In this document: positions 1 through 64,000 of the stretch, one piece after another | Numbering within the stretch: the first letter of the stretch is position 1 | How the letters are laid out: the number at the start of each line of letters is the position of its first letter | Virus record (IMG/VR): IMGVR_UViG_3300032236_001583 | Span: 1-64,000 of that record | Source: a virus | Strand: one strand, 5' to 3' | Length of the DNA: 64,000 nt | Made by a program: the position numbers and the translations under genes | The notes under the pieces: model-generated | Database searches by the model: none | Seen by the model: only the letters and a program-made list of their open reading frames with translations | What the model was told of the DNA's origin: nothing

Positions 1-1
1 T

Positions 2-376
2 AGTGTTAATGCGGATTTATTATGGAAAATGAGTGGTATTGTAAATGCTGGAACATTTGTAACTTTGGATAATATAAAGGCGACAGTGACAACAAGTGGT
101 AATAGAGGATTAAGTGTTGCAACTGTGACAGGAACAGTTACAGGATATATTTCAGGTCAATATCAAGTAATGACAGGTGGAGGTAATGCTGGTGCAAGCA
201 GTACAAGTTTATCAACTACTGCAACTACTTCAATGTTTGGTTGGAATTTTACTAGTGAAGGTGATACTGCTACTTTTATTTTAAGAGATAACACAAATAG
301 TAGAGTATATAGAATTATTATGATAATTGGTGGTGCATACAACAATAACTTTATTTCAATAGAAAGATTATACTAA
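2..376 (+). CDS. C-terminal end of a virion or fibre-type protein (5' truncated)
   Basis: The reading frame is open to the left edge of the window: nine codons precede the first ATG at 29 without a stop, so this is the tail of a longer gene. The visible 124 residues are rich in Thr, Ser, Gly and Val and alternate polar and hydrophobic residues, typical of beta-structured phage fibre or decoration domains. The stop is followed one base later by the ATG of the next gene, so the two belong to one operon. No family was recognised; the virion role is inferred from composition and from the neighbouring BppU-like gene. Confidence 0.6.
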   Translation, partial: SVNADLLWKMSGIVNAGTFVTLDNIKATVTTSGNRGLSVATVTGTVTGYISGQYQVMTGGGNAGASSTSLSTTATTSMFGWNFTSEGDTATFILRDNTNSRVYRIIMIIGGAYNNNFISIERLY

Positions 377-377
377 T

Positions 378-734
378 ATGGAATTTTTTATAAGAAAAGG
401 AGCGACAGATCCAATTTTAAAAATGAGATTAATTGATGACGGTAAAAATGACAAATCATCATTTAATGATAAATTGGAAACTGCAACTATTACATTTGAG
501 ATGTTAGACCCTAAAACTGGAGAATATCAAATATTAGATAGTCCTTGTGATGTTGCTTTAAGATCTAAAAGATATGGTTATAGTACTGATGAAATTTACA
601 TAACATATAGATTTACATCACAACAAACTTTAATTACTGGTAAATTTGAGGGTAAAATTAACATTACATTTGATGATGGTAATCTTTTAATTGTTCCAGT
701 CAAAGAAAAATTATATATTAACATAATTTCTTAA
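378..734 (+). CDS. Small beta-sandwich virion protein, BppU N-terminal-like
   Basis: 118 residues, starting one base after the stop of the upstream gene. It opens with a polar turn (RKGATDPILKMRLIDD), has a central strand pattern TATITFEMLDPKTGEY, and ends with KFEGKINITFDDGNLLIVPV. This order (an offset from a default, a 'type of deviation' strand, then a terminal slope strand) resembles the Ig-like N-terminal domain of phage baseplate BppU proteins. The match is by pattern only. It is probably a baseplate or fibre-adaptor protein co-expressed with the truncated gene before it. An alternative is an unrelated decoration protein. Confidence 0.55.
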   Translation: MEFFIRKGATDPILKMRLIDDGKNDKSSFNDKLETATITFEMLDPKTGEYQILDSPCDVALRSKRYGYSTDEIYITYRFTSQQTLITGKFEGKINITFDDGNLLIVPVKEKLYINIIS

Positions 735-750
735 TACGGGTTTTTTTTGT

Positions 751-764
751 TATATTTATTAATG
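751..764 (+). promoter_or_regulatory. Candidate early/middle promoter motif ahead of DNA polymerase
   Basis: The 14-mer TATATTTATTAATG occurs here and again, identical, at 62247-62260 ahead of the candidate small RNA. Both lie in short intergenic gaps next to replication or recombination genes. A promoter role is inferred from position and exact reuse. Confidence 0.4.
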
Positions 765-827
765 AACAAGGCAAACTGTGGTTTCGATCACAAGCTAATA
801 CGTCACATTAAAAAATATAAAATATGA
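762..827 (+). CDS. 21-codon leader ORF overlapping the polymerase start
   Basis: ATG at 762 opens a frame of 21 codons (product begins MNKANCGFDHKL and ends IKKYKI) whose TGA stop overlaps the polymerase ATG in the configuration ATGA. That geometry is typical of translational coupling. The first bases lie within the promoter-like motif 751-764, so if transcription starts downstream of that motif the ORF may not be translated. Small, basic, unrecognised. Confidence 0.3.
   Translation: MNKANCGFDHKLIRHIKKYKI
777..792 (+). promoter_or_regulatory. Small hairpin in the DNA polymerase leader
   Basis: TGTGG-TTTCGA-TCACA can form a 5-bp stem (last pair G-U) with a 6-nt loop, about 30 nt upstream of the polymerase start. 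T4-type polymerases repress their own translation by binding a leader hairpin. Whether this one serves as an operator is inference. Confidence 0.3.
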
Positions 828-3727
828 AAGAGGTTATCTCTCAGGAAGTTATCGAGAGCTTCTTGAACGGTGGTGACGACGAGTTGTACATCGTCGGTAT
901 TGAATACGAGTATCGCACCAACACAATTTACAAAATTATACAAGACCCAGAAAAGGGTAAAATCTTAAAAACAGACACAACATTCACACCATTTATTTGG
1001 GTTGGTGATTTATCTAATTTAAATTTTTACAGAGGTTCTAAAGCTACCCAGAAAAAGAAAATGCAGGAGTGTGGTATTTTAATTGAAAAATTAGAAACAT
1101 ACGGAAATGAAAGATTAGAGAATGGAATGAAATATCTTGTTAGAAGTATCAAGAGTTATACTGATTTAATTGCTTTTTTTAGACAAGGTGGATTAAATCC
1201 ATGGGATGAAGAGTATAGAAAATATTTCACTGTGTTGAATCCAGTTGAACAATATCTAATACAAAAAAAGAAAAGATTATTTAAGGGCATTGATGATTAT
1301 AATGACATTTATCGATTTGTATTTGACATTGAGACTACTGGTCTTGATCCTTTAACTGAAAAAATAATTTTGATTGGAGTTAAAGATAATAAAGGTTTAC
1401 AAAGAACAATTTCAGCTTTTGGTGAGGATGGTGAAAAGAAATGTATTGAAGAGTTTTTCGAGATTATTAGAGAATTGAAACCAACTATTATTGGTGGTTA
1501 TAATTCAGCTTCTTTCGACTGGCCGTTTATATTGAAACGAGGTGAAATATTAGGAGCAAACATTGAAGGTTTAACACAAATTTTTACAAATGAAGGTATT
1601 AGAGAAAAAGAAGGTATGCTTAAGCTTGCTAACGAAGTTGAGCCATATACACAGCATAACATATGGGGATTTAATATTATTGATATCGCGCACGCTGTTC
1701 GTAGAGCACAAGCAATCAACTCGGAAATCAAAAGTTGGGGATTAAAGTATATTACAAAATATTTGGAGAAAGAAAAACCAAATCGTGTTTACGTTGATGG
1801 TGGTAAAATTTCTAAAATATATCTTGATAATGAAACTTATTATGTTAATCCAAAAACAGGAAATTATAAACAAATAGGTGAGCCTGGTACTGAAGATTTA
1901 TTAACAAAATATCCTGGTAAATTTGAGATATGGCCTGGTAGAAAAATAGTAGAACAATATCTTGATGATGACTTGTATGAAACAATGATAGTTGATGATT
2001 CATTTTCACAATCAACATTTTTGTTATCAAAATTGGTACCTACAACATATGAGAGAATTGCTACAATGGGTACAGCAACATTATGGAAAATAATCATGTT
2101 AGCATGGTCATATGAAAATAATTTAGCAGTTCCAGAAAAAGATGAGAAGAGAGCAATTACTGGGGGTTTATCAAGATTATTAAATGTTGGTTACTCTAAG
2201 AATATTGTTAAGTTTGACTTTGCATCTCTTTATCCATCTATTCAATTGGTATATGATGTGTTTCCTGAATGTGATGTTATGGGAGTACAAAAATCAATGT
2301 TAAAGTATTTCCGTAATATTCGTATTAAGTATAAGCGTTTAGCTGGTGAATTGAAAAATAGTGATCCTGTTGCAGCTGAAATGTATGATAGAAAGCAATT
2401 ACCAATTAAGATTTTTATTAACGCTTACTTTGGTAGTTTATCTGCTCCGCATGTATTTCCTTGGGGTGATATGAATATGGGTGAAACAATTACATGCGTT
2501 GGTCGTCAATGTCTTCGCATGATGATTATGTTTTACATGAAGAAAGGTTATAAGCCTTTGGTAATGGATACGGATGGTGTTAACTTTGAGACACCAGAAA
2601 ATATTGATGATACGAGATATATCGGTAAAGGATTAAATGAATTAGTTGAAAAAGGAAAGGAATATAAAGGCATTGAAGCTGATACTGCAGAATTTAATGA
2701 TGTGTTTATGAGAAATGAAATGGGATTAGATATTGACTATATTGCACCTGCATGTATTAATGTCTCTCGTAAAAACTATATCATAAAATTATTAAAGAAA
2801 GGTAAAGAAAAAATAAAATTAACAGGTAATACAATTAAATCTAAAAAAATGCAACAGTATATTGTTGAGTTTTTAGATGAAGGATTAAAGATGTTATTGA
2901 ATGGTGATGGAATTGGTTTTATTGAATTGTATTATGATTATGTAAATAAAATTTATAATCAAGAAATACCATTATCTAAAATTGCAAACAAAGCACGTGT
3001 TAAACAATCTGTAGATGATTATAAAAAACATATAACTAAAACAACAAAATCAGGTTCATTAATGTCCAGACAAGCACATATGGAATTGGTTATGTTAAAC
3101 AATTATCAAGCTGGGTTAGGTGAAACAATATATTATGTTAATAATGGTAAAAAGAAATCATCTGGTGATGTGCAGAAAATAGCAAAACCATCTAAAAAAG
3201 CTAAAGAAGAATTCTTAGCAAAAAATGGTTATGAAATGCCAAATGATTATTTAGAAGTTAATTGTTATATGATACCTGAAAAAGATATATTAAATAATCC
3301 AGATCTTAAGGGTGAATATAATGTTGCTAGATATCTTAACATTTTCAATAAAAGAATTGAACCATTGTTAGTTGCATTTAGACCTGAGATAAGAGAAGAC
3401 GTTTTAATTGAAAGTCCAGAAGAAAGACAATACTTTACAAAATCACAATGTGAATTAGTTAATGGGTTCCCAATGAAAGAAGAAGGTCAGGACAAGTTAG
3501 AAGAAGTCATGACATTATCTGATAGTGAAGTAATGTTCTGGAATAGAGTTCAACGAGATCCTTATTTCATGTATGTTGAAAATACATTAGAATTGGCTGA
3601 TCAGTATTGGGTTGAACACAATAGAAAAGTATTAAACTTCCAAGCTGAAAGTATTAAAGTGGCAAATGAAGATGAGATAATCGAAACTAATGGAAATGAC
3701 TTTGCATTCCACGCAGTTGAAATTTAG
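824..3727 (+). CDS. 43: Family B DNA polymerase with 3'-5' exonuclease (T4 gp43-like)
   Basis: Replicative DNA polymerase, 967 residues (T4 gp43 is 898). Exo I is seen as FDIETTGLDP with D168 and E170. Palm motif A is DFASLYPSIQ (D465). Motif B is KIFINAYFG (K529, N533, G537). Motif C is MDTDG (D582, D584). The order and spacing fit a complete, active T4-type enzyme. Motif C is unusual: families usually read (Y/G)DTDS, here the flanking residues are M and G. The 5' end is noticeably less AT-rich than the rest of the gene. The start at 824 overlaps the stop of a 21-codon leader ORF. The stop interlocks with that of gene 13 on the opposite strand. It would act at the fork with helicase 41, primase 61 and gp32, all encoded in this window. 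Confidence 0.96.
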   Translation: MKEVISQEVIESFLNGGDDELYIVGIEYEYRTNTIYKIIQDPEKGKILKTDTTFTPFIWVGDLSNLNFYRGSKATQKKKMQECGILIEKLETYGNERLENGMKYLVRSIKSYTDLIAFFRQGGLNPWDEEYRKYFTVLNPVEQYLIQKKKRLFKGIDDYNDIYRFVFDIETTGLDPLTEKIILIGVKDNKGLQRTISAFGEDGEKKCIEEFFEIIRELKPTIIGGYNSASFDWPFILKRGEILGANIEGLTQIFTNEGIREKEGMLKLANEVEPYTQHNIWGFNIIDIAHAVRRAQAINSEIKSWGLKYITKYLEKEKPNRVYVDGGKISKIYLDNETYYVNPKTGNYKQIGEPGTEDLLTKYPGKFEIWPGRKIVEQYLDDDLYETMIVDDSFSQSTFLLSKLVPTTYERIATMGTATLWKIIMLAWSYENNLAVPEKDEKRAITGGLSRLLNVGYSKNIVKFDFASLYPSIQLVYDVFPECDVMGVQKSMLKYFRNIRIKYKRLAGELKNSDPVAAEMYDRKQLPIKIFINAYFGSLSAPHVFPWGDMNMGETITCVGRQCLRMMIMFYMKKGYKPLVMDTDGVNFETPENIDDTRYIGKGLNELVEKGKEYKGIEADTAEFNDVFMRNEMGLDIDYIAPACINVSRKNYIIKLLKKGKEKIKLTGNTIKSKKMQQYIVEFLDEGLKMLLNGDGIGFIELYYDYVNKIYNQEIPLSKIANKARVKQSVDDYKKHITKTTKSGSLMSRQAHMELVMLNNYQAGLGETIYYVNNGKKKSSGDVQKIAKPSKKAKEEFLAKNGYEMPNDYLEVNCYMIPEKDILNNPDLKGEYNVARYLNIFNKRIEPLLVAFRPEIREDVLIESPEERQYFTKSQCELVNGFPMKEEGQDKLEEVMTLSDSEVMFWNRVQRDPYFMYVENTLELADQYWVEHNRKVLNFQAESIKVANEDEIIETNGNDFAFHAVEI

Positions 3728-4842
3728 ATAACGTTAATAGCACTTTGAATTGGTCTATACTTAAGCGACTTGTTTAAGTTTTCCGCTTCATTTGCTTTTC
3801 TCTCCATCATTTTATCTGGACGAAGACGTTCTAATCTAGCCATCAGTTCTTCTAATAATTTAGATTTTTCATCTTTACCTTCAGTAATTAATGATGAGTA
3901 ATCTAATTTAACCGAACTATCAGGAACTTGTAAATCACCTGAGAATTTACCCCAAATTCTACCTAAACCTTCTTTGGAATATGCGATTAGATATTTTCTA
4001 ACCCAGTTCTGAGAAGGTTTATTTAATTTATCCCAAGTTAATTCTTCTGTCATTACATCGGAAGGTAATTTGATAATATCTTTGTTGTCATTCAAGCAAC
4101 TATCTCTATCCATAGTATCATAGTACCAATACCATACTTGATAGTTGTTACTTTGTAAGTTAGAGAAATCGTATTTACCACCAGGTACATTGTAAAGGTG
4201 TACTAATTTCTTTCCTTCTGGACCAGCAGTAATTCTATATGTAACATCTCCACCAATTAAACGGTTTTTGATATTTCTATCACCCATTCTTAATAATAAG
4301 TCAAATGCAGGAAGCATGAAATATGATCCTGATGAACCCACCTGAGCAAATCCACCCACACCACCAAATCCAACACCGCCAAGACCACCAAATCCACCCA
4401 AGAATGGGTCAACGATAGAATCGGTTAAGGTTGCACGTGTAAACCATAATAACTCGTTAATTTCACGACCAGCGGGAATTTCATATACTTGTTGATTAGA
4501 ATTTAATGTAAAAAAGTCCTTTTTAAGCTCCCAATCACCACCAGCTTGTAAACCAACAATCTTAGAATACGCATACGTATACTGAGTTTCGTAATCTAAA
4601 CTTCTAGTTGTAAACGCTCTACTTAATGATTGTGTGTCAACATCTAAACCAATTAAAGCTGACCATTGTGATTCGATTAACCAGTCATTGACATATTGTT
4701 CGTATTCAGATATTGACAATTCTAAAAAAGTATCCATTTGCTCCTCTGTAAGTTCAATACCACGAACTGGCATACCTAAAAGGTGTAAAACCTGTGTAAA
4801 CAGTTTATCTTTCTCCGCTTGTGAAATAATAGTACTTGACAT
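3724..4842 (-). CDS. 13: Neck protein, head-tail connector (T4 gp13-like)
   Basis: 372 residues on the minus strand (T4 gp13 is 309). The N-terminal stretch HLLGMPVRGIELTEEQMD followed by SISEYEQY matches the gp13 pattern (a short helix, then LGxPxxxVELTxxQ, then an acidic helix containing Tyr). Near the C-terminus NWVRKYLIAYSKEGLGRIWG is followed by a basic, acidic helix, again as in gp13. In the family this protein binds gp14 to close the filled head and accept the tail. A Gly/Phe-rich insertion (around residues 148-168, GGFGGLGGVGFGG) is peculiar to this protein. A TATTTATA motif lies 15 nt upstream on the coding strand. Its 3' end overlaps the polymerase stop by four bases. Confidence 0.75.
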   Translation of the reverse strand: MSSTIISQAEKDKLFTQVLHLLGMPVRGIELTEEQMDTFLELSISEYEQYVNDWLIESQWSALIGLDVDTQSLSRAFTTRSLDYETQYTYAYSKIVGLQAGGDWELKKDFFTLNSNQQVYEIPAGREINELLWFTRATLTDSIVDPFLGGFGGLGGVGFGGVGGFAQVGSSGSYFMLPAFDLLLRMGDRNIKNRLIGGDVTYRITAGPEGKKLVHLYNVPGGKYDFSNLQSNNYQVWYWYYDTMDRDSCLNDNKDIIKLPSDVMTEELTWDKLNKPSQNWVRKYLIAYSKEGLGRIWGKFSGDLQVPDSSVKLDYSSLITEGKDEKSKLLEELMARLERLRPDKMMERKANEAENLNKSLKYRPIQSAINVI

Positions 4843-4857
4843 AATTTGCTTTATTCA

Positions 4858-4865
4858 TATAAATA
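4858..4865 (-). promoter_or_regulatory. Late-type TATTTATA motif for gene 13
   Basis: Read on the minus strand the sequence is TATTTATA, 15 nt before the gene 13 ATG. Because this gene is inverted relative to most others, it shows that the motif follows gene direction. Confidence 0.5.
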
Positions 4866-4880
4866 CTTTATATTTAAGAT

Positions 4881-5075
4881 ATGAATGATACTTTGATCGA
4901 ACTATTGCAAATTTGCAGTTCCAAAAATTTTGAGTTCCATTTCAAGATGTCAGATGAAAAATTGAATATTTTCAACTTGGATTATGAGAACAAAATAATG
5001 AATGTAACTATAGGAGACCTAGAAAGTCCGGATTTACCCACTGTAATTGAGGATATTATTAGTCAATTAAAGTAA
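4881..5075 (+). CDS. Small acidic protein of unknown function
   Basis: 64 residues, acidic (MNDTLIELLQICSSKNFEF at the start, ending IEDIISQLK). It starts 38 bases from the divergently read gene 13 and lacks a plus-strand TATTTATA motif, so it is probably not expressed with the virion genes. Its stop overlaps the stop of the convergent helicase gene by nine bases. No family recognised. The compact size and the alternating helix and strand pattern suggest a small folded domain. Coding is supported by the fit between neighbours and by an ATG right after an AT-rich leader. Confidence 0.55.
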   Translation: MNDTLIELLQICSSKNFEFHFKMSDEKLNIFNLDYENKIMNVTIGDLESPDLPTVIEDIISQLK

Positions 5076-6845
5076 TTCTTTCAATAGGTCTTTACTGAAT
5101 GATTCTGAATAATCTCCGTCGCCCATAACCTGGTCAATCACATTTTTCTTCTTTTGCAAGATATTGTAAATTATCTTTTCAATAGTATTCTCAAAAATCG
5201 GGTAATAAACTAATACGCTATTTTTCTGACCATATCTATATGCACGATCTTCGCCTTGAGAATGGTCAGCAGGTACAAATGATAAGTCATTCATAATAAC
5301 GACTTCGGCAGCTGTTAATGTTATACCAACACCAGCGGCTTTAATGTTACCAATAAAAACTTTAATTTTATCTTCATTTTGGAATCTATCAACAGATTCT
5401 TGTCTTCTGTCTTTTGACATTCTACCATCTAATACAACTGAATTTTTTTTGTATTTCTCATGAATCATATCTAATGACATCGTAAAGTTAGTTAAAACAA
5501 TTACTTTTTTACCCTGTTCTATACACCTATCAATTAACTCACATGTATATGGAATTTTTTCATAGGCAATTAATTGTCTAATTTTCATTAAACGATTCAA
5601 AGTAACTGTTAATGTTTCTTCTTCTTTTTTGTCATTACTTATGCGAGTAAAATCATCTAATTCTTCTTCATACATTTTAGAATTTAACTCAATAAAAATA
5701 GGAGTTACAATTTTTTCTGGTAAATCTAGAATGTCTGTTTTCATTCGTCTAAGAACAATGTTTTTAGTCCTTTCTCTTAATTCATCTAAATTACTTGCAC
5801 CACTTGTATTCCATACTTTCCTATTACCAACCTTAAATTGAAATCCTTTACAATAACGTCTAACATATGTTTGCCAATTAAGTGTTAAAGGTGATTCAAC
5901 AATTTTCAATAAGTTGAAATAATTTATTGGTCTAGATGTCATAGGTGTTCCAGTTAATAACCATACTTTAGGTATCTGTTCTAAAACATCATTTAATAAT
6001 CTAGTTCTTTGTGCTGTATTGTTAGAAATATAGTGAGCTTCATCAACAATAGCCAACTCAAATCCAGCATTAACTAATAATTTGTAATCGTCACTATCTT
6101 CACTTTTATCAGTTGAATGATAATTTTTAATAATATCATAATTGATAATGTAAAAATCAAATGTTGATCCCCATTTACGGCCTTCAACAATTAAAACTTT
6201 ACGATCTGAGTAGTTTTTAATTTCTCTTTCCCAGTTTATTTTTAGAGATGCTGGGCATACAATTAAAACCTTTTTGGCTTTGCTTTCTAATGCTGCAATT
6301 ACAGCTGATGTTGTTTTACCTAACCCCATGTCATCAGCTAAAATAAATTTGTCATTTGCTAATAGTTTTTCAATTGCAATTTTTTGATGATCCATAGGTG
6401 GTCTAGTAGAGTATACAGAATAATCAATTTCTCTATTTAATTTCTTTTCTGGTTGAACTACAGCTGCTTTAGGTAACCACATAGCATGTAATGGTTCTGT
6501 ATCGATAATTTTACCCCATATGTGAAATGCTTTGTCACTTTCACATAATAATTTTTCACACCATATTTTTTCTGGTGCAATTGGTAATAATTTTTCTTCT
6601 TGTATTTTTTCACCAAATGTGCTAACAATTTCAATATATTTTCTAGCAACCTTAGGGTTGATATCTTTATATTTTATAACATATTCAGCTTGTGGTCTAG
6701 TTAACTTGAAATTTTTAATATCCCTAAACTTTCTCTTGTATTCCAATAATTGATTATTTGAGCCTTCATAAGACTCTAATATCTCTTTTGCTACTATTTC
6801 TGGTATTTTGGTTTCCATATTCTTATAATAATATAAGTAATTCAT
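5067..6845 (-). CDS. SNF2-type superfamily 2 helicase/translocase
   Basis: 592 residues. Motif I is ADDMGLGKT (170-178), motif II DEAH (268-271), motif III LTGTP, and motif VI QGEDRAYRYGQ (530-540), all of SNF2/SMARCAL1 type rather than of T4 UvsW or Dda type. The roughly 145-residue N-terminal part before the helicase core resembles a small DNA-binding extension. Expected role: ATP-driven DNA translocase that remodels forks or recombination intermediates, perhaps in place of UvsW, for which no candidate is seen here. The next in-frame Met is residue 10 (start 6818), and without a Shine-Dalgarno signal I cannot decide between the two starts. The gene sits between virion genes but has no TATTTATA motif, which suggests expression at a different time. 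Confidence 0.9.
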   Translation of the reverse strand: MNYLYYYKNMETKIPEIVAKEILESYEGSNNQLLEYKRKFRDIKNFKLTRPQAEYVIKYKDINPKVARKYIEIVSTFGEKIQEEKLLPIAPEKIWCEKLLCESDKAFHIWGKIIDTEPLHAMWLPKAAVVQPEKKLNREIDYSVYSTRPPMDHQKIAIEKLLANDKFILADDMGLGKTTSAVIAALESKAKKVLIVCPASLKINWEREIKNYSDRKVLIVEGRKWGSTFDFYIINYDIIKNYHSTDKSEDSDDYKLLVNAGFELAIVDEAHYISNNTAQRTRLLNDVLEQIPKVWLLTGTPMTSRPINYFNLLKIVESPLTLNWQTYVRRYCKGFQFKVGNRKVWNTSGASNLDELRERTKNIVLRRMKTDILDLPEKIVTPIFIELNSKMYEEELDDFTRISNDKKEEETLTVTLNRLMKIRQLIAYEKIPYTCELIDRCIEQGKKVIVLTNFTMSLDMIHEKYKKNSVVLDGRMSKDRRQESVDRFQNEDKIKVFIGNIKAAGVGITLTAAEVVIMNDLSFVPADHSQGEDRAYRYGQKNSVLVYYPIFENTIEKIIYNILQKKKNVIDQVMGDGDYSESFSKDLLKELL

Positions 6846-6859
6846 TTATAAGATTAAAC

Positions 6860-6867
6860 TATTTATT
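6860..6867 (+). promoter_or_regulatory. Late-type motif TATTTATT, 4 nt before the gp14-like start
   Basis: TATTTATT-gagt-ATG: one mismatch to TATTTATA and exactly four bases before the chosen start at 6872. It supports that start over the upstream in-frame ATG at 6758, which lies inside the opposite-strand helicase gene. Confidence 0.5.
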
Positions 6868-6871
6868 GAGT

Positions 6872-7384
6872 ATGGATAATAAATTACCAATTAGGCGTCT
6901 TTCTAAATTTTTTGGTCAAGATGATTTTGACCTTAATATCCAAATGGGGGAAGAATATCTTCATGGGGATTTAGGGATGAAATTAGTTTTATATCGAGTA
7001 GATAGAAATAAAACTGATATTGACGACGTGTATGCTGAGGTGGGTACAGATGATATTAAGTATTTTCCACCAGTTGAGTTTTATGGTTTAGTTAAAATAG
7101 AAGCACCTAAAAACAGTTCATATAAAAGCGGGTTATTACACTATAATGAACCAGGTAATCTTAATGTTTCAGTTTACACTAAGCATTTGGCGGAATTGAA
7201 CATTGATATAATATATGGTGATTATATTGGTTATCCAGAATCAGAAACAAGGGTTAGATTTTACACAGTAGTTAATGACGGTAAGGTAATTTCTGATAAT
7301 AAACACAACATGTTTGGTTATAAGCCTTTTTACAGGAGTATAATCTGTTCACCAGCACAAGACGTAACATTTAGAGGAGTATAA
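6872..7384 (+). CDS. 14: Neck protein, gp14-like (head completion)
   Basis: 170 residues when started at 6872, chosen because of the TATTTATT motif four bases upstream; an in-frame ATG at 6758 would overlap the helicase gene by 88 bases. The central pattern LVLYRVDRNKTDIDDVY, then NLNVSVYTKHLAELNIDIIY, and finally GYKPFYRSIICSP parallels T4 gp14 (a Tyr/Arg strand, a TLSI-type strand, 'GDLIYFP', and a closing PFYQ-type turn). The evidence is weak at sequence level but strengthened by position between gp13 and the gp15-like gene, the T4 order. It would join gp13 in the neck. The stop is followed one base later by the gp15 start. T4 gp14 is 256 residues, so this is a short version. Confidence 0.55.
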   Translation: MDNKLPIRRLSKFFGQDDFDLNIQMGEEYLHGDLGMKLVLYRVDRNKTDIDDVYAEVGTDDIKYFPPVEFYGLVKIEAPKNSSYKSGLLHYNEPGNLNVSVYTKHLAELNIDIIYGDYIGYPESETRVRFYTVVNDGKVISDNKHNMFGYKPFYRSIICSPAQDVTFRGV

Positions 7385-7385
7385 T

Positions 7386-8645
7386 ATGGGAATACCTAAA
7401 AAAAGAAAAACTAATATCCAGATTTACAAAGGAACTGAACTGACTCAGAGAAGACAGGAGTTATTGGATATGGTTACAAAATCAGATACAAATTTACCAG
7501 ATTCAATATTGCACGATGATTTGGATAAGGGATTCTTGGATTATATTGTAAAGAATTTTAGAATTACGTCAGATGGTAAAGAAATACCGGTAATTGAAAA
7601 GATACTAACAATCCAAAGATGGGGTGAATTTACTAATAACTGGACTTTTTCAGATCAGGATAGTAATATGTCACTTCCATTTATCGCTATAATTAGAAAA
7701 CCTGAAGTTCAATTTGGTTCACATCCAGGGGCACAAAGAACGATACCAGATAGAGCACAGCTTTATTATGCATCAGTACCAACTTGGAACGGTACACAAA
7801 TGGGTGCAGATATCTATACTATACCTCAGCCTATCCCAATTGATATTAACTTTACGGTTACTATTGTATGTACGAAGTTTAGAGACTTAAACAAATTCAA
7901 TAGAAAGGTTATGGAACATTTTGCTTCCAGACAAGATTATGCTATTATTAAAGGTCATTATATTCCATTAATTTTAGATACAATAGACGACTCAAGCCCT
8001 ATTGATACAATTGAAGGTAGAAGATTTTACATCCAAAATTATAACTTTACTATGATGGGTTATTTGATGGATAGTGAGGAATTTGAGGTTAAACCAGCTA
8101 TTAGTAGATTATTCACTGTTTATGAATTCTTGAAAGGTGATAAAAAAATAACTAAGAAGTTTGTTAATAAAAATGTTAATGTAACTGTAGCAACTTTTGT
8201 TGCCGATGGTACTCAAACAGTTTTTAGTGTTGGTGAAAGTATTGGTACTTTGTTTAATGTGTCAGTAAATGGTATTATTCAGATTATTGATCAGAACTAT
8301 ATTCATATCCCATACACATCTAAAATTGAATTCATACAAACGCCAGGTGAGCCAACATTCCCATTACAAGGTGATGTAATTAGAATCACATATTATAAAG
8401 GAAGAAATAGTGTAATATTGGATAATACTGGTAAGTTATTAATGGACGCAAACGAGATATTCACATATACAGGTGGGCCAGCGGTTTTTACAACTCAAAG
8501 TGCAATCAATAGCATTGTAAGTTTGGATGTGAACGGTCTTGTTGAAGATGAGGGAAGAGGTTATCATATAACTGGTAATCAAGAAATTACATTATTAGGT
8601 ACCCCAGTTCCGGGTTCTAAAATTGGTGTGACTTACTTATATTAA
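7386..8645 (+). CDS. 15: Tail terminator / proximal sheath stabiliser (gp15-like) with C-terminal extension
   Basis: 419 residues (T4 gp15 is 272). The core, roughly 55-245, carries PIPIDINFTVTIVCTKFRDL, a helix with HFASRQDYAII, and YNFTMMGYLMDSEEF, in the order of the gp15 fold (tail-terminator family, ring at the top of the tube). Residues about 250-419 are extra: two successive beta domains, each with a strand ending in VNG (FNVSVNGII and SLDVNGLVE), a Tyr turn, and a closing I-x-V/I-T-Y strand (IRITYY, IGVTYLY). The family caps tube and sheath and binds the neck. The stop interlocks with that of the minus-strand ribbon-helix-helix gene. Confidence 0.75.
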   Translation: MGIPKKRKTNIQIYKGTELTQRRQELLDMVTKSDTNLPDSILHDDLDKGFLDYIVKNFRITSDGKEIPVIEKILTIQRWGEFTNNWTFSDQDSNMSLPFIAIIRKPEVQFGSHPGAQRTIPDRAQLYYASVPTWNGTQMGADIYTIPQPIPIDINFTVTIVCTKFRDLNKFNRKVMEHFASRQDYAIIKGHYIPLILDTIDDSSPIDTIEGRRFYIQNYNFTMMGYLMDSEEFEVKPAISRLFTVYEFLKGDKKITKKFVNKNVNVTVATFVADGTQTVFSVGESIGTLFNVSVNGIIQIIDQNYIHIPYTSKIEFIQTPGEPTFPLQGDVIRITYYKGRNSVILDNTGKLLMDANEIFTYTGGPAVFTTQSAINSIVSLDVNGLVEDEGRGYHITGNQEITLLGTPVPGSKIGVTYLY

Positions 8646-8809
8646 TCATCTCCGTAGATATCTTTTTTTGTTTTACAGAATTCGTCTATCCATTTTTCAA
8701 GGACTTTATACATTTTCATCCCATTCTTATCACAATAATTTTTTAGTGAATCGTGATGTTTTTTACTGATTTTAACGTTTTTCTTGTCCTTTTCTTCATT
8801 AGTTGTCAT
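8642..8809 (-). CDS. Small ribbon-helix-helix-like DNA-binding protein
   Basis: 55 residues when started at the ATG at 8809. The longer frame (start 8872) is rejected because a TATTTATC motif lies exactly 15 nt upstream of 8809, the same spacing as for gene 13. The product begins MTTNEEKDKKNVKIS, a basic arm leading into a beta strand, followed by helix KKHHDSLKNYCDKNG, a turn and helix KVLEKWIDEF. This strand-helix-helix order matches Arc/MetJ/CopG-type repressors. It could bind DNA as a dimer, possibly at the promoter of the adjacent divergent sheath gene. That target is inference. Confidence 0.6.
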   Translation of the reverse strand: MTTNEEKDKKNVKISKKHHDSLKNYCDKNGMKMYKVLEKWIDEFCKTKKDIYGDD

Positions 8810-8824
8810 ATAAAGATACTTTAA

Positions 8825-8832
8825 GATAAATA
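8825..8832 (-). promoter_or_regulatory. Late-type motif TATTTATC for the ribbon-helix-helix gene
   Basis: On the minus strand TATTTATC lies 15 nt before the ATG at 8809; one mismatch to TATTTATA. Confidence 0.35.
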
Positions 8833-8879
8833 AGGATCTTTTTTGGTAAAAGTCCCGAAATCTTTGCCACAATCAAAGA

Positions 8880-8887
8880 TATTTATA
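8880..8887 (+). promoter_or_regulatory. Late-type TATTTATA motif for the sheath gene
   Basis: TATTTATA followed by a 36-nt AT-rich leader and the sheath ATG at 8924. Only the sheath and tube genes have leaders of this length. Confidence 0.5.
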
Positions 8888-8923
8888 GAAATAAAATAAA
8901 AATATTTAACCAAACATTTATCA

Positions 8924-11386
8924 ATGGCAAGTAACAACAGAGTTTTCGTATCTCCAGGGGTTTATACTTCAGAGGTCGATTTAACGTTCGTAGCGCAAAG
9001 TGTAGGTGTAACTACGCTTGGTTTAGCAGGTGAGACACTAAAAGGTCCTGCATTCGAACCAGTTTTAATTTCAAGCTTTGACCAGTTTAAGACATATTTT
9101 GGAACAACATCACCAGAGAAATTTGGTAATGGTTATCCAAAGTATGAATTACCTTATGTGGCAAAGTCTTATTTACAAGAATCAAATCAATTATTCGTAA
9201 CTAGAGTTTTAGGATTAACAGGGTATAACGCAGGGAAATCTTGGGGTATTGTTACTTCAAGTACAAATCCTGATTATGATGGAATTGCTGTAGCTGTAAT
9301 TAGATCAAGAGGTCATTATAGCGGACAAACATTAGTTTTTGAGGTAACAGCTAATACAGGTGTTACATTTTCAGATGTTAGTGGTGTAACAACAAATCCA
9401 TTAGCTTTATTTAATATTCATGTTAAAAATGCAACAGGTTCAACTTTTGATTTCCAAGCATCTTTAGACCAATCAAATACGCAATATATTACAAATGTAT
9501 TGGGTGTTAGCAATACTGACAAGGACAAAGGTTCAGTACCAGTATATGTTCATGAAGTATATCCAAACCTAGTTTTAGATTTATTTTCACATGGTTTAAT
9601 TCAAGGTTTAAGTTTAACATCAGCAGTAAATGCTGAGGCAGATAACTTCTTGAAAGAATACGACACACCAATGTCACCAACTATCGTTTCTGAAGTTCGA
9701 GGTGGTAATGTTGACGATTTATTTGATATTATTACAGTTTCTGATGGTGATGCAGCAAACCAATTAATTAAAGTTACCTTTATGAATATTAATATTGATA
9801 CTGGTGAATTTGATATTTTAGTTCGTGATTTCAATGATACGGATGACAATATGGTTGTATTAGAGAAATTCAGTAGATGTTCTATGAATCCAGATGTTGC
9901 GGGTTATGTGGCAGCTAAAATTGGTACATCAGATGGTGAATACGCATTAAATTCTAGTTATATCATGTTAAACATGGCTGATAATGCGCCAGTAAATGCA
10001 TTCCCAGCAGGATTTAAAGGATTCCCAATAAACAATAATTTTGGTGGAAAAACAGCTGGTGGTGTATTATACAAAACAAGTTACTTAAATTCAGGTGATA
10101 TTGCTTATACTGGATCAACTGGTACTCCAGTAATATCAAATGGTGATAGATACAAAAAAGTAAGTTTAGGTTTATCAAGCCAATATTCATATAGCTTTGA
10201 CGCTGATTTATTCAAGTTTAAGGGTAAAAATGTTGTAGGTGCAACTAAAGGTTTCCATTTATCAACAAATGCTGATACTGACATATTTGATGTTACACCA
10301 TATGATTTAGAGGGTCAAACTGAAACATCAGATGGCCAAAACAAATTGAAAGATCAAAACTATCGTAAATTTACTTTAGCAGTAGCTGGTGGATTTGATG
10401 GTTGGGATATCTACAGAAGTGGTAGAACTAATTCTGATCAATTTATCTTTGGTAAATCAACATACATAACTGGTAGTACAACACATGGTGGTGTATTCAG
10501 TACAACTGTTGGTAATTCAGATTACTATGCTTATTTACAAGCAATTGAAACATATCAAAACCCAGAAGCGGTTGATATTAACGTATTTGCAACTCCAGGT
10601 ATTGATTGGTATAACCACAATTCTTTAACTACTCAAGCAATTGATATTATTGAAAATGATAGAGCTGATTCAATTTACATCATGAACTCTCCAGGTCCAG
10701 TAGATTTTTCAGGAACAACAGCAGCAACAGAAATTGCTGATCAATTGGATACTTTAGGTTATGATAGTAACTATTCAGCTACATATTGGCCTTGGATTCA
10801 GGTTAGAGATACTGACAATGCAACACAAATCTATCTTCCACCAACAGGTGAAGTAGTTAGAAATATTGCTTTAACAGACAATGTTTCTTATCCTTGGTTT
10901 GCAGTTGCGGGTTATAGTAGAGGTATTGTTAATTCAATTAAAGCAGCTAAAAAGCTTACTCTTGACGAAAGAGATGAATTATACAAATATAGAATTAACC
11001 CAATTGCTACATTCTCAGATACTGGTACCATTATTTGGGGTAACAAAACTTTACAAGTTAGAGAATCAGCTTTGGATAGAATTAACGTAAGAAGATTATT
11101 GTTAAGAGCTAGAAAATTAATTTCAGCTGTAGCTGTTAGATTATTATTCGAACAAAATGATGATCAAGTAAGACAAGAATTCTTAAGATTAGTTAATCCT
11201 ATATTAGATTCAATTAAAAAAGAAAGAGGTTTATATGACTTCCGTGTAAGTGTATCAAATGCACCTGAAGATATAGATGCAAACACACTTAGAGGTAAAA
11301 TTTATGTAAAACCTACTAGATCATTAGAATTTATTGATTTAGAATTCGTAATAACTCCAACAGGAGCATCATTCGAAAATATATAA
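8924..11386 (+). CDS. 18: Tail sheath protein (T4 gp18-like)
   Basis: 820 residues (T4 gp18 is 659). The N-terminus has VFVSPGVYTSEVD, the usual sheath strand that links neighbouring subunits. The C-terminal domain carries LTLDERDELYKYRINPIA, then IIWGNKTLQ, ALDRINVRRLLL and the closing LEFIDLEFVI strand, all hallmarks of contractile sheaths. The middle part, roughly 120-480, is variable and longer than in T4, probably surface-exposed. The protein polymerises around the tube and contracts on infection. A TATTTATA motif and a 36-nt leader precede it and a strong intrinsic terminator follows, consistent with a separate, highly expressed transcript. Confidence 0.95.
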   Translation: MASNNRVFVSPGVYTSEVDLTFVAQSVGVTTLGLAGETLKGPAFEPVLISSFDQFKTYFGTTSPEKFGNGYPKYELPYVAKSYLQESNQLFVTRVLGLTGYNAGKSWGIVTSSTNPDYDGIAVAVIRSRGHYSGQTLVFEVTANTGVTFSDVSGVTTNPLALFNIHVKNATGSTFDFQASLDQSNTQYITNVLGVSNTDKDKGSVPVYVHEVYPNLVLDLFSHGLIQGLSLTSAVNAEADNFLKEYDTPMSPTIVSEVRGGNVDDLFDIITVSDGDAANQLIKVTFMNINIDTGEFDILVRDFNDTDDNMVVLEKFSRCSMNPDVAGYVAAKIGTSDGEYALNSSYIMLNMADNAPVNAFPAGFKGFPINNNFGGKTAGGVLYKTSYLNSGDIAYTGSTGTPVISNGDRYKKVSLGLSSQYSYSFDADLFKFKGKNVVGATKGFHLSTNADTDIFDVTPYDLEGQTETSDGQNKLKDQNYRKFTLAVAGGFDGWDIYRSGRTNSDQFIFGKSTYITGSTTHGGVFSTTVGNSDYYAYLQAIETYQNPEAVDINVFATPGIDWYNHNSLTTQAIDIIENDRADSIYIMNSPGPVDFSGTTAATEIADQLDTLGYDSNYSATYWPWIQVRDTDNATQIYLPPTGEVVRNIALTDNVSYPWFAVAGYSRGIVNSIKAAKKLTLDERDELYKYRINPIATFSDTGTIIWGNKTLQVRESALDRINVRRLLLRARKLISAVAVRLLFEQNDDQVRQEFLRLVNPILDSIKKERGLYDFRVSVSNAPEDIDANTLRGKIYVKPTRSLEFIDLEFVITPTGASFENI

Positions 11387-11393
11387 TAAACAG

Positions 11394-11418
11394 AAAGGGG
11401 TCGAAAGACCCCTTTTTT
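11394..11418 (+). terminator. Intrinsic terminator after the sheath gene
   Basis: Stem AAAGGGGTC / GACCCCTTT with a GAAA tetraloop, running into a T tract (TTTTTT). Begins seven bases after the sheath stop. Confidence 0.9.
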
Positions 11419-11660
11419 ATTGGACATAGTTCCATGTAGAACATCTTATAAAACTTATAAATTTATTACTATTATACTATTTCTATTATTATTCTATATC
11501 TATATTAGTAGTTTTTAGTATTTATTTATTATTCTTTATTTATATTTTAATTATTATTGATCAGTTTATATTATTATTAATTTGTACATTCAAAAAATAC
11601 GAAATTTTTTTGACAAAATCAAGTACTTCCAATAAAAAAAAATATTTTCCAATACTGATA
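11419..11660. other. Long AT-rich intergenic spacer between sheath and tube
   Basis: About 240 bases with almost no G or C and no ORF. Besides the motif at 11661 it holds TATTTATT at 11521-11528 and TATTTATA at 11535-11542, which may be chance in such sequence or extra promoters. It is the longest non-coding stretch in the window. Confidence 0.6.
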
Positions 11661-11668
11661 TATTTATA
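11661..11668 (+). promoter_or_regulatory. Late-type TATTTATA motif for the tube gene
   Basis: TATTTATA followed by 35 nt of A-rich leader and the ATG at 11704, nearly the same arrangement as for the sheath gene. Confidence 0.5.
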
Positions 11669-11703
11669 AGAAGTAAAATAACTAAAAACTTAACAAATAC
11701 AAA

Positions 11704-12192
11704 ATGGCAGATTTACTAATGAAAATGCCGGTTCCTTTTGAACCAAAAAGACAAAACCGATTTATCTTAAGATTCCCTTCTTCAATGGGTATAAACGAAT
11801 GGTATGTGGCTTCAACTGCTAGACCTTCTGCTAAAATTAATTCAGTAGCAATTCCTTTCTTGAATACTTCAACATATGTGGCTGGTAGATTCGAATGGCA
11901 GGAAATGAGAGTTACTTTTAGAGATCCAATCGGTCCTTCAGCTTCTCAAGCTTTAATGGAATGGTTCCGTTTACATGCTGAATCAGTAACAGGTCGTATG
12001 GGATACGCTGCAGGTTATAAAAAAGATATCGAATTAGATATGCTAGACCCAACAGGTGTTGTTGTTGAAAAATGGAGCATTGTTGGTGCATTTTTAACAG
12101 ATCTTAACTTCAATGAATTAGATTATTCAAGAGATGATATCGCAACTATCACATGTTCTTTGAGAATGGATAGATGTATCCAAATATACTAA
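11704..12192 (+). CDS. 19: Tail tube protein (T4 gp19-like)
   Basis: 162 residues, the same length as T4 gp19 (163). The protein shows the family pattern PFEPKRQNRFILRFPSSMGI at the N-terminus, a central strand EWQEMRVTFRDPIGPSAS, then DIELDMLDPTGVVVEKW and a C-terminal strand pair LTDLNFNELDY / ATITCSLRMDRC. It forms the inner hexameric tube through which DNA passes. It lies right after the sheath as in T4 and has its own promoter motif and terminator, so it is an independent transcription unit. Confidence 0.95.
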   Translation: MADLLMKMPVPFEPKRQNRFILRFPSSMGINEWYVASTARPSAKINSVAIPFLNTSTYVAGRFEWQEMRVTFRDPIGPSASQALMEWFRLHAESVTGRMGYAAGYKKDIELDMLDPTGVVVEKWSIVGAFLTDLNFNELDYSRDDIATITCSLRMDRCIQIY

Positions 12193-12214
12193 TATTATAT
12201 TTTTTTCATATACG

Positions 12215-12247
12215 AACCGATGTTTAGAAATAGACATCGGTTTTTTC
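12215..12247 (+). terminator. Intrinsic terminator after the tube gene
   Basis: Stem AACCGATGT / ACATCGGTT with a 10-nt loop, followed by a T-rich run. Confidence 0.9.
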
Positions 12248-12292
12248 TTTTTAAATCTTTACTTTATTGTAGTTATAGTGTAAACTTATATT

Positions 12293-13042
12293 ATGGAAAA
12301 TTACATGGTCAACCCAACAATAGCTTATGATGTAGTAGAATTACCAAGTAGAGGAATATACTATGACAATAAGAAGAAATCGGTAAAAGTATCTTACTTA
12401 ACTGCTTCAGATGAGAACATATTATCATCACCAAATTTATTACAAACAAATACAGTAATTGAAGAATTACTTAAAAGAAAGGTTTTAGATAAAGACTTCA
12501 ATGTTGATGAATTGGTTGAAGAAGATAGACAAGCGGTTTTAATTTTCTTAAGGAATACTGCATTTGGTTCAACATACAAAATTACAGCAACTGACCCTAA
12601 AACTGATTTACCATTTGAGTTTGAATATGATTTAACAAACTTGAAAACTAAAGATTTTACATTAATTGAAGATGTTAATGGTGAATATTCATATAGAATG
12701 CCAAAGTCTCAGGTGGATGTTACCTTCAAGTTTTTGACTAAAAAACAAGAAGATGAGTTAAAGAAAATAGAAACAAGTTGGAATGGTATTGGTGTTGCGC
12801 CAATTAAAACAAAAGAGCTTGAATTTATGATTAGAACTGTTCAAGGTAATAAAGACCCACTTAATATTAAAAATTTTGTGGAAAACTTACCTATTACAGA
12901 TTCTCAAAACTTTAGAAAATACGTTTCAGACAATAAACCAGGAATTGATCTAACAGCAAATGTAACAACCCCATCAGGAGAAGATATCCAATTAGTAATA
13001 GGATTTGGGGTAGAATTTTTTCGCCCTTTCTACTCAATATAG
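12293..13042 (+). CDS. 26: Tail assembly chaperone / baseplate hub assembly protein (gp26-like), zero-frame product
   Basis: 249 residues. The N-terminus VVELPSRGIYYDNKKKSVKV followed by LTASDENIL is the recognisable start of the T4 gp26-type baseplate protein family. A charged middle region and a C-terminal VIGFGVEFFRPFYSI follow. It sits between the tube gene and the tape measure, the canonical place for tail assembly chaperones, which coat the tape measure protein during tail growth. In many phages a minority of ribosomes shift frame near the end of this gene to make a longer second chaperone. A T6C slippery run and a 1-frame-offset ORF are present here at exactly that point (see next entry). 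The leader has no clear TATTTATA motif. Confidence 0.75.
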   Translation: MENYMVNPTIAYDVVELPSRGIYYDNKKKSVKVSYLTASDENILSSPNLLQTNTVIEELLKRKVLDKDFNVDELVEEDRQAVLIFLRNTAFGSTYKITATDPKTDLPFEFEYDLTNLKTKDFTLIEDVNGEYSYRMPKSQVDVTFKFLTKKQEDELKKIETSWNGIGVAPIKTKELEFMIRTVQGNKDPLNIKNFVENLPITDSQNFRKYVSDNKPGIDLTANVTTPSGEDIQLVIGFGVEFFRPFYSI

Positions 13043-13175
13043 GAAAGCACAATTAGACGAAATTTTATTTTTAGTAAAACGAGGATTTTCATATAATGAT
13101 ATTCTTTCTATGCCAGTTTACATTAGAAGATATTATGTTGATTATTTAATTGAATTAGAAAATAATTCTAACTAA
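13014..13175 (+). CDS. Frameshift-accessed C-terminal extension of the tail chaperone
   Basis: In the +1 frame relative to gene 26, after a TAG at 13011, runs an ORF of 53 codons with no usable ATG at its beginning. It encodes AQLDEILFLVKRGFSYNDIL and then MPVYIRRYYVDYLIE, a pattern (hydrophobic helix, GF-Y turn, MP-x4-R-x-Y helix) common in the second tail chaperone of many phages. It overlaps the last ten codons of gene 26, and the overlap contains TTTTTTC (13016-13022). A +1 or -2 slip there would give a fusion of about 293 residues. It ends 14 bases before the tape measure start. Whether the frame change is programmed, or a one-base error in the assembly, cannot be decided from the sequence alone. 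Confidence 0.6.
   Translation, partial: NFFALSTQYRKAQLDEILFLVKRGFSYNDILSMPVYIRRYYVDYLIELENNSN
13016..13022 (+). promoter_or_regulatory. Candidate slippery site TTTTTTC
   Basis: Zero-frame codons are GAA TTT TTT CGC. The Phe tRNA in the second TTT can re-pair perfectly with TTC (+1) or with TTT two bases back (-2). Both lead into the extension frame, downstream of the TAG that closes that frame at 13011-13013. Confidence 0.5.
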
Positions 13176-13177
13176 TC

Positions 13178-13185
13178 TATTTATA
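13178..13185 (+). promoter_or_regulatory. Late-type TATTTATA motif, 4 nt before the tape measure
   Basis: TATTTATA-tcat-ATG. The 18 bases from 13178 are identical to those at 34955 ahead of gene 25, though the genes are unrelated. Confidence 0.55.
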
Positions 13186-13189
13186 TCAT

Positions 13190-15214
13190 ATGGCAAATAT
13201 TGATTTTGAAACAATTGGTAAAAATGCAAAAGCTGATAAACTTGATGAGGCGCAAGCGATAAGTAGAGCTAAAATAGCTAATAGTGGTAAAGATTTGAGT
13301 TTATCTGAAATGAATTCTTTTACAAAAGGTTATATCGGTAAAGGTCTCAAAGATACCACAGGTAATTCTGCGACTGGTGCAGCAAAAAGTATTGGCGGTG
13401 GTTTATTGGATTTAGCTAAAGATAGTAACGCACCTGGTGCTCCTGAATTTGTTGGTTTAGATTCTTATGCTAAAGGTATTACAGGTATTATTAAAGCGGT
13501 TAAAACTGGGGACGGTGTTTCAGGAATATGGAATGTAATAAAAGGTGTTGCAAATCAAGGTATTGAGTTTCTTAATGAAGAAAAGAATATAAGAAACAAG
13601 ATTAATGCTGAAATGGGTGTTACCGGTAAATTAGGTAACGATGTTAGAGATTCAATAATGTTATCTGCACCAGCAGCTTATAAATTAGGATTTGGTGTTA
13701 GTCAAGTAACAGAAGAATTTACAAAATTAAACGAGACATCAGGTAGGTTTAATTTCATGTCAAAAGAGATTGCTGAAGAATCATTTAAGACTGCTAAAAT
13801 GATGAATATCTCATTAGCAGATATGGGTACAACTTATGGTAATTTCGAAAGAATTGGTATGGGTTTTAAAGATACCACAGTTTCACTTAATGAAGCATTT
13901 ACTAAATCATTAAGAATGGGTTTAAGTGGTACTCAAACAACAAAAGATGTTAGAGAGAATTTAGGTAAACTTAATGAATATGGTTTCAAGAATGGTGTTC
14001 AGGGGTTAGCGGAAATGTCTAGAATTGCTAAAATTTTTAGAGCAGATATGAGTGATGCGTTTACTTTAGCAGACAAAGTTATGGACCCAGAAGGTGCAAT
14101 TGGATTAACAGCTAATTTACAAGCTTTAGGTGGTGCAATTGGTGAATTTAATGACCCATTCAAGTTAATGTATGATGCAACTAATAATGTTGAAGGATTA
14201 CAAAAAGCGATAATTGGTGCCGCTAAAGATTTAGCGACATACAATAAAGAACAAGGTAGATTTGAGGTTACTGGTGCTAATATAAGAAGAGCACAAGAAA
14301 TGTATAAGATAACTGGTATCTCAGTTAAAGAATTGACAACGATAGCAATTGCAGGACAAGAAAAAGTTCTTGGTTTACAACAACTTGCAATGTCTTCAAT
14401 GACAAATATCAAAAAAGAGGATAAAGATTTCTTATTGAATCTAGCACATATGGAACATGGTGAAATGGTTATCAGTATTCCAGATTCATTAAGAGATAAG
14501 TTTGGTAAAATAGCTGAAGATGGTACAATTCCAATTAGAAAGCTAACAAATGAAACTAAACTTCAATTGGAAAGATATCAGGATGAATTTAAGAAAATGA
14601 ATCCGGAAGATATTGCTAGAGGTCAATTTACTGCTTTACAAAATATATCTCATGATGTGGCATCAATTACTGCATATGTTAGATCACAAATGGTAAGAAG
14701 CGGTGGTGCGGCATTAAAAAATTTACCATTAGAAGAAGGATTCCAATACGCTGCTGGTCAGTTAAATTTACAAACATCCAAACTATTAGAAGGAGTTCAC
14801 AATGGTCTTAAAATGAGCAATGCTGTTGGTGAAATGACTAAAAAAGCTTTAGATTTTTTAACTGGAGGTAACGTTAGTAAAGCAACAGCATGGATGAAAA
14901 AAGCGGAAGATAAATTCTTAGATGAAGAAAGAGCTAGAGAAAAGAAAAAACAAGCAAAAATATTAGGTCCAACAACTGACACAGATAATGATAGATCGTT
15001 AACTGAAGAGGTTATGAATGGGTCTAGCGTTGATGATAGAGGAACTGCTATGAATACACCATCAGAAAGAACAATTAATGTTAACCAAACAGTTTCATTT
15101 AGAGCTTCTGATAGTATTGGTGCTGAATACGCTAGATTAATGGATAAAAACCATTTACTAAAACAATCATTTACAAATCAAGAGAGTAAAGACTCATATT
15201 TGTACGCTGGTTAA
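13190..15214 (+). CDS. Tail tape measure-like protein (gp29 position)
   Basis: 674 residues (T4 gp29 is 590), mostly predicted helical, with Ala/Gly/Lys-rich stretches and no Cys-rich or catalytic motif. Its place directly after tube and chaperone genes, its length and its helical character are those of a tape measure protein, which spans the tube lumen and sets tail length. Residues about 60-130 contain small-residue helices (SATGAAKSIGGGLLDLA), residues about 200-420 a regular helical array, and about 560-600 a highly charged helix (KAEDKFLDEERAREKKKQAK). I saw no sequence match that would prove homology to gp29; the call rests on synteny and composition. Confidence 0.7.
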   Translation: MANIDFETIGKNAKADKLDEAQAISRAKIANSGKDLSLSEMNSFTKGYIGKGLKDTTGNSATGAAKSIGGGLLDLAKDSNAPGAPEFVGLDSYAKGITGIIKAVKTGDGVSGIWNVIKGVANQGIEFLNEEKNIRNKINAEMGVTGKLGNDVRDSIMLSAPAAYKLGFGVSQVTEEFTKLNETSGRFNFMSKEIAEESFKTAKMMNISLADMGTTYGNFERIGMGFKDTTVSLNEAFTKSLRMGLSGTQTTKDVRENLGKLNEYGFKNGVQGLAEMSRIAKIFRADMSDAFTLADKVMDPEGAIGLTANLQALGGAIGEFNDPFKLMYDATNNVEGLQKAIIGAAKDLATYNKEQGRFEVTGANIRRAQEMYKITGISVKELTTIAIAGQEKVLGLQQLAMSSMTNIKKEDKDFLLNLAHMEHGEMVISIPDSLRDKFGKIAEDGTIPIRKLTNETKLQLERYQDEFKKMNPEDIARGQFTALQNISHDVASITAYVRSQMVRSGGAALKNLPLEEGFQYAAGQLNLQTSKLLEGVHNGLKMSNAVGEMTKKALDFLTGGNVSKATAWMKKAEDKFLDEERAREKKKQAKILGPTTDTDNDRSLTEEVMNGSSVDDRGTAMNTPSERTINVNQTVSFRASDSIGAEYARLMDKNHLLKQSFTNQESKDSYLYAG

Positions 15215-15249
15215 TTTAATTAAAAAACACATCAAAATTTTAATTAATC

Positions 15250-15257
15250 TATTTATA
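15250..15257 (+). promoter_or_regulatory. Late-type TATTTATA motif for the 1610-residue gene
   Basis: TATTTATA, then 15 nt containing AAAAAGGAATA, then ATG at 15273. The same 15-nt spacing occurs for gene 13 and for the gene at 55359. Confidence 0.5.
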
Positions 15258-15272
15258 ATATAAAAAGGAATA

Positions 15273-18200
15273 ATGCCAAGTTATTTAGATTTTGATTCAA
15301 CCAAAAAGTTTAGGGACTATATTTTAGGTAAGACATTACAACAACCTAATGGTCCACAAACATTTACAAGCAACACTTATGGAATTCAGAGTCTAAGTGA
15401 GTTTTCTGACAAGAGTTTAGGTAATGTTGATACTAATAGAACAACAGATTTATCTGTTCCTCAAACAAGTAACATATATAAACCTGAAGAATATTTCATT
15501 AAAGAAAACTTAGAAAACTTACCAAGAAGAGCAAATTTGGATTTATATCCATATTTTGTATCTGGTGATTACACCCTTTTGAGTATTGTTAACGCAAACA
15601 ATTTTGATACTGAATCAGAATTATTTAAGTTTGCTGCTAAGTTTATAAAAAATGACCCTAATGGTCCAGTATATTCTAGAATTGCACAAAATGTTGAAAA
15701 AAATACATTAGGTAAAGATAGATTATTGGATGCGTTAAATGGTAATACGAATACTGCGATAAATATATTAACAGGTAAGGAGCCATTAATTGAATCAAAC
15801 TATTCAATTACGGTTGATAACACATTAAGTGTTCCTGGTTTAATAACTGACTTTTTATCTTTAACAACTGGAATTGAATATCCAGTTTCGATTATTCCTG
15901 GAGATGTTTTAACAAATCCATTAAATGTTGATAATAACCCAAGACCAATACCGTCAAGTGAAGGTGGTAAATTATGGCAAGATGTAACAGGTGCATTAGG
16001 TTCATTAATTGGTATACAAAGAAGACCAACAAATACTAGAAAACCTTCAGACATACTTGTTGAGTACATGGGTCAAGGTCAAAGAAATAGATTATTTGAT
16101 TTATTATCATATTCCAAATATGCCCCAAACTATACAACAACAGCAAGATCACAAAACACATCTAAGTTGTTTACATTTGCTGATAATGTTGCACAGGGTG
16201 GTAAATCTTTATTAGGTATTGAAGCACCAGCTGGTGTTGCATATATTGGTGACGATAGAGGTAACGATGTTTATCATGCAATGAACGATTTTTATGATCG
16301 TCCTGTTAGAAGTAGTTATTATCTTTCTTTCATGTTTGATGAAACTGCTGCGGTTTTATTTCATGATAAAACTAAAAACAAACCAATAAGTGATGGTGGT
16401 CCGCTATCAGGTGAACTAACTTGGGTTAGCACTAACATGATAAATAAAATTGGTGAGAAAAATACATATGCACCAAATGAGTTATCAAAGTTACAGGATT
16501 CATTATCAACAAAATACGGTTTTAGACAAGATTCAATTTTAGGTCATACACAAGAAATATTAAATTCAATGCCATCAAATGGTGGTGAAGCAAGATCTCA
16601 CGTTGCAAATGTGATAGATCAAACAAGTAGAATGTTTATTGATGGCGGTGTTAAGATATCAAGAGGTAATGCTGTAAAGTATGTTAGCAAATATAGTGGA
16701 ACAGAATTAGGTGTTGAATACGGTAGAGTTTGGACTAAAGATAGAAGTTACTATAGTTTAGGTGATACAATGCCATTAAACGATGATGAGGTTAATTCTA
16801 AGACATATACAAAAACAAACAAACCATATAGAAGAGGTAACATTAGACAATATAATGCTAGTGTTTTAGATAATACTTGGAATATTAATATGTATCCAGT
16901 ATCAAATGGTAATAAAACATTTGATGGATCAACAAACATTGTTGAAAGAAATCCAGGTCAAGGTGATTTCTATGCTAAAAAGTATATGTTATCAATAGAG
17001 AATTTAGCTTGGAAAACATCAAATAGATCTGGTTATACAGTAAACGATTTACCAGCTTGTGAAAGAGGGCCTAACGGTGGCCGTATAATGTGGTTCCCGC
17101 CATATGACTTGAAAGTTAACGAAACTAACTCAGCTCAATGGGAAGATAACAAATTTATAGGTAGACCAGAACCAATATACACATATTCATATACACAAAG
17201 AAGTGCGACAGTATCATTTAAGGTTGTTGTCGATCACCCTAGTATATTGAATTTATTAGTTAGAGATCACTTCAAGAATATGACGGATGAGGAAGCTGAT
17301 AACTACATCAATGCATATTTTGCAGGAATAAAAGATATTGATTTTTATTCATTAATACAAACATATGCTACTTTAGATAAAAACGATTTAGACTTAATCA
17401 CTGCTTATCTTAATTCAGGTGTTACAACAAAAGAGATTACAACTAATTTATATACATCAACACCAGTAGTTACAGAAAATAAATCAAATACATCTGGACC
17501 TACTGCAAATGCTACTGGCGGTAATTTTAGTTTATATTTTGATAATGCAATACCATTAGCTGGTTCTAATGAATTTGATACAACTTTATTATTTTCCGAT
17601 GCTGCAACAACTTATATATCAAACATAAGTAATGTAATAAGTAACATGACGCAATATGTTAATGATGCTGTAACAAATAATACACCAGATAAAGCAATAT
17701 TATTAAATAATAGTGCATCAACTGATACAACACAAATCATATCTAATGTTACAAAAACATTAAATGGTTTTAGTACTACTAAAACGGCATATGATAGTAA
17801 AATTTCAGAAATTAAAGATGCGTTAAATTCTAATAATGTAAAAGATATTAAAATTGACATACAATCATCAGCATCATCGTTAGGTAAAACTTATGCAAAC
17901 TACACATTATCAATCAGAAGAACATTTTCTGTATTGAAAGATATGCTTAAAAAATTATCTAAAAATAATGATTTCACTTATACAATACCACAAGATTTAA
18001 TTAAAGCTTTCAAGTCTAATTGGACTAATAAAGCAAATTTCAATACTCCGTTAGTTAGAACAATTAAGGTGTCTGATTTAGGATATCAAAATCCAGATCC
18101 TAACATTAATCCAACTATTACATTTTCATTATCATCTGTGGGTGAATTAGGTACATCAATACCAAACTCTCCTAGCTGTACAAAAGAATATACTACTAAT

Positions 18201-20105
18201 AATTTACAAATATACGGACCGAGTTCAATATATTGTCGTTATAGTCGTGCAGATATTACATATAACTTAATAGAAAACACATCAACAAATAACCCAATTA
18301 ATAGTACTAGCTCTATTATAAATGTTAAACCTGTTACTAAAACGATACAAACTGGTAATTTACCAAAACCATCAATTGATGTAATGAAAAGGATAATAAT
18401 GAAAACATTATCTGAATGTCATTATTTCCAAAAAATGGAAGAAACAACACCAGTTGTGTTCAAGTCATTGAAAGAAAAATTGAAATTCTTCCACCCAGGT
18501 TTCCATTCAACAACACCAGAAGGATTAAACTCACGTTTAACTTTCTTATTACAATGTGTTAGACCAGGTGATACTATGCCAATCAAAGGTATAAATGAAG
18601 CATCTGATTTACCAGCTAGAAATACAACATTCGGCCCACCGCCAATTTGTGTATTAAGAATTGGTGATTTTTACAATAGTAAAGTTGTTATTAGAGATAT
18701 TAATATAAACTATGATGAGTCTCCGTGGGATCTAAATCCAGAAGGAATTGGCATACAACCAATGATTGCAAATGTAACTTTACAACTTTCATTGATTGGT
18801 GGACAGGGATTAGAAACTCCAGTTAATAAATTACAAAATGCTCTTTCATCTAACTTCTTTGCTAATACTGAAATGTATGATGAAAGATCAGAATCATCAC
18901 TTGTTAATAGTTTACTTGGTGGTAAAAACGCAAATGACTTTACTAAAGAATTTTTAGAAAAGATACAAAAAACACCATTTAATAAATTACCTAATTATGT
19001 TAAAACACCGGCTAAACCAACTGAAGGTGTTACAATTGGTAAAAAAGTAACTATCGATGGCGTAGATGGTTTAGATTACACATACTTGGTTGATAGAACA
19101 TACACATATTTTACCGATTACTACGCAACATTTGTTAATGCAACAAATATGCTGTATCAAAAATATGGTAAAATAATAAGTACGTTATATCTAGATCCAA
19201 CATATAGAAAAATAAACAGCTATAGTGTGTATACTAGTACAACACCAGTAAGCCTTACATTTGTTGGCGAATTAGACCCAACATCTAATTTTACATATGA
19301 AGATGCAATAATAGCATTTAAAGCTGCTATTGAAACTTCAATTAGAACTAATAAACCATCAGCTATTTTTGGATATACAAATTTATTAGGAAACACAACA
19401 TCTTACGCTGATAATTTAATGATTGAAACAATGGTTAAATTGGTTAATGATAAAATTGACACAATTAATCAAACAGTAAAAAAAGTATTAGAACCTTTAA
19501 TTTCAGGTAGAAATAAGATCATTGATACATTAGATAGATTAAACTATATAACACACAATTACTTATACGATACTAATTCGGGTACCGCGCAGGATGGTGC
19601 TATCATTAGTTTAGAGAAAAAACAATATACACAATATTTGATAAGTGGATTTACTAAAGCTGATTTTGTTGCGGAGTATATTGAACCAATAAATTACTTT
19701 AAAAATAACGCTCTATTCCCGCTTAATTTATTTGACAATTCAGTTGACTTTACTAATCCAGTTATAAATTTAGCGACATTAAATAAAATTTTACCTTACT
19801 TAGTTTTAGACATTGATGAAAAAACAATGTTTGCTGATTTTGATAATCAAAAAGTTGTAGATGTGGATTTTCAGTCACAAATGAAAGTATTTTATAATGA
19901 CTATAAATTGTATGCACAGATGCAACCAAATTTAGGTTGGGGGTCTGAATATAAAGCACCACAACACACATCAGAAGTTAAACTTCAGTATGGTATATTA
20001 GATATGGTACCTCTTACAGATACAAACGTACAGACAGAATTACAACAAGTTTTATCAGCTAAAAACACATTAGGAACAACATTAAATTTATATAACCACA
20101 GTTAA
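15273..20105 (+). CDS. Giant baseplate/tail structural protein (1610 residues)
   Basis: No enzyme motif seen. The N-terminal third is Asn/Thr-rich. About residue 600-660 lies a segment with WFPPYDLKVNE and ATVSFKVVVDHPSIL, and about 1110-1190 another with PPPICVLRIGDFYNSKVVI followed by WDLNPEGIGIQPMIANVTL, the wording of a conserved beta domain seen in baseplate or tube-initiator proteins of large phages. The protein lies directly upstream (two bases) of the gp53/LysM-like gene and is probably co-translated with it. It is inferred to be a baseplate hub or tube-baseplate adaptor component. Its size is far above any single T4 hub protein, so it may combine several roles. A TATTTATA motif precedes it. 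Confidence 0.6.
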   Translation: MPSYLDFDSTKKFRDYILGKTLQQPNGPQTFTSNTYGIQSLSEFSDKSLGNVDTNRTTDLSVPQTSNIYKPEEYFIKENLENLPRRANLDLYPYFVSGDYTLLSIVNANNFDTESELFKFAAKFIKNDPNGPVYSRIAQNVEKNTLGKDRLLDALNGNTNTAINILTGKEPLIESNYSITVDNTLSVPGLITDFLSLTTGIEYPVSIIPGDVLTNPLNVDNNPRPIPSSEGGKLWQDVTGALGSLIGIQRRPTNTRKPSDILVEYMGQGQRNRLFDLLSYSKYAPNYTTTARSQNTSKLFTFADNVAQGGKSLLGIEAPAGVAYIGDDRGNDVYHAMNDFYDRPVRSSYYLSFMFDETAAVLFHDKTKNKPISDGGPLSGELTWVSTNMINKIGEKNTYAPNELSKLQDSLSTKYGFRQDSILGHTQEILNSMPSNGGEARSHVANVIDQTSRMFIDGGVKISRGNAVKYVSKYSGTELGVEYGRVWTKDRSYYSLGDTMPLNDDEVNSKTYTKTNKPYRRGNIRQYNASVLDNTWNINMYPVSNGNKTFDGSTNIVERNPGQGDFYAKKYMLSIENLAWKTSNRSGYTVNDLPACERGPNGGRIMWFPPYDLKVNETNSAQWEDNKFIGRPEPIYTYSYTQRSATVSFKVVVDHPSILNLLVRDHFKNMTDEEADNYINAYFAGIKDIDFYSLIQTYATLDKNDLDLITAYLNSGVTTKEITTNLYTSTPVVTENKSNTSGPTANATGGNFSLYFDNAIPLAGSNEFDTTLLFSDAATTYISNISNVISNMTQYVNDAVTNNTPDKAILLNNSASTDTTQIISNVTKTLNGFSTTKTAYDSKISEIKDALNSNNVKDIKIDIQSSASSLGKTYANYTLSIRRTFSVLKDMLKKLSKNNDFTYTIPQDLIKAFKSNWTNKANFNTPLVRTIKVSDLGYQNPDPNINPTITFSLSSVGELGTSIPNSPSCTKEYTTNNLQIYGPSSIYCRYSRADITYNLIENTSTNNPINSTSSIINVKPVTKTIQTGNLPKPSIDVMKRIIMKTLSECHYFQKMEETTPVVFKSLKEKLKFFHPGFHSTTPEGLNSRLTFLLQCVRPGDTMPIKGINEASDLPARNTTFGPPPICVLRIGDFYNSKVVIRDININYDESPWDLNPEGIGIQPMIANVTLQLSLIGGQGLETPVNKLQNALSSNFFANTEMYDERSESSLVNSLLGGKNANDFTKEFLEKIQKTPFNKLPNYVKTPAKPTEGVTIGKKVTIDGVDGLDYTYLVDRTYTYFTDYYATFVNATNMLYQKYGKIISTLYLDPTYRKINSYSVYTSTTPVSLTFVGELDPTSNFTYEDAIIAFKAAIETSIRTNKPSAIFGYTNLLGNTTSYADNLMIETMVKLVNDKIDTINQTVKKVLEPLISGRNKIIDTLDRLNYITHNYLYDTNSGTAQDGAIISLEKKQYTQYLISGFTKADFVAEYIEPINYFKNNALFPLNLFDNSVDFTNPVINLATLNKILPYLVLDIDEKTMFADFDNQKVVDVDFQSQMKVFYNDYKLYAQMQPNLGWGSEYKAPQHTSEVKLQYGILDMVPLTDTNVQTELQQVLSAKNTLGTTLNLYNHS

Positions 20106-20107
20106 AA

Positions 20108-20434
20108 ATGGCGAATCAATATTACGATAGATATGAAGAGTTTGTTAGTGATGGTAGTTTTAGAATAGTACCAGGTATTGAAATACCAATTAAATCTACA
20201 GACAGATATATTCAATATGTAAAATCAAAACATAGAATGGACGTATTATCTCAGGAATATTACGGAAGTCCATTATTTGGATGGTTAATTTTACAAGCTA
20301 ATCCTTTATTAGGTAGTATTGAATTTGAAATCCCTGATAATTCATATTTAAGAATACCATTTCCATTACTAACGTCTTTACAAGACTATAAAAATGGTGT
20401 AGATTTATATTCAACATATTATGGGGAACAATGA
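20108..20434 (+). CDS. 53: Baseplate wedge protein, gp53/LysM-like
   Basis: 108 residues. The core HRMDVLSQEYYGSPLFGWLI followed by LQANPLLGS and ending IPDNSYLRIP is the LysM-like signature of short phage baseplate proteins (T4 gp53, P2 gpX-type): a helix with 'D-x-L-S-x-x-Y-Y-G', then 'W-x-I-L-x-x-N'. These proteins clamp baseplate wedges around the hub. Starts two bases after the stop of the 1610-residue protein and overlaps the next gene by 14 bases, so three baseplate genes are translationally linked. Confidence 0.75.
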   Translation: MANQYYDRYEEFVSDGSFRIVPGIEIPIKSTDRYIQYVKSKHRMDVLSQEYYGSPLFGWLILQANPLLGSIEFEIPDNSYLRIPFPLLTSLQDYKNGVDLYSTYYGEQ

Positions 20435-23400
20435 TATTAACAAAACGGAAAATATATTAGTTAAAGTAGATGACAATAATTTAGTATATATCGATCCGAA
20501 TAGTGTTCTAAACGGGAACAAAGTGGAAATGAGAGATGTACCAGCAGAAAACCTGATGGTATATGTTAATTTAGAAGCTGACATTGTACCTAGAACAACT
20601 CTTTCACAATCAAATCAACAAGACGCAACAAAAAAGGTATTGATAGCTGAAACTCAGATGTCAAATAATTCAATGAATTTCATGAAGAATGGGAAAGGTG
20701 GTGATTTTGACACTGCATGGACTGATGCTTTTTTAGTGAACAATCAATATAAAGACAAGTCTGGAAATGACAGCGGCGTTTTTTACAATACAGATTCTAC
20801 AGCTCAAAGTTTTGGTATAGATAGTATAACAATGAGTGTTAAAGGTTATGCTATTCCACAAGTAACAATTAACTTTACTGATGTTAGAGGTAAAACATTA
20901 TTTGATTCGCCAAAAAATTCGCCATATAAAATATTATTCCATTTACCTTGGCCGATATTTTATTTGACAGTAAAAGGATATTATGGTAAAGCAATCAAGT
21001 ATAGATTACATTTAGTTAAATTTACAACTAAGTATAATGAAAATAATGGTAATTTTGATATTACATGTACGTTTGTTGGTTCAACATATGCATTTTTAGC
21101 TGATATACCAATTGCGGGTGTTATGAATGCACCATATATGTTTGGTAATGAAATAACAACAGATAATGTAAAAGGCGTAATTACTAAAACAGTAAGAACA
21201 TCAAAATCATCCAAAGGTTACATATACCTTAAATCTGTTTATGATGAATATAAAAGAAAAGGTTATATTGATCAAAATTTTCCAGTTAAAACATTAAGAG
21301 AGGTTGTTATTCTAGCTAAGAATTTAGATGCGACATTAGAAAGAGAAATATTGAAAGGTGATCTAAGACCAAAAATTTTCAACGGATTAAATGAATTTGG
21401 TAATAATTTAACAACATTTAACGAAGCGTTGAATGGTTGGCAAAATGATTATTTATCTAGCACATATATTAAAAATGCTAAAAGAGGTAATGACATTTAT
21501 TATAAATTGAAAGAATCTGAACAAAACAAAGACATACATTTATTTGGTAAGGATCAATTTTCTTTAGAACAACAATTAGCAACTAATATTGAAAGATTGA
21601 ACAAATCACAAGTTTTAGTGCAAACATTAAGTGATGTGACATTTGATTCGGGTAAATTTAAGAAAGAAATATTTTCATATCTTAATTCATTTGGTTCCGT
21701 AAATCAATATGTGGATAATATTGACGGAGTTTACTACGTTAACATTAATGGAATTAGAAATAAGTTACAAAAGATACAAAAAGAGTATGACATTCAATAT
21801 GACAAGTTTCAGAGTAAGATACAAGACTTAATGAATGCCATAATAAAAAACAAATCTAATGGATTTGGATTTGAGCCAACAATTAAAAACATATTTGCGG
21901 TAATCTGTGCAAATGCAGATGTTTACATAAAGTTATTGAAAGACGTACATACAAAAGCGTTTAGCGTTGGTAAAGAAAGAAAAGAAATTATCAATAAAGG
22001 TGGTTTCAGTGATGAAACCCCAAATGACGAAAATATATACCCTTGGCCACAGATTAAAATTTTAACCAAAAAGGGGTCACAAAGAGAACTTGTTTATCCT
22101 GGTATTAAAAGCTTAAGATCTAAATTACAATCAGATAATGCAAGGTTATGGCCAGAAGTTGAGTTTATTGAAGAATACGAAAAAGTGGCTTCTAAAAAAG
22201 TAGATAATTTAGCGGATAAGGAAGCTGGTGCAGATAATGTTAAGTTCACAATTGAGGGAAATAGTGAAAGTAAAAATTCTATTCCAATTTCAACTTTATT
22301 GAATATTGGAACAACATCGCCATATTATGATAAATCAATGACAAATGTTTTGTATGAGATTTATGAAAGAGGTAATGCTGTTTCATTCTATGATTATTTT
22401 GCAAATGACATTTTGGTTGAAATGGCACAAATTGAATTTGAAAACCTTAAAAATAATTTATCTGAAGATGAAACAATTATTAGCACATTATCTAGTATAA
22501 CTGGTTTTACAACACAATATAGTGGATCTGTTGTGGATCAGACTTTAGAGTCAATGATGATTTACAATTCACCTAGAGATAGATATCCATATTATTTAGA
22601 TAATATTGACACAACTGATTATATTAAACAAACTGTTAATAAACCATTTGTAATATCACAAAATGTTGATCCTTTAGAAATACAAGATAAATCATCAAAT
22701 TATAAAATCTTAAATTCTAGAGTAACTAATTATACAACGCCATTATATCGAGATTATATCTATCCGTTCAATTCTGATAAATACTTATCATATCTTGGTC
22801 CACAGTATTTCAACAAAAATGGTAACACTAAAACATATAAAGTTAACAATTCTGATAATATGTTATTTGGTGTTTTCAAGCTTGATACAAGTGAGAATAG
22901 ATTTATAACAAGCGCTAAAAATAGTAGTGCATGGTTTAAGTCAACACAGATATTTGATGGGGTTAATAATTTACAATATGGAAGTGAAAATAGTAATATA
23001 TTAAACACACCATATTTCCATAATCAATTATTATACGATTTTAGTAATAATCAATCTAATGGTAGATATGCAGGATCTGCTTATTTGTTATTAAATTCAA
23101 TTCCATTCCGTGATTTACAAGACAGAATTAATTTAGGTTCCGACATAAGAATGTCACATTTATTTAAGGAATTGGGTGCAACACATTATGTGCCATATCA
23201 TTTATTATTAAAATGGGGATCAATATATCACAGATATAAAAAGTTTATTAAAGATGGTGTTGACATATTGGGTGGTGTGGTTGATAATAGTAACACAACA
23301 ATATTACCAGATTATCAAACAATGTTTGTTGGTTCTGAAACAGATTCTAATAAAACAAATGTTTATATTTCTGGATATGAATTTAACTATTACTCAGGAA

Positions 23401-26282
23401 TAACAACCGTCGGTGTTTATCCATTCTATGAAGCGTTATATCATCAAGTAATAAATGGTTATGCCCATTTTGATGTTAACGATTCATCAACCTACGAAAA
23501 CAATAGATTAAATAATTTAATATATTCAACACAGAAAGATAAATTTGGTGACGGTACAAAATACTACACATCATTTGTTGATAACTCCATGTATAATGGT
23601 AATGTTGATCAGTATTATACAATTTTACCATCATACACAACAAGTGTTGATACTGGATTATATTCAGACATAAACATATTGGAACAAACTGGTTTTGGTA
23701 TTATAACCAATAGCTCGGTTATAGAAAGTCCATTAAGTGATATCAAATTTCCAGCATACGATGAATATTTTGTAGCTGATAACCAAAACGAAACACCTAT
23801 TGATGGTACCTATCAAATTAACGGTAACTATAATTTATATGGTCAGTATAGAAAAGTAATCGATTTGATAGGAACATTTAGTCCAGATATATTAGATTAT
23901 TTTGAGAGATTATTTTTAAGTTTTGCATCCGAAAGAGAAAACGTTGAAATACCTCAAAAGACGTTCCCAGATTATATTGAAACTAAAAATGATGAAACAA
24001 GCACACAAATTGTAAGTTATCAAAATTTCCAAGAGTTATTGAAAGACATTGTAACTGTTAAAAAACTAGACAATGATCCAGTTGGTGATTTTAATGGAAT
24101 TTACAATAAGATTATTACAAGACAAGCAAGTAATTTACAAGATATAAGTTTCCTAATAATGTCATATAATAATTTAATTAAGCTTACATTAGGTAACCCT
24201 AAAGAACACGATCTTAATTTATTTACAAATTTTGTAAAAGGTGTTGGGTTTTTAAATAAGACATATGGTGAATACGATGAAACTCAATTTGACGAGAAAT
24301 TTATTAAATTATACTGTGGTGAAGATGTTGATGGTTATTACAAGAGATTCTTTACACAAATGAACATTGGGTATGATGAAGATAGTGTTATGTTGTTTAG
24401 ACCATTAATTTATATGTACGCTGGTTATGTTAAAGCAATAACAAATAGTCTAGATATAGTTAAAGGTTATGGTGATAGTTATGAAGATTTTTCAACATAT
24501 GTTACGAACAAGATATTATCAGAATATAGTATGAGAAGATCTGTTTATTTTTCAACATTGACAAATAAACTACAATCATTGAAATACACTAAAAATGATA
24601 AGAAGATAACATTAACTGATGGTTATAATGATGCAGTATTGAAATACCAAGCATATGATTATTTCAAGACATTTAATGATAAGTGGACCGCAGGTAATTC
24701 AATTGGGCAGAGAAGTTTAATTGAAGAATTTATATTTTTAGATAAAGCAAATAGAGATATTGGTAACTCAGCATACATTAGCTTAAACAAATTAGTATCA
24801 TTCGAGGATTCTGCCGAGGATAAATTAAGTTTATATTCAGCACTATCGAAATTACTAAACGGTACTGACTTCGATTTAAGAGGTATGCCAGCTTATGTTA
24901 ATTTCTACGGTGTAGATTATAATAAAGGTGGTAGAATTAGATCTTCTAAAAAAGTTGCCAAAGATATATTTGGAACATTTTTAGAAGTTGATTATCAAGA
25001 ATCGACACCTAAAATTCTTATACAATATGTTGGTACAACATCTAAACACCCATCAGATATGCCAACAAAAGAAGAGTACCTATTCAAGGATGATGGTTTT
25101 GATATTAGTGATCCTAATAATAATCCATTAAGGGTTACTATACCAGATTTTTACAACCCTAATCAATTAAACCAATCAAACAGAGTTGTTGGTTTTGAGG
25201 TTAATGTTGGTGATCAGAATCAAAGTATGTTTAAGGGTGTGACTTTAGATCAAGAGAGTCTTAAAAATACATCTGAGTTTTTCCATGTATTGGAAGGATT
25301 ATCACGTTCTGAGACTGGTGCTGCAACATATGCTGTTGACACACAATTATTTGATTTATATAGATTGAGATCATACACATGCGATGTTACAAGTATGGGT
25401 AATGTTATGATTCAACCAACAATGTATTTCTATCTAAAAAACATACCAATGTTTAGAGGTACATATTGGATTACAGATGTAACACATGAGATAAGACCAA
25501 ATAACATTGTAACAAAATTCAAGGGTGTTAGAATGAACAAAGCAGCATTACCAGATCCACAAGATTCATTCATATCATCATATAGAATTTACTTTGAAAC
25601 TATATTAAGTAAAGCTATTGCTAAGCAAGCTGCAACAACTCCAGCTGCTACCACTGAAAAATCGGTATCAACAAAATCTAAATCAGCAACAGTTGATATG
25701 GGAACTAAAGATAAACCAATACAAGGGGAATCAGCAGTTAGTGATATCGGAATAGATAATTTCTTTGGTGTGCCATATAATGGTTATAATGGTGAAAAAT
25801 ATATACAAAAAATATTATATAAAGGAAAAACTTATTATAAAGCACCAGCTGTACTTATGGGTGGTAATACCTATGCGTTATCAGATAACATTGAGATGTC
25901 ATTATATAACAAGTACAATGACATAACAATATCTGGAGGTGCAAAAGCAGGAAAAATTCTTTGGGGTGATATTAAAAATAGTTCATCTAAATTGAAGTTT
26001 TATTCAGCTAGGTTTATACCTACAGATGGTAATGTGGTTCAGAACATCTATAATAACCTTAGAGATGCTAAGACAACATTCATTAATCCTAATAAAAATG
26101 ATTTAACTGAAGTTATTGAACCAGTGGTGTATGGAATATATCCAAACGTAACGCCTTCTGGAGTTAACGGAGCAATTAATGTTGGTCCAGCAAATCTTAA
26201 ATATGGTATTGGATTGTCATCATATCTAATGAAAAAACTAAAGTTAAGTGAAGGTGATATCGTATATTTTAGTTTAGAGTAG
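20421..26282 (+). CDS. Giant baseplate hub-associated structural protein (1953 residues)
   Basis: The second largest protein in the window. The region about 130-230 contains SITMSVKGYAIPQVTINFTD, PIFYLTVKGYYGKAI and FDITCTFVGSTYAFLADIP, a beta-rich assembly resembling hub or spike-scaffold modules. About residues 1640-1710 a second conserved part (QLFDLYRLRSYTCDVTSMG, IQPTMYFYLKNIPMFRGTYW) resembles the C-terminal hub domain of large contractile phages. A Thr/Ala/Lys-rich linker near 1735-1760 (AATTPAATTEKS) precedes a separate C-terminal domain of about 180 residues. No lysozyme or peptidase motif was found. It starts inside the gp53-like gene (14-base overlap). Function beyond 'baseplate' is inference. 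Confidence 0.6.
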   Translation: MGNNDINKTENILVKVDDNNLVYIDPNSVLNGNKVEMRDVPAENLMVYVNLEADIVPRTTLSQSNQQDATKKVLIAETQMSNNSMNFMKNGKGGDFDTAWTDAFLVNNQYKDKSGNDSGVFYNTDSTAQSFGIDSITMSVKGYAIPQVTINFTDVRGKTLFDSPKNSPYKILFHLPWPIFYLTVKGYYGKAIKYRLHLVKFTTKYNENNGNFDITCTFVGSTYAFLADIPIAGVMNAPYMFGNEITTDNVKGVITKTVRTSKSSKGYIYLKSVYDEYKRKGYIDQNFPVKTLREVVILAKNLDATLEREILKGDLRPKIFNGLNEFGNNLTTFNEALNGWQNDYLSSTYIKNAKRGNDIYYKLKESEQNKDIHLFGKDQFSLEQQLATNIERLNKSQVLVQTLSDVTFDSGKFKKEIFSYLNSFGSVNQYVDNIDGVYYVNINGIRNKLQKIQKEYDIQYDKFQSKIQDLMNAIIKNKSNGFGFEPTIKNIFAVICANADVYIKLLKDVHTKAFSVGKERKEIINKGGFSDETPNDENIYPWPQIKILTKKGSQRELVYPGIKSLRSKLQSDNARLWPEVEFIEEYEKVASKKVDNLADKEAGADNVKFTIEGNSESKNSIPISTLLNIGTTSPYYDKSMTNVLYEIYERGNAVSFYDYFANDILVEMAQIEFENLKNNLSEDETIISTLSSITGFTTQYSGSVVDQTLESMMIYNSPRDRYPYYLDNIDTTDYIKQTVNKPFVISQNVDPLEIQDKSSNYKILNSRVTNYTTPLYRDYIYPFNSDKYLSYLGPQYFNKNGNTKTYKVNNSDNMLFGVFKLDTSENRFITSAKNSSAWFKSTQIFDGVNNLQYGSENSNILNTPYFHNQLLYDFSNNQSNGRYAGSAYLLLNSIPFRDLQDRINLGSDIRMSHLFKELGATHYVPYHLLLKWGSIYHRYKKFIKDGVDILGGVVDNSNTTILPDYQTMFVGSETDSNKTNVYISGYEFNYYSGITTVGVYPFYEALYHQVINGYAHFDVNDSSTYENNRLNNLIYSTQKDKFGDGTKYYTSFVDNSMYNGNVDQYYTILPSYTTSVDTGLYSDINILEQTGFGIITNSSVIESPLSDIKFPAYDEYFVADNQNETPIDGTYQINGNYNLYGQYRKVIDLIGTFSPDILDYFERLFLSFASERENVEIPQKTFPDYIETKNDETSTQIVSYQNFQELLKDIVTVKKLDNDPVGDFNGIYNKIITRQASNLQDISFLIMSYNNLIKLTLGNPKEHDLNLFTNFVKGVGFLNKTYGEYDETQFDEKFIKLYCGEDVDGYYKRFFTQMNIGYDEDSVMLFRPLIYMYAGYVKAITNSLDIVKGYGDSYEDFSTYVTNKILSEYSMRRSVYFSTLTNKLQSLKYTKNDKKITLTDGYNDAVLKYQAYDYFKTFNDKWTAGNSIGQRSLIEEFIFLDKANRDIGNSAYISLNKLVSFEDSAEDKLSLYSALSKLLNGTDFDLRGMPAYVNFYGVDYNKGGRIRSSKKVAKDIFGTFLEVDYQESTPKILIQYVGTTSKHPSDMPTKEEYLFKDDGFDISDPNNNPLRVTIPDFYNPNQLNQSNRVVGFEVNVGDQNQSMFKGVTLDQESLKNTSEFFHVLEGLSRSETGAATYAVDTQLFDLYRLRSYTCDVTSMGNVMIQPTMYFYLKNIPMFRGTYWITDVTHEIRPNNIVTKFKGVRMNKAALPDPQDSFISSYRIYFETILSKAIAKQAATTPAATTEKSVSTKSKSATVDMGTKDKPIQGESAVSDIGIDNFFGVPYNGYNGEKYIQKILYKGKTYYKAPAVLMGGNTYALSDNIEMSLYNKYNDITISGGAKAGKILWGDIKNSSSKLKFYSARFIPTDGNVVQNIYNNLRDAKTTFINPNKNDLTEVIEPVVYGIYPNVTPSGVNGAINVGPANLKYGIGLSSYLMKKLKLSEGDIVYFSLE

Positions 26283-26302
26283 TAATAATAGCATATTTAA
26301 GA

Positions 26303-26310
26303 TATTTATA
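26303..26310 (+). promoter_or_regulatory. Late-type TATTTATA motif for a small operon
   Basis: TATTTATA then 13 nt and the ATG at 26324. Confidence 0.5.
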
Positions 26311-26323
26311 TAAAAAACCAAAT

Positions 26324-26527
26324 ATGGAAAATAATAAGTTAAAGAACAGCATTGATCAGTTTTTAAGCCCAAAACAGGTGAAAAGAACGTCACAGGATGG
26401 TATGGAAAGAGAAGAATGTGATTTGGTAACTGGTGAATGTTATACTATCAGAGAAAAAGATGGTATTGTAGAAAGAATTAATAAAAAATATATTACCAAC
26501 GACGGTAGACAATTATTACAAGATTAA
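26324..26527 (+). CDS. Small conserved-looking hypothetical protein
   Basis: 67 residues, highly charged. Two Cys (ECDLVTGECYTIREKDG) flank a short turn and could form a disulfide or a metal site. Starts after a late-type motif and ends one base before the next ATG, so it is the first gene of a three-gene operon ending in a Dps-like protein. No family recognised. It may be a small virion or scaffold protein. Confidence 0.6.
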   Translation: MENNKLKNSIDQFLSPKQVKRTSQDGMEREECDLVTGECYTIREKDGIVERINKKYITNDGRQLLQD

Positions 26528-26528
26528 T

Positions 26529-27221
26529 ATGTTAGAAAAAAAATTATTAGAGGAAGTTAAAAGATTTAACGAAATCAACAAGTACGGTAAAAAATTGATT
26601 AGCGAACAAGCTGCACCAGATGCTGCTATTCCTGATGCACCAACACCTGACGCCCCAGCTCCAGATGCTCCGGCACCTGATGCTCCTATTGCCGATGCTG
26701 GCGCTCCTGCTCCTGACGCAGCCCCTACACCTGATGCTGGTGCACCTGCTCCAGATGCTACAACTCCAGACGCTGCTGCTGCACCTGCAGATTCAACAGA
26801 ACAAATTGATGTTACAGATTTAGTTGATTTAACAAAATCAATTAAAAATGATTTAGATAAACATAAGAATGATCAAGATGCTGCTGTATCTAAAATGGAT
26901 GATTTATTTAGTAAATTAAACGATTTAGAACAAAAGTTATCATCTATGGATAATATAGTAGCTAAGATCGATGAATTAGGTCAAGAAGTTAAACAAATGA
27001 AGCCAGAAACTCCACAAGAAAAGTTGGAAATGCGTTCATTAGATTCTTACCCATTTAATCAAAAACCAAATGATTTCTTTTCACAAAAACAAGCTGAAAT
27101 GAAACAATCTGGTAAAAATGAATATGTTTTAACTAAAGATGAAGTAACAAATTATCCACAAGATATAAAGAATACATTTAACCCAAACGAGGAGGAAGAA
27201 GTAGATGAATATAAGTTCTAA
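26529..27221 (+). CDS. Ala/Pro/Asp-linker protein with a coiled coil
   Basis: 230 residues in three parts: a basic N-terminal helix (about 1-25), a low-complexity stretch of P-D-A repeats (about 27-88, such as APDAPAPDAP), and a heptad-like helix (about 93-155, with LTKSIKNDLDKHK and LNDLEQKLSSMDNI) followed by an acidic tail. The design (anchor, flexible spacer, oligomerising helix) suggests a structural or tether protein. The linker uses many GC-rich codons against an AT-rich background. It overlaps the next gene by 17 bases. Function unknown. Confidence 0.65.
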   Translation: MLEKKLLEEVKRFNEINKYGKKLISEQAAPDAAIPDAPTPDAPAPDAPAPDAPIADAGAPAPDAAPTPDAGAPAPDATTPDAAAAPADSTEQIDVTDLVDLTKSIKNDLDKHKNDQDAAVSKMDDLFSKLNDLEQKLSSMDNIVAKIDELGQEVKQMKPETPQEKLEMRSLDSYPFNQKPNDFFSQKQAEMKQSGKNEYVLTKDEVTNYPQDIKNTFNPNEEEEVDEYKF

Positions 27222-27576
27222 TATTAATTTCTTTTTAGGTCTTCAATCACAACTTAAAGTTATGCATTGGCAGACTAAAGGATATGCAAAACATAAAGCT
27301 TTGGATAGCACATTAGATGAACTATATGATTTAGTTGATTCTTTTGTTGAAGAAGCGATGGGAAAATACGGTAGATTTAAACTAGAAGAGGAAACTAAAA
27401 TAATCAGATTAGCTAATTTATCCGAAATAGATATAAATGCTATGATTGATACTGTTTGTGACGCTTTAGATCAATTTACAGATCAATTTGACCAGAAAGA
27501 TACTAACCTATTGAATATAAGAGATGAGATGTTAGGTTTATTTAGGAAGCTGAAATACCTATTAAGCTTAAAATAA
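27205..27576 (+). CDS. Dps/ferritin-like protein (phage DUF5856-type)
   Basis: 123 residues, all helical. The first helix has QSQLKVMHWQTKGYAKH followed by DSTLDELYDLVDSFVEE. The residues H21, H30, D34, D45 and E49 line up with the E. coli Dps ferroxidase ligands H51, H63, D67, D78 and E82, with identical spacing from H30 onward and a loop shorter by three residues before it. This suggests a Dps-like four-helix bundle, shorter than Dps itself (167 residues), in a family known from phage genomes. Iron binding or DNA compaction is plausible but unproven. It is the last gene before a terminator and overlaps the previous gene. Confidence 0.6.
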   Translation: MNISSNINFFLGLQSQLKVMHWQTKGYAKHKALDSTLDELYDLVDSFVEEAMGKYGRFKLEEETKIIRLANLSEIDINAMIDTVCDALDQFTDQFDQKDTNLLNIRDEMLGLFRKLKYLLSLK

Positions 27577-27586
27577 AAAAAAGTTT

Positions 27587-27615
27587 AACCCAGATTTTTA
27601 AGTCTGGGTTTTTTT
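27587..27615 (+). terminator. Intrinsic terminator between the virion operon and the replication operon
   Basis: Stem AACCCAGA / TCTGGGTT with an 8-nt loop and a T tract. It separates the Dps-like operon from gene 32. Confidence 0.9.
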
Positions 27616-27660
27616 ATGTATATTTTATTATAATCTTATTATTAATTAAAAATCAATTTT

Positions 27661-28503
27661 ATGAGTGTTTTTGATTCAGTTCTTGCTCAGTATGAGAAGA
27701 ACAAAAATGCCGCAAGCGGTAACAACAACAAAATGTCTTCAGAAGACAGATTGAAAAAGTATTTCACCACAGTATTACCTAATGGTTCTAAAGGTGAAGA
27801 AAGACGAATTCGTATTTTACCTACAAAAGATGGTTCTTCACCATTTGTTGAGGTTTGGTTCCACGAAATTCAAGTGGACGGTAAATGGGTAAAATTATAT
27901 GACCCAGCACAAGAAGGAAAAAGATCACCATTAAATGAAGTTAGAGAAGGGTTAATGATGATGGGTGATGAACAAAGTAAAGAATTGGCTCGTAACTTCC
28001 GCTCTCGTAAATTCTATATCGTTAAAGTTATCGATAGAGATCACGAACAAGACGGACCAAAGTTCTGGAGATTTAAGCACAATGCTAAAGGGGATGGTGT
28101 TATTGACAAAATCTTCCCAATCTTCCGTAACAAAGGAGATATTACAGATCCAGTTAAAGGTCGTGATTTAATCTTGACTTTAACATTAACAAAAGCAGGT
28201 ACAGGTAAAGAGTACACAGTCGTTAACTCAATCTTAAACGAAGATCCAGGACCGTTGCATGAAAATGCTGAAACGGCACAAACTTGGATCGACGACGCGA
28301 CGACTTGGTCAGATGTTTATTCTAAGAAAGGTGAAGACTACTTAGAATTAGTTGCTAAAGGTGAAGTTCCAAAATGGGATGACAATCTTAAGAAATTCGT
28401 TTCTTTAACATCAAGTGAAGAAACAATCGCTGCACCCAAGTCTTCTGCTCCAGTAGCAGATCCACAAGAAGATGCAGATGTGGACGACGATTTACCATTC
28501 TAA
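27661..28503 (+). CDS. 32: Single-stranded DNA-binding protein (T4 gp32-like)
   Basis: 280 residues (T4 gp32 is 301). The N-terminal basic arm, the OB-fold part (RRIRILPTKDGSSPFVEVW, then SRKFYIVKVIDRD and FWRFKHNAKGDGVIDKI) and the very acidic C-terminus ending DDDLPF fit gp32. The acidic tail would recruit replication partners. The protein has no Cys at all, so the zinc site of T4 gp32 (one His, three Cys) is missing, replaced by a charged helix (about 90-115). It coats single-stranded DNA at forks and recombination sites. It is first in the replication operon, after a terminator and an AT-rich leader with TATATTTTATTATAATC. Confidence 0.9.
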   Translation: MSVFDSVLAQYEKNKNAASGNNNKMSSEDRLKKYFTTVLPNGSKGEERRIRILPTKDGSSPFVEVWFHEIQVDGKWVKLYDPAQEGKRSPLNEVREGLMMMGDEQSKELARNFRSRKFYIVKVIDRDHEQDGPKFWRFKHNAKGDGVIDKIFPIFRNKGDITDPVKGRDLILTLTLTKAGTGKEYTVVNSILNEDPGPLHENAETAQTWIDDATTWSDVYSKKGEDYLELVAKGEVPKWDDNLKKFVSLTSSEETIAAPKSSAPVADPQEDADVDDDLPF

Positions 28504-28510
28504 TTATGGA

Positions 28511-28543
28511 GGGGTGGAGATAACGTCAGAAGCCCCATTTTTT
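28511..28543 (+). terminator. Weak hairpin with T run between gene 32 and uvsX
   Basis: GGGGT (28511-28515) can pair with GCCCC (28532-28536), followed by T6. The stem is only five pairs with a 16-nt loop, so it may be an attenuator that lowers uvsX relative to gp32, or chance. Confidence 0.35.
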
Positions 28544-28554
28544 AAAACAATTTT

Positions 28555-29526
28555 ATGGCAATAAAAAAAACAGATTTCTCAGCAATTAAGAAAAAGTTTT
28601 CTAAAGAAGCTGAATACAAACCAGACCGTTTCTTCGATTTAGGCGACGCCTTTTTAGAAGCAACAGGTTTACCAGGACCAGCAATAGGTCACATTAATAT
28701 GTTATTAGGACATAGTGATACTGGTAAAACAACAGCGTTGGTTAAAACAGCCGTTGATGCTCAGAAGAAAGGTATTGTACCTGTTTTCATCATTACAGAG
28801 CAAAAATGGGGCTGGGAACACGCAGAATTGATGGGTTTTGATAGAGAAGGTGACTACTTATTTAATAGTGATTTTGAGTATATCGAGCAAATTACTGATT
28901 ATATCAATGAATTGTTAGATGCTCAAGAAAAAGGAGACATCCCTCATGATTTATTATTTCTTTGGGATTCAGTAGGTTCAGTACCATGTAAAATGACTTT
29001 TGATGGTAAGGGTGGTAAACAACACAATGCATCAGTATTAGCTGATAAAATTGGAATGGGTATCAACCAAAGAATCTCTGGTTCAAGAAGAAGTGATAAA
29101 CCTTACACTAACACATTAGTTATTGTAAACCAACCATGGGTAGAATTACCTGACAATCCTTTCGGTCAACCAAAAATTAAAGCTAAAGGTGGTGAAGCAA
29201 TTTGGTTAAACTCATCATTAGTGTTTTTATTTGGTAACCAAAAAGGTGCTGGTACTACAAAAATCTCAATCACAAAAGATAAGAGAAAAATTAGAATCGC
29301 AACACGTACCAAAATTTCTATCAGCAAGAACCATATTAATGGTGGTGGATATGAAGATGGTCGTATCTTGGTAACTCCGCAAGGATTTATGCATGGTAAA
29401 GATGATACTGAAGAAAAGAAAAGCATTGAGGAATATAAGAAAACTCACGGCGATTATATCAGTAAGCAATTAGGCGTTAATGTTACAGACGCTGACGATT
29501 TAGATGTTGTAACAGAAGAAGAGTAA
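28555..29526 (+). CDS. uvsX: UvsX/RecA-type recombinase
   Basis: 323 residues (T4 UvsX is about 390). Walker A is GHSDTGKTT (52-60), Walker B is LLFLWDSVGSV. VNQPW and KGGEAIWLNSS resemble the L2 region of the RecA core. The N-terminal domain is short and the C-terminus acidic. It would form filaments on gp32-coated DNA for strand exchange and recombination-dependent replication. It lies 51 bases after gene 32 with a possible attenuator between them. Confidence 0.93.
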   Translation: MAIKKTDFSAIKKKFSKEAEYKPDRFFDLGDAFLEATGLPGPAIGHINMLLGHSDTGKTTALVKTAVDAQKKGIVPVFIITEQKWGWEHAELMGFDREGDYLFNSDFEYIEQITDYINELLDAQEKGDIPHDLLFLWDSVGSVPCKMTFDGKGGKQHNASVLADKIGMGINQRISGSRRSDKPYTNTLVIVNQPWVELPDNPFGQPKIKAKGGEAIWLNSSLVFLFGNQKGAGTTKISITKDKRKIRIATRTKISISKNHINGGGYEDGRILVTPQGFMHGKDDTEEKKSIEEYKKTHGDYISKQLGVNVTDADDLDVVTEEE

Positions 29527-29543
29527 TCTATTAATTTTATTTA

Positions 29544-30569
29544 ATGTCGGTTTTATTAGTTGATGGTGATAATTTATTAACAATTGGGTTTTATGGTGCT
29601 AAGAATGTTTTTTACAAGGGAACACATATCGGTGGAATATACCACTTCTTAAACACATTACGCAGATCCTTTGAGACATATCAATTAGATAAAATCGTAG
29701 TATTTTGGGACGGTGAAAATGGTTCCCAAGAACGCAAAAAACTTTACGTTCACTACAAAGAAAACAGAAAGCAACGTATTCGCTCTGAGGAAGAGTTAAA
29801 TAGCTACAGCTATCAAAGACAAAGAATCAAACAATATCTAGAAGAGTTGTTTGTTCGTCAGGGCGAATATGAATTCTGTGAAACAGATGATAGCATAGCC
29901 TATTACACACAAAATTCCAAAGAAAATATTGTAATTTTTTCATCCGATGGTGATTTAACACAATTGGTTTCCAATAATGTTAAAATATATAATCCATCGC
30001 ATCACAAATTATATAAACCAAATGATAAGTTTGTCTATGACAAAGAAGAGATTCTAATTGAGAATATCAAATTGGTTAAAATGTTTTGTGGTGATAGCTC
30101 TGACAATATTGCAGGTATTAAAGGAATGGGTGTTAAAAGAATGACAGCTTTGTTTCCAGAATTGAAAACTGAAAAGTTAACTGTAGGCCAGATTGTTGAA
30201 AAAACCAATAAGTTGTTTGAGCAGGATAAACACAACAAAACCTTAGCTAATCTTCTTACTGGTGTAACCAAATATGGTGTCTTTGGAAATGAGTTTTTTG
30301 ACATTAATAATAAGATAGTTAATCTAGACACCCCATTTTTAACAGAAGAAGCTAAAAACTCAATAAAAGATCTAATAAGTGAAAATTTAGATCCTGAGGG
30401 AAGAAGCTACAAGAACACAATGAAAATGATGATGGATGACGGATTATTTAACGTCTTACCAAAATCAGACGATGCTTGGATCAGATTTTTAGATCCATTC
30501 TTAAGGTTAGCAAGAAAAGAAAAAAATATAATAAAAACAAGAACAATTAAAATTAAAAACTATGAGTAG
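29544..30569 (+). CDS. rnh: RNase H / 5'-3' exonuclease (FEN family, T4 rnh-like)
   Basis: 341 residues (T4 RNase H is 305). Acidic motifs appear in order: LLVDGDNLL (N-terminal Asp pair), VVFWDGENGSQERKKLY, ETDDSIAYY, SSDGDLTQLV, and the helix-three-turn-helix entry FCGDSSDNIAGIKGMGVKRM. Together these are the FEN/5'-nuclease two-metal centre. Expected role is removal of RNA primers from Okazaki fragments. It starts 17 bases after uvsX and overlaps the next gene by eight bases. Confidence 0.92.
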   Translation: MSVLLVDGDNLLTIGFYGAKNVFYKGTHIGGIYHFLNTLRRSFETYQLDKIVVFWDGENGSQERKKLYVHYKENRKQRIRSEEELNSYSYQRQRIKQYLEELFVRQGEYEFCETDDSIAYYTQNSKENIVIFSSDGDLTQLVSNNVKIYNPSHHKLYKPNDKFVYDKEEILIENIKLVKMFCGDSSDNIAGIKGMGVKRMTALFPELKTEKLTVGQIVEKTNKLFEQDKHNKTLANLLTGVTKYGVFGNEFFDINNKIVNLDTPFLTEEAKNSIKDLISENLDPEGRSYKNTMKMMMDDGLFNVLPKSDDAWIRFLDPFLRLARKEKNIIKTRTIKIKNYE

Positions 30570-31011
30570 AGATCAATTTGACATTACCAAATTTGAATTT
30601 TTATTAACTTTAGAAGGTAATATTATTTGCCAAAGATACTTCAACGTTAAAGATCACGTTGACCAATCAAGAAGATCATTAGATCTTCACTATTATGTAA
30701 AAAATATTTGTGAAGAAATTTCGGAAGATTTGAAAATAAAAAGTTCCAATTATCTATGCGAAAATCAGAATTTTATTCTCAATTCAGAGAATGTGGAAGA
30801 AGGTGCAGAAGAGAAAAAAGAACATTTTTTATTGGAAATTAAGTTAGGTGAAGATGTATTTATTTCTAGAATATTTCCAGCGTACTACTACCACCCAAAG
30901 GTTAGATATACCGTTGATATTCGTCCGAAATTGAAGAGCATTTTGTCAGAATTAACTGACATTTTATCTTCAACAGAATTGGAGACATCGTACTTACAGT
31001 ATGAGTTATAA
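30562..31011 (+). CDS. Conserved-looking hypothetical protein in the replication operon
   Basis: 149 residues; the start overlaps the rnh stop by eight bases, so it is translationally coupled. The pattern is strand-rich (FEFLLTLEGNIICQRYFNV), with an acidic middle (NVEEGAEEKKEHFLLEI) and a conserved-looking YYYHPKVRYTVD. I do not recognise the family. Its position between rnh and helicase 41 suggests an accessory role in replication. Confidence 0.6.
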   Translation: MSRDQFDITKFEFLLTLEGNIICQRYFNVKDHVDQSRRSLDLHYYVKNICEEISEDLKIKSSNYLCENQNFILNSENVEEGAEEKKEHFLLEIKLGEDVFISRIFPAYYYHPKVRYTVDIRPKLKSILSELTDILSSTELETSYLQYEL

Positions 31012-31020
31012 TTTTTAATT

Positions 31021-31033
31021 TTATATATTAACA
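31021..31033 (+). promoter_or_regulatory. Candidate middle promoter motif before helicase 41
   Basis: TTATATATTAACA immediately precedes the gene 41 start. A closely similar TATATATTAATA precedes the primase gene (62349-62360). The partner helicase and primase genes thus share an upstream motif; function inferred. Confidence 0.35.
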
Positions 31034-31039
31034 AACATT

Positions 31040-32413
31040 ATGGAAGAAAGGAATTTTGGTTATTTAGGATTTTCATTTCAACAGTCTTTAATCAAAGCGA
31101 TTGTTGAAGATAAGAAATATGGTGAGACAATCATCGATGTAATTGACAGCAAATATTTTGACAATACGTCATTCAAGTATATCATGGAGAACTTGAAAGA
31201 ATTGTACAAGAACTACAACAAAATTCCCGATTACAATACTGTAGCGCAGAAAATTATGGCGGAAGGTGTTAATAAAGATAATGCTAGAAAGCATATTGAC
31301 ACTTTAGAAGCAATACAAAAAAACGAACAAGATATTGAATATGTAAAAGATACGGCCTTGAACTTCTGTAAACAACAAAACTTGAAAAAGGAGTTGAAGG
31401 TTGTATCAAACATAATTGAAAATGGTGAGTTTGAGTCATATAGTAAGATTGAACAAATAATCCAAAAAGCGATGCAAGTTGGTATCAGTAATGATGAAGC
31501 GGTGTCAGTGTTTCACGACATTGACGGTGCTTTAGAGGCTGATTACAGAACTCCAATTGCAACTGGTATTATTGGGATTGATAACTTGTTGAAAGGCGGT
31601 TTAGGTATTGGTGAATTGGGTGTTGTATTGGCGCCAACAGGTACTGGTAAAACAACATTATTAACTAAGTTTGCTAACACAGCATACAATCAAGGTCATA
31701 ATGTTGTGCAAATATTTTTCGAGGATAATCCTGGAAATATTAAAAGAAAGCACTACACAATTTGGAGTGAAATTGCACCAGATGATCAACCAGAATTTGC
31801 TGAAATAGTTAAGGAAAAAGTAACAGAAGCACAATCAAGATCTAAAGGTAGTATTAAGTTATTGAAATTACCTAGTGATAATATCACAGTATCAGAAATT
31901 AAATCTAAAATTAGAAAGTTCAATTCAGAAGGACCTAAAGTAGATTTATTATTGATTGACTATGTTGACTGTATTTCACCAGAAAGAAGCACCTTTGGGG
32001 AAGAATGGAAAGGTGAAGGTTCAATTATGAGACAAATTGAAGCGATGACATCTGAATTTGAGATGGCTATATGGACAGCAACACAAGGTAATCGTGAATC
32101 AATTTCATCTGAAGTTGTAACTGGTGACCAAATGGGTGGCTCAATCAAAAAAGCGCAAATCGCGCACGTTATTTTATCTATTGGTAAAACATTAGAACAA
32201 AAGGAACATAATTTAGCAACATTAACTCTGCTTAAATCTCGTATTGGTAAGGATGGTGTCGTATTCTCAAATTGTAAATTCGACAATCAATATTTGAAGA
32301 TTGATACTGAAACACAAAGTACATTGTTAGGTCACGAAGAACAAAAGACACAAAACAATGCGACGAAAGCAAGAGAGGCGTTTCTTAAACGTCAGGAAAT
32401 GTTGAATAGATAA
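31040..32413 (+). CDS. 41: Replicative DnaB-type helicase (T4 gp41-like)
   Basis: 457 residues (T4 gp41 is 475). The N-terminal helical domain is about 1-150, the RecA-like ATPase domain follows with Walker A APTGTGKTTLL (A198-K204), Walker B VDLLLIDYVDCISP, a DnaB-like sensor (WTATQGNR) and a QMGGS element. It is a hexameric 5'-3' helicase that unwinds the fork and loads primase 61. It starts 28 bases after the preceding hypothetical gene and ends 32 bases before nrdJ. Confidence 0.93.
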   Translation: MEERNFGYLGFSFQQSLIKAIVEDKKYGETIIDVIDSKYFDNTSFKYIMENLKELYKNYNKIPDYNTVAQKIMAEGVNKDNARKHIDTLEAIQKNEQDIEYVKDTALNFCKQQNLKKELKVVSNIIENGEFESYSKIEQIIQKAMQVGISNDEAVSVFHDIDGALEADYRTPIATGIIGIDNLLKGGLGIGELGVVLAPTGTGKTTLLTKFANTAYNQGHNVVQIFFEDNPGNIKRKHYTIWSEIAPDDQPEFAEIVKEKVTEAQSRSKGSIKLLKLPSDNITVSEIKSKIRKFNSEGPKVDLLLIDYVDCISPERSTFGEEWKGEGSIMRQIEAMTSEFEMAIWTATQGNRESISSEVVTGDQMGGSIKKAQIAHVILSIGKTLEQKEHNLATLTLLKSRIGKDGVVFSNCKFDNQYLKIDTETQSTLLGHEEQKTQNNATKAREAFLKRQEMLNR

Positions 32414-32445
32414 TAATAAAATAAAACATAAATTAGGAACAACAA

Positions 32446-34707
32446 ATGCAGAAAGGTAAAAAGTTTCTGAGTGATCTGAAATTGCATTCAGATTACTTCA
32501 AGTGGATTGAAAATGAAAGTAGGTACGAGACATGGTCCGATGCCTGCGAGAACATAATTGACGGACATAGAAAAAAATATGTGAACTACGCAGATGCGAT
32601 AGAACCATATTTACAAAGTGCTGTTGAAAGTATGAAAGATCAAGCTGTATTGGCTTCGCAAAGAAATTTGCAATACAGACATGAACAAATTATGAAGCAT
32701 AATACGAGAATGTTTAACTGTACATCAGGACACATTGCACGTAATAGAGTGTTTCAAGAAATTTTTTATCTTGCTTTATCTGGATGTGGATTTGGTGGGG
32801 GTTTATTAATTCCATTTGTTAATAACTTAAGTAAATTAGAAAAACGTACAAAGGGTACTAAAACATTCTACATTGAAGATTCAATTGAAGGATGGGCAGA
32901 TTCATTAGGCGTTTTATTATCATCTTATTTTGTTGACGATCAACCATTCCCAGAATATGCTGGATATGAAATTAAATTTGACTATTCGTATATCAGAGAA
33001 AAAGGTGCGTTTATTAGTGGTGGATTTAAGGCTCCTGGTCCAGACGGATTGAAACAATCATTAGAAAAGATTGAAACATTAATTGAAAAATGGATAACAA
33101 CTGAAGGAAATAAAATCAGACCAATTTTAGCATTTGACATTATTTGTCATTCAGCTGATGCGGTTTTATCTGGCGGTGTTAGACGTTCGGCATTGAACAT
33201 GATCGTTGATCCAAATGACGATGAAATGATTCACGCTAAAACAGGTAACTGGAGAATGGAAAACCCACAAAGAGGTAGAAGTAACAACTCCGTTATTTTA
33301 TTAAGAAGTGAAGTTAAAAAAGAACAATTTGATTACTTAGTTAAATTAAACGATGGTGCCAACGATATTGGATTTGTATTTGCAAATAGTTGGTTTGACA
33401 TGTTCAACCCATGTTTTGAGATCTTGAAAATTCCAGTATTAGATACAATTGATTTTGGTAAAATCAAATATGACGAAGTAGAACAATATGTAAAAGATAA
33501 TAAAGGTAAATTTGGTATTCAAGGTTGTAACTTAACTGAGATTAATGCTGAAAAAGCAACAACTAAAGAAAAATTCTTGAAAGCATGTAAAGATGCGTCT
33601 ATCTTAGGTACATTACAAGCTGGATATACTGATTTCCCTTATTTAGGCCCAGTTAGTAAAGCTATATTTGAGAGAGAAGCTTTATTAGGTGTTAGTATTA
33701 CAGGTTGGATGAATAACCCTAAATTATTCAATGCTGAATTATTAGAAGAAGGTGCTCAAATGGTAAAAGACACAAATAAAGAAGTTGCTGCTGTTATTGG
33801 TATTAACCAAGCTGCTAGAACTACTTGTGTTAAACCATCAGGTAATGCATCAGTTGTATTAGGAACTGCATCAGGTATTCACCCAGAGCATTCTGAAAAA
33901 TACTTTCGTATTATGCAATTGAATAAAGAAAGTAACACAGCAAAATGGTTAGTTGAAAATATGCCATTCTTATTAGAAGAAAGTGTATGGAGTTCAACAA
34001 ATTCTGATTATGTTGTATTTGTTCCAGTTGAAAATCCTAAAAACGGTTTATTCAAGAAAGATATGAAAGGTATCAAGCATCTTGAATTGATTAAATTAGT
34101 TCAACAACATTGGGTAAATGCTGGTACTAATCCTGAGTTATGTGCTTACATGCCAGTTAATCATAACACATCTTGTACTGTTATTATTGATGATAAAGAT
34201 GCTATCGTAGAATACATCTGGGAACAAAGAGATTTCTTCACAGCAGTATCATTCTTAGGTGACTACGGTGATAAAGATTTCAACCAAGCACCATTTACAT
34301 CAGTATTAAATTTAGAAGAAATCGTATCTTCTTATGGTAAAGGTTCAGTATTGGCGTCTGGTTTGATTATCGATGGTTTACACTACTTTAATCAGAACTT
34401 ATGGTTAGCAACTGATACTTTATTAGACGATTCAATTCCTGTTACTGGAACTAGAGAGCAAGTATTATTAAAGAAATATTGGATTTCTAGAGCTAAGAAA
34501 TTCGCTAAGAATTACTTTAAGGGTGACATGAAGAAAATGGTTTATTGCTTAAAGGATGTGCATTTATTCTATAAGTGGGAAACTATTACACGTCAATTCA
34601 AGGAAGTTGATTTTGGTTCTATCTTAAGCGCCCCAGAATATAAAGACATAAGTAACTATGCAGCTCAAGCTTGTAGCGGTGCAGCATGTGATGTAACATC
34701 AATATAA
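32446..34707 (+). CDS. nrdJ: Class II (B12-dependent) ribonucleoside-triphosphate reductase
   Basis: 753 residues. The finger-loop motif is NPCFEI with the thiyl Cys at C323 and Glu at E325. Partner cysteines are C92 (FNCTSGH) and C361 (GIQGCNLTE), and the C-terminal redox pair is C743-C748 (CSGAAC), with the same Cys-x4-Cys spacing as in the Lactobacillus leichmannii enzyme. This identifies a monomeric adenosylcobalamin-dependent enzyme that makes dNTPs from NTPs in the cytoplasm. C323 and C361 are farther apart than in L. leichmannii (38 versus 11 residues), through an acidic insertion. T4 itself uses class I and class III enzymes. The stop overlaps the ATG of the next small ORF (TAATG). 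Confidence 0.92.
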   Translation: MQKGKKFLSDLKLHSDYFKWIENESRYETWSDACENIIDGHRKKYVNYADAIEPYLQSAVESMKDQAVLASQRNLQYRHEQIMKHNTRMFNCTSGHIARNRVFQEIFYLALSGCGFGGGLLIPFVNNLSKLEKRTKGTKTFYIEDSIEGWADSLGVLLSSYFVDDQPFPEYAGYEIKFDYSYIREKGAFISGGFKAPGPDGLKQSLEKIETLIEKWITTEGNKIRPILAFDIICHSADAVLSGGVRRSALNMIVDPNDDEMIHAKTGNWRMENPQRGRSNNSVILLRSEVKKEQFDYLVKLNDGANDIGFVFANSWFDMFNPCFEILKIPVLDTIDFGKIKYDEVEQYVKDNKGKFGIQGCNLTEINAEKATTKEKFLKACKDASILGTLQAGYTDFPYLGPVSKAIFEREALLGVSITGWMNNPKLFNAELLEEGAQMVKDTNKEVAAVIGINQAARTTCVKPSGNASVVLGTASGIHPEHSEKYFRIMQLNKESNTAKWLVENMPFLLEESVWSSTNSDYVVFVPVENPKNGLFKKDMKGIKHLELIKLVQQHWVNAGTNPELCAYMPVNHNTSCTVIIDDKDAIVEYIWEQRDFFTAVSFLGDYGDKDFNQAPFTSVLNLEEIVSSYGKGSVLASGLIIDGLHYFNQNLWLATDTLLDDSIPVTGTREQVLLKKYWISRAKKFAKNYFKGDMKKMVYCLKDVHLFYKWETITRQFKEVDFGSILSAPEYKDISNYAAQACSGAACDVTSI

Positions 34708-34772
34708 TGGGAGACAATTTAGTACAGAATATAATTAACGGAATCTATGGTTCAATAAAAGTAAACAGATGA
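34707..34772 (+). CDS. 21-codon ORF between nrdJ and the DUF5522-like gene
   Basis: Starts inside the nrdJ stop (TAATG) and stops inside the next start (ATGA). Product begins MGDNLVQNIINGIYGS. Overlaps at both ends support real translation, probably as a coupling device. No family recognised. Confidence 0.4.
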   Translation: MGDNLVQNIINGIYGSIKVNR

Positions 34773-34936
34773 TAGAAGGGGTTGATTATTATATAGACGA
34801 GGAGTCAGGACTTATGGTTCTGACTTCTCTTTTTTTATTGAAAAGAGGGTATTGTTGTTCTAATGGGTGTAAAAGCTGTCCATATGACCCGCCACGTGAA
34901 ATAAAAGGAAATACTAAAGTAAAAGAAGATACATAA
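34769..34936 (+). CDS. DUF5522-like Cys-rich mini-protein
   Basis: 55 residues. The core LKRGYCCSNGCKSCPYDPP matches the small DUF5522-type family (pattern GYCCxxGCxxCPY) common in Bacteroidetes and other bacteria; its biochemical function is unknown to me. The four Cys are likely to bind metal. The start overlaps a 21-codon ORF in the ATGA arrangement, so it is the last gene of the replication operon. A hairpin with a T8 tract is embedded in its coding sequence (34799-34837), an unusual position for a terminator-like element. The family pattern supports that it is a genuine gene. Confidence 0.7.
   Translation: MIEGVDYYIDEESGLMVLTSLFLLKRGYCCSNGCKSCPYDPPREIKGNTKVKEDT
34799..34837 (+). terminator. 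Terminator-like hairpin inside the DUF5522-like gene
   Basis: GAGGAGTCAG pairs with CTGACTTCTC (one G-U pair), 11-nt loop, then eight T. It would end the replication transcript within its last gene unless translating ribosomes block the fold. Confidence 0.6.
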
Positions 34937-34954
34937 CCATTTTACTTATTTTTA

Positions 34955-34962
34955 TATTTATA
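34955..34962 (+). promoter_or_regulatory. Late-type TATTTATA motif, 4 nt before gene 25
   Basis: TATTTATA-tcat-ATG, identical over 18 bases to the tape measure upstream sequence at 13178. Confidence 0.55.
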
Positions 34963-34966
34963 TCAT

Positions 34967-35419
34967 ATGGCAGTAACATATGGTATAGATTTCCCGTTTA
35001 GGGATAGTTCAGAAGGTAAGTTTTTACAAATGACGAGTAGTCCTGAAAAGGAGATTCGCGCAGACCTTATTCATTTGTTGTTAACAAAGAAAGGAAGTAG
35101 ATATTTTTTACCTGACTTTGGAACAAGATTATATCAATATATCTTTGAGCCAAATGATGCAAACACTTTTGCTTTAATTGAAGGTGAAATTAGAGACGCA
35201 GTTTCCAAATACATTCCAAATTTAACAATAACAACAATAGAAGTTATTTCAGCTGAAGATGATCCAAATCAAGCTTATTCTATTGCTGAAAATGAAGATA
35301 ATAGACTTTTCAGAGTTTCTGACATGTCAAACAAACCATATACAGCTGTGGTTAAAATAAGTTACACAGTTAACGCAGGTGCATTTAGCACATCTGATTT
35401 TATTATACTAAACATCTAA
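34967..35419 (+). CDS. 25: Baseplate wedge protein gp25-like (lysozyme-like fold)
   Basis: 150 residues (T4 gp25 is 132). The core IRADLIHLLLTKKGSRYFLP and DFGTRLYQYIFEPND, followed by EIRDAVSKYIPN, is the gp25/gpW pattern: a helix, then 'TxxGxRxxxPxFGxxL', then a second helix. The family forms the wedge core with gp6 and gp53 and nucleates the sheath. It ends one base before gene 6. It is the first gene of the baseplate operon. Confidence 0.92.
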   Translation: MAVTYGIDFPFRDSSEGKFLQMTSSPEKEIRADLIHLLLTKKGSRYFLPDFGTRLYQYIFEPNDANTFALIEGEIRDAVSKYIPNLTITTIEVISAEDDPNQAYSIAENEDNRLFRVSDMSNKPYTAVVKISYTVNAGAFSTSDFIILNI

Positions 35420-35420
35420 T

Positions 35421-37253
35421 ATGAGCAAGAAAATATCATACGCAGTAAGGGATTTTGCTAGTTTAAGAAGTGAATTAATCACACTTACATCACAATACTA
35501 TCCTGATTTAATAAACAATACAAATGACGCATCAATATTTTCAGTATTGTTGGATATGAATGCTGCTGTTGCCGATAACTTGCATTTTCATATTGACAGA
35601 GTTTGGCAAGAAACAATGTTAGATTTTGCACAGCAAAGACAATCTTTATATCACATTGCAAAAACATATGGTATTAAAATCCCAGGTAATAAACCATCAG
35701 TAGCGCTATGTGATTTTTCAATTGTTGTTCCAGTAAGAGGTGATAAGGAAGATGAAAGATATCTTGGTTTATTAAAATCAGGTGCTCAAATATCAGGTGG
35801 CGGACAACAATTTGAGACAATGGATGATATTGATTTCTCAGACCCATTTAATAGTGCAGGACAACCAAATAGACTTAAGATACCTAATTTCAACGCTAAT
35901 AATGATTTACAATCATACACAATAACTAAAAGAGAAGCTGTTGTAAATGGTGTTACAAGAGTATATAGAAGAGCTATTACAGATTTAGACCAAAGACCTT
36001 TCTTGAAAATTTATTTACCAGATCAAAATATATTAGGTGTAACATCGGTTATACATAAAGAAGGGACAACATTTGGCGCAAACCCAACATCTGCAGAATT
36101 TTCTTCATCAACAAACAAATGGTATGAAGTTAAATCAATGATTCAAGATAAAGTTTTTGTTCCAGATCCAACTGGCGTATCAGATAGTCATAATTTTAGA
36201 GCTGGAACATATATTACAGTTGATAATAAATTTGTAACTGAACATACACCAAATGATTATTTTTCATTAACATTTGGTTCAGGTAATGTAAATCCATTAG
36301 ATAATTTGGATAATTACATGAATGGCGCAATGAAAGTAAATTTAGCAACTTTCTTAAATAACACATCATTAGGTGCTATTCCTAAAGCTGGAACAACCTT
36401 ATTTGTAAAGTATAGAATTGGTGGTGGTAAAGACTCAAATTTAGGTGTAAATGTTATTAATAGTGTTGACAACGTTGAATTTGATGTTAATGGACCTAGA
36501 GATGATTATAACCAACAAGTTATTAATTCATTACAAGTTACAAATGTTACCCCTGCAGTTGGTGGTGCAGATCAACCAACAATAGAAGAATTAAGAAATA
36601 TGATTTCTTATAATTTCTCAGCACAAGACAGAGCAGTTACATTAAATGATTATAGATCTCTTATTGAGACAATGCCTGCACAATATGGCGCGCCAGCTAA
36701 GGTTAGTGTATTAGAAGAAGATAATAAAATTAAAATTAAATTATTATCTTATGACACAAATGGTAATTTAACTGACACTGTGTCAAATACATTGAAAAAT
36801 AATATTTTAGAATATCTTTCTGATTACAGAATGATTAATGACTATATTGATATTATATCTGGTGAAGTTATTGATTTATCATTAGACATTAGTGTTACAA
36901 TAGACAAAAATGAAAATCCAACAGATGTAATGAGATCAATTATAAGTGGTGCAACAACATATTTTGATACCTCAAGTAGAAAAATGGGTGACCCATTATT
37001 TGTTGGTGATTTCCAAAGAATGGTTGGTCAGATAAATGGTGTTGTGAATGTAACAGAAATTAAAGTTTACAACCAAATTGGTGGACAATACTCATCATCT
37101 GAGGTTGCGCAGAACTATGTTGATCCTGTTACAATGGAAATACAACAAATTGATTCAACAATATTCATGTTGAAAAATCAAATTTATCAAGTTAGATTCC
37201 CAAGTAGTGATATCCGTGTAAGATTCAAGACATTAACAACGACTACATACTAA
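35421..37253 (+). CDS. 6: Baseplate wedge protein gp6-like
   Basis: 610 residues (T4 gp6 is 660). The N-terminal helix FASLRSELITLTSQYYPD, then FSVLLDMNAAVADNLHFHID and a later ALNDYR-type turn (SAQDRAVTLNDYRSLIETMP) mark the gp6/gpJ baseplate family. The protein is the main ring of the wedge and interacts with gp25 and gp53. It follows gene 25 with one base between. Its order, 25 then 6, differs from T4, where the two genes are apart. Confidence 0.9.
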   Translation: MSKKISYAVRDFASLRSELITLTSQYYPDLINNTNDASIFSVLLDMNAAVADNLHFHIDRVWQETMLDFAQQRQSLYHIAKTYGIKIPGNKPSVALCDFSIVVPVRGDKEDERYLGLLKSGAQISGGGQQFETMDDIDFSDPFNSAGQPNRLKIPNFNANNDLQSYTITKREAVVNGVTRVYRRAITDLDQRPFLKIYLPDQNILGVTSVIHKEGTTFGANPTSAEFSSSTNKWYEVKSMIQDKVFVPDPTGVSDSHNFRAGTYITVDNKFVTEHTPNDYFSLTFGSGNVNPLDNLDNYMNGAMKVNLATFLNNTSLGAIPKAGTTLFVKYRIGGGKDSNLGVNVINSVDNVEFDVNGPRDDYNQQVINSLQVTNVTPAVGGADQPTIEELRNMISYNFSAQDRAVTLNDYRSLIETMPAQYGAPAKVSVLEEDNKIKIKLLSYDTNGNLTDTVSNTLKNNILEYLSDYRMINDYIDIISGEVIDLSLDISVTIDKNENPTDVMRSIISGATTYFDTSSRKMGDPLFVGDFQRMVGQINGVVNVTEIKVYNQIGGQYSSSEVAQNYVDPVTMEIQQIDSTIFMLKNQIYQVRFPSSDIRVRFKTLTTTTY

Positions 37254-37293
37254 AAAGATTTTTAGTTATAATAGTAGAAAATTGGGTTTTTTC

Positions 37294-37301
37294 TATTTAT
37301 A
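37294..37301 (+). promoter_or_regulatory. Late-type TATTTATA motif, 4 nt before the 1200-residue gene
   Basis: TATTTATA-gtta-ATG. The gene at 48321 has the closely similar TAATTATA-gtta-ATG. Confidence 0.55.
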
Positions 37302-37305
37302 GTTA

Positions 37306-40300
37306 ATGGCACAGCAACACAGAATTCGTAGAATTAATACAGAAGTTGGTAAAGACAAAAAGGTAACTGTTGAACTTAACCAGGACTTTGATTTAATGGA
37401 GATTTTATCCCTTAAATTTAGTCAAGTTCAAGCGTATACATCATTTTGTTCTGACTATGGTGTTGTATGTGGTAGAATATCCGTAAATAACGGTTTAGGT
37501 ATACCAAATGCAAGAGTTTCCATATTTGTACCATTAAAGGATAAGCACGTAGATGACCCCGTTATTTCGGCTTTATATCCTTATACACAGGTAACAGATA
37601 AAGATCAAAACAATTATCGTTACAATTTACTTCCAGCTAGACAACAACATGGTGGTCATACACCAACTGGTACATTTCCAGATCAATTAGATATATTAAA
37701 TAATGAGGCTATTTTAGAGGTTTATGAAAATTATTATTCATTTACTGTTAAAACAAATAGCTCAGGTGACTTTATGATTTGGGGTGTTCCATTAGGTACT
37801 CAAACATTACATGTCGACGCTGATTTATCAGATATTGGTTGTTTTTCACTTAGACCTTATGATTTTATAAGACAAGGTAAGGGTGTAGATAGTTTCAAGA
37901 ACAAATACACATTTAAGGCATCTGAAGATTTAAGTTCACTACCACAAATTGTATCGTTTGATAAAACCATTGAAGTTTATCCATTTTGGGGAAATGAAGA
38001 TTTTTGTGAAATAGGAATTAGTAGAGCAGATTTTGATTTATCTGAAAAAGGGGTTAAAATACAACCAAAAGCATTTTTATTAGGTGGTGTTTTCACTGAT
38101 GTAGAAAAAAATTCAGTTAATAAAAATTGTACACCACGTCAAAAAATGGGACGTAAATGTGATATGAAAACTAAATCTGCAAAGATTGAAGCTTTACGTT
38201 ACACACCACAAAAAGATACAAATAATCGACCAATAATTGAAGAAGTTGATTTACATGAAGATGTTCCGGATGACGGTTCATTTGTTTTTCCTTTAGATAT
38301 GAACATGGATTATCTTTTCACTAATGAATTTGGTGAAAATGAAATTACAAATGATCCGAATAAAGGAGTCCCAACCTCAGCCTGTTATAGATTGAGGTTT
38401 AATATGAACGATAATGGATTGGATAGAGTAAGAGCTAATGCTGATTATTTGATTCCAAATATTAGAGAATATAATAATGATGGTGTAATTGATGATAGTT
38501 CTTATTATTTTGGTACTGAATGGAGTGGATACCCACAGAATGCTATAAGTTTAATGACCAATTTTAATAATAGTGAAGCTAGTTATGGTTATTATCCACA
38601 AGATTATTTTTATAGGTTCAATTATAATAAAGTTTATACAGTTTCATCATTTCATAGTCATTTTATAGGTTCTAATGCCATTGGTACGGTAGGATTTGCA
38701 AATATTAATGAAGCACACCCTGCGGAAGAAGAAGATTGTGGTGATAAATTAACACCACCTACAAACTTTGGTAAAAAAAATTATACATTTACATTATTGA
38801 TTGCAGATTTTTTATTGGCATTAGATTTCGTTATTAAATTTTTAACATTACAATTTTTAAATTTTGTTGTTTTAATTTTGAATACGGTTATAGAAGTTCT
38901 GATAAGTGTGACCTCTGGAGGTCGAGGTTTGAGAGATAATTTGGATGAGTTTCAAATAAATAATACAACAAAATTAAGTTTAATTAATTATCCAGAATGT
39001 ATCGAATGTTCAAGTGAAACTTCTACTGTTGGCGGAGGAACAAACACTAATCAATTTTATACTGAGAGTGGATGTTCACTTTATGATTTATTATATGATG
39101 AAACTTTAGCTACAGGTTATTTTATAACTGATAATACAAATACTAATCAATACACTGGTTGTAATACCTCAGACCATGGTTATGGTGGAGATATAGGGCC
39201 TTCTCGTTGGGTTCCGGCAAATATAGGGAGAAGATATGTACCTACCTTGGAAGGTCTTACTAATTATAATTTGATTTCAACAGCCATCTATGCGGATGGT
39301 ACGCATAGATCTGCCGATCCTGTAAATAAACAAAGCGGGGGAAATGCGAGTGATTTCGGTCCATTATCTACAGGAGTACGAGATATTGGTTGTCATGGTT
39401 GGGGTTACCAAGGTGGTCCTGTTACTCCAAGTGGAAGAAGTGAATTTAGAAATGGTGTTTTTTATATAATACCTGGTACACAAACACCAGCTAAATTAAC
39501 TGGTGTTTTATTTGAATGGTATAGAAGAAAACGTGTTGGTACTTTATTTTGTGGTGGAATTGTAAATTATGGATTCGTTGATAATTGGTTATCAGGTTCA
39601 TTATATTTTCCACAATTAAAAATTAAAAAATTATCACGTGCAGTACAGGCAGGTGTCGATGGAATCGCTCATTATTGTAGAAATATTGCGCATCTTGTTA
39701 TTGGTCAAGGTAAATTATATTATAGATCAGCGTCATTTGACGGAACAAATTTCAATCCGAATAATCTAAATAGACCAACTACATTTGTTGATTTAGGTCC
39801 AAGAGACGAATTCATAAAAGAAATTTGTGTAGACCCAACACTAGATCCAAACTGTTCAGTTGCACGTTCTATTGGTCAAACTTCATATCACGATTTGGGT
39901 GAATTATTAGGTATGGCAATAAATTATAGAATGGATATTGCAGGTGCAAATGGTAATATTGATATGTTTTTCCAAAATTCATCATTCTTCACGAATGAAG
40001 TGTTAGACGGAGACATTTTACAATTACTTTCTATTAATAATGAAACAGGTATTGAAGGATTCGATTTAGAAAATCCAAAATATATTGGTTACCAATTCAA
40101 TCATTTAGATCCAAAATTGAATCAAAATTTTTTCAAGGTTAATGGCGATTATGGTCCATTACCTGTAACGTTAGAATTAAATGAAGATGGATATAGAATC
40201 AGAACTTGTTTAAATGAAGGAACACATTATGATTTCAATACACCACCTAATTTAGTTGAAGGTAGATTAACAGAATCTTCACAACCAGTACCATTTTATC

Positions 40301-40908
40301 TTTGGGATAAAAAGGGTGAAGGATTTGGTAATTCAGGTTCCAATAAAAATAATCAAGGCTGGGATTATAGTACTGTTGAATTACAACCTTTACAAGGTAT
40401 GACATATGGTTATAACATAAGTGGAACTCCAAATAACGATAGTGATCAATATGCATTATTACCAATTACAAATACCAATAGTGGATTTACATTAGCTAAT
40501 CTAAATTTAACAGATCAAGTTGAGTTTGAGACAATTTCTAATATTGATAAAACTTCTGATAGTAATTTTGAGTATCCTGGCTACACATATTTGTATGTTA
40601 CTGGCGGTACAGTAAATGGTGTTACTGGATTAATTAGTCCTAATGATAGTACACCATCAGGTGTTTTATATATTAGAGTTGGACCAAATAGTTATAATAC
40701 AAGTAATGTTGTTAATGGTTGGCAAACAATACAATGGAATAGTAATTTCGATATTATACTACCAGCGAGATATGATTACTATAATGGTAGTAAACAAATT
40801 CTTTCAACACCATTCCAATTTTATTTTGGACTGATAGCCGGCAAAACCGGGCTTGATAAATTTATTGACCTATTTGGTCCGAAGGGAGCGTTCCCACCAG
40901 TTGAATAA
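37306..40908 (+). CDS. Large baseplate protein with carboxypeptidase-regulatory-like domain and a hydrophobic segment
   Basis: 1200 residues. Residues about 50-180 have VCGRISVNNGLGIPNARVSI, then KTNSSGDFMIWGVPLGTQTL, the pattern of a transthyretin/carboxypeptidase regulatory-like (Ig-like) domain. Residues about 494-536 hold a long hydrophobic stretch (LLIADFLLALDFVIKFL and FLNFVVLILNTVIEVLI) uncommon in a soluble structural protein. A Cys-rich part follows (ECIECSSE). It lies just after gene 6, where T4 has gene 7 (1032 residues), but I saw no clear gp7 match and the gene at 56907 has the better gpI/gp7 signature. Probably a peripheral wedge or fibre-anchoring protein. Confidence 0.6.
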   Translation: MAQQHRIRRINTEVGKDKKVTVELNQDFDLMEILSLKFSQVQAYTSFCSDYGVVCGRISVNNGLGIPNARVSIFVPLKDKHVDDPVISALYPYTQVTDKDQNNYRYNLLPARQQHGGHTPTGTFPDQLDILNNEAILEVYENYYSFTVKTNSSGDFMIWGVPLGTQTLHVDADLSDIGCFSLRPYDFIRQGKGVDSFKNKYTFKASEDLSSLPQIVSFDKTIEVYPFWGNEDFCEIGISRADFDLSEKGVKIQPKAFLLGGVFTDVEKNSVNKNCTPRQKMGRKCDMKTKSAKIEALRYTPQKDTNNRPIIEEVDLHEDVPDDGSFVFPLDMNMDYLFTNEFGENEITNDPNKGVPTSACYRLRFNMNDNGLDRVRANADYLIPNIREYNNDGVIDDSSYYFGTEWSGYPQNAISLMTNFNNSEASYGYYPQDYFYRFNYNKVYTVSSFHSHFIGSNAIGTVGFANINEAHPAEEEDCGDKLTPPTNFGKKNYTFTLLIADFLLALDFVIKFLTLQFLNFVVLILNTVIEVLISVTSGGRGLRDNLDEFQINNTTKLSLINYPECIECSSETSTVGGGTNTNQFYTESGCSLYDLLYDETLATGYFITDNTNTNQYTGCNTSDHGYGGDIGPSRWVPANIGRRYVPTLEGLTNYNLISTAIYADGTHRSADPVNKQSGGNASDFGPLSTGVRDIGCHGWGYQGGPVTPSGRSEFRNGVFYIIPGTQTPAKLTGVLFEWYRRKRVGTLFCGGIVNYGFVDNWLSGSLYFPQLKIKKLSRAVQAGVDGIAHYCRNIAHLVIGQGKLYYRSASFDGTNFNPNNLNRPTTFVDLGPRDEFIKEICVDPTLDPNCSVARSIGQTSYHDLGELLGMAINYRMDIAGANGNIDMFFQNSSFFTNEVLDGDILQLLSINNETGIEGFDLENPKYIGYQFNHLDPKLNQNFFKVNGDYGPLPVTLELNEDGYRIRTCLNEGTHYDFNTPPNLVEGRLTESSQPVPFYLWDKKGEGFGNSGSNKNNQGWDYSTVELQPLQGMTYGYNISGTPNNDSDQYALLPITNTNSGFTLANLNLTDQVEFETISNIDKTSDSNFEYPGYTYLYVTGGTVNGVTGLISPNDSTPSGVLYIRVGPNSYNTSNVVNGWQTIQWNSNFDIILPARYDYYNGSKQILSTPFQFYFGLIAGKTGLDKFIDLFGPKGAFPPVE

Positions 40909-42662
40909 TGGAAGAGAATAAATCGATAATATTACCAAGTAAAGAATACGCTAATGCAATATCTAAAGATCTTGATGTTAAATTAGAATTAGAATCTAGT
41001 CAAAATTTAATGCGTCTTGGTGATCGAGATATTGTATTAAATCTAAATGATTTATTTGGTTCTGAAAGAACACAAAGTATTGATTATAAAATATTTGGTA
41101 AACTAAAAATGATTTTTAGAAACATGTACACTGGTGGTACATCTTTTAGTTATTTAGAGGAAAAATTATTTTTAATAGGTGATGGTAGTACAGGTTTTTT
41201 TGAGGGTTATCTTCCATATGATGAATTTGCTTTTTTAAGAAGAGATGTTGTTAGACAAATTACAAGTTTTACAAATGTTAACGGTGTTTATACTGGAACA
41301 ACTGTAACAACAGGTGATACTAGATATCAAACTGTTACACCTATTGAAGCTCCTTACCATAACTGGAATTTATATTTGACATATGCATATAGTGGTGACA
41401 CTAATTACCCTATGACATACACATTAAGTGGCGGAACATATCAAAGCTTTGTAGCTTCTGATGGTATACCATTTAGAATATCTTTTACTGGTACAACATA
41501 TTTGGAATTAACATCACCAGTTGAACATGGTATGAATGCAGGTGAGTATGTATTTTTTTCAGGTATAACGACACCATTTTACATTAATTCTGTTGGTAAC
41601 GAAATTTACAACTCAGAAAAATATGTTATTAATTTAGCATTAGCACAAATACCATCTGGGACGACATTTAATACTATTATGATTGGTAAAAGATGTTTAG
41701 ACCTAAAAAATATTACAGGAAGTACATCACAATATTATGTTCACAGATTGAAGACATTAACTAGTGTTGATGATTATATTATGGATAATGTTGGATTTGA
41801 GACACCAGTATTTGTTGATGAAAAGAAAATCTTATTCCAAAATGCTGTGGGTACAAATGATGTGGTTGTTGAAAGAAATAGAATGGAATCTGTTTTATTT
41901 GATTTCAAGAAACCATTACAATTAACTGGTTTTACCAATAATCTTGGATATACACCAACAGAAGTTTTTGTTAGTGTAATTTTTAGAAATGGTGCTGGTT
42001 ATTTTGATTATCCACCAAAAGTTGGATTTAAGTTTAATTTCCATGATAATTGGATTGATAATATTTTTACTGGTTCAACAGAAACAACATTATCAGGTAC
42101 TACGTATACATTATCTGGAATAACATTTACAAGTGGTAATACATTGCCAGTTGGTACAGAAGGATTAGTTGGTTCATTTATAGAATATAATCCACGAGAA
42201 ATGAATGAAAGAATTGTGAGCGATGCATATCATAAAATCACAAATCCATTACCAATTTTCAATTACGGTCAAAATGGTAATGTTGATGGTTTTTCTGGTG
42301 CAACAAACTCAAATAGATTTGGATTATATTATCAACCATATCATAAGGTAATGTTAAAACAATTATCACCATATGTTGAAAACTCTAAAACAGACAATCC
42401 ACTTAATACTGATGTTGTAATTAATATGCCTGATAATGCAACTTTTGATCCAACTGAAAATGTATGGAGATGGAGAGATGTTTATGATGATGGTTATATC
42501 GACCCTGATGGTAATGGTACTAATTTTCCATTTATGAATGGTAATCATTATGTAAGATCAGATATTAACTTTTATTTAAGAAACGAAAGATATTATACAA
42601 ATAAAAAAGATGGTGTTAGTGATTTCAATGCTAATGCTAAAAATAACCCAAGTGATTGTTAA
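40908..42662 (+). CDS. Baseplate structural protein (gp8 position)
   Basis: 584 residues, beta-rich. The N-terminus is Leu/Asp-rich (KLELESSQNLMRLGDRDIVL). The C-terminal region contains DPTENVWRWRDVYDDGYIDP and YYQPYHKVMLKQLSPYVE, suggestive of a conserved baseplate surface. Its ATG overlaps the stop of the previous gene (TAATG) and its stop abuts the next ATG, so it is translated in a chain with them. T4 gp8 (334 residues) occupies this relative position but similarity is not evident. No enzyme motif. Confidence 0.55.
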   Translation: MEENKSIILPSKEYANAISKDLDVKLELESSQNLMRLGDRDIVLNLNDLFGSERTQSIDYKIFGKLKMIFRNMYTGGTSFSYLEEKLFLIGDGSTGFFEGYLPYDEFAFLRRDVVRQITSFTNVNGVYTGTTVTTGDTRYQTVTPIEAPYHNWNLYLTYAYSGDTNYPMTYTLSGGTYQSFVASDGIPFRISFTGTTYLELTSPVEHGMNAGEYVFFSGITTPFYINSVGNEIYNSEKYVINLALAQIPSGTTFNTIMIGKRCLDLKNITGSTSQYYVHRLKTLTSVDDYIMDNVGFETPVFVDEKKILFQNAVGTNDVVVERNRMESVLFDFKKPLQLTGFTNNLGYTPTEVFVSVIFRNGAGYFDYPPKVGFKFNFHDNWIDNIFTGSTETTLSGTTYTLSGITFTSGNTLPVGTEGLVGSFIEYNPREMNERIVSDAYHKITNPLPIFNYGQNGNVDGFSGATNSNRFGLYYQPYHKVMLKQLSPYVENSKTDNPLNTDVVINMPDNATFDPTENVWRWRDVYDDGYIDPDGNGTNFPFMNGNHYVRSDINFYLRNERYYTNKKDGVSDFNANAKNNPSDC

Positions 42663-44774
42663 ATGATAGTAAGAAGACAAACAACAGATCAAAATTTAAT
42701 CATTAATACGGAACTTGATTTCCAAACTGACTTGGGTTGGGAAGATAATTTAATGCAATTCGAGGAAGAAATTCTAAATGAGATTATCAACCCAATTGAA
42801 AATTATGAAACAATTAGATATATACATTCGCCATATACGTTGAATGGTATATCACAAACAGATATTTGGTTTTATTTTTATTTTGCTTCTGGCGGAACAT
42901 ATAATCAAAGCTATGAATCAGTTAGTATATCAAATCAAGATAACGAACATTTATTACCACAATCAGTAAAAAGTTTTTTTAGATTAGAATTCTATAAAAC
43001 ACCAGGAATTGTAACAAATAATGTTTTAACATGTGAACCACCAACAAGACAAAATAGAAGATTGGTATTTGCTAAAAATTTATCATTACCAAATGGTGAA
43101 AAAGTATTTGATTCAGTTCTTAATGGACATTTACATATTCCAATATTCACAGGATCAAACTATAGAAATAAAGAAAACATGTATATGTTTTGGTTTGAGG
43201 ATGAATCTGTTTTAACTGAAACTAATTTAAGTGGTAGTACAACTGGGAATACATTCTTTATGACAGCTAAATTCTATGATGCTGAAAATGGTAATATATT
43301 AGATTTTACAAATGATTGTTTTGATACTAGTCATACAGTTAATGAACCAAAAGATATGTATTATCAAGTTGATATTGATAAAGTAAATCACACATATACA
43401 ATATCATATTATGATGGAGTTGTTGAATGCGAACGTGTTGGTACATCACAATTACCAATTAGATTTTTTGAAAAAGGTGGAGCAACATGCCCACCATCAT
43501 TACCATATCATATTTGTAGTGATGTTACCCCAACACCAACATTAACTCCAACTCAAACAGTTACCCCAACTGTCACTCCAACAAATACACCAACACCTAC
43601 CCCAACACAAACATCAGGTGGTGGTTCAGGTGGTGGTTCAGGTGGTGGTTCAGGTGGATCGGGAGGTACATATTACTGGTATGAATTAACTAGTTGTAAT
43701 GATGGAATAACAAAAATAGTTGGTAGAAGTTCACAGTCAATTGATCAGTCACCTATTGTGTATAAAATAAATCAATATGATTGTTACAATCTTACTGGTG
43801 ACGAAGTTGAAACATCATCTTTTTATGATTTAGATCAATATGATTCAACTAATACTTGTTCAGATACGTATTGTATAGCACCAACACATTATACTGTTTG
43901 GCGAGATTGTTTAAATAATTATTGGTATTATCAAGGTGATTATAGTTCTAGAACAACAGGTATTTCATCTGAAATAAATGTTGATAATAATTGTTTATTT
44001 TATGTTGATTACTCAACGTCAACATATGGTGGTACTCAATTATCAACGCCACCGATAGCTGGTGATTGCATGTGCTCAACGCCACAAATGTTTAGTGACA
44101 CAGTACATATTAAAAACAGCTCATCTGATTTTAGTTGTGGTAACTGTGCGGATGTTGCTTCGTTTATTGCAAATGGAAATGCTGAAACATTCTGTTCTTG
44201 TACAACATTTACTGGTTCTGGATTCTCAGGATTGGCAAATGGAACTTACGTTATGTCAAATATTGCATCAAATGCGTATTTCTCAATAACAGTTACATCG
44301 GGTTCTGTTACAATAAATGGTTCTTGTGTTGAACCAATACCATCACCAACATATTATGAATATAGTTTAGGTTCTGGTAGCACAATCGCATTAGCATGCC
44401 CTGCTTCAAGAACCATAAGATATTCAGGTGCTAATTTGTTGGGTTTATATGATAAATTATATACAACAAGTGATTTAAATCCTAGTAATGAAGTTGCAAC
44501 TGGAGTTTACAGCGATGGTATTTCAGCGTACACGTACAATCATGGAACTGGTATAGCTGACTGGTCAGGTTGTAATTTAGATTGTGAATCGTGGAATATT
44601 GTTAATAACGATATGAAATATCAAATACCTATTACTGTTACTTACACTGATTGTAGTAACCAAATACAAACAATTAATTTACCATATGGTGATATGAATA
44701 TTTGCATAAAAGCTGGTACAACTATTTCAGGACCGTCAAGTAGTAGCTTTAATAATTCATATTGTTCTTCATAA
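42663..44774 (+). CDS. Tail fibre-type protein with Thr-Pro and Gly-Ser linkers
   Basis: 703 residues: an N-terminal baseplate-anchoring part (1-285), a Thr-Pro linker (about 288-319, such as [15 protein letters not shown]), a Gly-Ser linker (about 320-337, GGGSGGGSGGGSGGSGG), then a Cys-rich C-terminal part of about 360 residues with several Cys pairs (CMCSTP, CGNCAD, CSC). The last 120 residues contain a domain (LACPASRTIRYSGANLLGLY followed by a turn and YSDG) that resembles the C-terminus of the 1999-residue protein. Such architecture fits a receptor-binding fibre with flexible spacers. It starts directly at the stop of the preceding gene. Confidence 0.65.
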   Translation: MIVRRQTTDQNLIINTELDFQTDLGWEDNLMQFEEEILNEIINPIENYETIRYIHSPYTLNGISQTDIWFYFYFASGGTYNQSYESVSISNQDNEHLLPQSVKSFFRLEFYKTPGIVTNNVLTCEPPTRQNRRLVFAKNLSLPNGEKVFDSVLNGHLHIPIFTGSNYRNKENMYMFWFEDESVLTETNLSGSTTGNTFFMTAKFYDAENGNILDFTNDCFDTSHTVNEPKDMYYQVDIDKVNHTYTISYYDGVVECERVGTSQLPIRFFEKGGATCPPSLPYHICSDVTPTPTLTPTQTVTPTVTPTNTPTPTPTQTSGGGSGGGSGGGSGGSGGTYYWYELTSCNDGITKIVGRSSQSIDQSPIVYKINQYDCYNLTGDEVETSSFYDLDQYDSTNTCSDTYCIAPTHYTVWRDCLNNYWYYQGDYSSRTTGISSEINVDNNCLFYVDYSTSTYGGTQLSTPPIAGDCMCSTPQMFSDTVHIKNSSSDFSCGNCADVASFIANGNAETFCSCTTFTGSGFSGLANGTYVMSNIASNAYFSITVTSGSVTINGSCVEPIPSPTYYEYSLGSGSTIALACPASRTIRYSGANLLGLYDKLYTTSDLNPSNEVATGVYSDGISAYTYNHGTGIADWSGCNLDCESWNIVNNDMKYQIPITVTYTDCSNQIQTINLPYGDMNICIKAGTTISGPSSSSFNNSYCSS
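43525..43665 (+). repeat. Thr-Pro then Gly-Ser linker coding repeats
   Basis: Imperfect ACACCAAC-type repeats encode the Thr-Pro linker, and tandem GGTGGTTCAGGT units encode Gly-Gly-Ser-Gly spacers. Confidence 0.85.
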
Positions 44775-44803
44775 CAATTAATATAATAAAAAGAAAAAGA
44801 AGT

Positions 44804-44811
44804 TATTTATA
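44804..44811 (+). promoter_or_regulatory. Late-type TATTTATA motif, 4 nt before a GTG start
   Basis: TATTTATA-atag-GTG. The four bases include an in-frame TAG just before the GTG, so translation cannot begin further upstream. The motif supports GTG at 44816 as the start. Confidence 0.55.
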
Positions 44812-44815
44812 ATAG

Positions 44816-47800
44816 GTGAAAAGGACAAAATATACCATAAGAAGAGATACTATCGTCACAGGTTCGTTAATCGATACCACAACACATTCGTGGTTAGATG
44901 GTGATGGTAATATAGTACCTTGGGTATCTGGTTCCGTAGATATGTCACCTGCAACTGGTAGTGTTTTATATAATGTAAACACTTCAGGTAGTTTAGTTGA
45001 AGGATATTACAAATATAATGGTAATATTTGGTCACATGTTTCATCCAGCGTTGATTTATATCAAGACATTAATTTACCTATTTTATTAACTGCAACTGCA
45101 GATGAGTCAGGTCCAATGGTTGACTTTGATGGTGATATACAACACAACTACATTACCGCAAATTTCATGTATGAAATTAATGGTACAACTGTCACAGTAT
45201 TTAATACCACAACTCATCAAGTTCAAGATGTAATTAATGCAAATCCATCATTATTGAATGATGTTGTGTTTACAATTAATTGGGGCGATGGTACAACAGA
45301 TACGATTGGTAGATATGGTACCGCAACACATACATATAGTGAGATAGTTAATCAAAGGGTTTCAATAACAATGAATTCACCATACATTGCAAATACTGTT
45401 GATAAAGTAATTGCAATTGAAGGATTCTCTACGCCAACTCCAACTCCAACTATAACACCTACACCAGCAGCAACATCGGAACCAACTCCAACACCAACAA
45501 ACACATCAACACCAACAGTAACACCAACTGTTACACCAACAAATACAAACACACCTACACATACTGCTACACCAACTGTAACACCAACAAATACGCCAAC
45601 ATCAACAGCTACTGTTACACCAACGGCAACTGTAACCCCAACAAACACGGCTACAGTAACACCGACAAACACAAATACACCAACAAATACACCAACTGTT
45701 ACACCAACAAATACCGCAACACAAACTGTAACACCAACCAATACAGTCACACCAACAACAACACCTACACCAACTATCCAATGTTATTTTGGTATAGATG
45801 TATCTGTATTGGCACCAACTCCGACACCAACTACAACTGTAACACCAACAGCGACTGTAACACCAAGTATAACACCAACAAATACCAATACACCAACTGT
45901 AACACCAACTCAAACACCTACGCCAACTATTCTTTGTTACTTTGGAATTAATGTAAGTGTTCTTGCACCTTCACCGACTCCAACAACAACAACAACACCA
46001 ACAAACACCGCAACGCCAACTGTAACACCAACAAATACGAATACACCAACTGTAACGGCTACGAATACTGCGACACCAACAGTTACACCAACTCAAACAC
46101 CAACACCAACTATCCAATGTTATTTTGGTGTAGATGTATCGGTATTGGCTCCAACACCAACTGCAACTCCAACAATGACTGTTACACAAACACCTACAAT
46201 GACAGTCACACCAACGAATACTGCTACACCAACAAATACTGCCACACCTACAATGACTGTAACACCAACAAATACGGTTACACCAACAACAACAGTTACG
46301 CCAACTAATACTGTAACTCCGACAATGACTGTTACACCAACAGCAACAAATACTCCAACACCAACAATATTGTGTTATTTTGGTATCAATGTGTCAGTAT
46401 TAGCACCAAGTCCAACACCAACTAACACGCCAACACCGACGAATACTGCTACACCAACAAATACAGCAACACCAACGAATACTGTAACAGCAACACCAAC
46501 AAATACGGTTACACCAACTAATACTGTAACTCCAACACCTACAGTTACACCAACAGTAACTGTTACACCTACGAATACTGCGACAGCAACGAGTACACCG
46601 ACTCCAACACCAACAGTTTCTTCTGGTTATTGTGGTGATTGTACTTCATATGATATTGTTATAACATCGCAAGATTTGGCTGCAAGTCAAGATGGTAAAG
46701 TTTATGTTTATTATTACCCTTGTGGAACATATACAGGTGATATGGATTATTTAATATTTGCTAACCCAGGAACATATAACAATTATATATGTGCACAAAA
46801 TTGTGCTAGCCAATCACCATATATTTGTGTGACAACAAATGAAGGATGTAATATTGCAAGTGGAGGATCAACATTACTTCCTTTAAGCGGTAACTGCGCA
46901 ATTTCATATAATGCAGCGACAACAGTTACATGTAGTGATTCAACAGATTACACATTCACAATAGAAAGACCAGGATATACACATATTAATACTAAGTTTG
47001 ATTTAGGTCAAACATATGGTAATGTTCAGGTAATAATAAGTGGTTTATCATATAATTCATATAATGAAATATTTGTTGGTAACTACGCAGAAAAAATAGG
47101 TAACACATACACATCAAATGCGGGTAATATTACAATAAATGGCTCAAATGGTATCGTAGGTTTCTATAGTTCAGACGGTAAAACAACTGTAGACGTTGTT
47201 GTATATTCAACAGGCACAAACGGTATTTTCATACCATATGATATAAATGTAACTGTTGGTTGTCCTACTACTTTAGATTGTGGTACCAATTTACCAGTAC
47301 AAACATATGTGACAGGAACTCAAATTAATATAACCGATACTGGATATATTAAGTATGATACTGAATCTAGTACAATTTACAGATTTGTTTCTTCAACTGG
47401 AATGCATAGAATAGATGATTGTTTCATATATGAATCATTAGAACCAGGTGTTCCTTATACTGATACCGCAGCATTCACAATACTATACAGTGGTAATACA
47501 TGTAACACTGGAACTGATGATTGTCTAGAAATTACATTTGTTTCTAATAATACTTCAGATGTTAGAGTTGGATGGACAAGCTGTGTTGGTTCTTGGAGAA
47601 CTAGAATATTAACACCTGGTGAAATATTTACAACTTGTGGTATTAAAAATAGTGGATATGTGGTTGATAGTTCAGATAATGTTTCAATTTCACAAGGAGC
47701 AGGTTGTAGTGGTACAATAACACCAGCAGATATATATTACAATGACGCAAACGCTGAATATCATTTAAATGCGTGGTTTACAAATGTTAAAGATAATAAC

Positions 47801-48010
47801 AACATTTGTCTTGGTTACCCAATCAGCTTCTACTATGTACCAGGATTAAATTTATTTGATCCACCAAGATACATATTCCAGGATGCTAATGGTACAACAC
47901 CATTCCCATACAATTACGTTGCAATCTCATCATTTGGATTTGTATATGGATATGAATATAATAAAACAACTGGTGAAGTTGGATTACAAACATACACATG
48001 TTTAAATTAA
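44816..48010 (+). CDS. Tail fibre-type protein with a 400-residue Thr-Pro region and four CYFG modules
   Basis: 1064 residues from a GTG start. An N-terminal domain (1-205), a Thr-Pro-rich region (about 206-602) interrupted by four copies of a module of the form I(L/Q)CYFG(I/V)(N/D)VSVLAP, and a Cys-rich C-terminal domain (about 603-1064) starting [12 protein letters not shown]. The modules alternate between Q...D and L...N forms. The same module recurs in the 1999-residue protein. The Thr-Pro stretches are predicted to be extended and the modules beta strands, so the whole may be a long fibre with regular nodes. Thr-Pro regions are also possible glycosylation sites. The alternating modules and the GTG start are the oddities. 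Function inferred from composition and context. Confidence 0.65.
45430..46620 (+). repeat. Thr-Pro repeat region with four CYFG modules
   Basis: CCAACA/CCAACT-type hexamer repeats, with modules at about 45775-45830, 45928-45980, 46108-46159 and 46363-46412. Copies differ at many synonymous positions, so protein sequence rather than DNA is conserved. Confidence 0.85.
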
Positions 48011-48017
48011 TTGAAAA

Positions 48018-48305
48018 ATGAGTACACCCATATTAATACCGCAAACAAGTCAAAATTTTGGTAAAGTAAATAAAATTATTTGGTTCAATGTTTCAGATGT
48101 TGATGGTACTTTTAGTCTCAATTTGCACATTACACCAAGCCAAGTTGCCAACACCACAATTTCAATATTTAATCAAGGAAATAAAATTGAGGTTTTCAAT
48201 AGAACATACATAAAGTCCTCAAATAATGATATTATTAATGAGACAGTAAAAATTAGACACACCCCTGGTCTAGATTCAAATATATATGGGATAAAAACCA
48301 TTTAA
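48018..48305 (+). CDS. Small virion-associated beta protein
   Basis: 95 residues, beta-rich (TFSLNLHITPSQVANTTISI). It starts seven bases after the previous stop and is followed 15 bases later by the giant fibre gene. Position between two fibre genes suggests a fibre chaperone, clasp or small structural component. No family recognised. Confidence 0.5.
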   Translation: MSTPILIPQTSQNFGKVNKIIWFNVSDVDGTFSLNLHITPSQVANTTISIFNQGNKIEVFNRTYIKSSNNDIINETVKIRHTPGLDSNIYGIKTI

Positions 48306-48308
48306 AAG

Positions 48309-48316
48309 TAATTATA
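48309..48316 (+). promoter_or_regulatory. Variant late-type motif TAATTATA, 4 nt before the giant fibre gene
   Basis: TAATTATA-gtta-ATG; one mismatch to TATTTATA but with the same 4-nt spacing and the same spacer as at 37302-37305. Confidence 0.4.
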
Positions 48317-48320
48317 GTTA

Positions 48321-51300
48321 ATGAGTAGTTCGTTTGACATTAGTTGTACAGTTCAAGGCGCAGCGCCAGACAATTTAGCCCATGAATGTGGTCTTACTAA
48401 GACGCTTTCGTGGACAGGTAACGGCACTCATTCCGGATTATCATTTTATTTAATTCACACCCAATTAAACAATCTTACACCAAGGTACGTTTTTAAAAAC
48501 CCAAAGTCTTCTAAATTAATTAAATTTATATTTTCATCCAATTCATCTGTTAACGCAAAAGTAAGGGTAAAATATAATATTGATGGTGTTTTAACCGTTA
48601 GGGATGAATATGACCTTTCAGCATTAACAACAAATGTTGCAAAATACCATGAGTTATTAATTGATAATGACATTAAGTCTAATGCATTTATAATTTTAGA
48701 TGTAATAACTAGTGACAATAATGCAGGTACAATTAGTGTAAATTTAGATTGCGATCCTCAAATTGTGTCAGCAAATTTCTGTTATGGATACACAAATTCA
48801 TCACAGTATTGTTCGGAATGTCCACAAACAATTACATTATATAGAGAAAAAAGTTCTAATAGTAATATAAGTGGTTTAATAAATGTAAACGTTGACAATT
48901 TTTCACCATATAGTGATGGTCCATGGTATAATGATGCTGATCTTCAAGTTGAGGCGGACGATACTATTTTTTATACATACAAAGTTAGTGATAACAATAA
49001 AAGAAGCTATTATTCGTATAGTAAAACAACACACAAATTTAATTTAGAAGGTAGCTGTTTAGGTGGTAAGTATACATGCGGAAGTGACACTATTTCACAA
49101 ACAAACTTAGTTTCTGATTATACACAAACAAATCCATATTTACCAAATACTCCAAACGTAAAATTAAACGGATTAATATATTCTATTAAAGAATTTATTT
49201 TTGAGTTACCAACTAAAAATAGAATTGTTCCAATTACAGTAACAACATCTGGAACTAAAAGAGATTTTGCATATATTATTACTGACGCAGTTAATGGTGA
49301 TAGAGTTGGTAATGTTAGTTATGGTAATAGTTATAACGATCCATATTATAATGCTTGTACTGAGCTGAATTTATTTAGAAATCAAACACAACAATATTTC
49401 ACAACAAATAGTGGTTACATAAGAGTTAGAATTGCGATCGGACAAAATAAAGGATTTAATGGTTCAGCTGTAACATGTTCTGTTAATGTTGGTTGTGGTC
49501 AGGAAATATATGGTTATGAAATGGGTGTTCATCCATATTCACCATATGATGCAAAAAATAACCCAAGAGTTGTGACCACATTATGGTCTACAACACCAAT
49601 AGCATCATGGTCGGGATCAACATTAAGTAGTACTAATCCAAATGATAATCCATATGTCACAAATGGTACATATGTATTCAATGATGGAATATTAACTAAT
49701 AGAGCTTTACCTTGGTATTATGCGACATATAATACGTCAATTAATCAAAACATATATCAAATAGGTAACGCTGTTAATAGATCATATGGTATTAAAATAG
49801 ACAAACAACTTACAAAACATGGAATTTTTGGTAGCACAAATGTGAGTGATATTATTAGTGGACCAAAAGACTGGACAAATGTTGTTCATAATGTACCATA
49901 TGTTCCAGCATGTATTGAACCAGCAATTGTTGGCGTTGGTGTTGTAAATAAAATTTTAACAAGTGCTGATATTAAAAAACCATCAGCATATTCGTACCTA
50001 TTAGGTATGGGTACAATAGGAGCACCACCACCATTCCAAATTTCAGCAAATGATGGATTTTTCACGTTTTACAATTTCAATGATTCAACAAATACACCAA
50101 TAACTGGTTTTGAGCATTTAGCGGATAAAATGGGTATTGCATATGGTAGAGCAACAAATAACCCAACATACATTAAAGCAATACAAGACGGTCTTGGTAG
50201 AAGTATTGCGTTAGGCGGATCAGCTGCTGCCACATTTACATTAGTTTCAATTTGGGGAACGGAAGTTGCAAATGATTTTGCTTGGTTAGTTGCGACTATA
50301 TCATTTTGGGCTATCGCAGTTGTTGCGCTTGTAGCAACTATTTGGGCTATATTTTCAACATCATCTAGAACTTTAATACAAAATTGTAAACAATTTTATA
50401 AAAAATATACTGGTGAAAATTCACCGTACATGGCAACGGGAGTTACAATATATGACGATGTTAATTTGTCAAAATATACAGCAGACAGAAATTATTGTGA
50501 TGGTGCATATTATTATACGGTACCTTCTAATACAACTGATGGTAAAATTACTAATAAGCAATTAGCATATAAAACAATTAACAATGTTAAAACGTATACG
50601 TTAAACATCTTTAATTCAACAGATGGATCACAAGAATATATTACTGATTTTTCCAAACTATTCTTTTTAGCATATGTTGCCGGTTACCCTGAAAAATACA
50701 CAACACAACCAACTGAATATACTAATGATTCAACATCAGTAACAATATTACAAAGTAGTACTATAACAGGTGAATTAAATAATCCAGTTCCAATTACATA
50801 TCAAATACCTGCTGGTACATTTACATCAACAGATTCTGTAAATGATGCCAATGCTGAAGCATTAAAGTATTTAATAACTTTAACTGGGTCTACTTACGAT
50901 AATGTTTTTTCAACAGAACCAAAACCTGGTATTGAAACTGTAAATTTAATTTTTACACATGAAATTAAAGTTGAAAACGAACCAAATCTATTTTTAACAT
51001 ATTATAACAATAATGATACAAATGGTATAACTATTGGTAAAAAAATCTATTATGATATAAATGGTGATAGTTCAGTTTTAGATGGCTATTATTCCGAAAT
51101 TATTGGCGGATCATATAGAAAATTTTATAAAACATCTGGTGGTACTGTAGTTGATATTATAATATGGCAAAATAGTTCTGACACAACTGCAACTGGTTCT
51201 TTAGGTACATACAGTGTAAGTACAAGTAATCAAGATTACACAAGTGTATGGTATATAACTGATTACAATTTGAGTGATATTGGTTTAAGTTTATATAATA

Positions 51301-54300
51301 ATTTAGATAATTTAATAAATGATTGGAATACATCAACATTTTACAGTAATAGTAAAATAAGAAGAGGTTTTATACAAACTAGAGAAACTGCAGAAACTTT
51401 ATATCTTTATGATAGTAATGAAAATTTAGATTCATATACTGAAGGTATTGAAAATATTTATCGAGAAATTTATCCATTTGATTCATTACCTTTTACATAT
51501 CATAAAGCACATACGTTAACAATTGTACCATACGAAGTTTGTGATCTAGATTTAGTTCAAAATGGTATTAATTTCAATATATACGATGCTAACGGTAATC
51601 CATCACCATCATTTGTTGGCGTAACATTTAGCGTAGACGTTTATACTTATAATACTTTTTTATCAACGTACACAATAACAATAGGTCCACACGATAATTC
51701 ATATTTTTTAGAATTAGATATTCCATATACTGGGCATACAGTTACTGATGTTAATAACTTTACGTATATATCACCAAACCCATATAACAAAACAACATTT
51801 ACTAATGGTACGTTAGTACAAAATAATGGTGTTTCACCTTGTGATTTTTACATTAACACAAATTATATTGTGGATTCATTTGGATATGTTCAATATGATA
51901 GTTTTGATGTCGATACTCACAATGTAACAACTATAATTAATAATTTAACTGAAGGTATATATAGCATTTCTACACCAATTGTTTATGGCTCATTAATGCC
52001 AGTAATTGACACTAACACATATTATCCAGCAGCAAATATTAGAATTATTGAAACTGGAGATTGTTATGTTGAGGTTTCATTAACACCAACACCAACTCAA
52101 ACAAATACTGCGACTCCAACAGTAACACCTACTAACACACCAACACAAACTGTTACGCCAACTAATACTAACACTCCAACACCAACAAATACACCAACAC
52201 CAACAATATTGTGTTATTTTGGTATTAATGTGTCTGTATTAGCTCCAAGCCCAACACCGACAATGACTGTCACACCAACAGCAACTGTTACACCAAGTAT
52301 AACACCAACAAATACTATTACACCTACAATAACACCAACAAATACACCAACACCAACAATATTGTGTTATTTTGGTATTAACGTATCGGTATTAGCACCA
52401 ACCCCAACACCAACTATTACGTCAACACCAACAATGACGATGACTCCAACAAATACGTCAACACCAACTAACACACCAACAATAACAGCAACCCCAACAT
52501 CAACTGTTACTCCAACCCCAACACATACACCAACACCAACAATATTATGTTATTTTGGTATTAACGTATCGGTATTGGCCCCAAGCCCAACTCCAACAAA
52601 TACAATAACACCAACACCAACACATACGCCAACTAACACACCGACAAACACGTTTACACCAACCATTACACCAACACATACGCCAACATCAACACAAACA
52701 CAAACACCAACCAACACACCGACAAACACGTCAACACCAACACATACACCAACACCAACACCATCATTACCGGCGTTAAGTGTTTCAGTTTCAAGTTCGT
52801 CAATACAATCTTGTTTCAATGTCAATGATGCTTCATTTACATTAAGTGCGAGTGGTGGTAATGGTGCACCATATGAATATTCTATAGATGCTACTAACTG
52901 GCAAGCAAGTGCAACATTTAGTTCTTTAGCTGGAACATCATATACGGGTTATGTTAGAAATAATAATAGAACAGGAACAATAGCTTCAGTATCTGTTGGT
53001 AGTTTAAGTAGAAGTGCACCAAGCGTAAGCATATTCAAATCTAGTTATAATGGTTACAATATTTCATGTAACGGCGGTACAGACTCAATTGTAGTATCTG
53101 GATTTACAGGCGGACAGGGTGCACCATATTCAGTTAAATTAAATTCTGGTGGAACGTATCAAACAACAACTACATCTAGAACATACAGTGGTTTAGCGGC
53201 TGGAACATATAATGTTTATGTTAAAGATTCTGTTGGTTGTGAAAATATAATATCAGTAACATTAACACAACCATCGGCTGTTAGTGCGTCTATTTCAAGT
53301 AGTACACAACCAACATGTTATAATGGATCTAATGGTTCGGTTACTGCAACAGCTTCAGGTGGTGTTGGTGGATATACATATTCATTAAATGGCGGATCAT
53401 ACCAAGCAAGTGCCACATTTAGTAGTTTACCAAATGGTTCATATTATATAACAGCTAAAGATGCTAATGGTTGTACCGCAACATCATCAACAACGACATT
53501 TGCAGTTACTGCTCCTAATGCAACAATTACACCACAAAGTGTTAGCTGTAACGGTGGATCTGATGGTGCAATAGTAGTTATAGGAGGTTCAGGTGGTTCA
53601 GGATCTGGATATAGTGTATCTATTGATGGATCAAGTTATTATACGATATCTGCAACTCAACAAAAAACATTTGGTTCATTAAATGTTGCAGGTAATCCAT
53701 ATACAATTTATGTTCGAGACGGATCTAATTGTATACAAGCATACAGTGTAAATGTGACGCAACCAGCTGTAAATACTGCATCAATATCAATTGTTAGTTA
53801 TGATACCGGTACTAGCAATGGTCAGTTAAATTTAACATCAACCGGCGGTACATGGCCTAAAACTTATAGATTATATAAAGATTCAACAACACCATATAAT
53901 GACTTTACAGCTAGTAGTTTAGTTGCAACATTTACAGGTGTAACATCAAGTTCACCAACAGTTACCGCAACTGGTTTATCATATGGTTATTATTGGTTAA
54001 CATTAACAGATGCAAATGGTTGTGTGGCACAAAGTGCAACAGAAACTGCATTATTAAATTACACATATGTTGGTAATTATAGATCTGCAGCTACAGTAGC
54101 TTGTGGAGATACAACATCCCCATTATATAATGTTTATTTAAGTAATTTTGATTATTCAACATATACGTCTAATGCTAATTCATTAACATCTGGTATGACA
54201 ATATACTCAACAAACTCAGGTGGTTTATGGAGTGGTGGAGCACAATTATATGATCCAAATAGTGGTAGCGTATTTAAAGTATCAAGTACTGGTCTACTTA

Positions 54301-54320
54301 GCTCATATCAAAACTGTTAA
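48321..54320 (+). CDS. Giant tail fibre/adhesin-like protein with SprB-type repeats
   Basis: 1999 residues, the largest product here. Parts in order: N-terminal beta domains (1-620); two hydrophobic stretches (about 632-655, and 653-678 with [20 protein letters not shown]) that look like a membrane hairpin; a DUF5977-like segment ([20 protein letters not shown], about 815-835); a Thr-Pro region with three CYFG modules (1254-1483); SprB-type repeats (about 1490-1820, units such as [17 protein letters not shown] and [20 protein letters not shown]); and a C-terminal domain ending in Cys. SprB repeats are known from the Flavobacterium gliding adhesin. Probably a receptor-binding fibre, possibly one that inserts into or mimics the host surface. 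Confidence 0.7.
52083..52770 (+). repeat. Thr-Pro repeat region with three CYFG modules
   Basis: Modules at about 52202-52250, 52354-52403 and 52537-52586, all of the L...N form, separated by Thr-Pro stretches of unequal length. Confidence 0.85.
52780..53770 (+). repeat. Tandem SprB-like repeats
   Basis: About four divergent repeats of roughly 75-80 codons, each with a Cys-Asn-Gly-type start, an SGG turn, a Tyr-containing strand and a closing V-x-D-x-x-G/N-C. Recognisable at protein level; too divergent for a DNA repeat. Confidence 0.75.
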
Positions 54321-54351
54321 TCATCATTGAAAAAATAATAAAATAAACATA

Positions 54352-54359
54352 TATTTATA
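54352..54359 (+). promoter_or_regulatory. Late-type TATTTATA motif for the 297-residue gene
   Basis: TATTTATA then 16 nt and the ATG at 54376. Confidence 0.45.
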
Positions 54360-54375
54360 ATTAAAGCAATAAAAA

Positions 54376-55269
54376 ATGGCAAGATCAATATATCTGAACT
54401 TTAATAATAGTACTCAGATTAAATCAGATAATACAAGTACCTTTACGGTAACGACTAATTATTATTCTGGTTCAACCAAAACATTGATAAATGGTGGCAA
54501 TTCCGATTATTCTAATTGGGATAGTACATCATATCAAATTTATTATGGCGGCGCCGGTAACGACAACAATATCACTTATAGTTTCGGTTTATATGACACA
54601 TTTGCAAGTCAAGAACAATATACGGGTTTAACATATTCAACATTTAATGGCGCAAATTATGCTGTTAATGTAAATCCTGGTGCAGGATTAATTGAAATAG
54701 ATGCTAGTGGTGAATGTCATACTACAGCATTTGGTGAAGTTACATCGGTAACACCAGGTCAAGTAGCTGTTGTAAGTGGTGATACGGTATATAGTCAATA
54801 TTCACCAAGTAACTACACTGGTTCTGGATTAAATTATACAGCATATACACACCAAGATTTAACACAAATATCAACAATAGATGCACAAGGTAATCCAATG
54901 CCACCAGCACTTGTTGTTAGATGTGTAAATACTAACTTTGATTCACATTCAGGTGATACCGTAACTTTAACAGTTCAATATACTGGAGTAACATATGTTT
55001 CTGGCGGAACATCAACAACAACCACATATACCGGTCAGTTCCCACCAGTAACATTTAATAGATCATTATCAAATGGTTACAATGGTACTGATGGACCATC
55101 ATCAAATCCGTCATCACAAACTTTTACTAAAATTTACGATTTCTTACCTGACCAAGTACCAACCATTGGTATTCATAGAGGACTTTGGACTTTCAATGTG
55201 TCAATAACAAGTAACAACACATATGCAAGTAACAAGTATGGTATGGCATTTATGATTAATAACGGATAG
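54376..55269 (+). CDS. Virion structural protein, beta-rich
   Basis: 297 residues, Thr/Ser/Tyr/Gly-rich with few charged residues. Regular strand segments (TFTVTTNYYSGSTKT, ALVVRCVNTNFDSHSG) suggest a beta-sandwich or fibre domain. It has its own TATTTATA motif and may end at the inverted repeat that follows. It lies between two fibre/baseplate operons. No family recognised; a role in fibres or whiskers is plausible. Confidence 0.55.
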   Translation: MARSIYLNFNNSTQIKSDNTSTFTVTTNYYSGSTKTLINGGNSDYSNWDSTSYQIYYGGAGNDNNITYSFGLYDTFASQEQYTGLTYSTFNGANYAVNVNPGAGLIEIDASGECHTTAFGEVTSVTPGQVAVVSGDTVYSQYSPSNYTGSGLNYTAYTHQDLTQISTIDAQGNPMPPALVVRCVNTNFDSHSGDTVTLTVQYTGVTYVSGGTSTTTTYTGQFPPVTFNRSLSNGYNGTDGPSSNPSSQTFTKIYDFLPDQVPTIGIHRGLWTFNVSITSNNTYASNKYGMAFMINNG

Positions 55270-55290
55270 TAATATATCTAAAATCTTTAT

Positions 55291-55350
55291 TTACACTTAT
55301 AGATTTCTTATATTAAAGGTAAACCCTTATAAAGATATTTATAAGTGTAA
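55291..55350. repeat. Inverted repeat overlapping a late-type motif
   Basis: TTACACTTATA (55291-55301) and TATAAGTGTAA (55340-55350) are perfect 11-base inverted copies 38 bases apart, followed by eight T. It could be a terminator, a binding site, or both. The right arm overlaps the TATTTATA motif at 55336-55343. Confidence 0.6.
55336..55343 (+). promoter_or_regulatory. Late-type TATTTATA motif for the 199-residue gene
   Basis: TATTTATA then 15 nt, including eight T, and ATG at 55359. Confidence 0.45.
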
Positions 55351-55358
55351 TTTTTTTT

Positions 55359-55958
55359 ATGATAGATTTAGGAACTGTAACTGGATTTGTATTACCAGGA
55401 ACAACAAATACTACGCCATTTAATGACCCATCATATATTGATTCTGGGTTATTTCCTAATGATATTAATACCCCTATTGACGAATTGGTTGACCAAATTT
55501 ATTACCAACCAACCTCAAATTATACTGGATTTACATTTTTAGGACTAGGAGCAAGTAGATTATCAGAAAAACAAAAATATGGTGGTGGTTTGATTGAAGA
55601 GTTACAAAGTGGGTCGTATACAGATGGTCCATTATCTGGAATTAGCTGGACTGGATACACATTTGATGTGATTGGTGCCGATAATAGCATTACGCTTTAT
55701 TATGAGGATCGTAGTGACGGAACAACACAAATAACAGGTTCAACAGCAAATATTACACAAGAAACCGCAATCAATTTTATGTTAACAAGAAACGAACATT
55801 TTTTGGGCTTTGTTGAACAACCATCAGTTTATTCAGATGTGTTCATTGAAAGAGGTAAACAGGGGGTAATGGAAAAGAATTTAAGATTAGGCGAAATTGA
55901 CAATTTAGGTGAATTATCAATATATGGAAATGGATTTTTCAACGTCAAAACCTATTAA
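55359..55958 (+). CDS. Virion structural protein of unknown function
   Basis: 199 residues. The N-terminal part is Pro/Thr/Asn-rich, the middle has helix and strand (SRLSEKQKYGGGLIEELQSG), and the C-terminal part (FVEQPSVYSDVFIERGKQGV followed by MEKNLRLGEIDNLGELS) looks conserved, like a tail adaptor or fibre connector. It is preceded by a late-type motif and followed 25 bases later by the next operon gene. No family recognised. Confidence 0.55.
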   Translation: MIDLGTVTGFVLPGTTNTTPFNDPSYIDSGLFPNDINTPIDELVDQIYYQPTSNYTGFTFLGLGASRLSEKQKYGGGLIEELQSGSYTDGPLSGISWTGYTFDVIGADNSITLYYEDRSDGTTQITGSTANITQETAINFMLTRNEHFLGFVEQPSVYSDVFIERGKQGVMEKNLRLGEIDNLGELSIYGNGFFNVKTY

Positions 55959-55962
55959 ATCA

Positions 55963-55970
55963 TATTTATA
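55963..55970 (+). promoter_or_regulatory. Late-type TATTTATA motif for the 307-residue gene
   Basis: TATTTATA then 13 nt of A-rich sequence and the ATG at 55984. Confidence 0.5.
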
Positions 55971-55983
55971 ATAAAAAGAAAAA

Positions 55984-56907
55984 ATGGCAGTAGGAGCATA
56001 TGGTATAACAAGACCGGCAGACGTCTCACCAGCAGATGTAGAAATTTTCTATCATTATGTTTCTGGTAGAACTGCTGATATTGTACCAACATTTAAGAAA
56101 TTGGACCCAGTTTCAGTTTTAACACCGGTTTATCATACTGGTACAACAACCTCTGATACATCGGCAATAGGTGCTGAAGTTTTGGGTGGTTTATATAATT
56201 TGAAATTGGCATCAACAGATTTTAGTAATTTGGGAATATATACATTAATGCTGCGTCCAAAACAAATCAGAACTTCAATTACTGATTGTGGTGTATTAGC
56301 TTCAATGCCATCAGTTAGGGGTTTAGTTATTGATTTAGGTAATATTGCTGCGGAAGATAGAGCAAAATTCATTCCTCAAGGATTAGTTGGTTATAGAATT
56401 GAATATGTGAATACAGATGGGTCAAACAAAAAAATGGCTAACTTTTACAGACTAGTAACATCGTCATTTTATTGTACCCCAGTTGTTAGTAATTTAAGCG
56501 ACACAACAAATAAGTCAATTAGATATCAATATAGTGATGCAACAACCAACTTTGTGTTTTTAACTTTAACGCCAAGTTCTGCACCATCATCAAGACCAAA
56601 TGTGATTCCATATATTGGAGTTCCAGGACAAAAAATTATTTTATCAAACACATATTTCAATCCAACAACAATTGAAATTGAAATGGTTGAACATGATGCT
56701 ACAACATTGTCATATGCACTTTATGGTAACCAATCTAAAGCGGTTGCTCCAGGTGTATACACAATTTATGATAGTAATAACAACATTTACAAGCAATACA
56801 ACTTATACGAAATTAAAGATCAATATAATGATACATTGTATGAGATTCGCGAACAAAAAACAATAATTGACGACACCTTGAATTTCACTAATATCACTAA
56901 CGTATAA
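55984..56907 (+). CDS. Virion structural protein of unknown function
   Basis: 307 residues. The N-terminus AVGAYGITRPADVSPADVEI and the middle strand YTLMLRPKQIRTSITDCGVL look like a conserved baseplate or tail domain, and the C-terminal third is Tyr/Asn-rich with repeated turns (YTIYDSNNNIYKQYNLYEIK). The stop overlaps the start of the next gene (TAATG), so the two are translated in series, probably as partners in the baseplate. No family recognised. Confidence 0.55.
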   Translation: MAVGAYGITRPADVSPADVEIFYHYVSGRTADIVPTFKKLDPVSVLTPVYHTGTTTSDTSAIGAEVLGGLYNLKLASTDFSNLGIYTLMLRPKQIRTSITDCGVLASMPSVRGLVIDLGNIAAEDRAKFIPQGLVGYRIEYVNTDGSNKKMANFYRLVTSSFYCTPVVSNLSDTTNKSIRYQYSDATTNFVFLTLTPSSAPSSRPNVIPYIGVPGQKIILSNTYFNPTTIEIEMVEHDATTLSYALYGNQSKAVAPGVYTIYDSNNNIYKQYNLYEIKDQYNDTLYEIREQKTIIDDTLNFTNITNV

Positions 56908-59900
56908 TGGGGACAATAACTGGTAATACTTCTAATGTAAGATATAAAATCCCTAGCAAAGCGGCTAGTGGAGCACAGACTTTTGCTGATAATTTAGTGG
57001 GGGTGCAAATTACTGATGGTACCAGTCAATTAACAAATACTAATTTTGCGTTAGATAAATTTTATCCAGAAAAGGATAGTAAGGATTTCAAGACATCACC
57101 ATTCTCTAATTTTTTTGTTTTAGACGATCTTAAAATTGAAACTTCTGCACCAACAACAACAAGTGGTACAAAACCAAAAGATGAAAAAATAAGATTTAAG
57201 GGTGGTATTGATGACGCAAGTAAAGCATTATTTGGTTCATTAGCTGCTAGAATATCAGTTTCTATTGGTAATATTATAACAGCATTCCCTGCCGGAATTT
57301 ATTTGGATTCATCAACAGCTACTGCAACAACACCATATACGGCGAGCGGTATAACATATGATGAGATATTGAAAATCACAACATTATATGTTGAGACTAA
57401 CATGTTTTACAATCCATTTGATATTGTTTATGTCGCACCTAACAGTAACACATTACCAGCAACATCAAACGCATTAAGAAATCTATTTTCAGCATATAAA
57501 AATTATGTAATTGATTTCAACGGAAGCACCTATAATGTTTTAACGTTTTCACAACCTGATGCTAATAATAATATAAAAATCACAGTTGAAGGAAAACCAT
57601 TTACTGGTACAACAGAAACTGATAATTTTATTATTAGACCAACTAATTCAATTGTCGAAGAGTTTTTCAACAATTTAGATGACTTAGAAAATTTATTATT
57701 AACTAGAGATTCTAATCCAAAATATCAAGCTAGCTTTAAGGTTCCGACAGAAAGTTTGGATCAAAGTAAAATTGAAATATCAACATACACAGTTAACTGG
57801 CCAATATCAAAAGACGGATGGAATATTGAAATTGTTGGTTTAAGTTTTGATCAGTACATTTATCAACTATCTAGTTTAGCAAATGAAATTGATGATTATA
57901 AATCTAATTTAATTGTTAGATTTTTAACAGCACCTCAATTATTTGAGTTTGATACTGATGATCAAAAAGCACAAGCAATATTCCAAATATACGGACAATC
58001 ATTTGATAGTGTAAAAAAATATATTGACAATGTGGCATTTATGAGAAATGTTACATATGATGGTATTGACAACGTACCAGATGTTTTACTTAAAAATTTA
58101 TCACAAACATTAGGATTAGATACACATAGTTTATTTGATGAAACATCATTAGACGATACATTATATACAAGACAAGATAACACATTTAGTGGTTTAACAC
58201 AAGGTATGACTTTGGTTGAAGCTGAGTATGAATTTTACAGAAGATTACTTGTGAACTTAGCACATATATTTAAGTCAAAAGGTACTAGAAACGCATTAGA
58301 TTTTCTTTTAAGATTTTTAGGTGCACCAGAGCCATTAATTAAAATTGAGGAATTTGTTTATGATGTAACAAGTTTACCAGTTAATCAAAATGTTGAAGAT
58401 GATATTCAAGATTTGATTAGCGGAACAAAAACAGAATATGTTATTACTGGTACAACAATAGACCATTCTGATTACACATATTATTATGATGGTGTACCAT
58501 TATCACATTCAAGTTATCCATATACTGGTATCACATATCAAATGGCGACATTAACTGGGTCAACAAATCTTAATAGAGATGAATATCCAATTGATGAAAA
58601 TGGATTCCCTAGAAAAATATTTAATGCTACTGATGATATCTTTTTCCAAAAAGGTGCTGGTTGGTATGAATTAACAACTGAACATAGATCTCCAGATATT
58701 ATTGACACACAAAAATCAATATTGACAGGTAAAACAAAAACAATTATAACTAAACCAAAACCATTTACATATGGTGAGGATTACTTTAATTATTTAAGAA
58801 AATTACCAGGATTAAATTATGGATTTGGATTGAAGCCTAGAATTGATAATATTAAATCTAGTGTATTCACCGACGAAAATTCTGAAAAGTTAATTCTTAA
58901 TAGAAAAAACGCAAACGTATTTTTATCACCATCACAAGCGATAGAATATGATATTTGGAGAAAAAATACAACAGGTGATACACTTAATGATTATTATAGT
59001 AATATACTTGATAGTATTGTTTTAAATTCTGCAACATCAAAATATGATAAATCATATAGTGGGTTAACAAGTTTTTACAATTCTTATTTGACAAATACTG
59101 GATATACACCATATGATTTTATTTCAGTGAATAATTTTGTTAATAAGTTAGGTCCATCTTGGGTTAGAATCATAGAACAATTTATTCCAGCAACAACATT
59201 ATGGTTAGGTGGTAATTTGATTAGTAATACGGTTTTCAATAGATCAAAATATGCTTATAAAAATTTAAGATACGGTATACCAAACAATCATAGTTCAATT
59301 GTATCATATGACGATGATGAATTTAACTGTTCTAATCCAATACCAGAAACACCATTACCAACACATACACCAACTCGTACTCCAACAGCAACGCCAACGC
59401 CAACTGTAACACCAAGTCATACAGCATTACCAACACATACACCAACTACAACATCAACACCAGCAACGACTCCGAGTCACACACCAACGCATACACCAAC
59501 ACCAACAACAACACTTGTTACTTCACCAACACCAACACAGACTCAAACACAAACGCCAACACCATCATCAACAACACCATCTGTTTCAGTATGTTATACT
59601 GTAACATCAGGTGTTATGCCAGTAACCGGTGGTTCAGGTGCGCAGGCACAGGGTACAATAACAGTATCTAACGGTACTGTTAATATTTGGACAAAATATA
59701 ATTCAGCTGGTAGTAGTTCAGGAACAGCACAATGGAGTGGAACATTTAATAGTATTCCAGCCTCTGGAACATTTACTATAATGAATTTGGGTGAATCACA
59801 ATACACAACTAGTGGTGGTAGTGGAGGTAACGGATATGTAACATTAACACCAGGAACATATGGATTTTCATTATTGAAAAGTGATAATGTTTCAAACAGT

Positions 59901-59978
59901 GCGGGAATAAGTAACATTGTATGGTCTGTTAGTACAAACACAAATCCAAATATGGCAACAAATGCTAGTACATGTTAA
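56907..59978 (+). CDS. Baseplate protein with gpI/gp7-like core and Thr-Pro-linked C-terminal domain
   Basis: 1023 residues. Around residues 445-475 the sequence LVNLAHIFKSKGTRNALDFL and LRFLGAPEPLIKIEEF is the KGTxxAL...LLxLLG signature of phage tail protein I / gp7-type baseplate wedge proteins (a helix preceding a conserved LGxP turn). The N-terminal 440 residues are beta and helix mixed, typical of a wedge arm. From about 811 to 891 a Thr-Pro linker ([19 protein letters not shown]) leads to a C-terminal domain of about 130 residues, beta-rich and ending in Cys. The C-terminal part resembles an added receptor- or glycan-binding module. Likely job: connect the wedge to fibres. Confidence 0.65.
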   Translation: MGTITGNTSNVRYKIPSKAASGAQTFADNLVGVQITDGTSQLTNTNFALDKFYPEKDSKDFKTSPFSNFFVLDDLKIETSAPTTTSGTKPKDEKIRFKGGIDDASKALFGSLAARISVSIGNIITAFPAGIYLDSSTATATTPYTASGITYDEILKITTLYVETNMFYNPFDIVYVAPNSNTLPATSNALRNLFSAYKNYVIDFNGSTYNVLTFSQPDANNNIKITVEGKPFTGTTETDNFIIRPTNSIVEEFFNNLDDLENLLLTRDSNPKYQASFKVPTESLDQSKIEISTYTVNWPISKDGWNIEIVGLSFDQYIYQLSSLANEIDDYKSNLIVRFLTAPQLFEFDTDDQKAQAIFQIYGQSFDSVKKYIDNVAFMRNVTYDGIDNVPDVLLKNLSQTLGLDTHSLFDETSLDDTLYTRQDNTFSGLTQGMTLVEAEYEFYRRLLVNLAHIFKSKGTRNALDFLLRFLGAPEPLIKIEEFVYDVTSLPVNQNVEDDIQDLISGTKTEYVITGTTIDHSDYTYYYDGVPLSHSSYPYTGITYQMATLTGSTNLNRDEYPIDENGFPRKIFNATDDIFFQKGAGWYELTTEHRSPDIIDTQKSILTGKTKTIITKPKPFTYGEDYFNYLRKLPGLNYGFGLKPRIDNIKSSVFTDENSEKLILNRKNANVFLSPSQAIEYDIWRKNTTGDTLNDYYSNILDSIVLNSATSKYDKSYSGLTSFYNSYLTNTGYTPYDFISVNNFVNKLGPSWVRIIEQFIPATTLWLGGNLISNTVFNRSKYAYKNLRYGIPNNHSSIVSYDDDEFNCSNPIPETPLPTHTPTRTPTATPTPTVTPSHTALPTHTPTTTSTPATTPSHTPTHTPTPTTTLVTSPTPTQTQTQTPTPSSTTPSVSVCYTVTSGVMPVTGGSGAQAQGTITVSNGTVNIWTKYNSAGSSSGTAQWSGTFNSIPASGTFTIMNLGESQYTTSGGSGGNGYVTLTPGTYGFSLLKSDNVSNSAGISNIVWSVSTNTNPNMATNASTC
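59341..59580 (+). repeat. Thr-Pro linker repeats without CYFG module
   Basis: ACACCAAC-type repeats coding Thr-Pro-rich residues 811-891, rich in His (THTP). No CYFG module. Confidence 0.85.
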
Positions 59979-59994
59979 TAACAAATTAGAAAAA

Positions 59995-60002
59995 TATTTA
60001 TA
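59995..60002 (+). promoter_or_regulatory. Late-type TATTTATA motif, 4 nt before the collar-like gene
   Basis: TATTTATA-atat-ATG at 60007; the same spacing as before the tape measure, gene 25 and the 1200-residue gene. Confidence 0.55.
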
Positions 60003-60006
60003 ATAT

Positions 60007-61560
60007 ATGAGCTTTTTAAATACAACATATTCAGCAACAGTAGCGGCTAGATTAACACAGAAAGGTAGAAATGCAATAGCTGCTGGTAACTTTAATATTA
60101 GTTATTTCACAATAGGTGATTCTGAATTTAATTATAGTGGACCAGCATCACAAAATGTGTTAACACCTTTTGATAAGGATGTTGATATCAAATATCCATT
60201 ATGGTATACTAGCGGTACAACAATATATGGCGTGCCTGTAGCATATCCAATAACATCGGTATGTAACAATGCGATATTATCATCTGATCCTGCTAGTACT
60301 GGTTGGACATCAAATGTTGTGTGGGAACAAAATCCAATTGGATATACTGGTTCAACAGGATATACCGGATTTGTAAATGCTGCTTATTTAGGGACAAAAT
60401 CATATTTTGGTTATACCTCAACATCAGGTCAGACATATTATGCATCTACTGGTTCAACAACAGGTACAACTACTGGTACAACAATTACCGATACATTAGG
60501 TAATAAAGTTACTATTAAACCTGAAGAACAAAAAACTATCGCAATATTACATTATACAAAAAATAACACAGATCCTTGGGTTTTCTTTAAGTATGATGAT
60601 TATATTGCAACTGATGCAAATGGAGTTAGTAATTTTAGTTTATCATTACCAAATTTAATGTATCATAGATCAACAGGTACAACTGCTGGTGCAACTTTTT
60701 ACATGAGTACAGGTAACACTAAAATGATGTCATCAAATTACAATGGTAACTACACTATTGAATATAAAGATTTGGTTGATGGTACTGGAAGTACTGCAAA
60801 TACAGTTGGTAAAATATTTTTCAATCAACAAAAAGTTGTGATTGATGATGAGGATATTGCAGCAGTTTTAGATCCAGCATCAAGTAGAACATATACATTA
60901 ACGGCGCCATTTGTTAATACATTAGCAAGTAACAATAACCCAATTACAGGTTTAACAACTAGTAAAACATTATGGGTAACATATAAAGTTAGCGGAGGAA
61001 CAACTAACGATGATTTACCATGTAATTATTTTATGAAAGTTACAGGTTCATCTAATAATGAAGTAGTAACAGTTCAATTTAGTGGTAATAGTTTCAATTT
61101 TCTTAATAACGGATATAGTGCAACAAATTTTTATTTATTATTCCAATTAACAAATAACGGAGATAAACCATCTGCAACAGGTTGGAAATATTATGATGTA
61201 ACTAGCGAATTAGGATCAATAAATAATATTAAAACAGGACATACGTTTACATTAGATCAACTTAAATTTACTGGAGGAACGCAGTTTAATTCAACATTAA
61301 GTTCTTTCGGAAATACTGGTACAACATTTGGTACAATACAACTTATAAGATCTAGTGATATTGAAGAAATGGTATTTAATTTAAGTTTACCTGACACTAC
61401 GTTCAAGTATTCACAAAATCCAACAGTTGGTAATTCAACACCAATGATTACCGAGGTTGCATTATTAGATGCTAATAAGAACACATTAGTAATGGGTAAA
61501 TTGTCAGCTCCAATTTCTAGAACAGGCTCTCAAGTAATACAGGTAAAACTTGATTTTTAA
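60007..61560 (+). CDS. Tail fibre attachment or collar-type protein
   Basis: 517 residues. The N-terminal ATVAARLTQKGRNAIAAGNF, then ISYFTIGDSEFNY, and the C-terminal MITEVALLDANKNTLVMGKL followed by SAPISRTGSQVIQVKLDF follow the layout of phage tail-fibre N-terminal/adaptor domains (strand, 'ITEVxLxDANxxxLVMG', closing strand). The central part is Thr/Ser/Gly-rich. It may be a fibre or the piece that connects fibres to the baseplate. Preceded by a 4-nt-spaced late-type motif. It ends the virion block; the next gene encodes a nucleic acid enzyme. Confidence 0.6.
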   Translation: MSFLNTTYSATVAARLTQKGRNAIAAGNFNISYFTIGDSEFNYSGPASQNVLTPFDKDVDIKYPLWYTSGTTIYGVPVAYPITSVCNNAILSSDPASTGWTSNVVWEQNPIGYTGSTGYTGFVNAAYLGTKSYFGYTSTSGQTYYASTGSTTGTTTGTTITDTLGNKVTIKPEEQKTIAILHYTKNNTDPWVFFKYDDYIATDANGVSNFSLSLPNLMYHRSTGTTAGATFYMSTGNTKMMSSNYNGNYTIEYKDLVDGTGSTANTVGKIFFNQQKVVIDDEDIAAVLDPASSRTYTLTAPFVNTLASNNNPITGLTTSKTLWVTYKVSGGTTNDDLPCNYFMKVTGSSNNEVVTVQFSGNSFNFLNNGYSATNFYLLFQLTNNGDKPSATGWKYYDVTSELGSINNIKTGHTFTLDQLKFTGGTQFNSTLSSFGNTGTTFGTIQLIRSSDIEEMVFNLSLPDTTFKYSQNPTVGNSTPMITEVALLDANKNTLVMGKLSAPISRTGSQVIQVKLDF

Positions 61561-61599
61561 GGGTTTACATTTATTGTAATTTAATTTATAATTTATATT

Positions 61600-62211
61600 A
61601 TGAGTAATATAGATATTAAATTCAAGAATAAACCAAAGATCTTAGGCTTAGATATTAGCACAAAGACCATTGGGTTTGCATTATTTGATTTAACTGGTTC
61701 TAAGTTATTAGAATTAACACACTTTTCGCCAAAGATAAAACCACAACCAGAAGATAAGTTAGAAGAACTTATGAAAAAAGCCGATGCATTCAAGAAGCAT
61801 TTGGAAGGTTATAGAGACATGGGAATTGTTCGTGTTATTATTGAGGAACCATTATTAAATTCTAATAACGTTTATACCGTTGGTACATTATTAAGATACA
61901 ATACAATGATATGTAAAAATATCTATGATGTATTTGGTATTGTTCCGACATTTATTTCAACATATAACTCAAGAAAATTTGCATTCCCAGATTTAGTTGG
62001 ACCTAACGATAAAGGTCGTAATGTTTTATTTGGTGGTTATCCAAAAGACATTGACAAAAAGCAAATTATTTGGGAGCATGTAAACGCTGTATGTCCTGAT
62101 ATCAATTGGTTATATGGAAAAACAGGTAACCTTAAAAAAGAGAATTTTGACATGGCTGATGCCGCATGTTGTGTGATCGGATATGTCAATATGAACAAAT
62201 CAGAAAAATAG
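61600..62211 (+). CDS. RuvC-like (RNase H fold) Holliday junction resolvase
   Basis: 203 residues. The N-terminal strand ILGLDISTKTIGFALFD carries D18, the second acidic motif is VIIEEPLL (E82/E83) and the C-terminal FDMADAACCVIGY has D184 and D187, together the acidic set of RuvC/RNase H-fold nucleases. It is expected to cut four-way junctions in replicating and packaging DNA, perhaps instead of endonuclease VII (T4 gp49), of which no trace is seen here. The leader is AT-rich without a clear TATTTATA motif. It is followed by the small-RNA candidate and the primase gene, so the group may be an early/middle block. Confidence 0.75.
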   Translation: MSNIDIKFKNKPKILGLDISTKTIGFALFDLTGSKLLELTHFSPKIKPQPEDKLEELMKKADAFKKHLEGYRDMGIVRVIIEEPLLNSNNVYTVGTLLRYNTMICKNIYDVFGIVPTFISTYNSRKFAFPDLVGPNDKGRNVLFGGYPKDIDKKQIIWEHVNAVCPDINWLYGKTGNLKKENFDMADAACCVIGYVNMNKSEK

Positions 62212-62246
62212 GGCAAATGATATTTCCTTTTAGGAATAGTTAAGTT

Positions 62247-62260
62247 TATATTTATTAATG
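62247..62260 (+). promoter_or_regulatory. Promoter-like motif TATATTTATTAATG
   Basis: Identical to 751-764 before DNA polymerase. It lies right upstream of the GC-rich hairpin block, and no ORF can use its ATG because the next codon is TAG. Confidence 0.45.
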
Positions 62261-62335
62261 TAGGACGGGACGAGAGTTAAAAGCCTCGTTTGGTTGGTAG
62301 GGAGTCGAGGTGGTGTTCGGCTCCCATTTTTTTTT
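62261..62335 (+). ncRNA. Candidate small structured RNA (about 75 nt)
   Basis: A GC-rich block in an AT-rich gap with no ORF. Hairpin 1 pairs ACGAG (62270-62274) with CTCGT (62285-62289), loop 10 nt. Hairpin 2 is a 10-bp stem GGGAGTCGAG / TTCGGCTCCC with a GTGGTG loop, followed by nine T. With the promoter-like motif directly upstream it forms a self-contained unit. A role as leader or attenuator of the primase gene is the alternative. No known family recognised. Confidence 0.5.
62300..62335 (+). terminator. Intrinsic terminator closing the small RNA
   Basis: 10-bp stem (two G-U pairs) with a 6-nt loop and T9. It would also end transcripts from the resolvase gene upstream. Confidence 0.85.
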
Positions 62336-62348
62336 ATCACATTTTTTA

Positions 62349-62360
62349 TATATATTAATA
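62349..62360 (+). promoter_or_regulatory. Candidate middle promoter motif before primase
   Basis: TATATATTAATA, four bases before the primase ATG at 62365, matching TTATATATTAACA before helicase 41. Confidence 0.4.
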
Positions 62361-62364
62361 TCTA

Positions 62365-63306
62365 ATGGAAGCACAAGAAATTGATTACTCAATCATTTTT
62401 GAGATTTTAGAGGATATTTTTGGTGACTATAGGAATCACAATGACTATAGATGCCAGGTGTCATTTGATTGTCCAGTATGCTCCTATGACATTAAAGGTT
62501 TGGACCAAGGCGACGGTAAAGGTAACTTAGAAGTTAACTACAAATATGGTGTATATAAGTGCTGGGTTTGTTCAGAAACAAATGGTACTCATGGATCTAT
62601 ATATAAGTTAATTAAAACATATGGTACTCCCAAACAGTTGAAAAAGTACTTGTTGTTGAAACCTGAGGATGATGAAAATGCACCTAAAAGAACATATAAA
62701 AAGGTAAGATTACCAAAAGAATATATAGCATTTAGTGATGCGCATCCAGCATTGAAAATGACACCAAACTTTAGGCAAGCATACAATTACATTAAGAGTC
62801 GAAATATAACCGACGAAATGTGTAAGAAGTATAGAATTGGCTTTTGTTTAACTGGTCCATATGAAAATAGAATTATTATCCCGTCATATGATGAAAATGA
62901 TGAATTAACATATTTTATTGGACGTTCATATTTGTCAAAGACAAAAAGAAAATATATGAATCCAGAAGCACAAAAGGAGATCATAATTTTCAATGAATAT
63001 TTAATTGATTGGGATAAGCCGATATACATTGTAGAAGGTGCGTTTGATAGTATTTTTATTGACAATGCGATCCCAATGTTAGGTAAATTTATGAGTGATC
63101 ATTTATTTAATAAGTTATATGATAAGGCTAAAAAAATAATAATATGTTTAGACCCTGATGCTTGGGATGATCAAGAAAAGTTATATCACAAATTAAACAT
63201 TGGAAAATTAATGGGTAAGGTTTGGAGTATAAAATTAGAAGGTGATAAAGATATTGCAGATTTACAAGGAAATATTAGTAACTATAAAGAAAAACAAATA
63301 GAATAA
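62365..63306 (+). CDS. 61: DNA primase (T4 gp61-like)
   Basis: 313 residues (T4 gp61 is 342). The N-terminal zinc ribbon uses C36-x2-C39 (FDCPVC) and C66-x2-C69 (YKCWVC). The TOPRIM core shows YIVEGAFDSIF (E224) and CLDPDAWDD (D263, D265), the metal-binding acidic residues for primer synthesis. It pairs with helicase 41 at the fork. It sits downstream of the small-RNA terminator with its own AT-rich motif. The stop overlaps the start of the next gene (TAATG). Confidence 0.93.
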   Translation: MEAQEIDYSIIFEILEDIFGDYRNHNDYRCQVSFDCPVCSYDIKGLDQGDGKGNLEVNYKYGVYKCWVCSETNGTHGSIYKLIKTYGTPKQLKKYLLLKPEDDENAPKRTYKKVRLPKEYIAFSDAHPALKMTPNFRQAYNYIKSRNITDEMCKKYRIGFCLTGPYENRIIIPSYDENDELTYFIGRSYLSKTKRKYMNPEAQKEIIIFNEYLIDWDKPIYIVEGAFDSIFIDNAIPMLGKFMSDHLFNKLYDKAKKIIICLDPDAWDDQEKLYHKLNIGKLMGKVWSIKLEGDKDIADLQGNISNYKEKQIE

Positions 63307-64000
63307 TGACAATTAAAAATTTAGAAGAGATTTCGTTAGAGATTAAAGAAATACTTGAAAAAAGAAGACAAGAATTAGAATTAACTTTCGTAGAAGAAAA
63401 ACACATCTATTTCATGAAAGATAATGATGGAATTGTAAAATCAAACTTTCCATCTGTATCAAAGATTATCAAAAAATTCCATAAGGCATTTGATGCCGAA
63501 GGTATGGCATTGAAAATGTCTAAAGGCGATCCTGATGCTGCTAGATTGTTGCAAGAACAGTGGAAGAAAGCAGGTAGTGATTCAACTAATATGGGTAGTA
63601 GGGTTCACTTTGAGTTAGAGAGTGAGTTAATTGGTAGATATAACAACTACAAAGAAGTTCGTCAACCAATTTATGAAATTGATAATGAACAACAACGCAA
63701 GAGTGATAATATGATTGCTGCTGGTAAAAACTTTTTAGATGTTATGCATGATAGAGGTGCAACATTATTAGATACTGAGATCGTTTTAGGTGATCCTAAT
63801 TTACAATATACTGGTCAACCAGATAAAGTTTGGTTAATGGTTAATAAAAACAAGGATGATTTTGGATTTGTTATTACTGACTGGAAATCAAATCAACCAA
63901 AGAATTTTGAGATTAAGCATTATACTGGTAAAATGTTTAGACCGTTTGATAATATCCCTGATAACGCATTAGGTCACTATTATTTACAGTTGCCATTATA
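63306..64000 (+). CDS. PD-(D/E)XK nuclease-like protein (3' truncated by the window)
   Basis: Starts in the primase stop (TAATG) and runs off the window after 231 codons. Motifs in order: MGSRVHFELE (conserved His and Glu), DTEIVLGDPNLQYTGQPDKV (metal-binding Asp), FVITDWKSNQPK (D-x-K catalytic pair), and HYYLQLPL (QxxxY-type tail). This is the RecB/Cas4-like PD-(D/E)XK nuclease plan. It is probably a DNA exonuclease or junction-processing enzyme translated together with primase. The remaining C-terminus is not visible. Confidence 0.7.
   Translation, partial: MTIKNLEEISLEIKEILEKRRQELELTFVEEKHIYFMKDNDGIVKSNFPSVSKIIKKFHKAFDAEGMALKMSKGDPDAARLLQEQWKKAGSDSTNMGSRVHFELESELIGRYNNYKEVRQPIYEIDNEQQRKSDNMIAAGKNFLDVMHDRGATLLDTEIVLGDPNLQYTGQPDKVWLMVNKNKDDFGFVITDWKSNQPKNFEIKHYTGKMFRPFDNIPDNALGHYYLQLPL

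Follow-up and report, generated by a model that had tools for sequence, protein, structure and literature searches.

The gene at positions 12293–13042 (+ strand) of the window, the 64,000-nucleotide stretch of viral DNA that was analysed, very probably specifies a tail-assembly chaperone of the T4 gp26 type and contains a site of programmed +1 ribosomal frameshifting, as judged from sequence comparison. A frameshift in a tail chaperone had been proposed in a first-pass annotation, and the +1 form of it is strongly supported by relatives in which both reading frames and the motif TTT_CGN are kept. Well over a hundred related phage sequences share this arrangement with the window.

According to the proposed mechanism, most ribosomes would end at the zero-frame stop and release a short chaperone of 249 residues (G). 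A minority would pause with tRNA-Phe on UUU (13019–13021) because the rare arginine codon CGC would be slow to fill the A site. The Phe tRNA would then re-pair with the overlapping UUC, and translation would resume in the +1 frame at GCC, adding a T domain of three helices to give a 293-residue fusion (GT). On the model of λ G and GT, the tape measure would be coated by both products, with T bringing in the tube subunits; gp26 and gp51 would be the T4 proteins with these roles. In the clade to which the window belongs, a hairpin would refold behind the ribosome and favor forward movement. The first-pass annotation did not include the rare A-site codon, the upstream hairpin, the relationship to gp26 and gp51, or the relatives with a -1 arrangement.

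Gene order and reading frames

The chaperone gene is preceded by genes for a tail sheath protein (8924–11386, + strand; PF04984 and phrog_23) and a gp19-like tail tube protein (11704–12192, + strand; PF06841, E = 1.2e-6; phrog_4542, E = 6e-24), and is followed by an open reading frame of 674 amino acids (13190–15214, + strand). The latter is a putative tape-measure protein by position; a tape measure is annotated in Flavobacterium phage immuto, Bacillus phage SP-15 and LIS04. A search of this reading frame against Pfam and PHROG gave no match, and a BLASTP comparison with the immuto tape measure identified no similarity. The location between tube and tape measure given in the first-pass annotation therefore holds on the upstream side, where the tube gene could be identified, and is putative on the downstream side. 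The identification of the gene as a tail chaperone was supported by matches of the 249-residue product to two profiles of the T4 gp26 family, PF12322 (E = 1.5e-6; 28.5 bits, above the curated cut-off of 24.5) and PHROG_150 (E = 9e-10).

The coordinates in that annotation (zero-frame end at 13042, TAG at 13011 and a +1 frame running to 13175) were also reproduced. The zero frame stops at a TAG (13040–13042), and the +1 frame, closed by a TAG at 13011–13013, is open from 13014 to a TAA at 13173–13175. Six T residues (13016–13021) and a C (13022) lie just inside this opening. When TTTC is translated as a single step, the stretch from 12293 to 13175 (+ strand) yields the predicted gp51-like fusion of 243 + 50 = 293 amino acids. 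The T domain comprises 50 residues and the TAA (13023–13175, + strand) and is conserved in all relatives.

Within the window alone, an overlap of this kind is unremarkable. Several of the 31 long open reading frames have at least 40 codons open beyond their stop in another frame, and such extensions are mostly genuine next genes. Since the chaperone overlap is not rare by this measure, the case rests on comparison with relatives. The reading frames at 54376–55269 and 7386–8645 have 41–51 codons open in the +1 frame beyond their stops. No tRNA genes were found within the window.

Conservation of the two frames and the slip site

Alignment with relatives, which had been suggested as a check on the first-pass proposal, found both frames conserved. 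An initial scan of IMG/VR produced 22 usable relatives that were 65–82% identical, as well as a 23rd contig (L023) that carries indels in the gene; the 249-residue zero frame and the +1 frame were kept in 22/22. A profile scan gave 80 loci with identities down to 38%, all of which have a zero-frame stop soon past the site followed by the +1 domain, except for L042, which is cut by the contig end. All 80 non-redundant relatives have both the in-frame stop and the domain in the +1 frame. A scan with a DNA pattern only returned at least 120 stretches, and 79 loci among those listed were read. The +1 reading was at least 35 amino acids long in 78 of these listed loci, 78/78 encode a domain matched by the T profile, and 37 among the matches listed have T sequences that had not been seen before. 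The single genome locus found with a closer alignment belongs to an Erysipelotrichaceae MAG and has the site TTT_CGT. Among the loci examined, none had the zero frame and T joined in one continuous frame. Past the zero-frame stop, only the +1 frame is free of stops, with several in the other two, and changes among relatives in this part of the T region number 1381, 964 and 2327 at +1-frame codon positions 1, 2 and 3, a bias towards the third position. From this comparative evidence, the two-frame overlap is far beyond chance and, as in a λ-type G/GT pair, both frames are conserved together with the shift site.

The slip site TTT_C (13019–13022, + strand) overlaps the slow A-site codon CGC (13022–13024, + strand). 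Codon statistics were compiled for the 80 non-redundant relatives, with counts that are non-independent through phylogeny. The P-site codon is TTT in 80/80 and the A-site codon is CGN in 78/80 (CGT 31, CGG 25, CGC 19, CGA 3), with TGG in the other 2. All 78 arginine codons at the site are CGN, as opposed to 72 of 686 (10.5%) elsewhere in these 80 genes. Of 27 CGG codons in the same genes, 25 sit at the slip-site position alone, and a count of further in-frame TTT CGN within the 80 genes found none. In the long reading frames of the window, CGC accounts for 10 of 19,499 codons. Since all four CGN codons are used, the retained element is the first C, which is needed for re-pairing. The window thus has the features of a UUU_CGN +1 site, namely an in-frame TTT CGN and a product in the +1 frame, and the +1 slip of the Phe tRNA from UUU to UUC put forward in the first-pass annotation agrees with the comparison.

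The same annotation had allowed for a -2 shift like that of Mu, in which the Phe tRNA would move back from UUU to the upstream UUU of the T6 run and reach the same frame. The run and its C are present in the window and in 76/80 relatives, where they would permit such a move, but the conserved element is TTT_CGN and not T6. The site reads TTC TTT CGN in L003, L021, L040, L081 and L084, and again in a second clade (L028, L128, L136, L142 and L152), so that a -2 move would place the Phe tRNA on TCT and the re-pairing run expected of a Mu-type site is not kept. A -2 shift also leaves unexplained why the slip codon is so strictly followed by C, and why CGN is used over the favored AGA. It was rejected as very improbable. 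A slip on the first Phe codon is excluded by the TTC TTT variants. Transcriptional slippage on T6, with mRNAs one base shorter or two bases longer, would draw on a homopolymer that is present in most relatives. Six T residues are short for polymerase slippage. The TTC TTT relatives retain the +1 domain with just a T3 run and slippage would not select CGN, which makes this origin extremely improbable.

Separate production of T, by internal initiation or by reinitiation after the G stop, is improbable, although a separate small reading frame is annotated at this place in SP-15, immuto and Atu_ph07. The first half of T has no conserved upstream start codon: its sole conserved methionine is in an MP motif halfway along, and the earliest ATG of the +1 frame in the window sits in the corresponding MPVYIRR motif. 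Separate translation explains neither TTT_CGN nor the alignment of the fusion with gp51, described below. A broken gene, or an error of one base in sequencing or assembly, has a precedent in the indels of contig L023. About a hundred contigs, however, show the same two-frame layout and stop position, as do annotated isolate genomes, and this conservation already refutes an error, the likelihood of which is negligible. Two further options in the first-pass annotation, a one-base assembly error and a slip at ATA-TAG, are both excluded on this basis.

The second clade, which lies far from that of the window, resembles Bacillus phage SP-15, which is 25% identical to the window (alignment A6). At least 18 of its loci have TTT_CGN, with CGN in 18/18 at the site versus 19.8% elsewhere, and T is in the +1 frame in the complete loci. 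Variants include TTT CAY (SP-15 and L151) and TTT TGG (L157). One subclade (L145, L148–L150, L154 and L155) lacks TTT_CGN, and its CCC_AGT is probably a +1 site; it recalls the proline-codon +1 sites of Listeria phage PSA. Among wider kin, the variants are TTT TGG (Microcystis phage Mel-JY01, L095 and L102), CTT TGG (immuto), TTT CTA (LR756508) and TTT CCC TAA (QdP_Psa3). In Rhizobium phage LG08 (L123, gene at 2480–3181) and Agrobacterium phage Atu_ph07 (L035, gene at 2947–3789), a T-like domain is instead found in the -1 frame over T_TTT_TTC, a classical -1 heptamer. The predicted direction of the shift thus differs among members of one chaperone family, which appears to keep the two-product outcome and change the route.

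Structure of the products and relationship to T4 gp26 and gp51

G and T were folded separately in AlphaFold. The model of G (pLDDT = 88) is disordered at residues 246–249, which follow the slip site, and T is predicted to be a compact arrangement of three helices (pLDDT = 92). With VIA-align, the only PDB matches to G at Z ≥ 5 were 3fgx (RBSTP2171), 3klu (YqbN) and the HK97 tail assembly chaperone 2ob9. While the scores are middling (Z = 5.0–5.6), they are consistent with a chaperone of tail assembly. Among the BFVD matches of G are T4-like baseplate hub proteins, that of SP-15 included. A search of the PDB with T identified no match, nor did a search of the window's own T peptide alone against protein families. 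The T peptides of 16/59 relatives matched Pfam DUF6760 (best E = 1.7e-4, alignment A5), a family that may represent a tail-chaperone T domain. A literature search for a link between DUF6760 and contractile injection systems found no paper. In database records, the T region is annotated as separate small 'hypothetical proteins' at 5854–5964 of L025, 3764–3883 of L036, 3891–4013 of L035 and 5728–5964 of L026. Across the annotated isolate genomes that were examined, T is annotated either as a separate small reading frame or not at all, and is never joined to the chaperone.

The two predicted products correspond in extent to the T4 baseplate hub chaperones. On PHROG_150, which has 282 positions, the short form of the window covers 14–233 and gp26 covers 14–235, while the fusion covers 14–279 and so aligns over all of gp51, which covers 13–280. 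Both gp26 and gp51 match PF12322, and gp51 has 48 residues past it. The C-terminal family of gp51, phrog_634, was matched by the T peptides of 11/59 relatives (best E = 6.6e-7), though not by that of the window. A T profile aligned with the gp51 family at the gp51 C-terminus (hhalign, E = 7e-4). A direct hhalign comparison of G with T4 gp26 gave nothing significant, so the link between them is drawn from PF12322 and PHROG_150. An examination of T4 genes 26 and 51 for a frameshift found none. T4 has two separate genes where the window has a single gene with a predicted +1 shift.

Read most simply, these alignments would make gp26 and gp51 the counterparts of λ G and GT, encoded by split genes. 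In the literature searched, which was limited to open-licence papers, no such assignment was found. A review describes frameshifting of G/GT type as broadly conserved among long-tailed phages, 'except T4' (PMC5009743), and a split into gp26 and gp51 may explain this listing. The comparison suggests that T4 is not a true exception: gp26 and gp51 resemble the short and the long form, and a single gene appears to supply both in many T4-type relatives.

Several known systems share part of this arrangement. In λ, the tape measure is coated by G and tube subunits are brought in by T (PMC5009743), and the frameshifted gene likewise lies after the tube gene and before a large tail gene (Levin 1993; Xu 2004; PMC5009743). 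The λ shift is -1 at a heptamer, in contrast to +1 at TTT_CGN, and the window proteins are members of the T4 gp26 family, unlike λ G/GT. Influenza PA-X and the plant amalgaviruses use UUU_CGN as their +1 motif (PMC5052127), with the P-site codon, A-site codon and direction of the window; these are RNA viruses of eukaryotes, and the proteins are unrelated to the chaperone. A TTT-CGC +1 shift between tube and tape measure, as in the window, was proposed in 2020 for the tail chaperones of the HF1-group haloviruses (PMC7230728). These are archaeal viruses, and the passage on this shift mentions no upstream hairpin. The HF2 chaperone falls in phrog_14268/12163 rather than PHROG_150, and shares no PHROG with the window at E ≤ 1. 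Either the motif is convergent, or the homology is too distant for the comparisons that were used. The predicted shift lies in the T4-type chaperone family, which was thought to be without one, and would extend the influenza PA-X motif to many phages.

An upstream hairpin

The outer stem of a hairpin is formed in the window by ACCCCA (12968–12973, + strand) and TGGGGT (13006–13011, + strand), with 7 nt between the latter and the slip codon. From an ungapped alignment of 78 sites, with 77 distinct sequences used for pairing, the outer stem (-51 to -46 with -13 to -8 relative to the slip codon) is paired in 95.9% of cells. The inner helix is paired in 71% in one register, and the window's subclade has a shifted register. 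The covariation score of 0.263 compares with 0.202 ± 0.008 for shuffles and 0.177 or less when the arms are slid. At third-codon positions, the pair -49/-10 covaries (CG 70, AU 4; Fisher 2e-7, uncorrected for phylogeny). When codons were shuffled synonymously, the mean z was -2.05 at the hairpin and approximately -0.2 elsewhere in the gene; the hairpin of the window itself is no more stable than its shuffles (z = -0.1). A good stem is missing in a few relatives (L059, L060 and L062), and a search for the hairpin in the SP-15-like clade found it to be absent. An Rfam search with the region and with the whole window produced no accepted match.

The GGGG of the 3' arm could instead act as an internal Shine-Dalgarno sequence. 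Pairing is favored over this reading by 4 sequences that exchange CCC/GGG for CAC/GGU-type pairs, and by L058, where the stem is replaced by GGGCACCA/UGGUGCCC. With UUU in the P site, the 3' arm of the hairpin would occupy the mRNA exit region, as judged from ribosome footprints, and the hairpin could re-form only upon forward movement of the ribosome. The chances are about even that the hairpin is a stimulator that favors forward slippage in the window's clade. An upstream refolding hairpin would be, to our knowledge, a kind of +1 stimulator not known in phages. The bypass of T4 gene 60 has an upstream hairpin. There too, a hairpin behind the ribosome is a possible forward driver, although gene 60 involves a ribosome bypass of 50 nt (PMC5009743) as opposed to the one-base shift predicted here. 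The covariation provides an RNA element for the study of +1 shifting.

As a tentative joint reading, somewhat short of an even chance, T4-type phages would shift +1 at UUU_CGN, with a hairpin containing GGAGAA in its bulge refolding behind the ribosome in a large clade to drive it forward, and T4 genes 26 and 51 would be the split remains of an ancestral recoded gene. The 5' bulge, UCAGGAGAA, is conserved. As TCAGGAGAA (columns 13–21 of alignment A2; 12974–12982 in the window), its conservation goes beyond that of the protein sequence. The bulge resembles a Shine-Dalgarno sequence and is located approximately 40 nt upstream of the slip site.

Follow-up and report, generated by a model that had tools for sequence, protein, structure and literature searches.

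What does a short cysteine-bearing peptide do when it recurs within the threonine-proline stretches of two large proteins encoded close together in an uncultured phage? Such stretches are easily written off as disordered filler, but here they obey a grammar, with nodes that are conserved and spaced in a graded way. The answer that we favour, with a rough probability of 0.38, is that the peptide is a self-associating, Cys-bearing beta node that ties together the Thr-Pro rods of probable fibre or adhesin proteins. The window—the whole stretch of 64,000 nucleotides analysed here—represents positions 1–64,000 of IMG/VR record IMGVR_UViG_3300032236_001583.

An earlier note on this DNA had reported seven copies of a 12-residue module, four in the 1064-residue and three in the 1999-residue protein, all embedded in Thr-Pro linkers, and these proved real: five copies match the motif at 12/12 residues and the other two at 11/12 and 10/12, while no other site in a six-frame scan of the window scored above 7/12 and none in 10 triplet shuffles of the window scored above 6/12. 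The consensus unit spans 14 residues—roughly [IVT]-x-C-x-F-G-[ILV]-[SNDG]-[VI]-x-V-[LI]-x-P—and adjoins TPTPT (Table 1).

Table 1. Coordinates of the two array-bearing genes, their modules and their linkers in the window.
Feature	Coordinates	Strand	Description
Gene 1	44816..48010	+	1064 aa; N- and C-domains on either side of a Thr-Pro linker bearing 4 modules
Thr-Pro linker N-terminal to module g1.1	45485..45775	+	97 aa
Module g1.1	45776..45817	+	14 residues
Linker g1.1-g1.2	45818..45928	+	37 aa, spacing 51
Module g1.2	45929..45970	+	14 residues
Linker g1.2-g1.3	45971..46111	+	47 aa, spacing 61
Module g1.3	46112..46153	+	14 residues
Linker g1.3-g1.4	46154..46366	+	71 aa, spacing 85
Module g1.4	46367..46408	+	14 residues; closest to gene-2 copies
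Linker C-terminal to module g1.4	46409..46621	+	71 aa
ORF separating gene 1 from gene 2	48018..48305	+	95 aa
Gene 2	48321..54320	+	1999 aa; N-domain of ~1250 aa, 3-module linker, C-terminus bearing SprB repeats
Thr-Pro linker N-terminal to module g2.1	52077..52205	+	43 aa
Module g2.1	52206..52247	+	14 residues
Linker g2.1-g2.2	52248..52358	+	37 aa, spacing 51; gap-free alignment to gene-1 linker 1
Module g2.2	52359..52400	+	14 residues
Linker g2.2-g2.3	52401..52541	+	47 aa, spacing 61
Module g2.3	52542..52583	+	14 residues
Linker from module g2.3 to SprB region	52584..52766	+	61 aa

Baseplate and sheath genes lie upstream of the array genes, the baseplate wedge gene ending at 37253, with three large ORFs without firm assignment between it and gene 1; both array genes sit near baseplate genes, as expected of a trimeric phage tail fibre. 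Gene neighbourhood and adhesin-like C-termini make the two products probable tail-fibre or adhesin proteins, and to this extent the earlier description of them as fibre genes stands; a match to a fibre family, or to a specific fold for the gene-2 N-domain, did not emerge. In a family-level search for such a match, both proteins hit only PHROG 15511, itself of unknown function, with best stretches at residues 527–795 of gene 1 and 1251–1296 of gene 2, the latter being linker sequence. Fold searches with a model of the gene-2 N-domain (pLDDT 68) returned generic beta-rich structures only, with TM-scores ≤0.1 over the query among the matches listed, and the model's helical hairpin at residues 617–678 is atypical for a fibre and so counts against the fibre reading. 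The C-terminal part of gene 2 carries the SprB repeat PF13573 (Pfam, E 6.1e-11) and we propose that this region is of SprB or cadherin type; the repeat, which forms a region separate from the module, also occurs in the C-terminal part of homolog L015 but was not reported by Pfam at E 0.001 in G001 or L009. GenBank phages gave no match to gene 1, none to window positions 30000–54000 in a DNA-level search, and for gene 2 a single 642-kb uncultured phage, matching residues 1503–1902 in the C-terminal part at 34%.

The claim that the module has no described domain held within the libraries searched (Pfam, PDB and GenBank phages). Four module peptides hit no Pfam family even at E 10, so the module is not itself the SprB repeat, and among PDB chains the module profile found no significant match, only 6s2x ChiA at E 0.1, which we took as chance. 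GenBank phages gave no module match by BLAST with the low-complexity filter on. Among prokaryote genomes, GTDB contigs yielded 15 stretches, seven with a readable match, and all seven of these fell in ORFs without TPT. No description of the module was found within the literature searches made; PMC7073777, which they returned, concerns Bacteroidetes toxins near SprB-repeat genes rather than the module.

In IMG/VR, by contrast with these libraries, pattern scans combined with profile or sequence searches gathered 70 modules in 19 non-redundant Thr-Pro arrays, in homologs of both gene 1 and gene 2, so that the non-conservation named beforehand as a refutation was not what we found. These modules have a CxFG node that ends in Pro and is flanked by Thr-x linkers, which is how the CxFG class is defined here. 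Position 7 is I/L/V in 70 modules, position 9 V/I in 69, position 11 V/I/L in 70 and position 12 L/I/V in 70/70, under a regex that required C, F, G and P and an aliphatic choice at 7, 9, 11 and 12 (with Ala/Met allowed at some); position 8 is restricted to S/N/D/G. A regex-free scan of the module ORFs for further Cys-bearing islands of 8–40 residues found none. Gene-1 linkers of related phages hold other Cys-led islands. The linker lacks any Cys island in 9/22 gene-1 relatives, from which it follows that nodes are dispensable for the rod.

The residue pattern is compatible with the beta node suggested earlier: F, I/V/L, V and V would be buried on one face, with the single Cys packed or crosslinked. 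A monomer prediction of the array speaks, if at all, against that suggestion: its mean pLDDT of 49.4 is too low for structural use, and it drew short hairpins rather than a single strand.

Selection on the peptide, also asserted in the earlier note, was borne out. Across 164 within-protein module pairs pS was 0.611 and pN 0.084, so that the peptide stays the same although synonymous divergence is close to saturation, a pattern that supports purifying selection. Between phages synonymous divergence is similar (pS 0.635) and pN rises to 0.30. Low pN within proteins and high pN between phages are what copies that all follow a single partner would show, and it is possible, if somewhat unlikely, that the module is a docking peptide, its beta-strand completing a sheet in one putative partner from phage or host, or in an adjacent domain of its own protein, with repetition providing multivalency. 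The window's two array genes carry one and the same module version, as this account would have it, and in L072, L087, L088 and L090 a protein unrelated to either gene carries a single CxFG variant at the margin of a non-linker region, directly after a strand-like stretch. Against it, synonymous sites so near saturation do not allow ages to be compared, and lineage-specific duplication with purifying selection accounts for identical numbers. The arrays of L009, L018, L019, L078 and L094 retain DNA traces of recent duplication.

Whether the window copies are old was a further claim, and it fared differently in the two genes. Codon identity in gene 1 (0.479, against 0.511 shuffled) agrees with copies that are not recent duplicates; support is weaker in gene 2, where nucleotide identity is 0.84–0.88 and codon identity 0.69 against 0.58 (P 0.07), and great age is not supported there. 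The Q/D and L/N forms do alternate in gene 1 in the order described. A tandem two-module DNA period is not supported, since of the 21 pairs that of copies 2 and 4 shows the lowest nucleotide identity (0.64); copy 4 is nearest to the gene-2 copies (0.81–0.88).

One relative, the G001 protein of 2228 aa, has 14 modules. Its N-domain is of gene-1 type (54% identical) and its C-terminus of gene-2 type (52%, 1e-62), unlike the gene-1 C-terminus, and by these matches it is a composite in which the N-terminus of one gene type is joined to the C-terminus of the other. Its module peptides are near identical, although their codons agree no better than shuffled ones do (0.468 against 0.483, n=1192), in line with selection on the peptide.

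The linkers follow rules of their own, and their alternation, spacing digits and N-to-C gradient are new here. Thr or Ser alternates at 1391/1395 positions, the last digit of every module spacing is 1, 5 or 9, and linker 1 aligns without gaps among window genes 1 and 2, L015, L051 and L049. A 6-residue lag dominates (z 5.0 in the window, z 10.0 in G001). Lag 10 reaches z 5.1 over all 51 linkers but z 0.4 in the window and z 1.8 in G001, where a 10-residue unit is unsupported as the source of the digits; sums of random 2/4/6 steps favoured no last digit. From N- to C-terminus spacings rise at 24 steps, fall at 1 and stay equal at 10 (45,45,45 and 51,51 occur), and in G001 they run from 41 to 119 (Spearman 0.958). 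In G001 alone the gradient was reached in 0/100000 permutations, and the most even representatives without G001 gave P 0.028, figures to be read with the gradient having been noticed and tested in the same data and with homologous arrays sharing spacing, so that these are not 14 independent observations.

Shared spacing and this P value would also fit if linkers grew by short-unit slippage without constraint, modules riding along and the gradient being inherited history. The DNA offers material for this account: in 12/14 arrays tested (all but L049 and L051) exact repeats of 18 bases are more numerous than after synonymous shuffling, so that avoidance of DNA repeats is rejected, and the window shows short tandem periods together with periods of 153/183 bp. 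We nevertheless consider it improbable, given a module peptide held despite near-saturated synonymous sites, the permutation result for G001 and C-terminal copies there that are not younger (codon identity 0.44 in copies 9–14, 0.49 in copies 1–8), which argues against a simple age gradient. Graded loops between near-identical nodes would also suit a spring with sacrificial bonds, in which modules stack within a chain, loop out the linkers and open one by one, in order, under load. Proline-rich linkers are stiff, which speaks against such looping, as does the lack of confident stacking in the array model, and we regard the spring as quite improbable.

Under the tying-node reading, a small Cys-bearing beta element would punctuate extended Thr-x-Thr-x (mostly Thr-Pro) rods in both proteins, the array would serve as a spacer from N-terminal domain to C-terminal region, and each node would most likely associate with nodes on neighbouring identical chains. 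Arrays would grow by duplication of module-plus-linker units, with linkers lengthening C-terminally; a candidate reason for the gradient is register, which unequal spacing would help identical chains to keep, a role weakened because monotonic spacing is unnecessary for it and equal spacings occur. If nodes tie chains, they would offer a simple modular route to fibres of great length, an idea that the rules on spacing render directly testable using short peptides. An unlikely generalisation is that CxFG, C[DNT]LGG and LDC..(A/V)TF nodes form one class of Cys-led beta nodes on Thr-Pro rods of environmental phages, whose graded, quantised spacing would act as a ruler locking identical parallel chains only in register; the module arrays of the two genes would also serve as joints for protein fusion.

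Low-complexity Thr-Pro spacers are familiar as interdomain linkers, for example in cellulases; the arrays described here are likewise Thr-Pro spacers but alternate Thr strictly, and conserved Cys nodes break them at spacings that follow rules. The foldon of T4 fibritin is a single, terminal trimerisation element of a phage fibre; its function resembles that proposed for the node, which comes as an array. The single CxFG variant of the unrelated protein indicates that the module does not require an array and, like the gene-1 linkers that have no Cys island, counts against the tying-node reading; in L063, a gene-2 homolog read beyond its N-domain, linker and module are absent together, which fits the array as an optional spacer.

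The earlier note had counted seven copies of a repeated module in two fibre genes of the window; all seven were verified and chance was excluded. This CxFG module (a conserved 14-residue Cys-bearing peptide ending in Pro, set between Thr-Pro linkers) was sought in IMG/VR with patterns, together with profiles or sequences from module-free regions. Removing 36 of 55 module-bearing ORFs, because their arrays duplicated others, left 19 non-redundant arrays, of which three hold a single module; together they have 70 modules and 34 distinct peptides. One pattern scan returned 19 stretches, 13 in Thr-Pro ORFs and six that look like chance; another returned 36, 20 from contigs or loci already found and 16 new. 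The new stretches comprised array-type modules in 11, a single variant in each of L072, L087, L088 and L090, and, in L084, no module lying within a Thr-Pro ORF. All 19 stretches from a third scan were known arrays. Coordinates are tabulated below.

Coordinates of module-related features in the window and in other IMG/VR loci
Locus	Coordinates	Strand	Feature
Window	42663-44774		703-aa ORF
Window	44816-48010		Gene 1, 1064 aa, four modules
Window	48018-48305		95-aa ORF separating genes 1 and 2
Window	48321-54320		Gene 2, 1999 aa, three modules
L069 (G001)	1171-7854	minus	2228-aa protein: gene-1 N-terminus, 14 modules, gene-2-type C-terminus
L072	6691-8400		Unrelated Thr-Pro protein with single variant
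L087	1033-2751		Unrelated Thr-Pro protein with single variant
L088	4684-6441		Unrelated Thr-Pro protein with single variant
L090	3-1301	minus	Unrelated Thr-Pro protein with single variant
L108	7046-9355		Cys-led stretch immediately preceding Thr-Pro linker
L112	3775-5829		Cys-led stretch immediately preceding Thr-Pro linker
L114	11802-18416		Cys-led stretch immediately preceding Thr-Pro linker

As uncorrected proportions, synonymous (pS) and nonsynonymous (pN) differences were 0.611 and 0.084 within proteins (164 pairs), 0.635 and 0.300 between proteins (2,251 pairs) and 0.652 and 0.075 among the seven window copies; the pN:pS ratio was higher in L078 (0.81) and L019 (0.48), with few changes behind both. 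Codon identity at shared residues, compared with shuffles in 14 arrays, equalled the shuffles in G001 (the record carrying the 14-module relative), window gene 1, L015, L021 and L051 and exceeded them in L009, L018, L019, L078 and L094, arrays of more recent duplication; L049, L073, L082 and window gene 2 were borderline cases (P 0.06-0.07). Identity is 84-88% among the gene-2 copies of the window and 81-88% between these and gene-1 copy 4, which points to exchange between the genes.

Thr or Ser occupied 1,391 of 1,395 alternate positions across 51 linkers, so that all 51 spacings (module plus following linker, in residues) are odd. Their last digit is 1 (17), 5 (30) or 9 (4), never 3 or 7, a rule that holds for all 14 distinct values, related arrays not being independent; a 10-residue repeat unit as the source of these digits does not explain the window or G001. 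Spacing grows from N- to C-terminus, with 24 steps up, one down and 10 equal, a gradient reached in 0/20,000 permutations. With one representative per clade and G001 removed, P was 0.0013 for typical choices and 0.028 for the most even; G001 by itself (41, 51, 51, 51, 65, 75, 75, 55, 95, 95, 99, 109, 119) gave 0/100,000. For arrays on which several contigs agree (L020/L021/L024/L025, L019/L023/L033, L051/L062/L065/L067 and L078/L083), assembly error is unlikely; the window and G001 arrays each come from a single record, albeit with longest exact repeats of 27, 51 and 35 bases. The gradient might stem from a locking of chains in register, from graded unfolding or from inherited history.

The G001 protein is 54% identical to gene 1 at its N-terminus and matches gene 2 at 161/312 residues at its C-terminus, which has no gene-1 likeness. 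The gene-2 N-domain was not found in the 79,750-base record, in a search run without a positive control. Fusion through the arrays would be the simplest account.

A gene-2 profile search gave 20 loci, 17 with modules, all on contigs already seen; in L061 and L064 the sequence stops at or before the linker, and L063 joins the N-domain to sequence that looks, by eye, like the SprB region of the window, with no linker or module. Among 22 loci from a gene-1 profile search, CxFG modules occur in three (L095, L100, L111), other Cys-led islands in five (L097, L107, L108, L109, L112) and a linker without a Cys island in nine (L096, L099, L101, L102-L106, L110); L102 and L104-L106 have ORFs of equal length, and L103, cut at a contig end, appears the same. 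The other five have no linker, are truncated or lack a Thr-Pro ORF. Scanning without a regex gave 61 distinct islands, each 8-40 residues long and flanked by Thr-x linkers; 34 were CxFG. Non-CxFG Cys islands include LDCVVDVTFTEVFSIP (L061), LDCVVGATFTEIY (L108, L109, L112), xLDC[EN]FTATFEEYFEL (L107) and [IY]xC[DN]LGGNASYIPP (L097), in all of which a Cys leads into alternating hydrophobic residues. The tabulated Cys-led stretches are exemplified by ENCLFDVVYSVPTPTPT.

Hydrophobic residues at odd module positions, with only S, N, D or G at position 8, fit a strand or tight hairpin, between which the array structure model is too weak to tell. The leading reading, to which we give a probability of roughly 0.4, is that the modules are nodes through which neighbouring identical chains associate; the array would be an optional spacer, holding an adhesive end at a distance. 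The four single variants (DC[ED]FG[IVF]NV[TF]FFAP, e.g. PDCEFGINVTFFAPTPTPT) sit between a strand-like KAL[VI]RFN[VI], which they follow directly, and a Thr-Pro linker, in ORFs of 433-586 residues for which blastp at E 0.001 matched no window ORF; the 70-module table excludes them, its regex barring Phe at positions 7, 9, 11 and 12. A module existing without an array somewhat favours a docking or capping role, and for this reason we lowered our estimate for chain association to the value given and raised that for docking, in which the module would bind one partner as a strand, to a level still on the unlikely side.

The window derives from a 67,925-base virus record, and its genes for tail sheath, baseplate wedge subunits, UvsX-like recombinase, DnaB-like helicase, primase and DNA polymerase indicate a contractile-tailed phage built on a T4-like plan. 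Matches in GenBank were distant: eight records for the wedge protein (best an uncultured phage at 29%, Flavobacterium phages at 27%) and 17 for the polymerase, Salinibacter phages among them at 24-26%. A Bacteroidota host is possible. The wedge gene is followed by three large ORFs without firm assignment, then genes 1 and 2. The 703-aa ORF has a Thr-Pro stretch and then a Gly-Ser run (TCAGGTGGTGGT x3.7), with no module. In relatives, too, some 300 bases separate genes 1 and 2. Gene-2 residues 820-859 gave a sub-threshold DUF5977 match (24.3 bits against a cut-off of 25), as did L009 and L015. In the gene-2 N-domain model, residues 617-678 form two long helices (617-645 and 652-678) within a hydrophobic stretch, partly at pLDDT <50; such a predicted membrane-like hairpin would be odd for a tail fibre.
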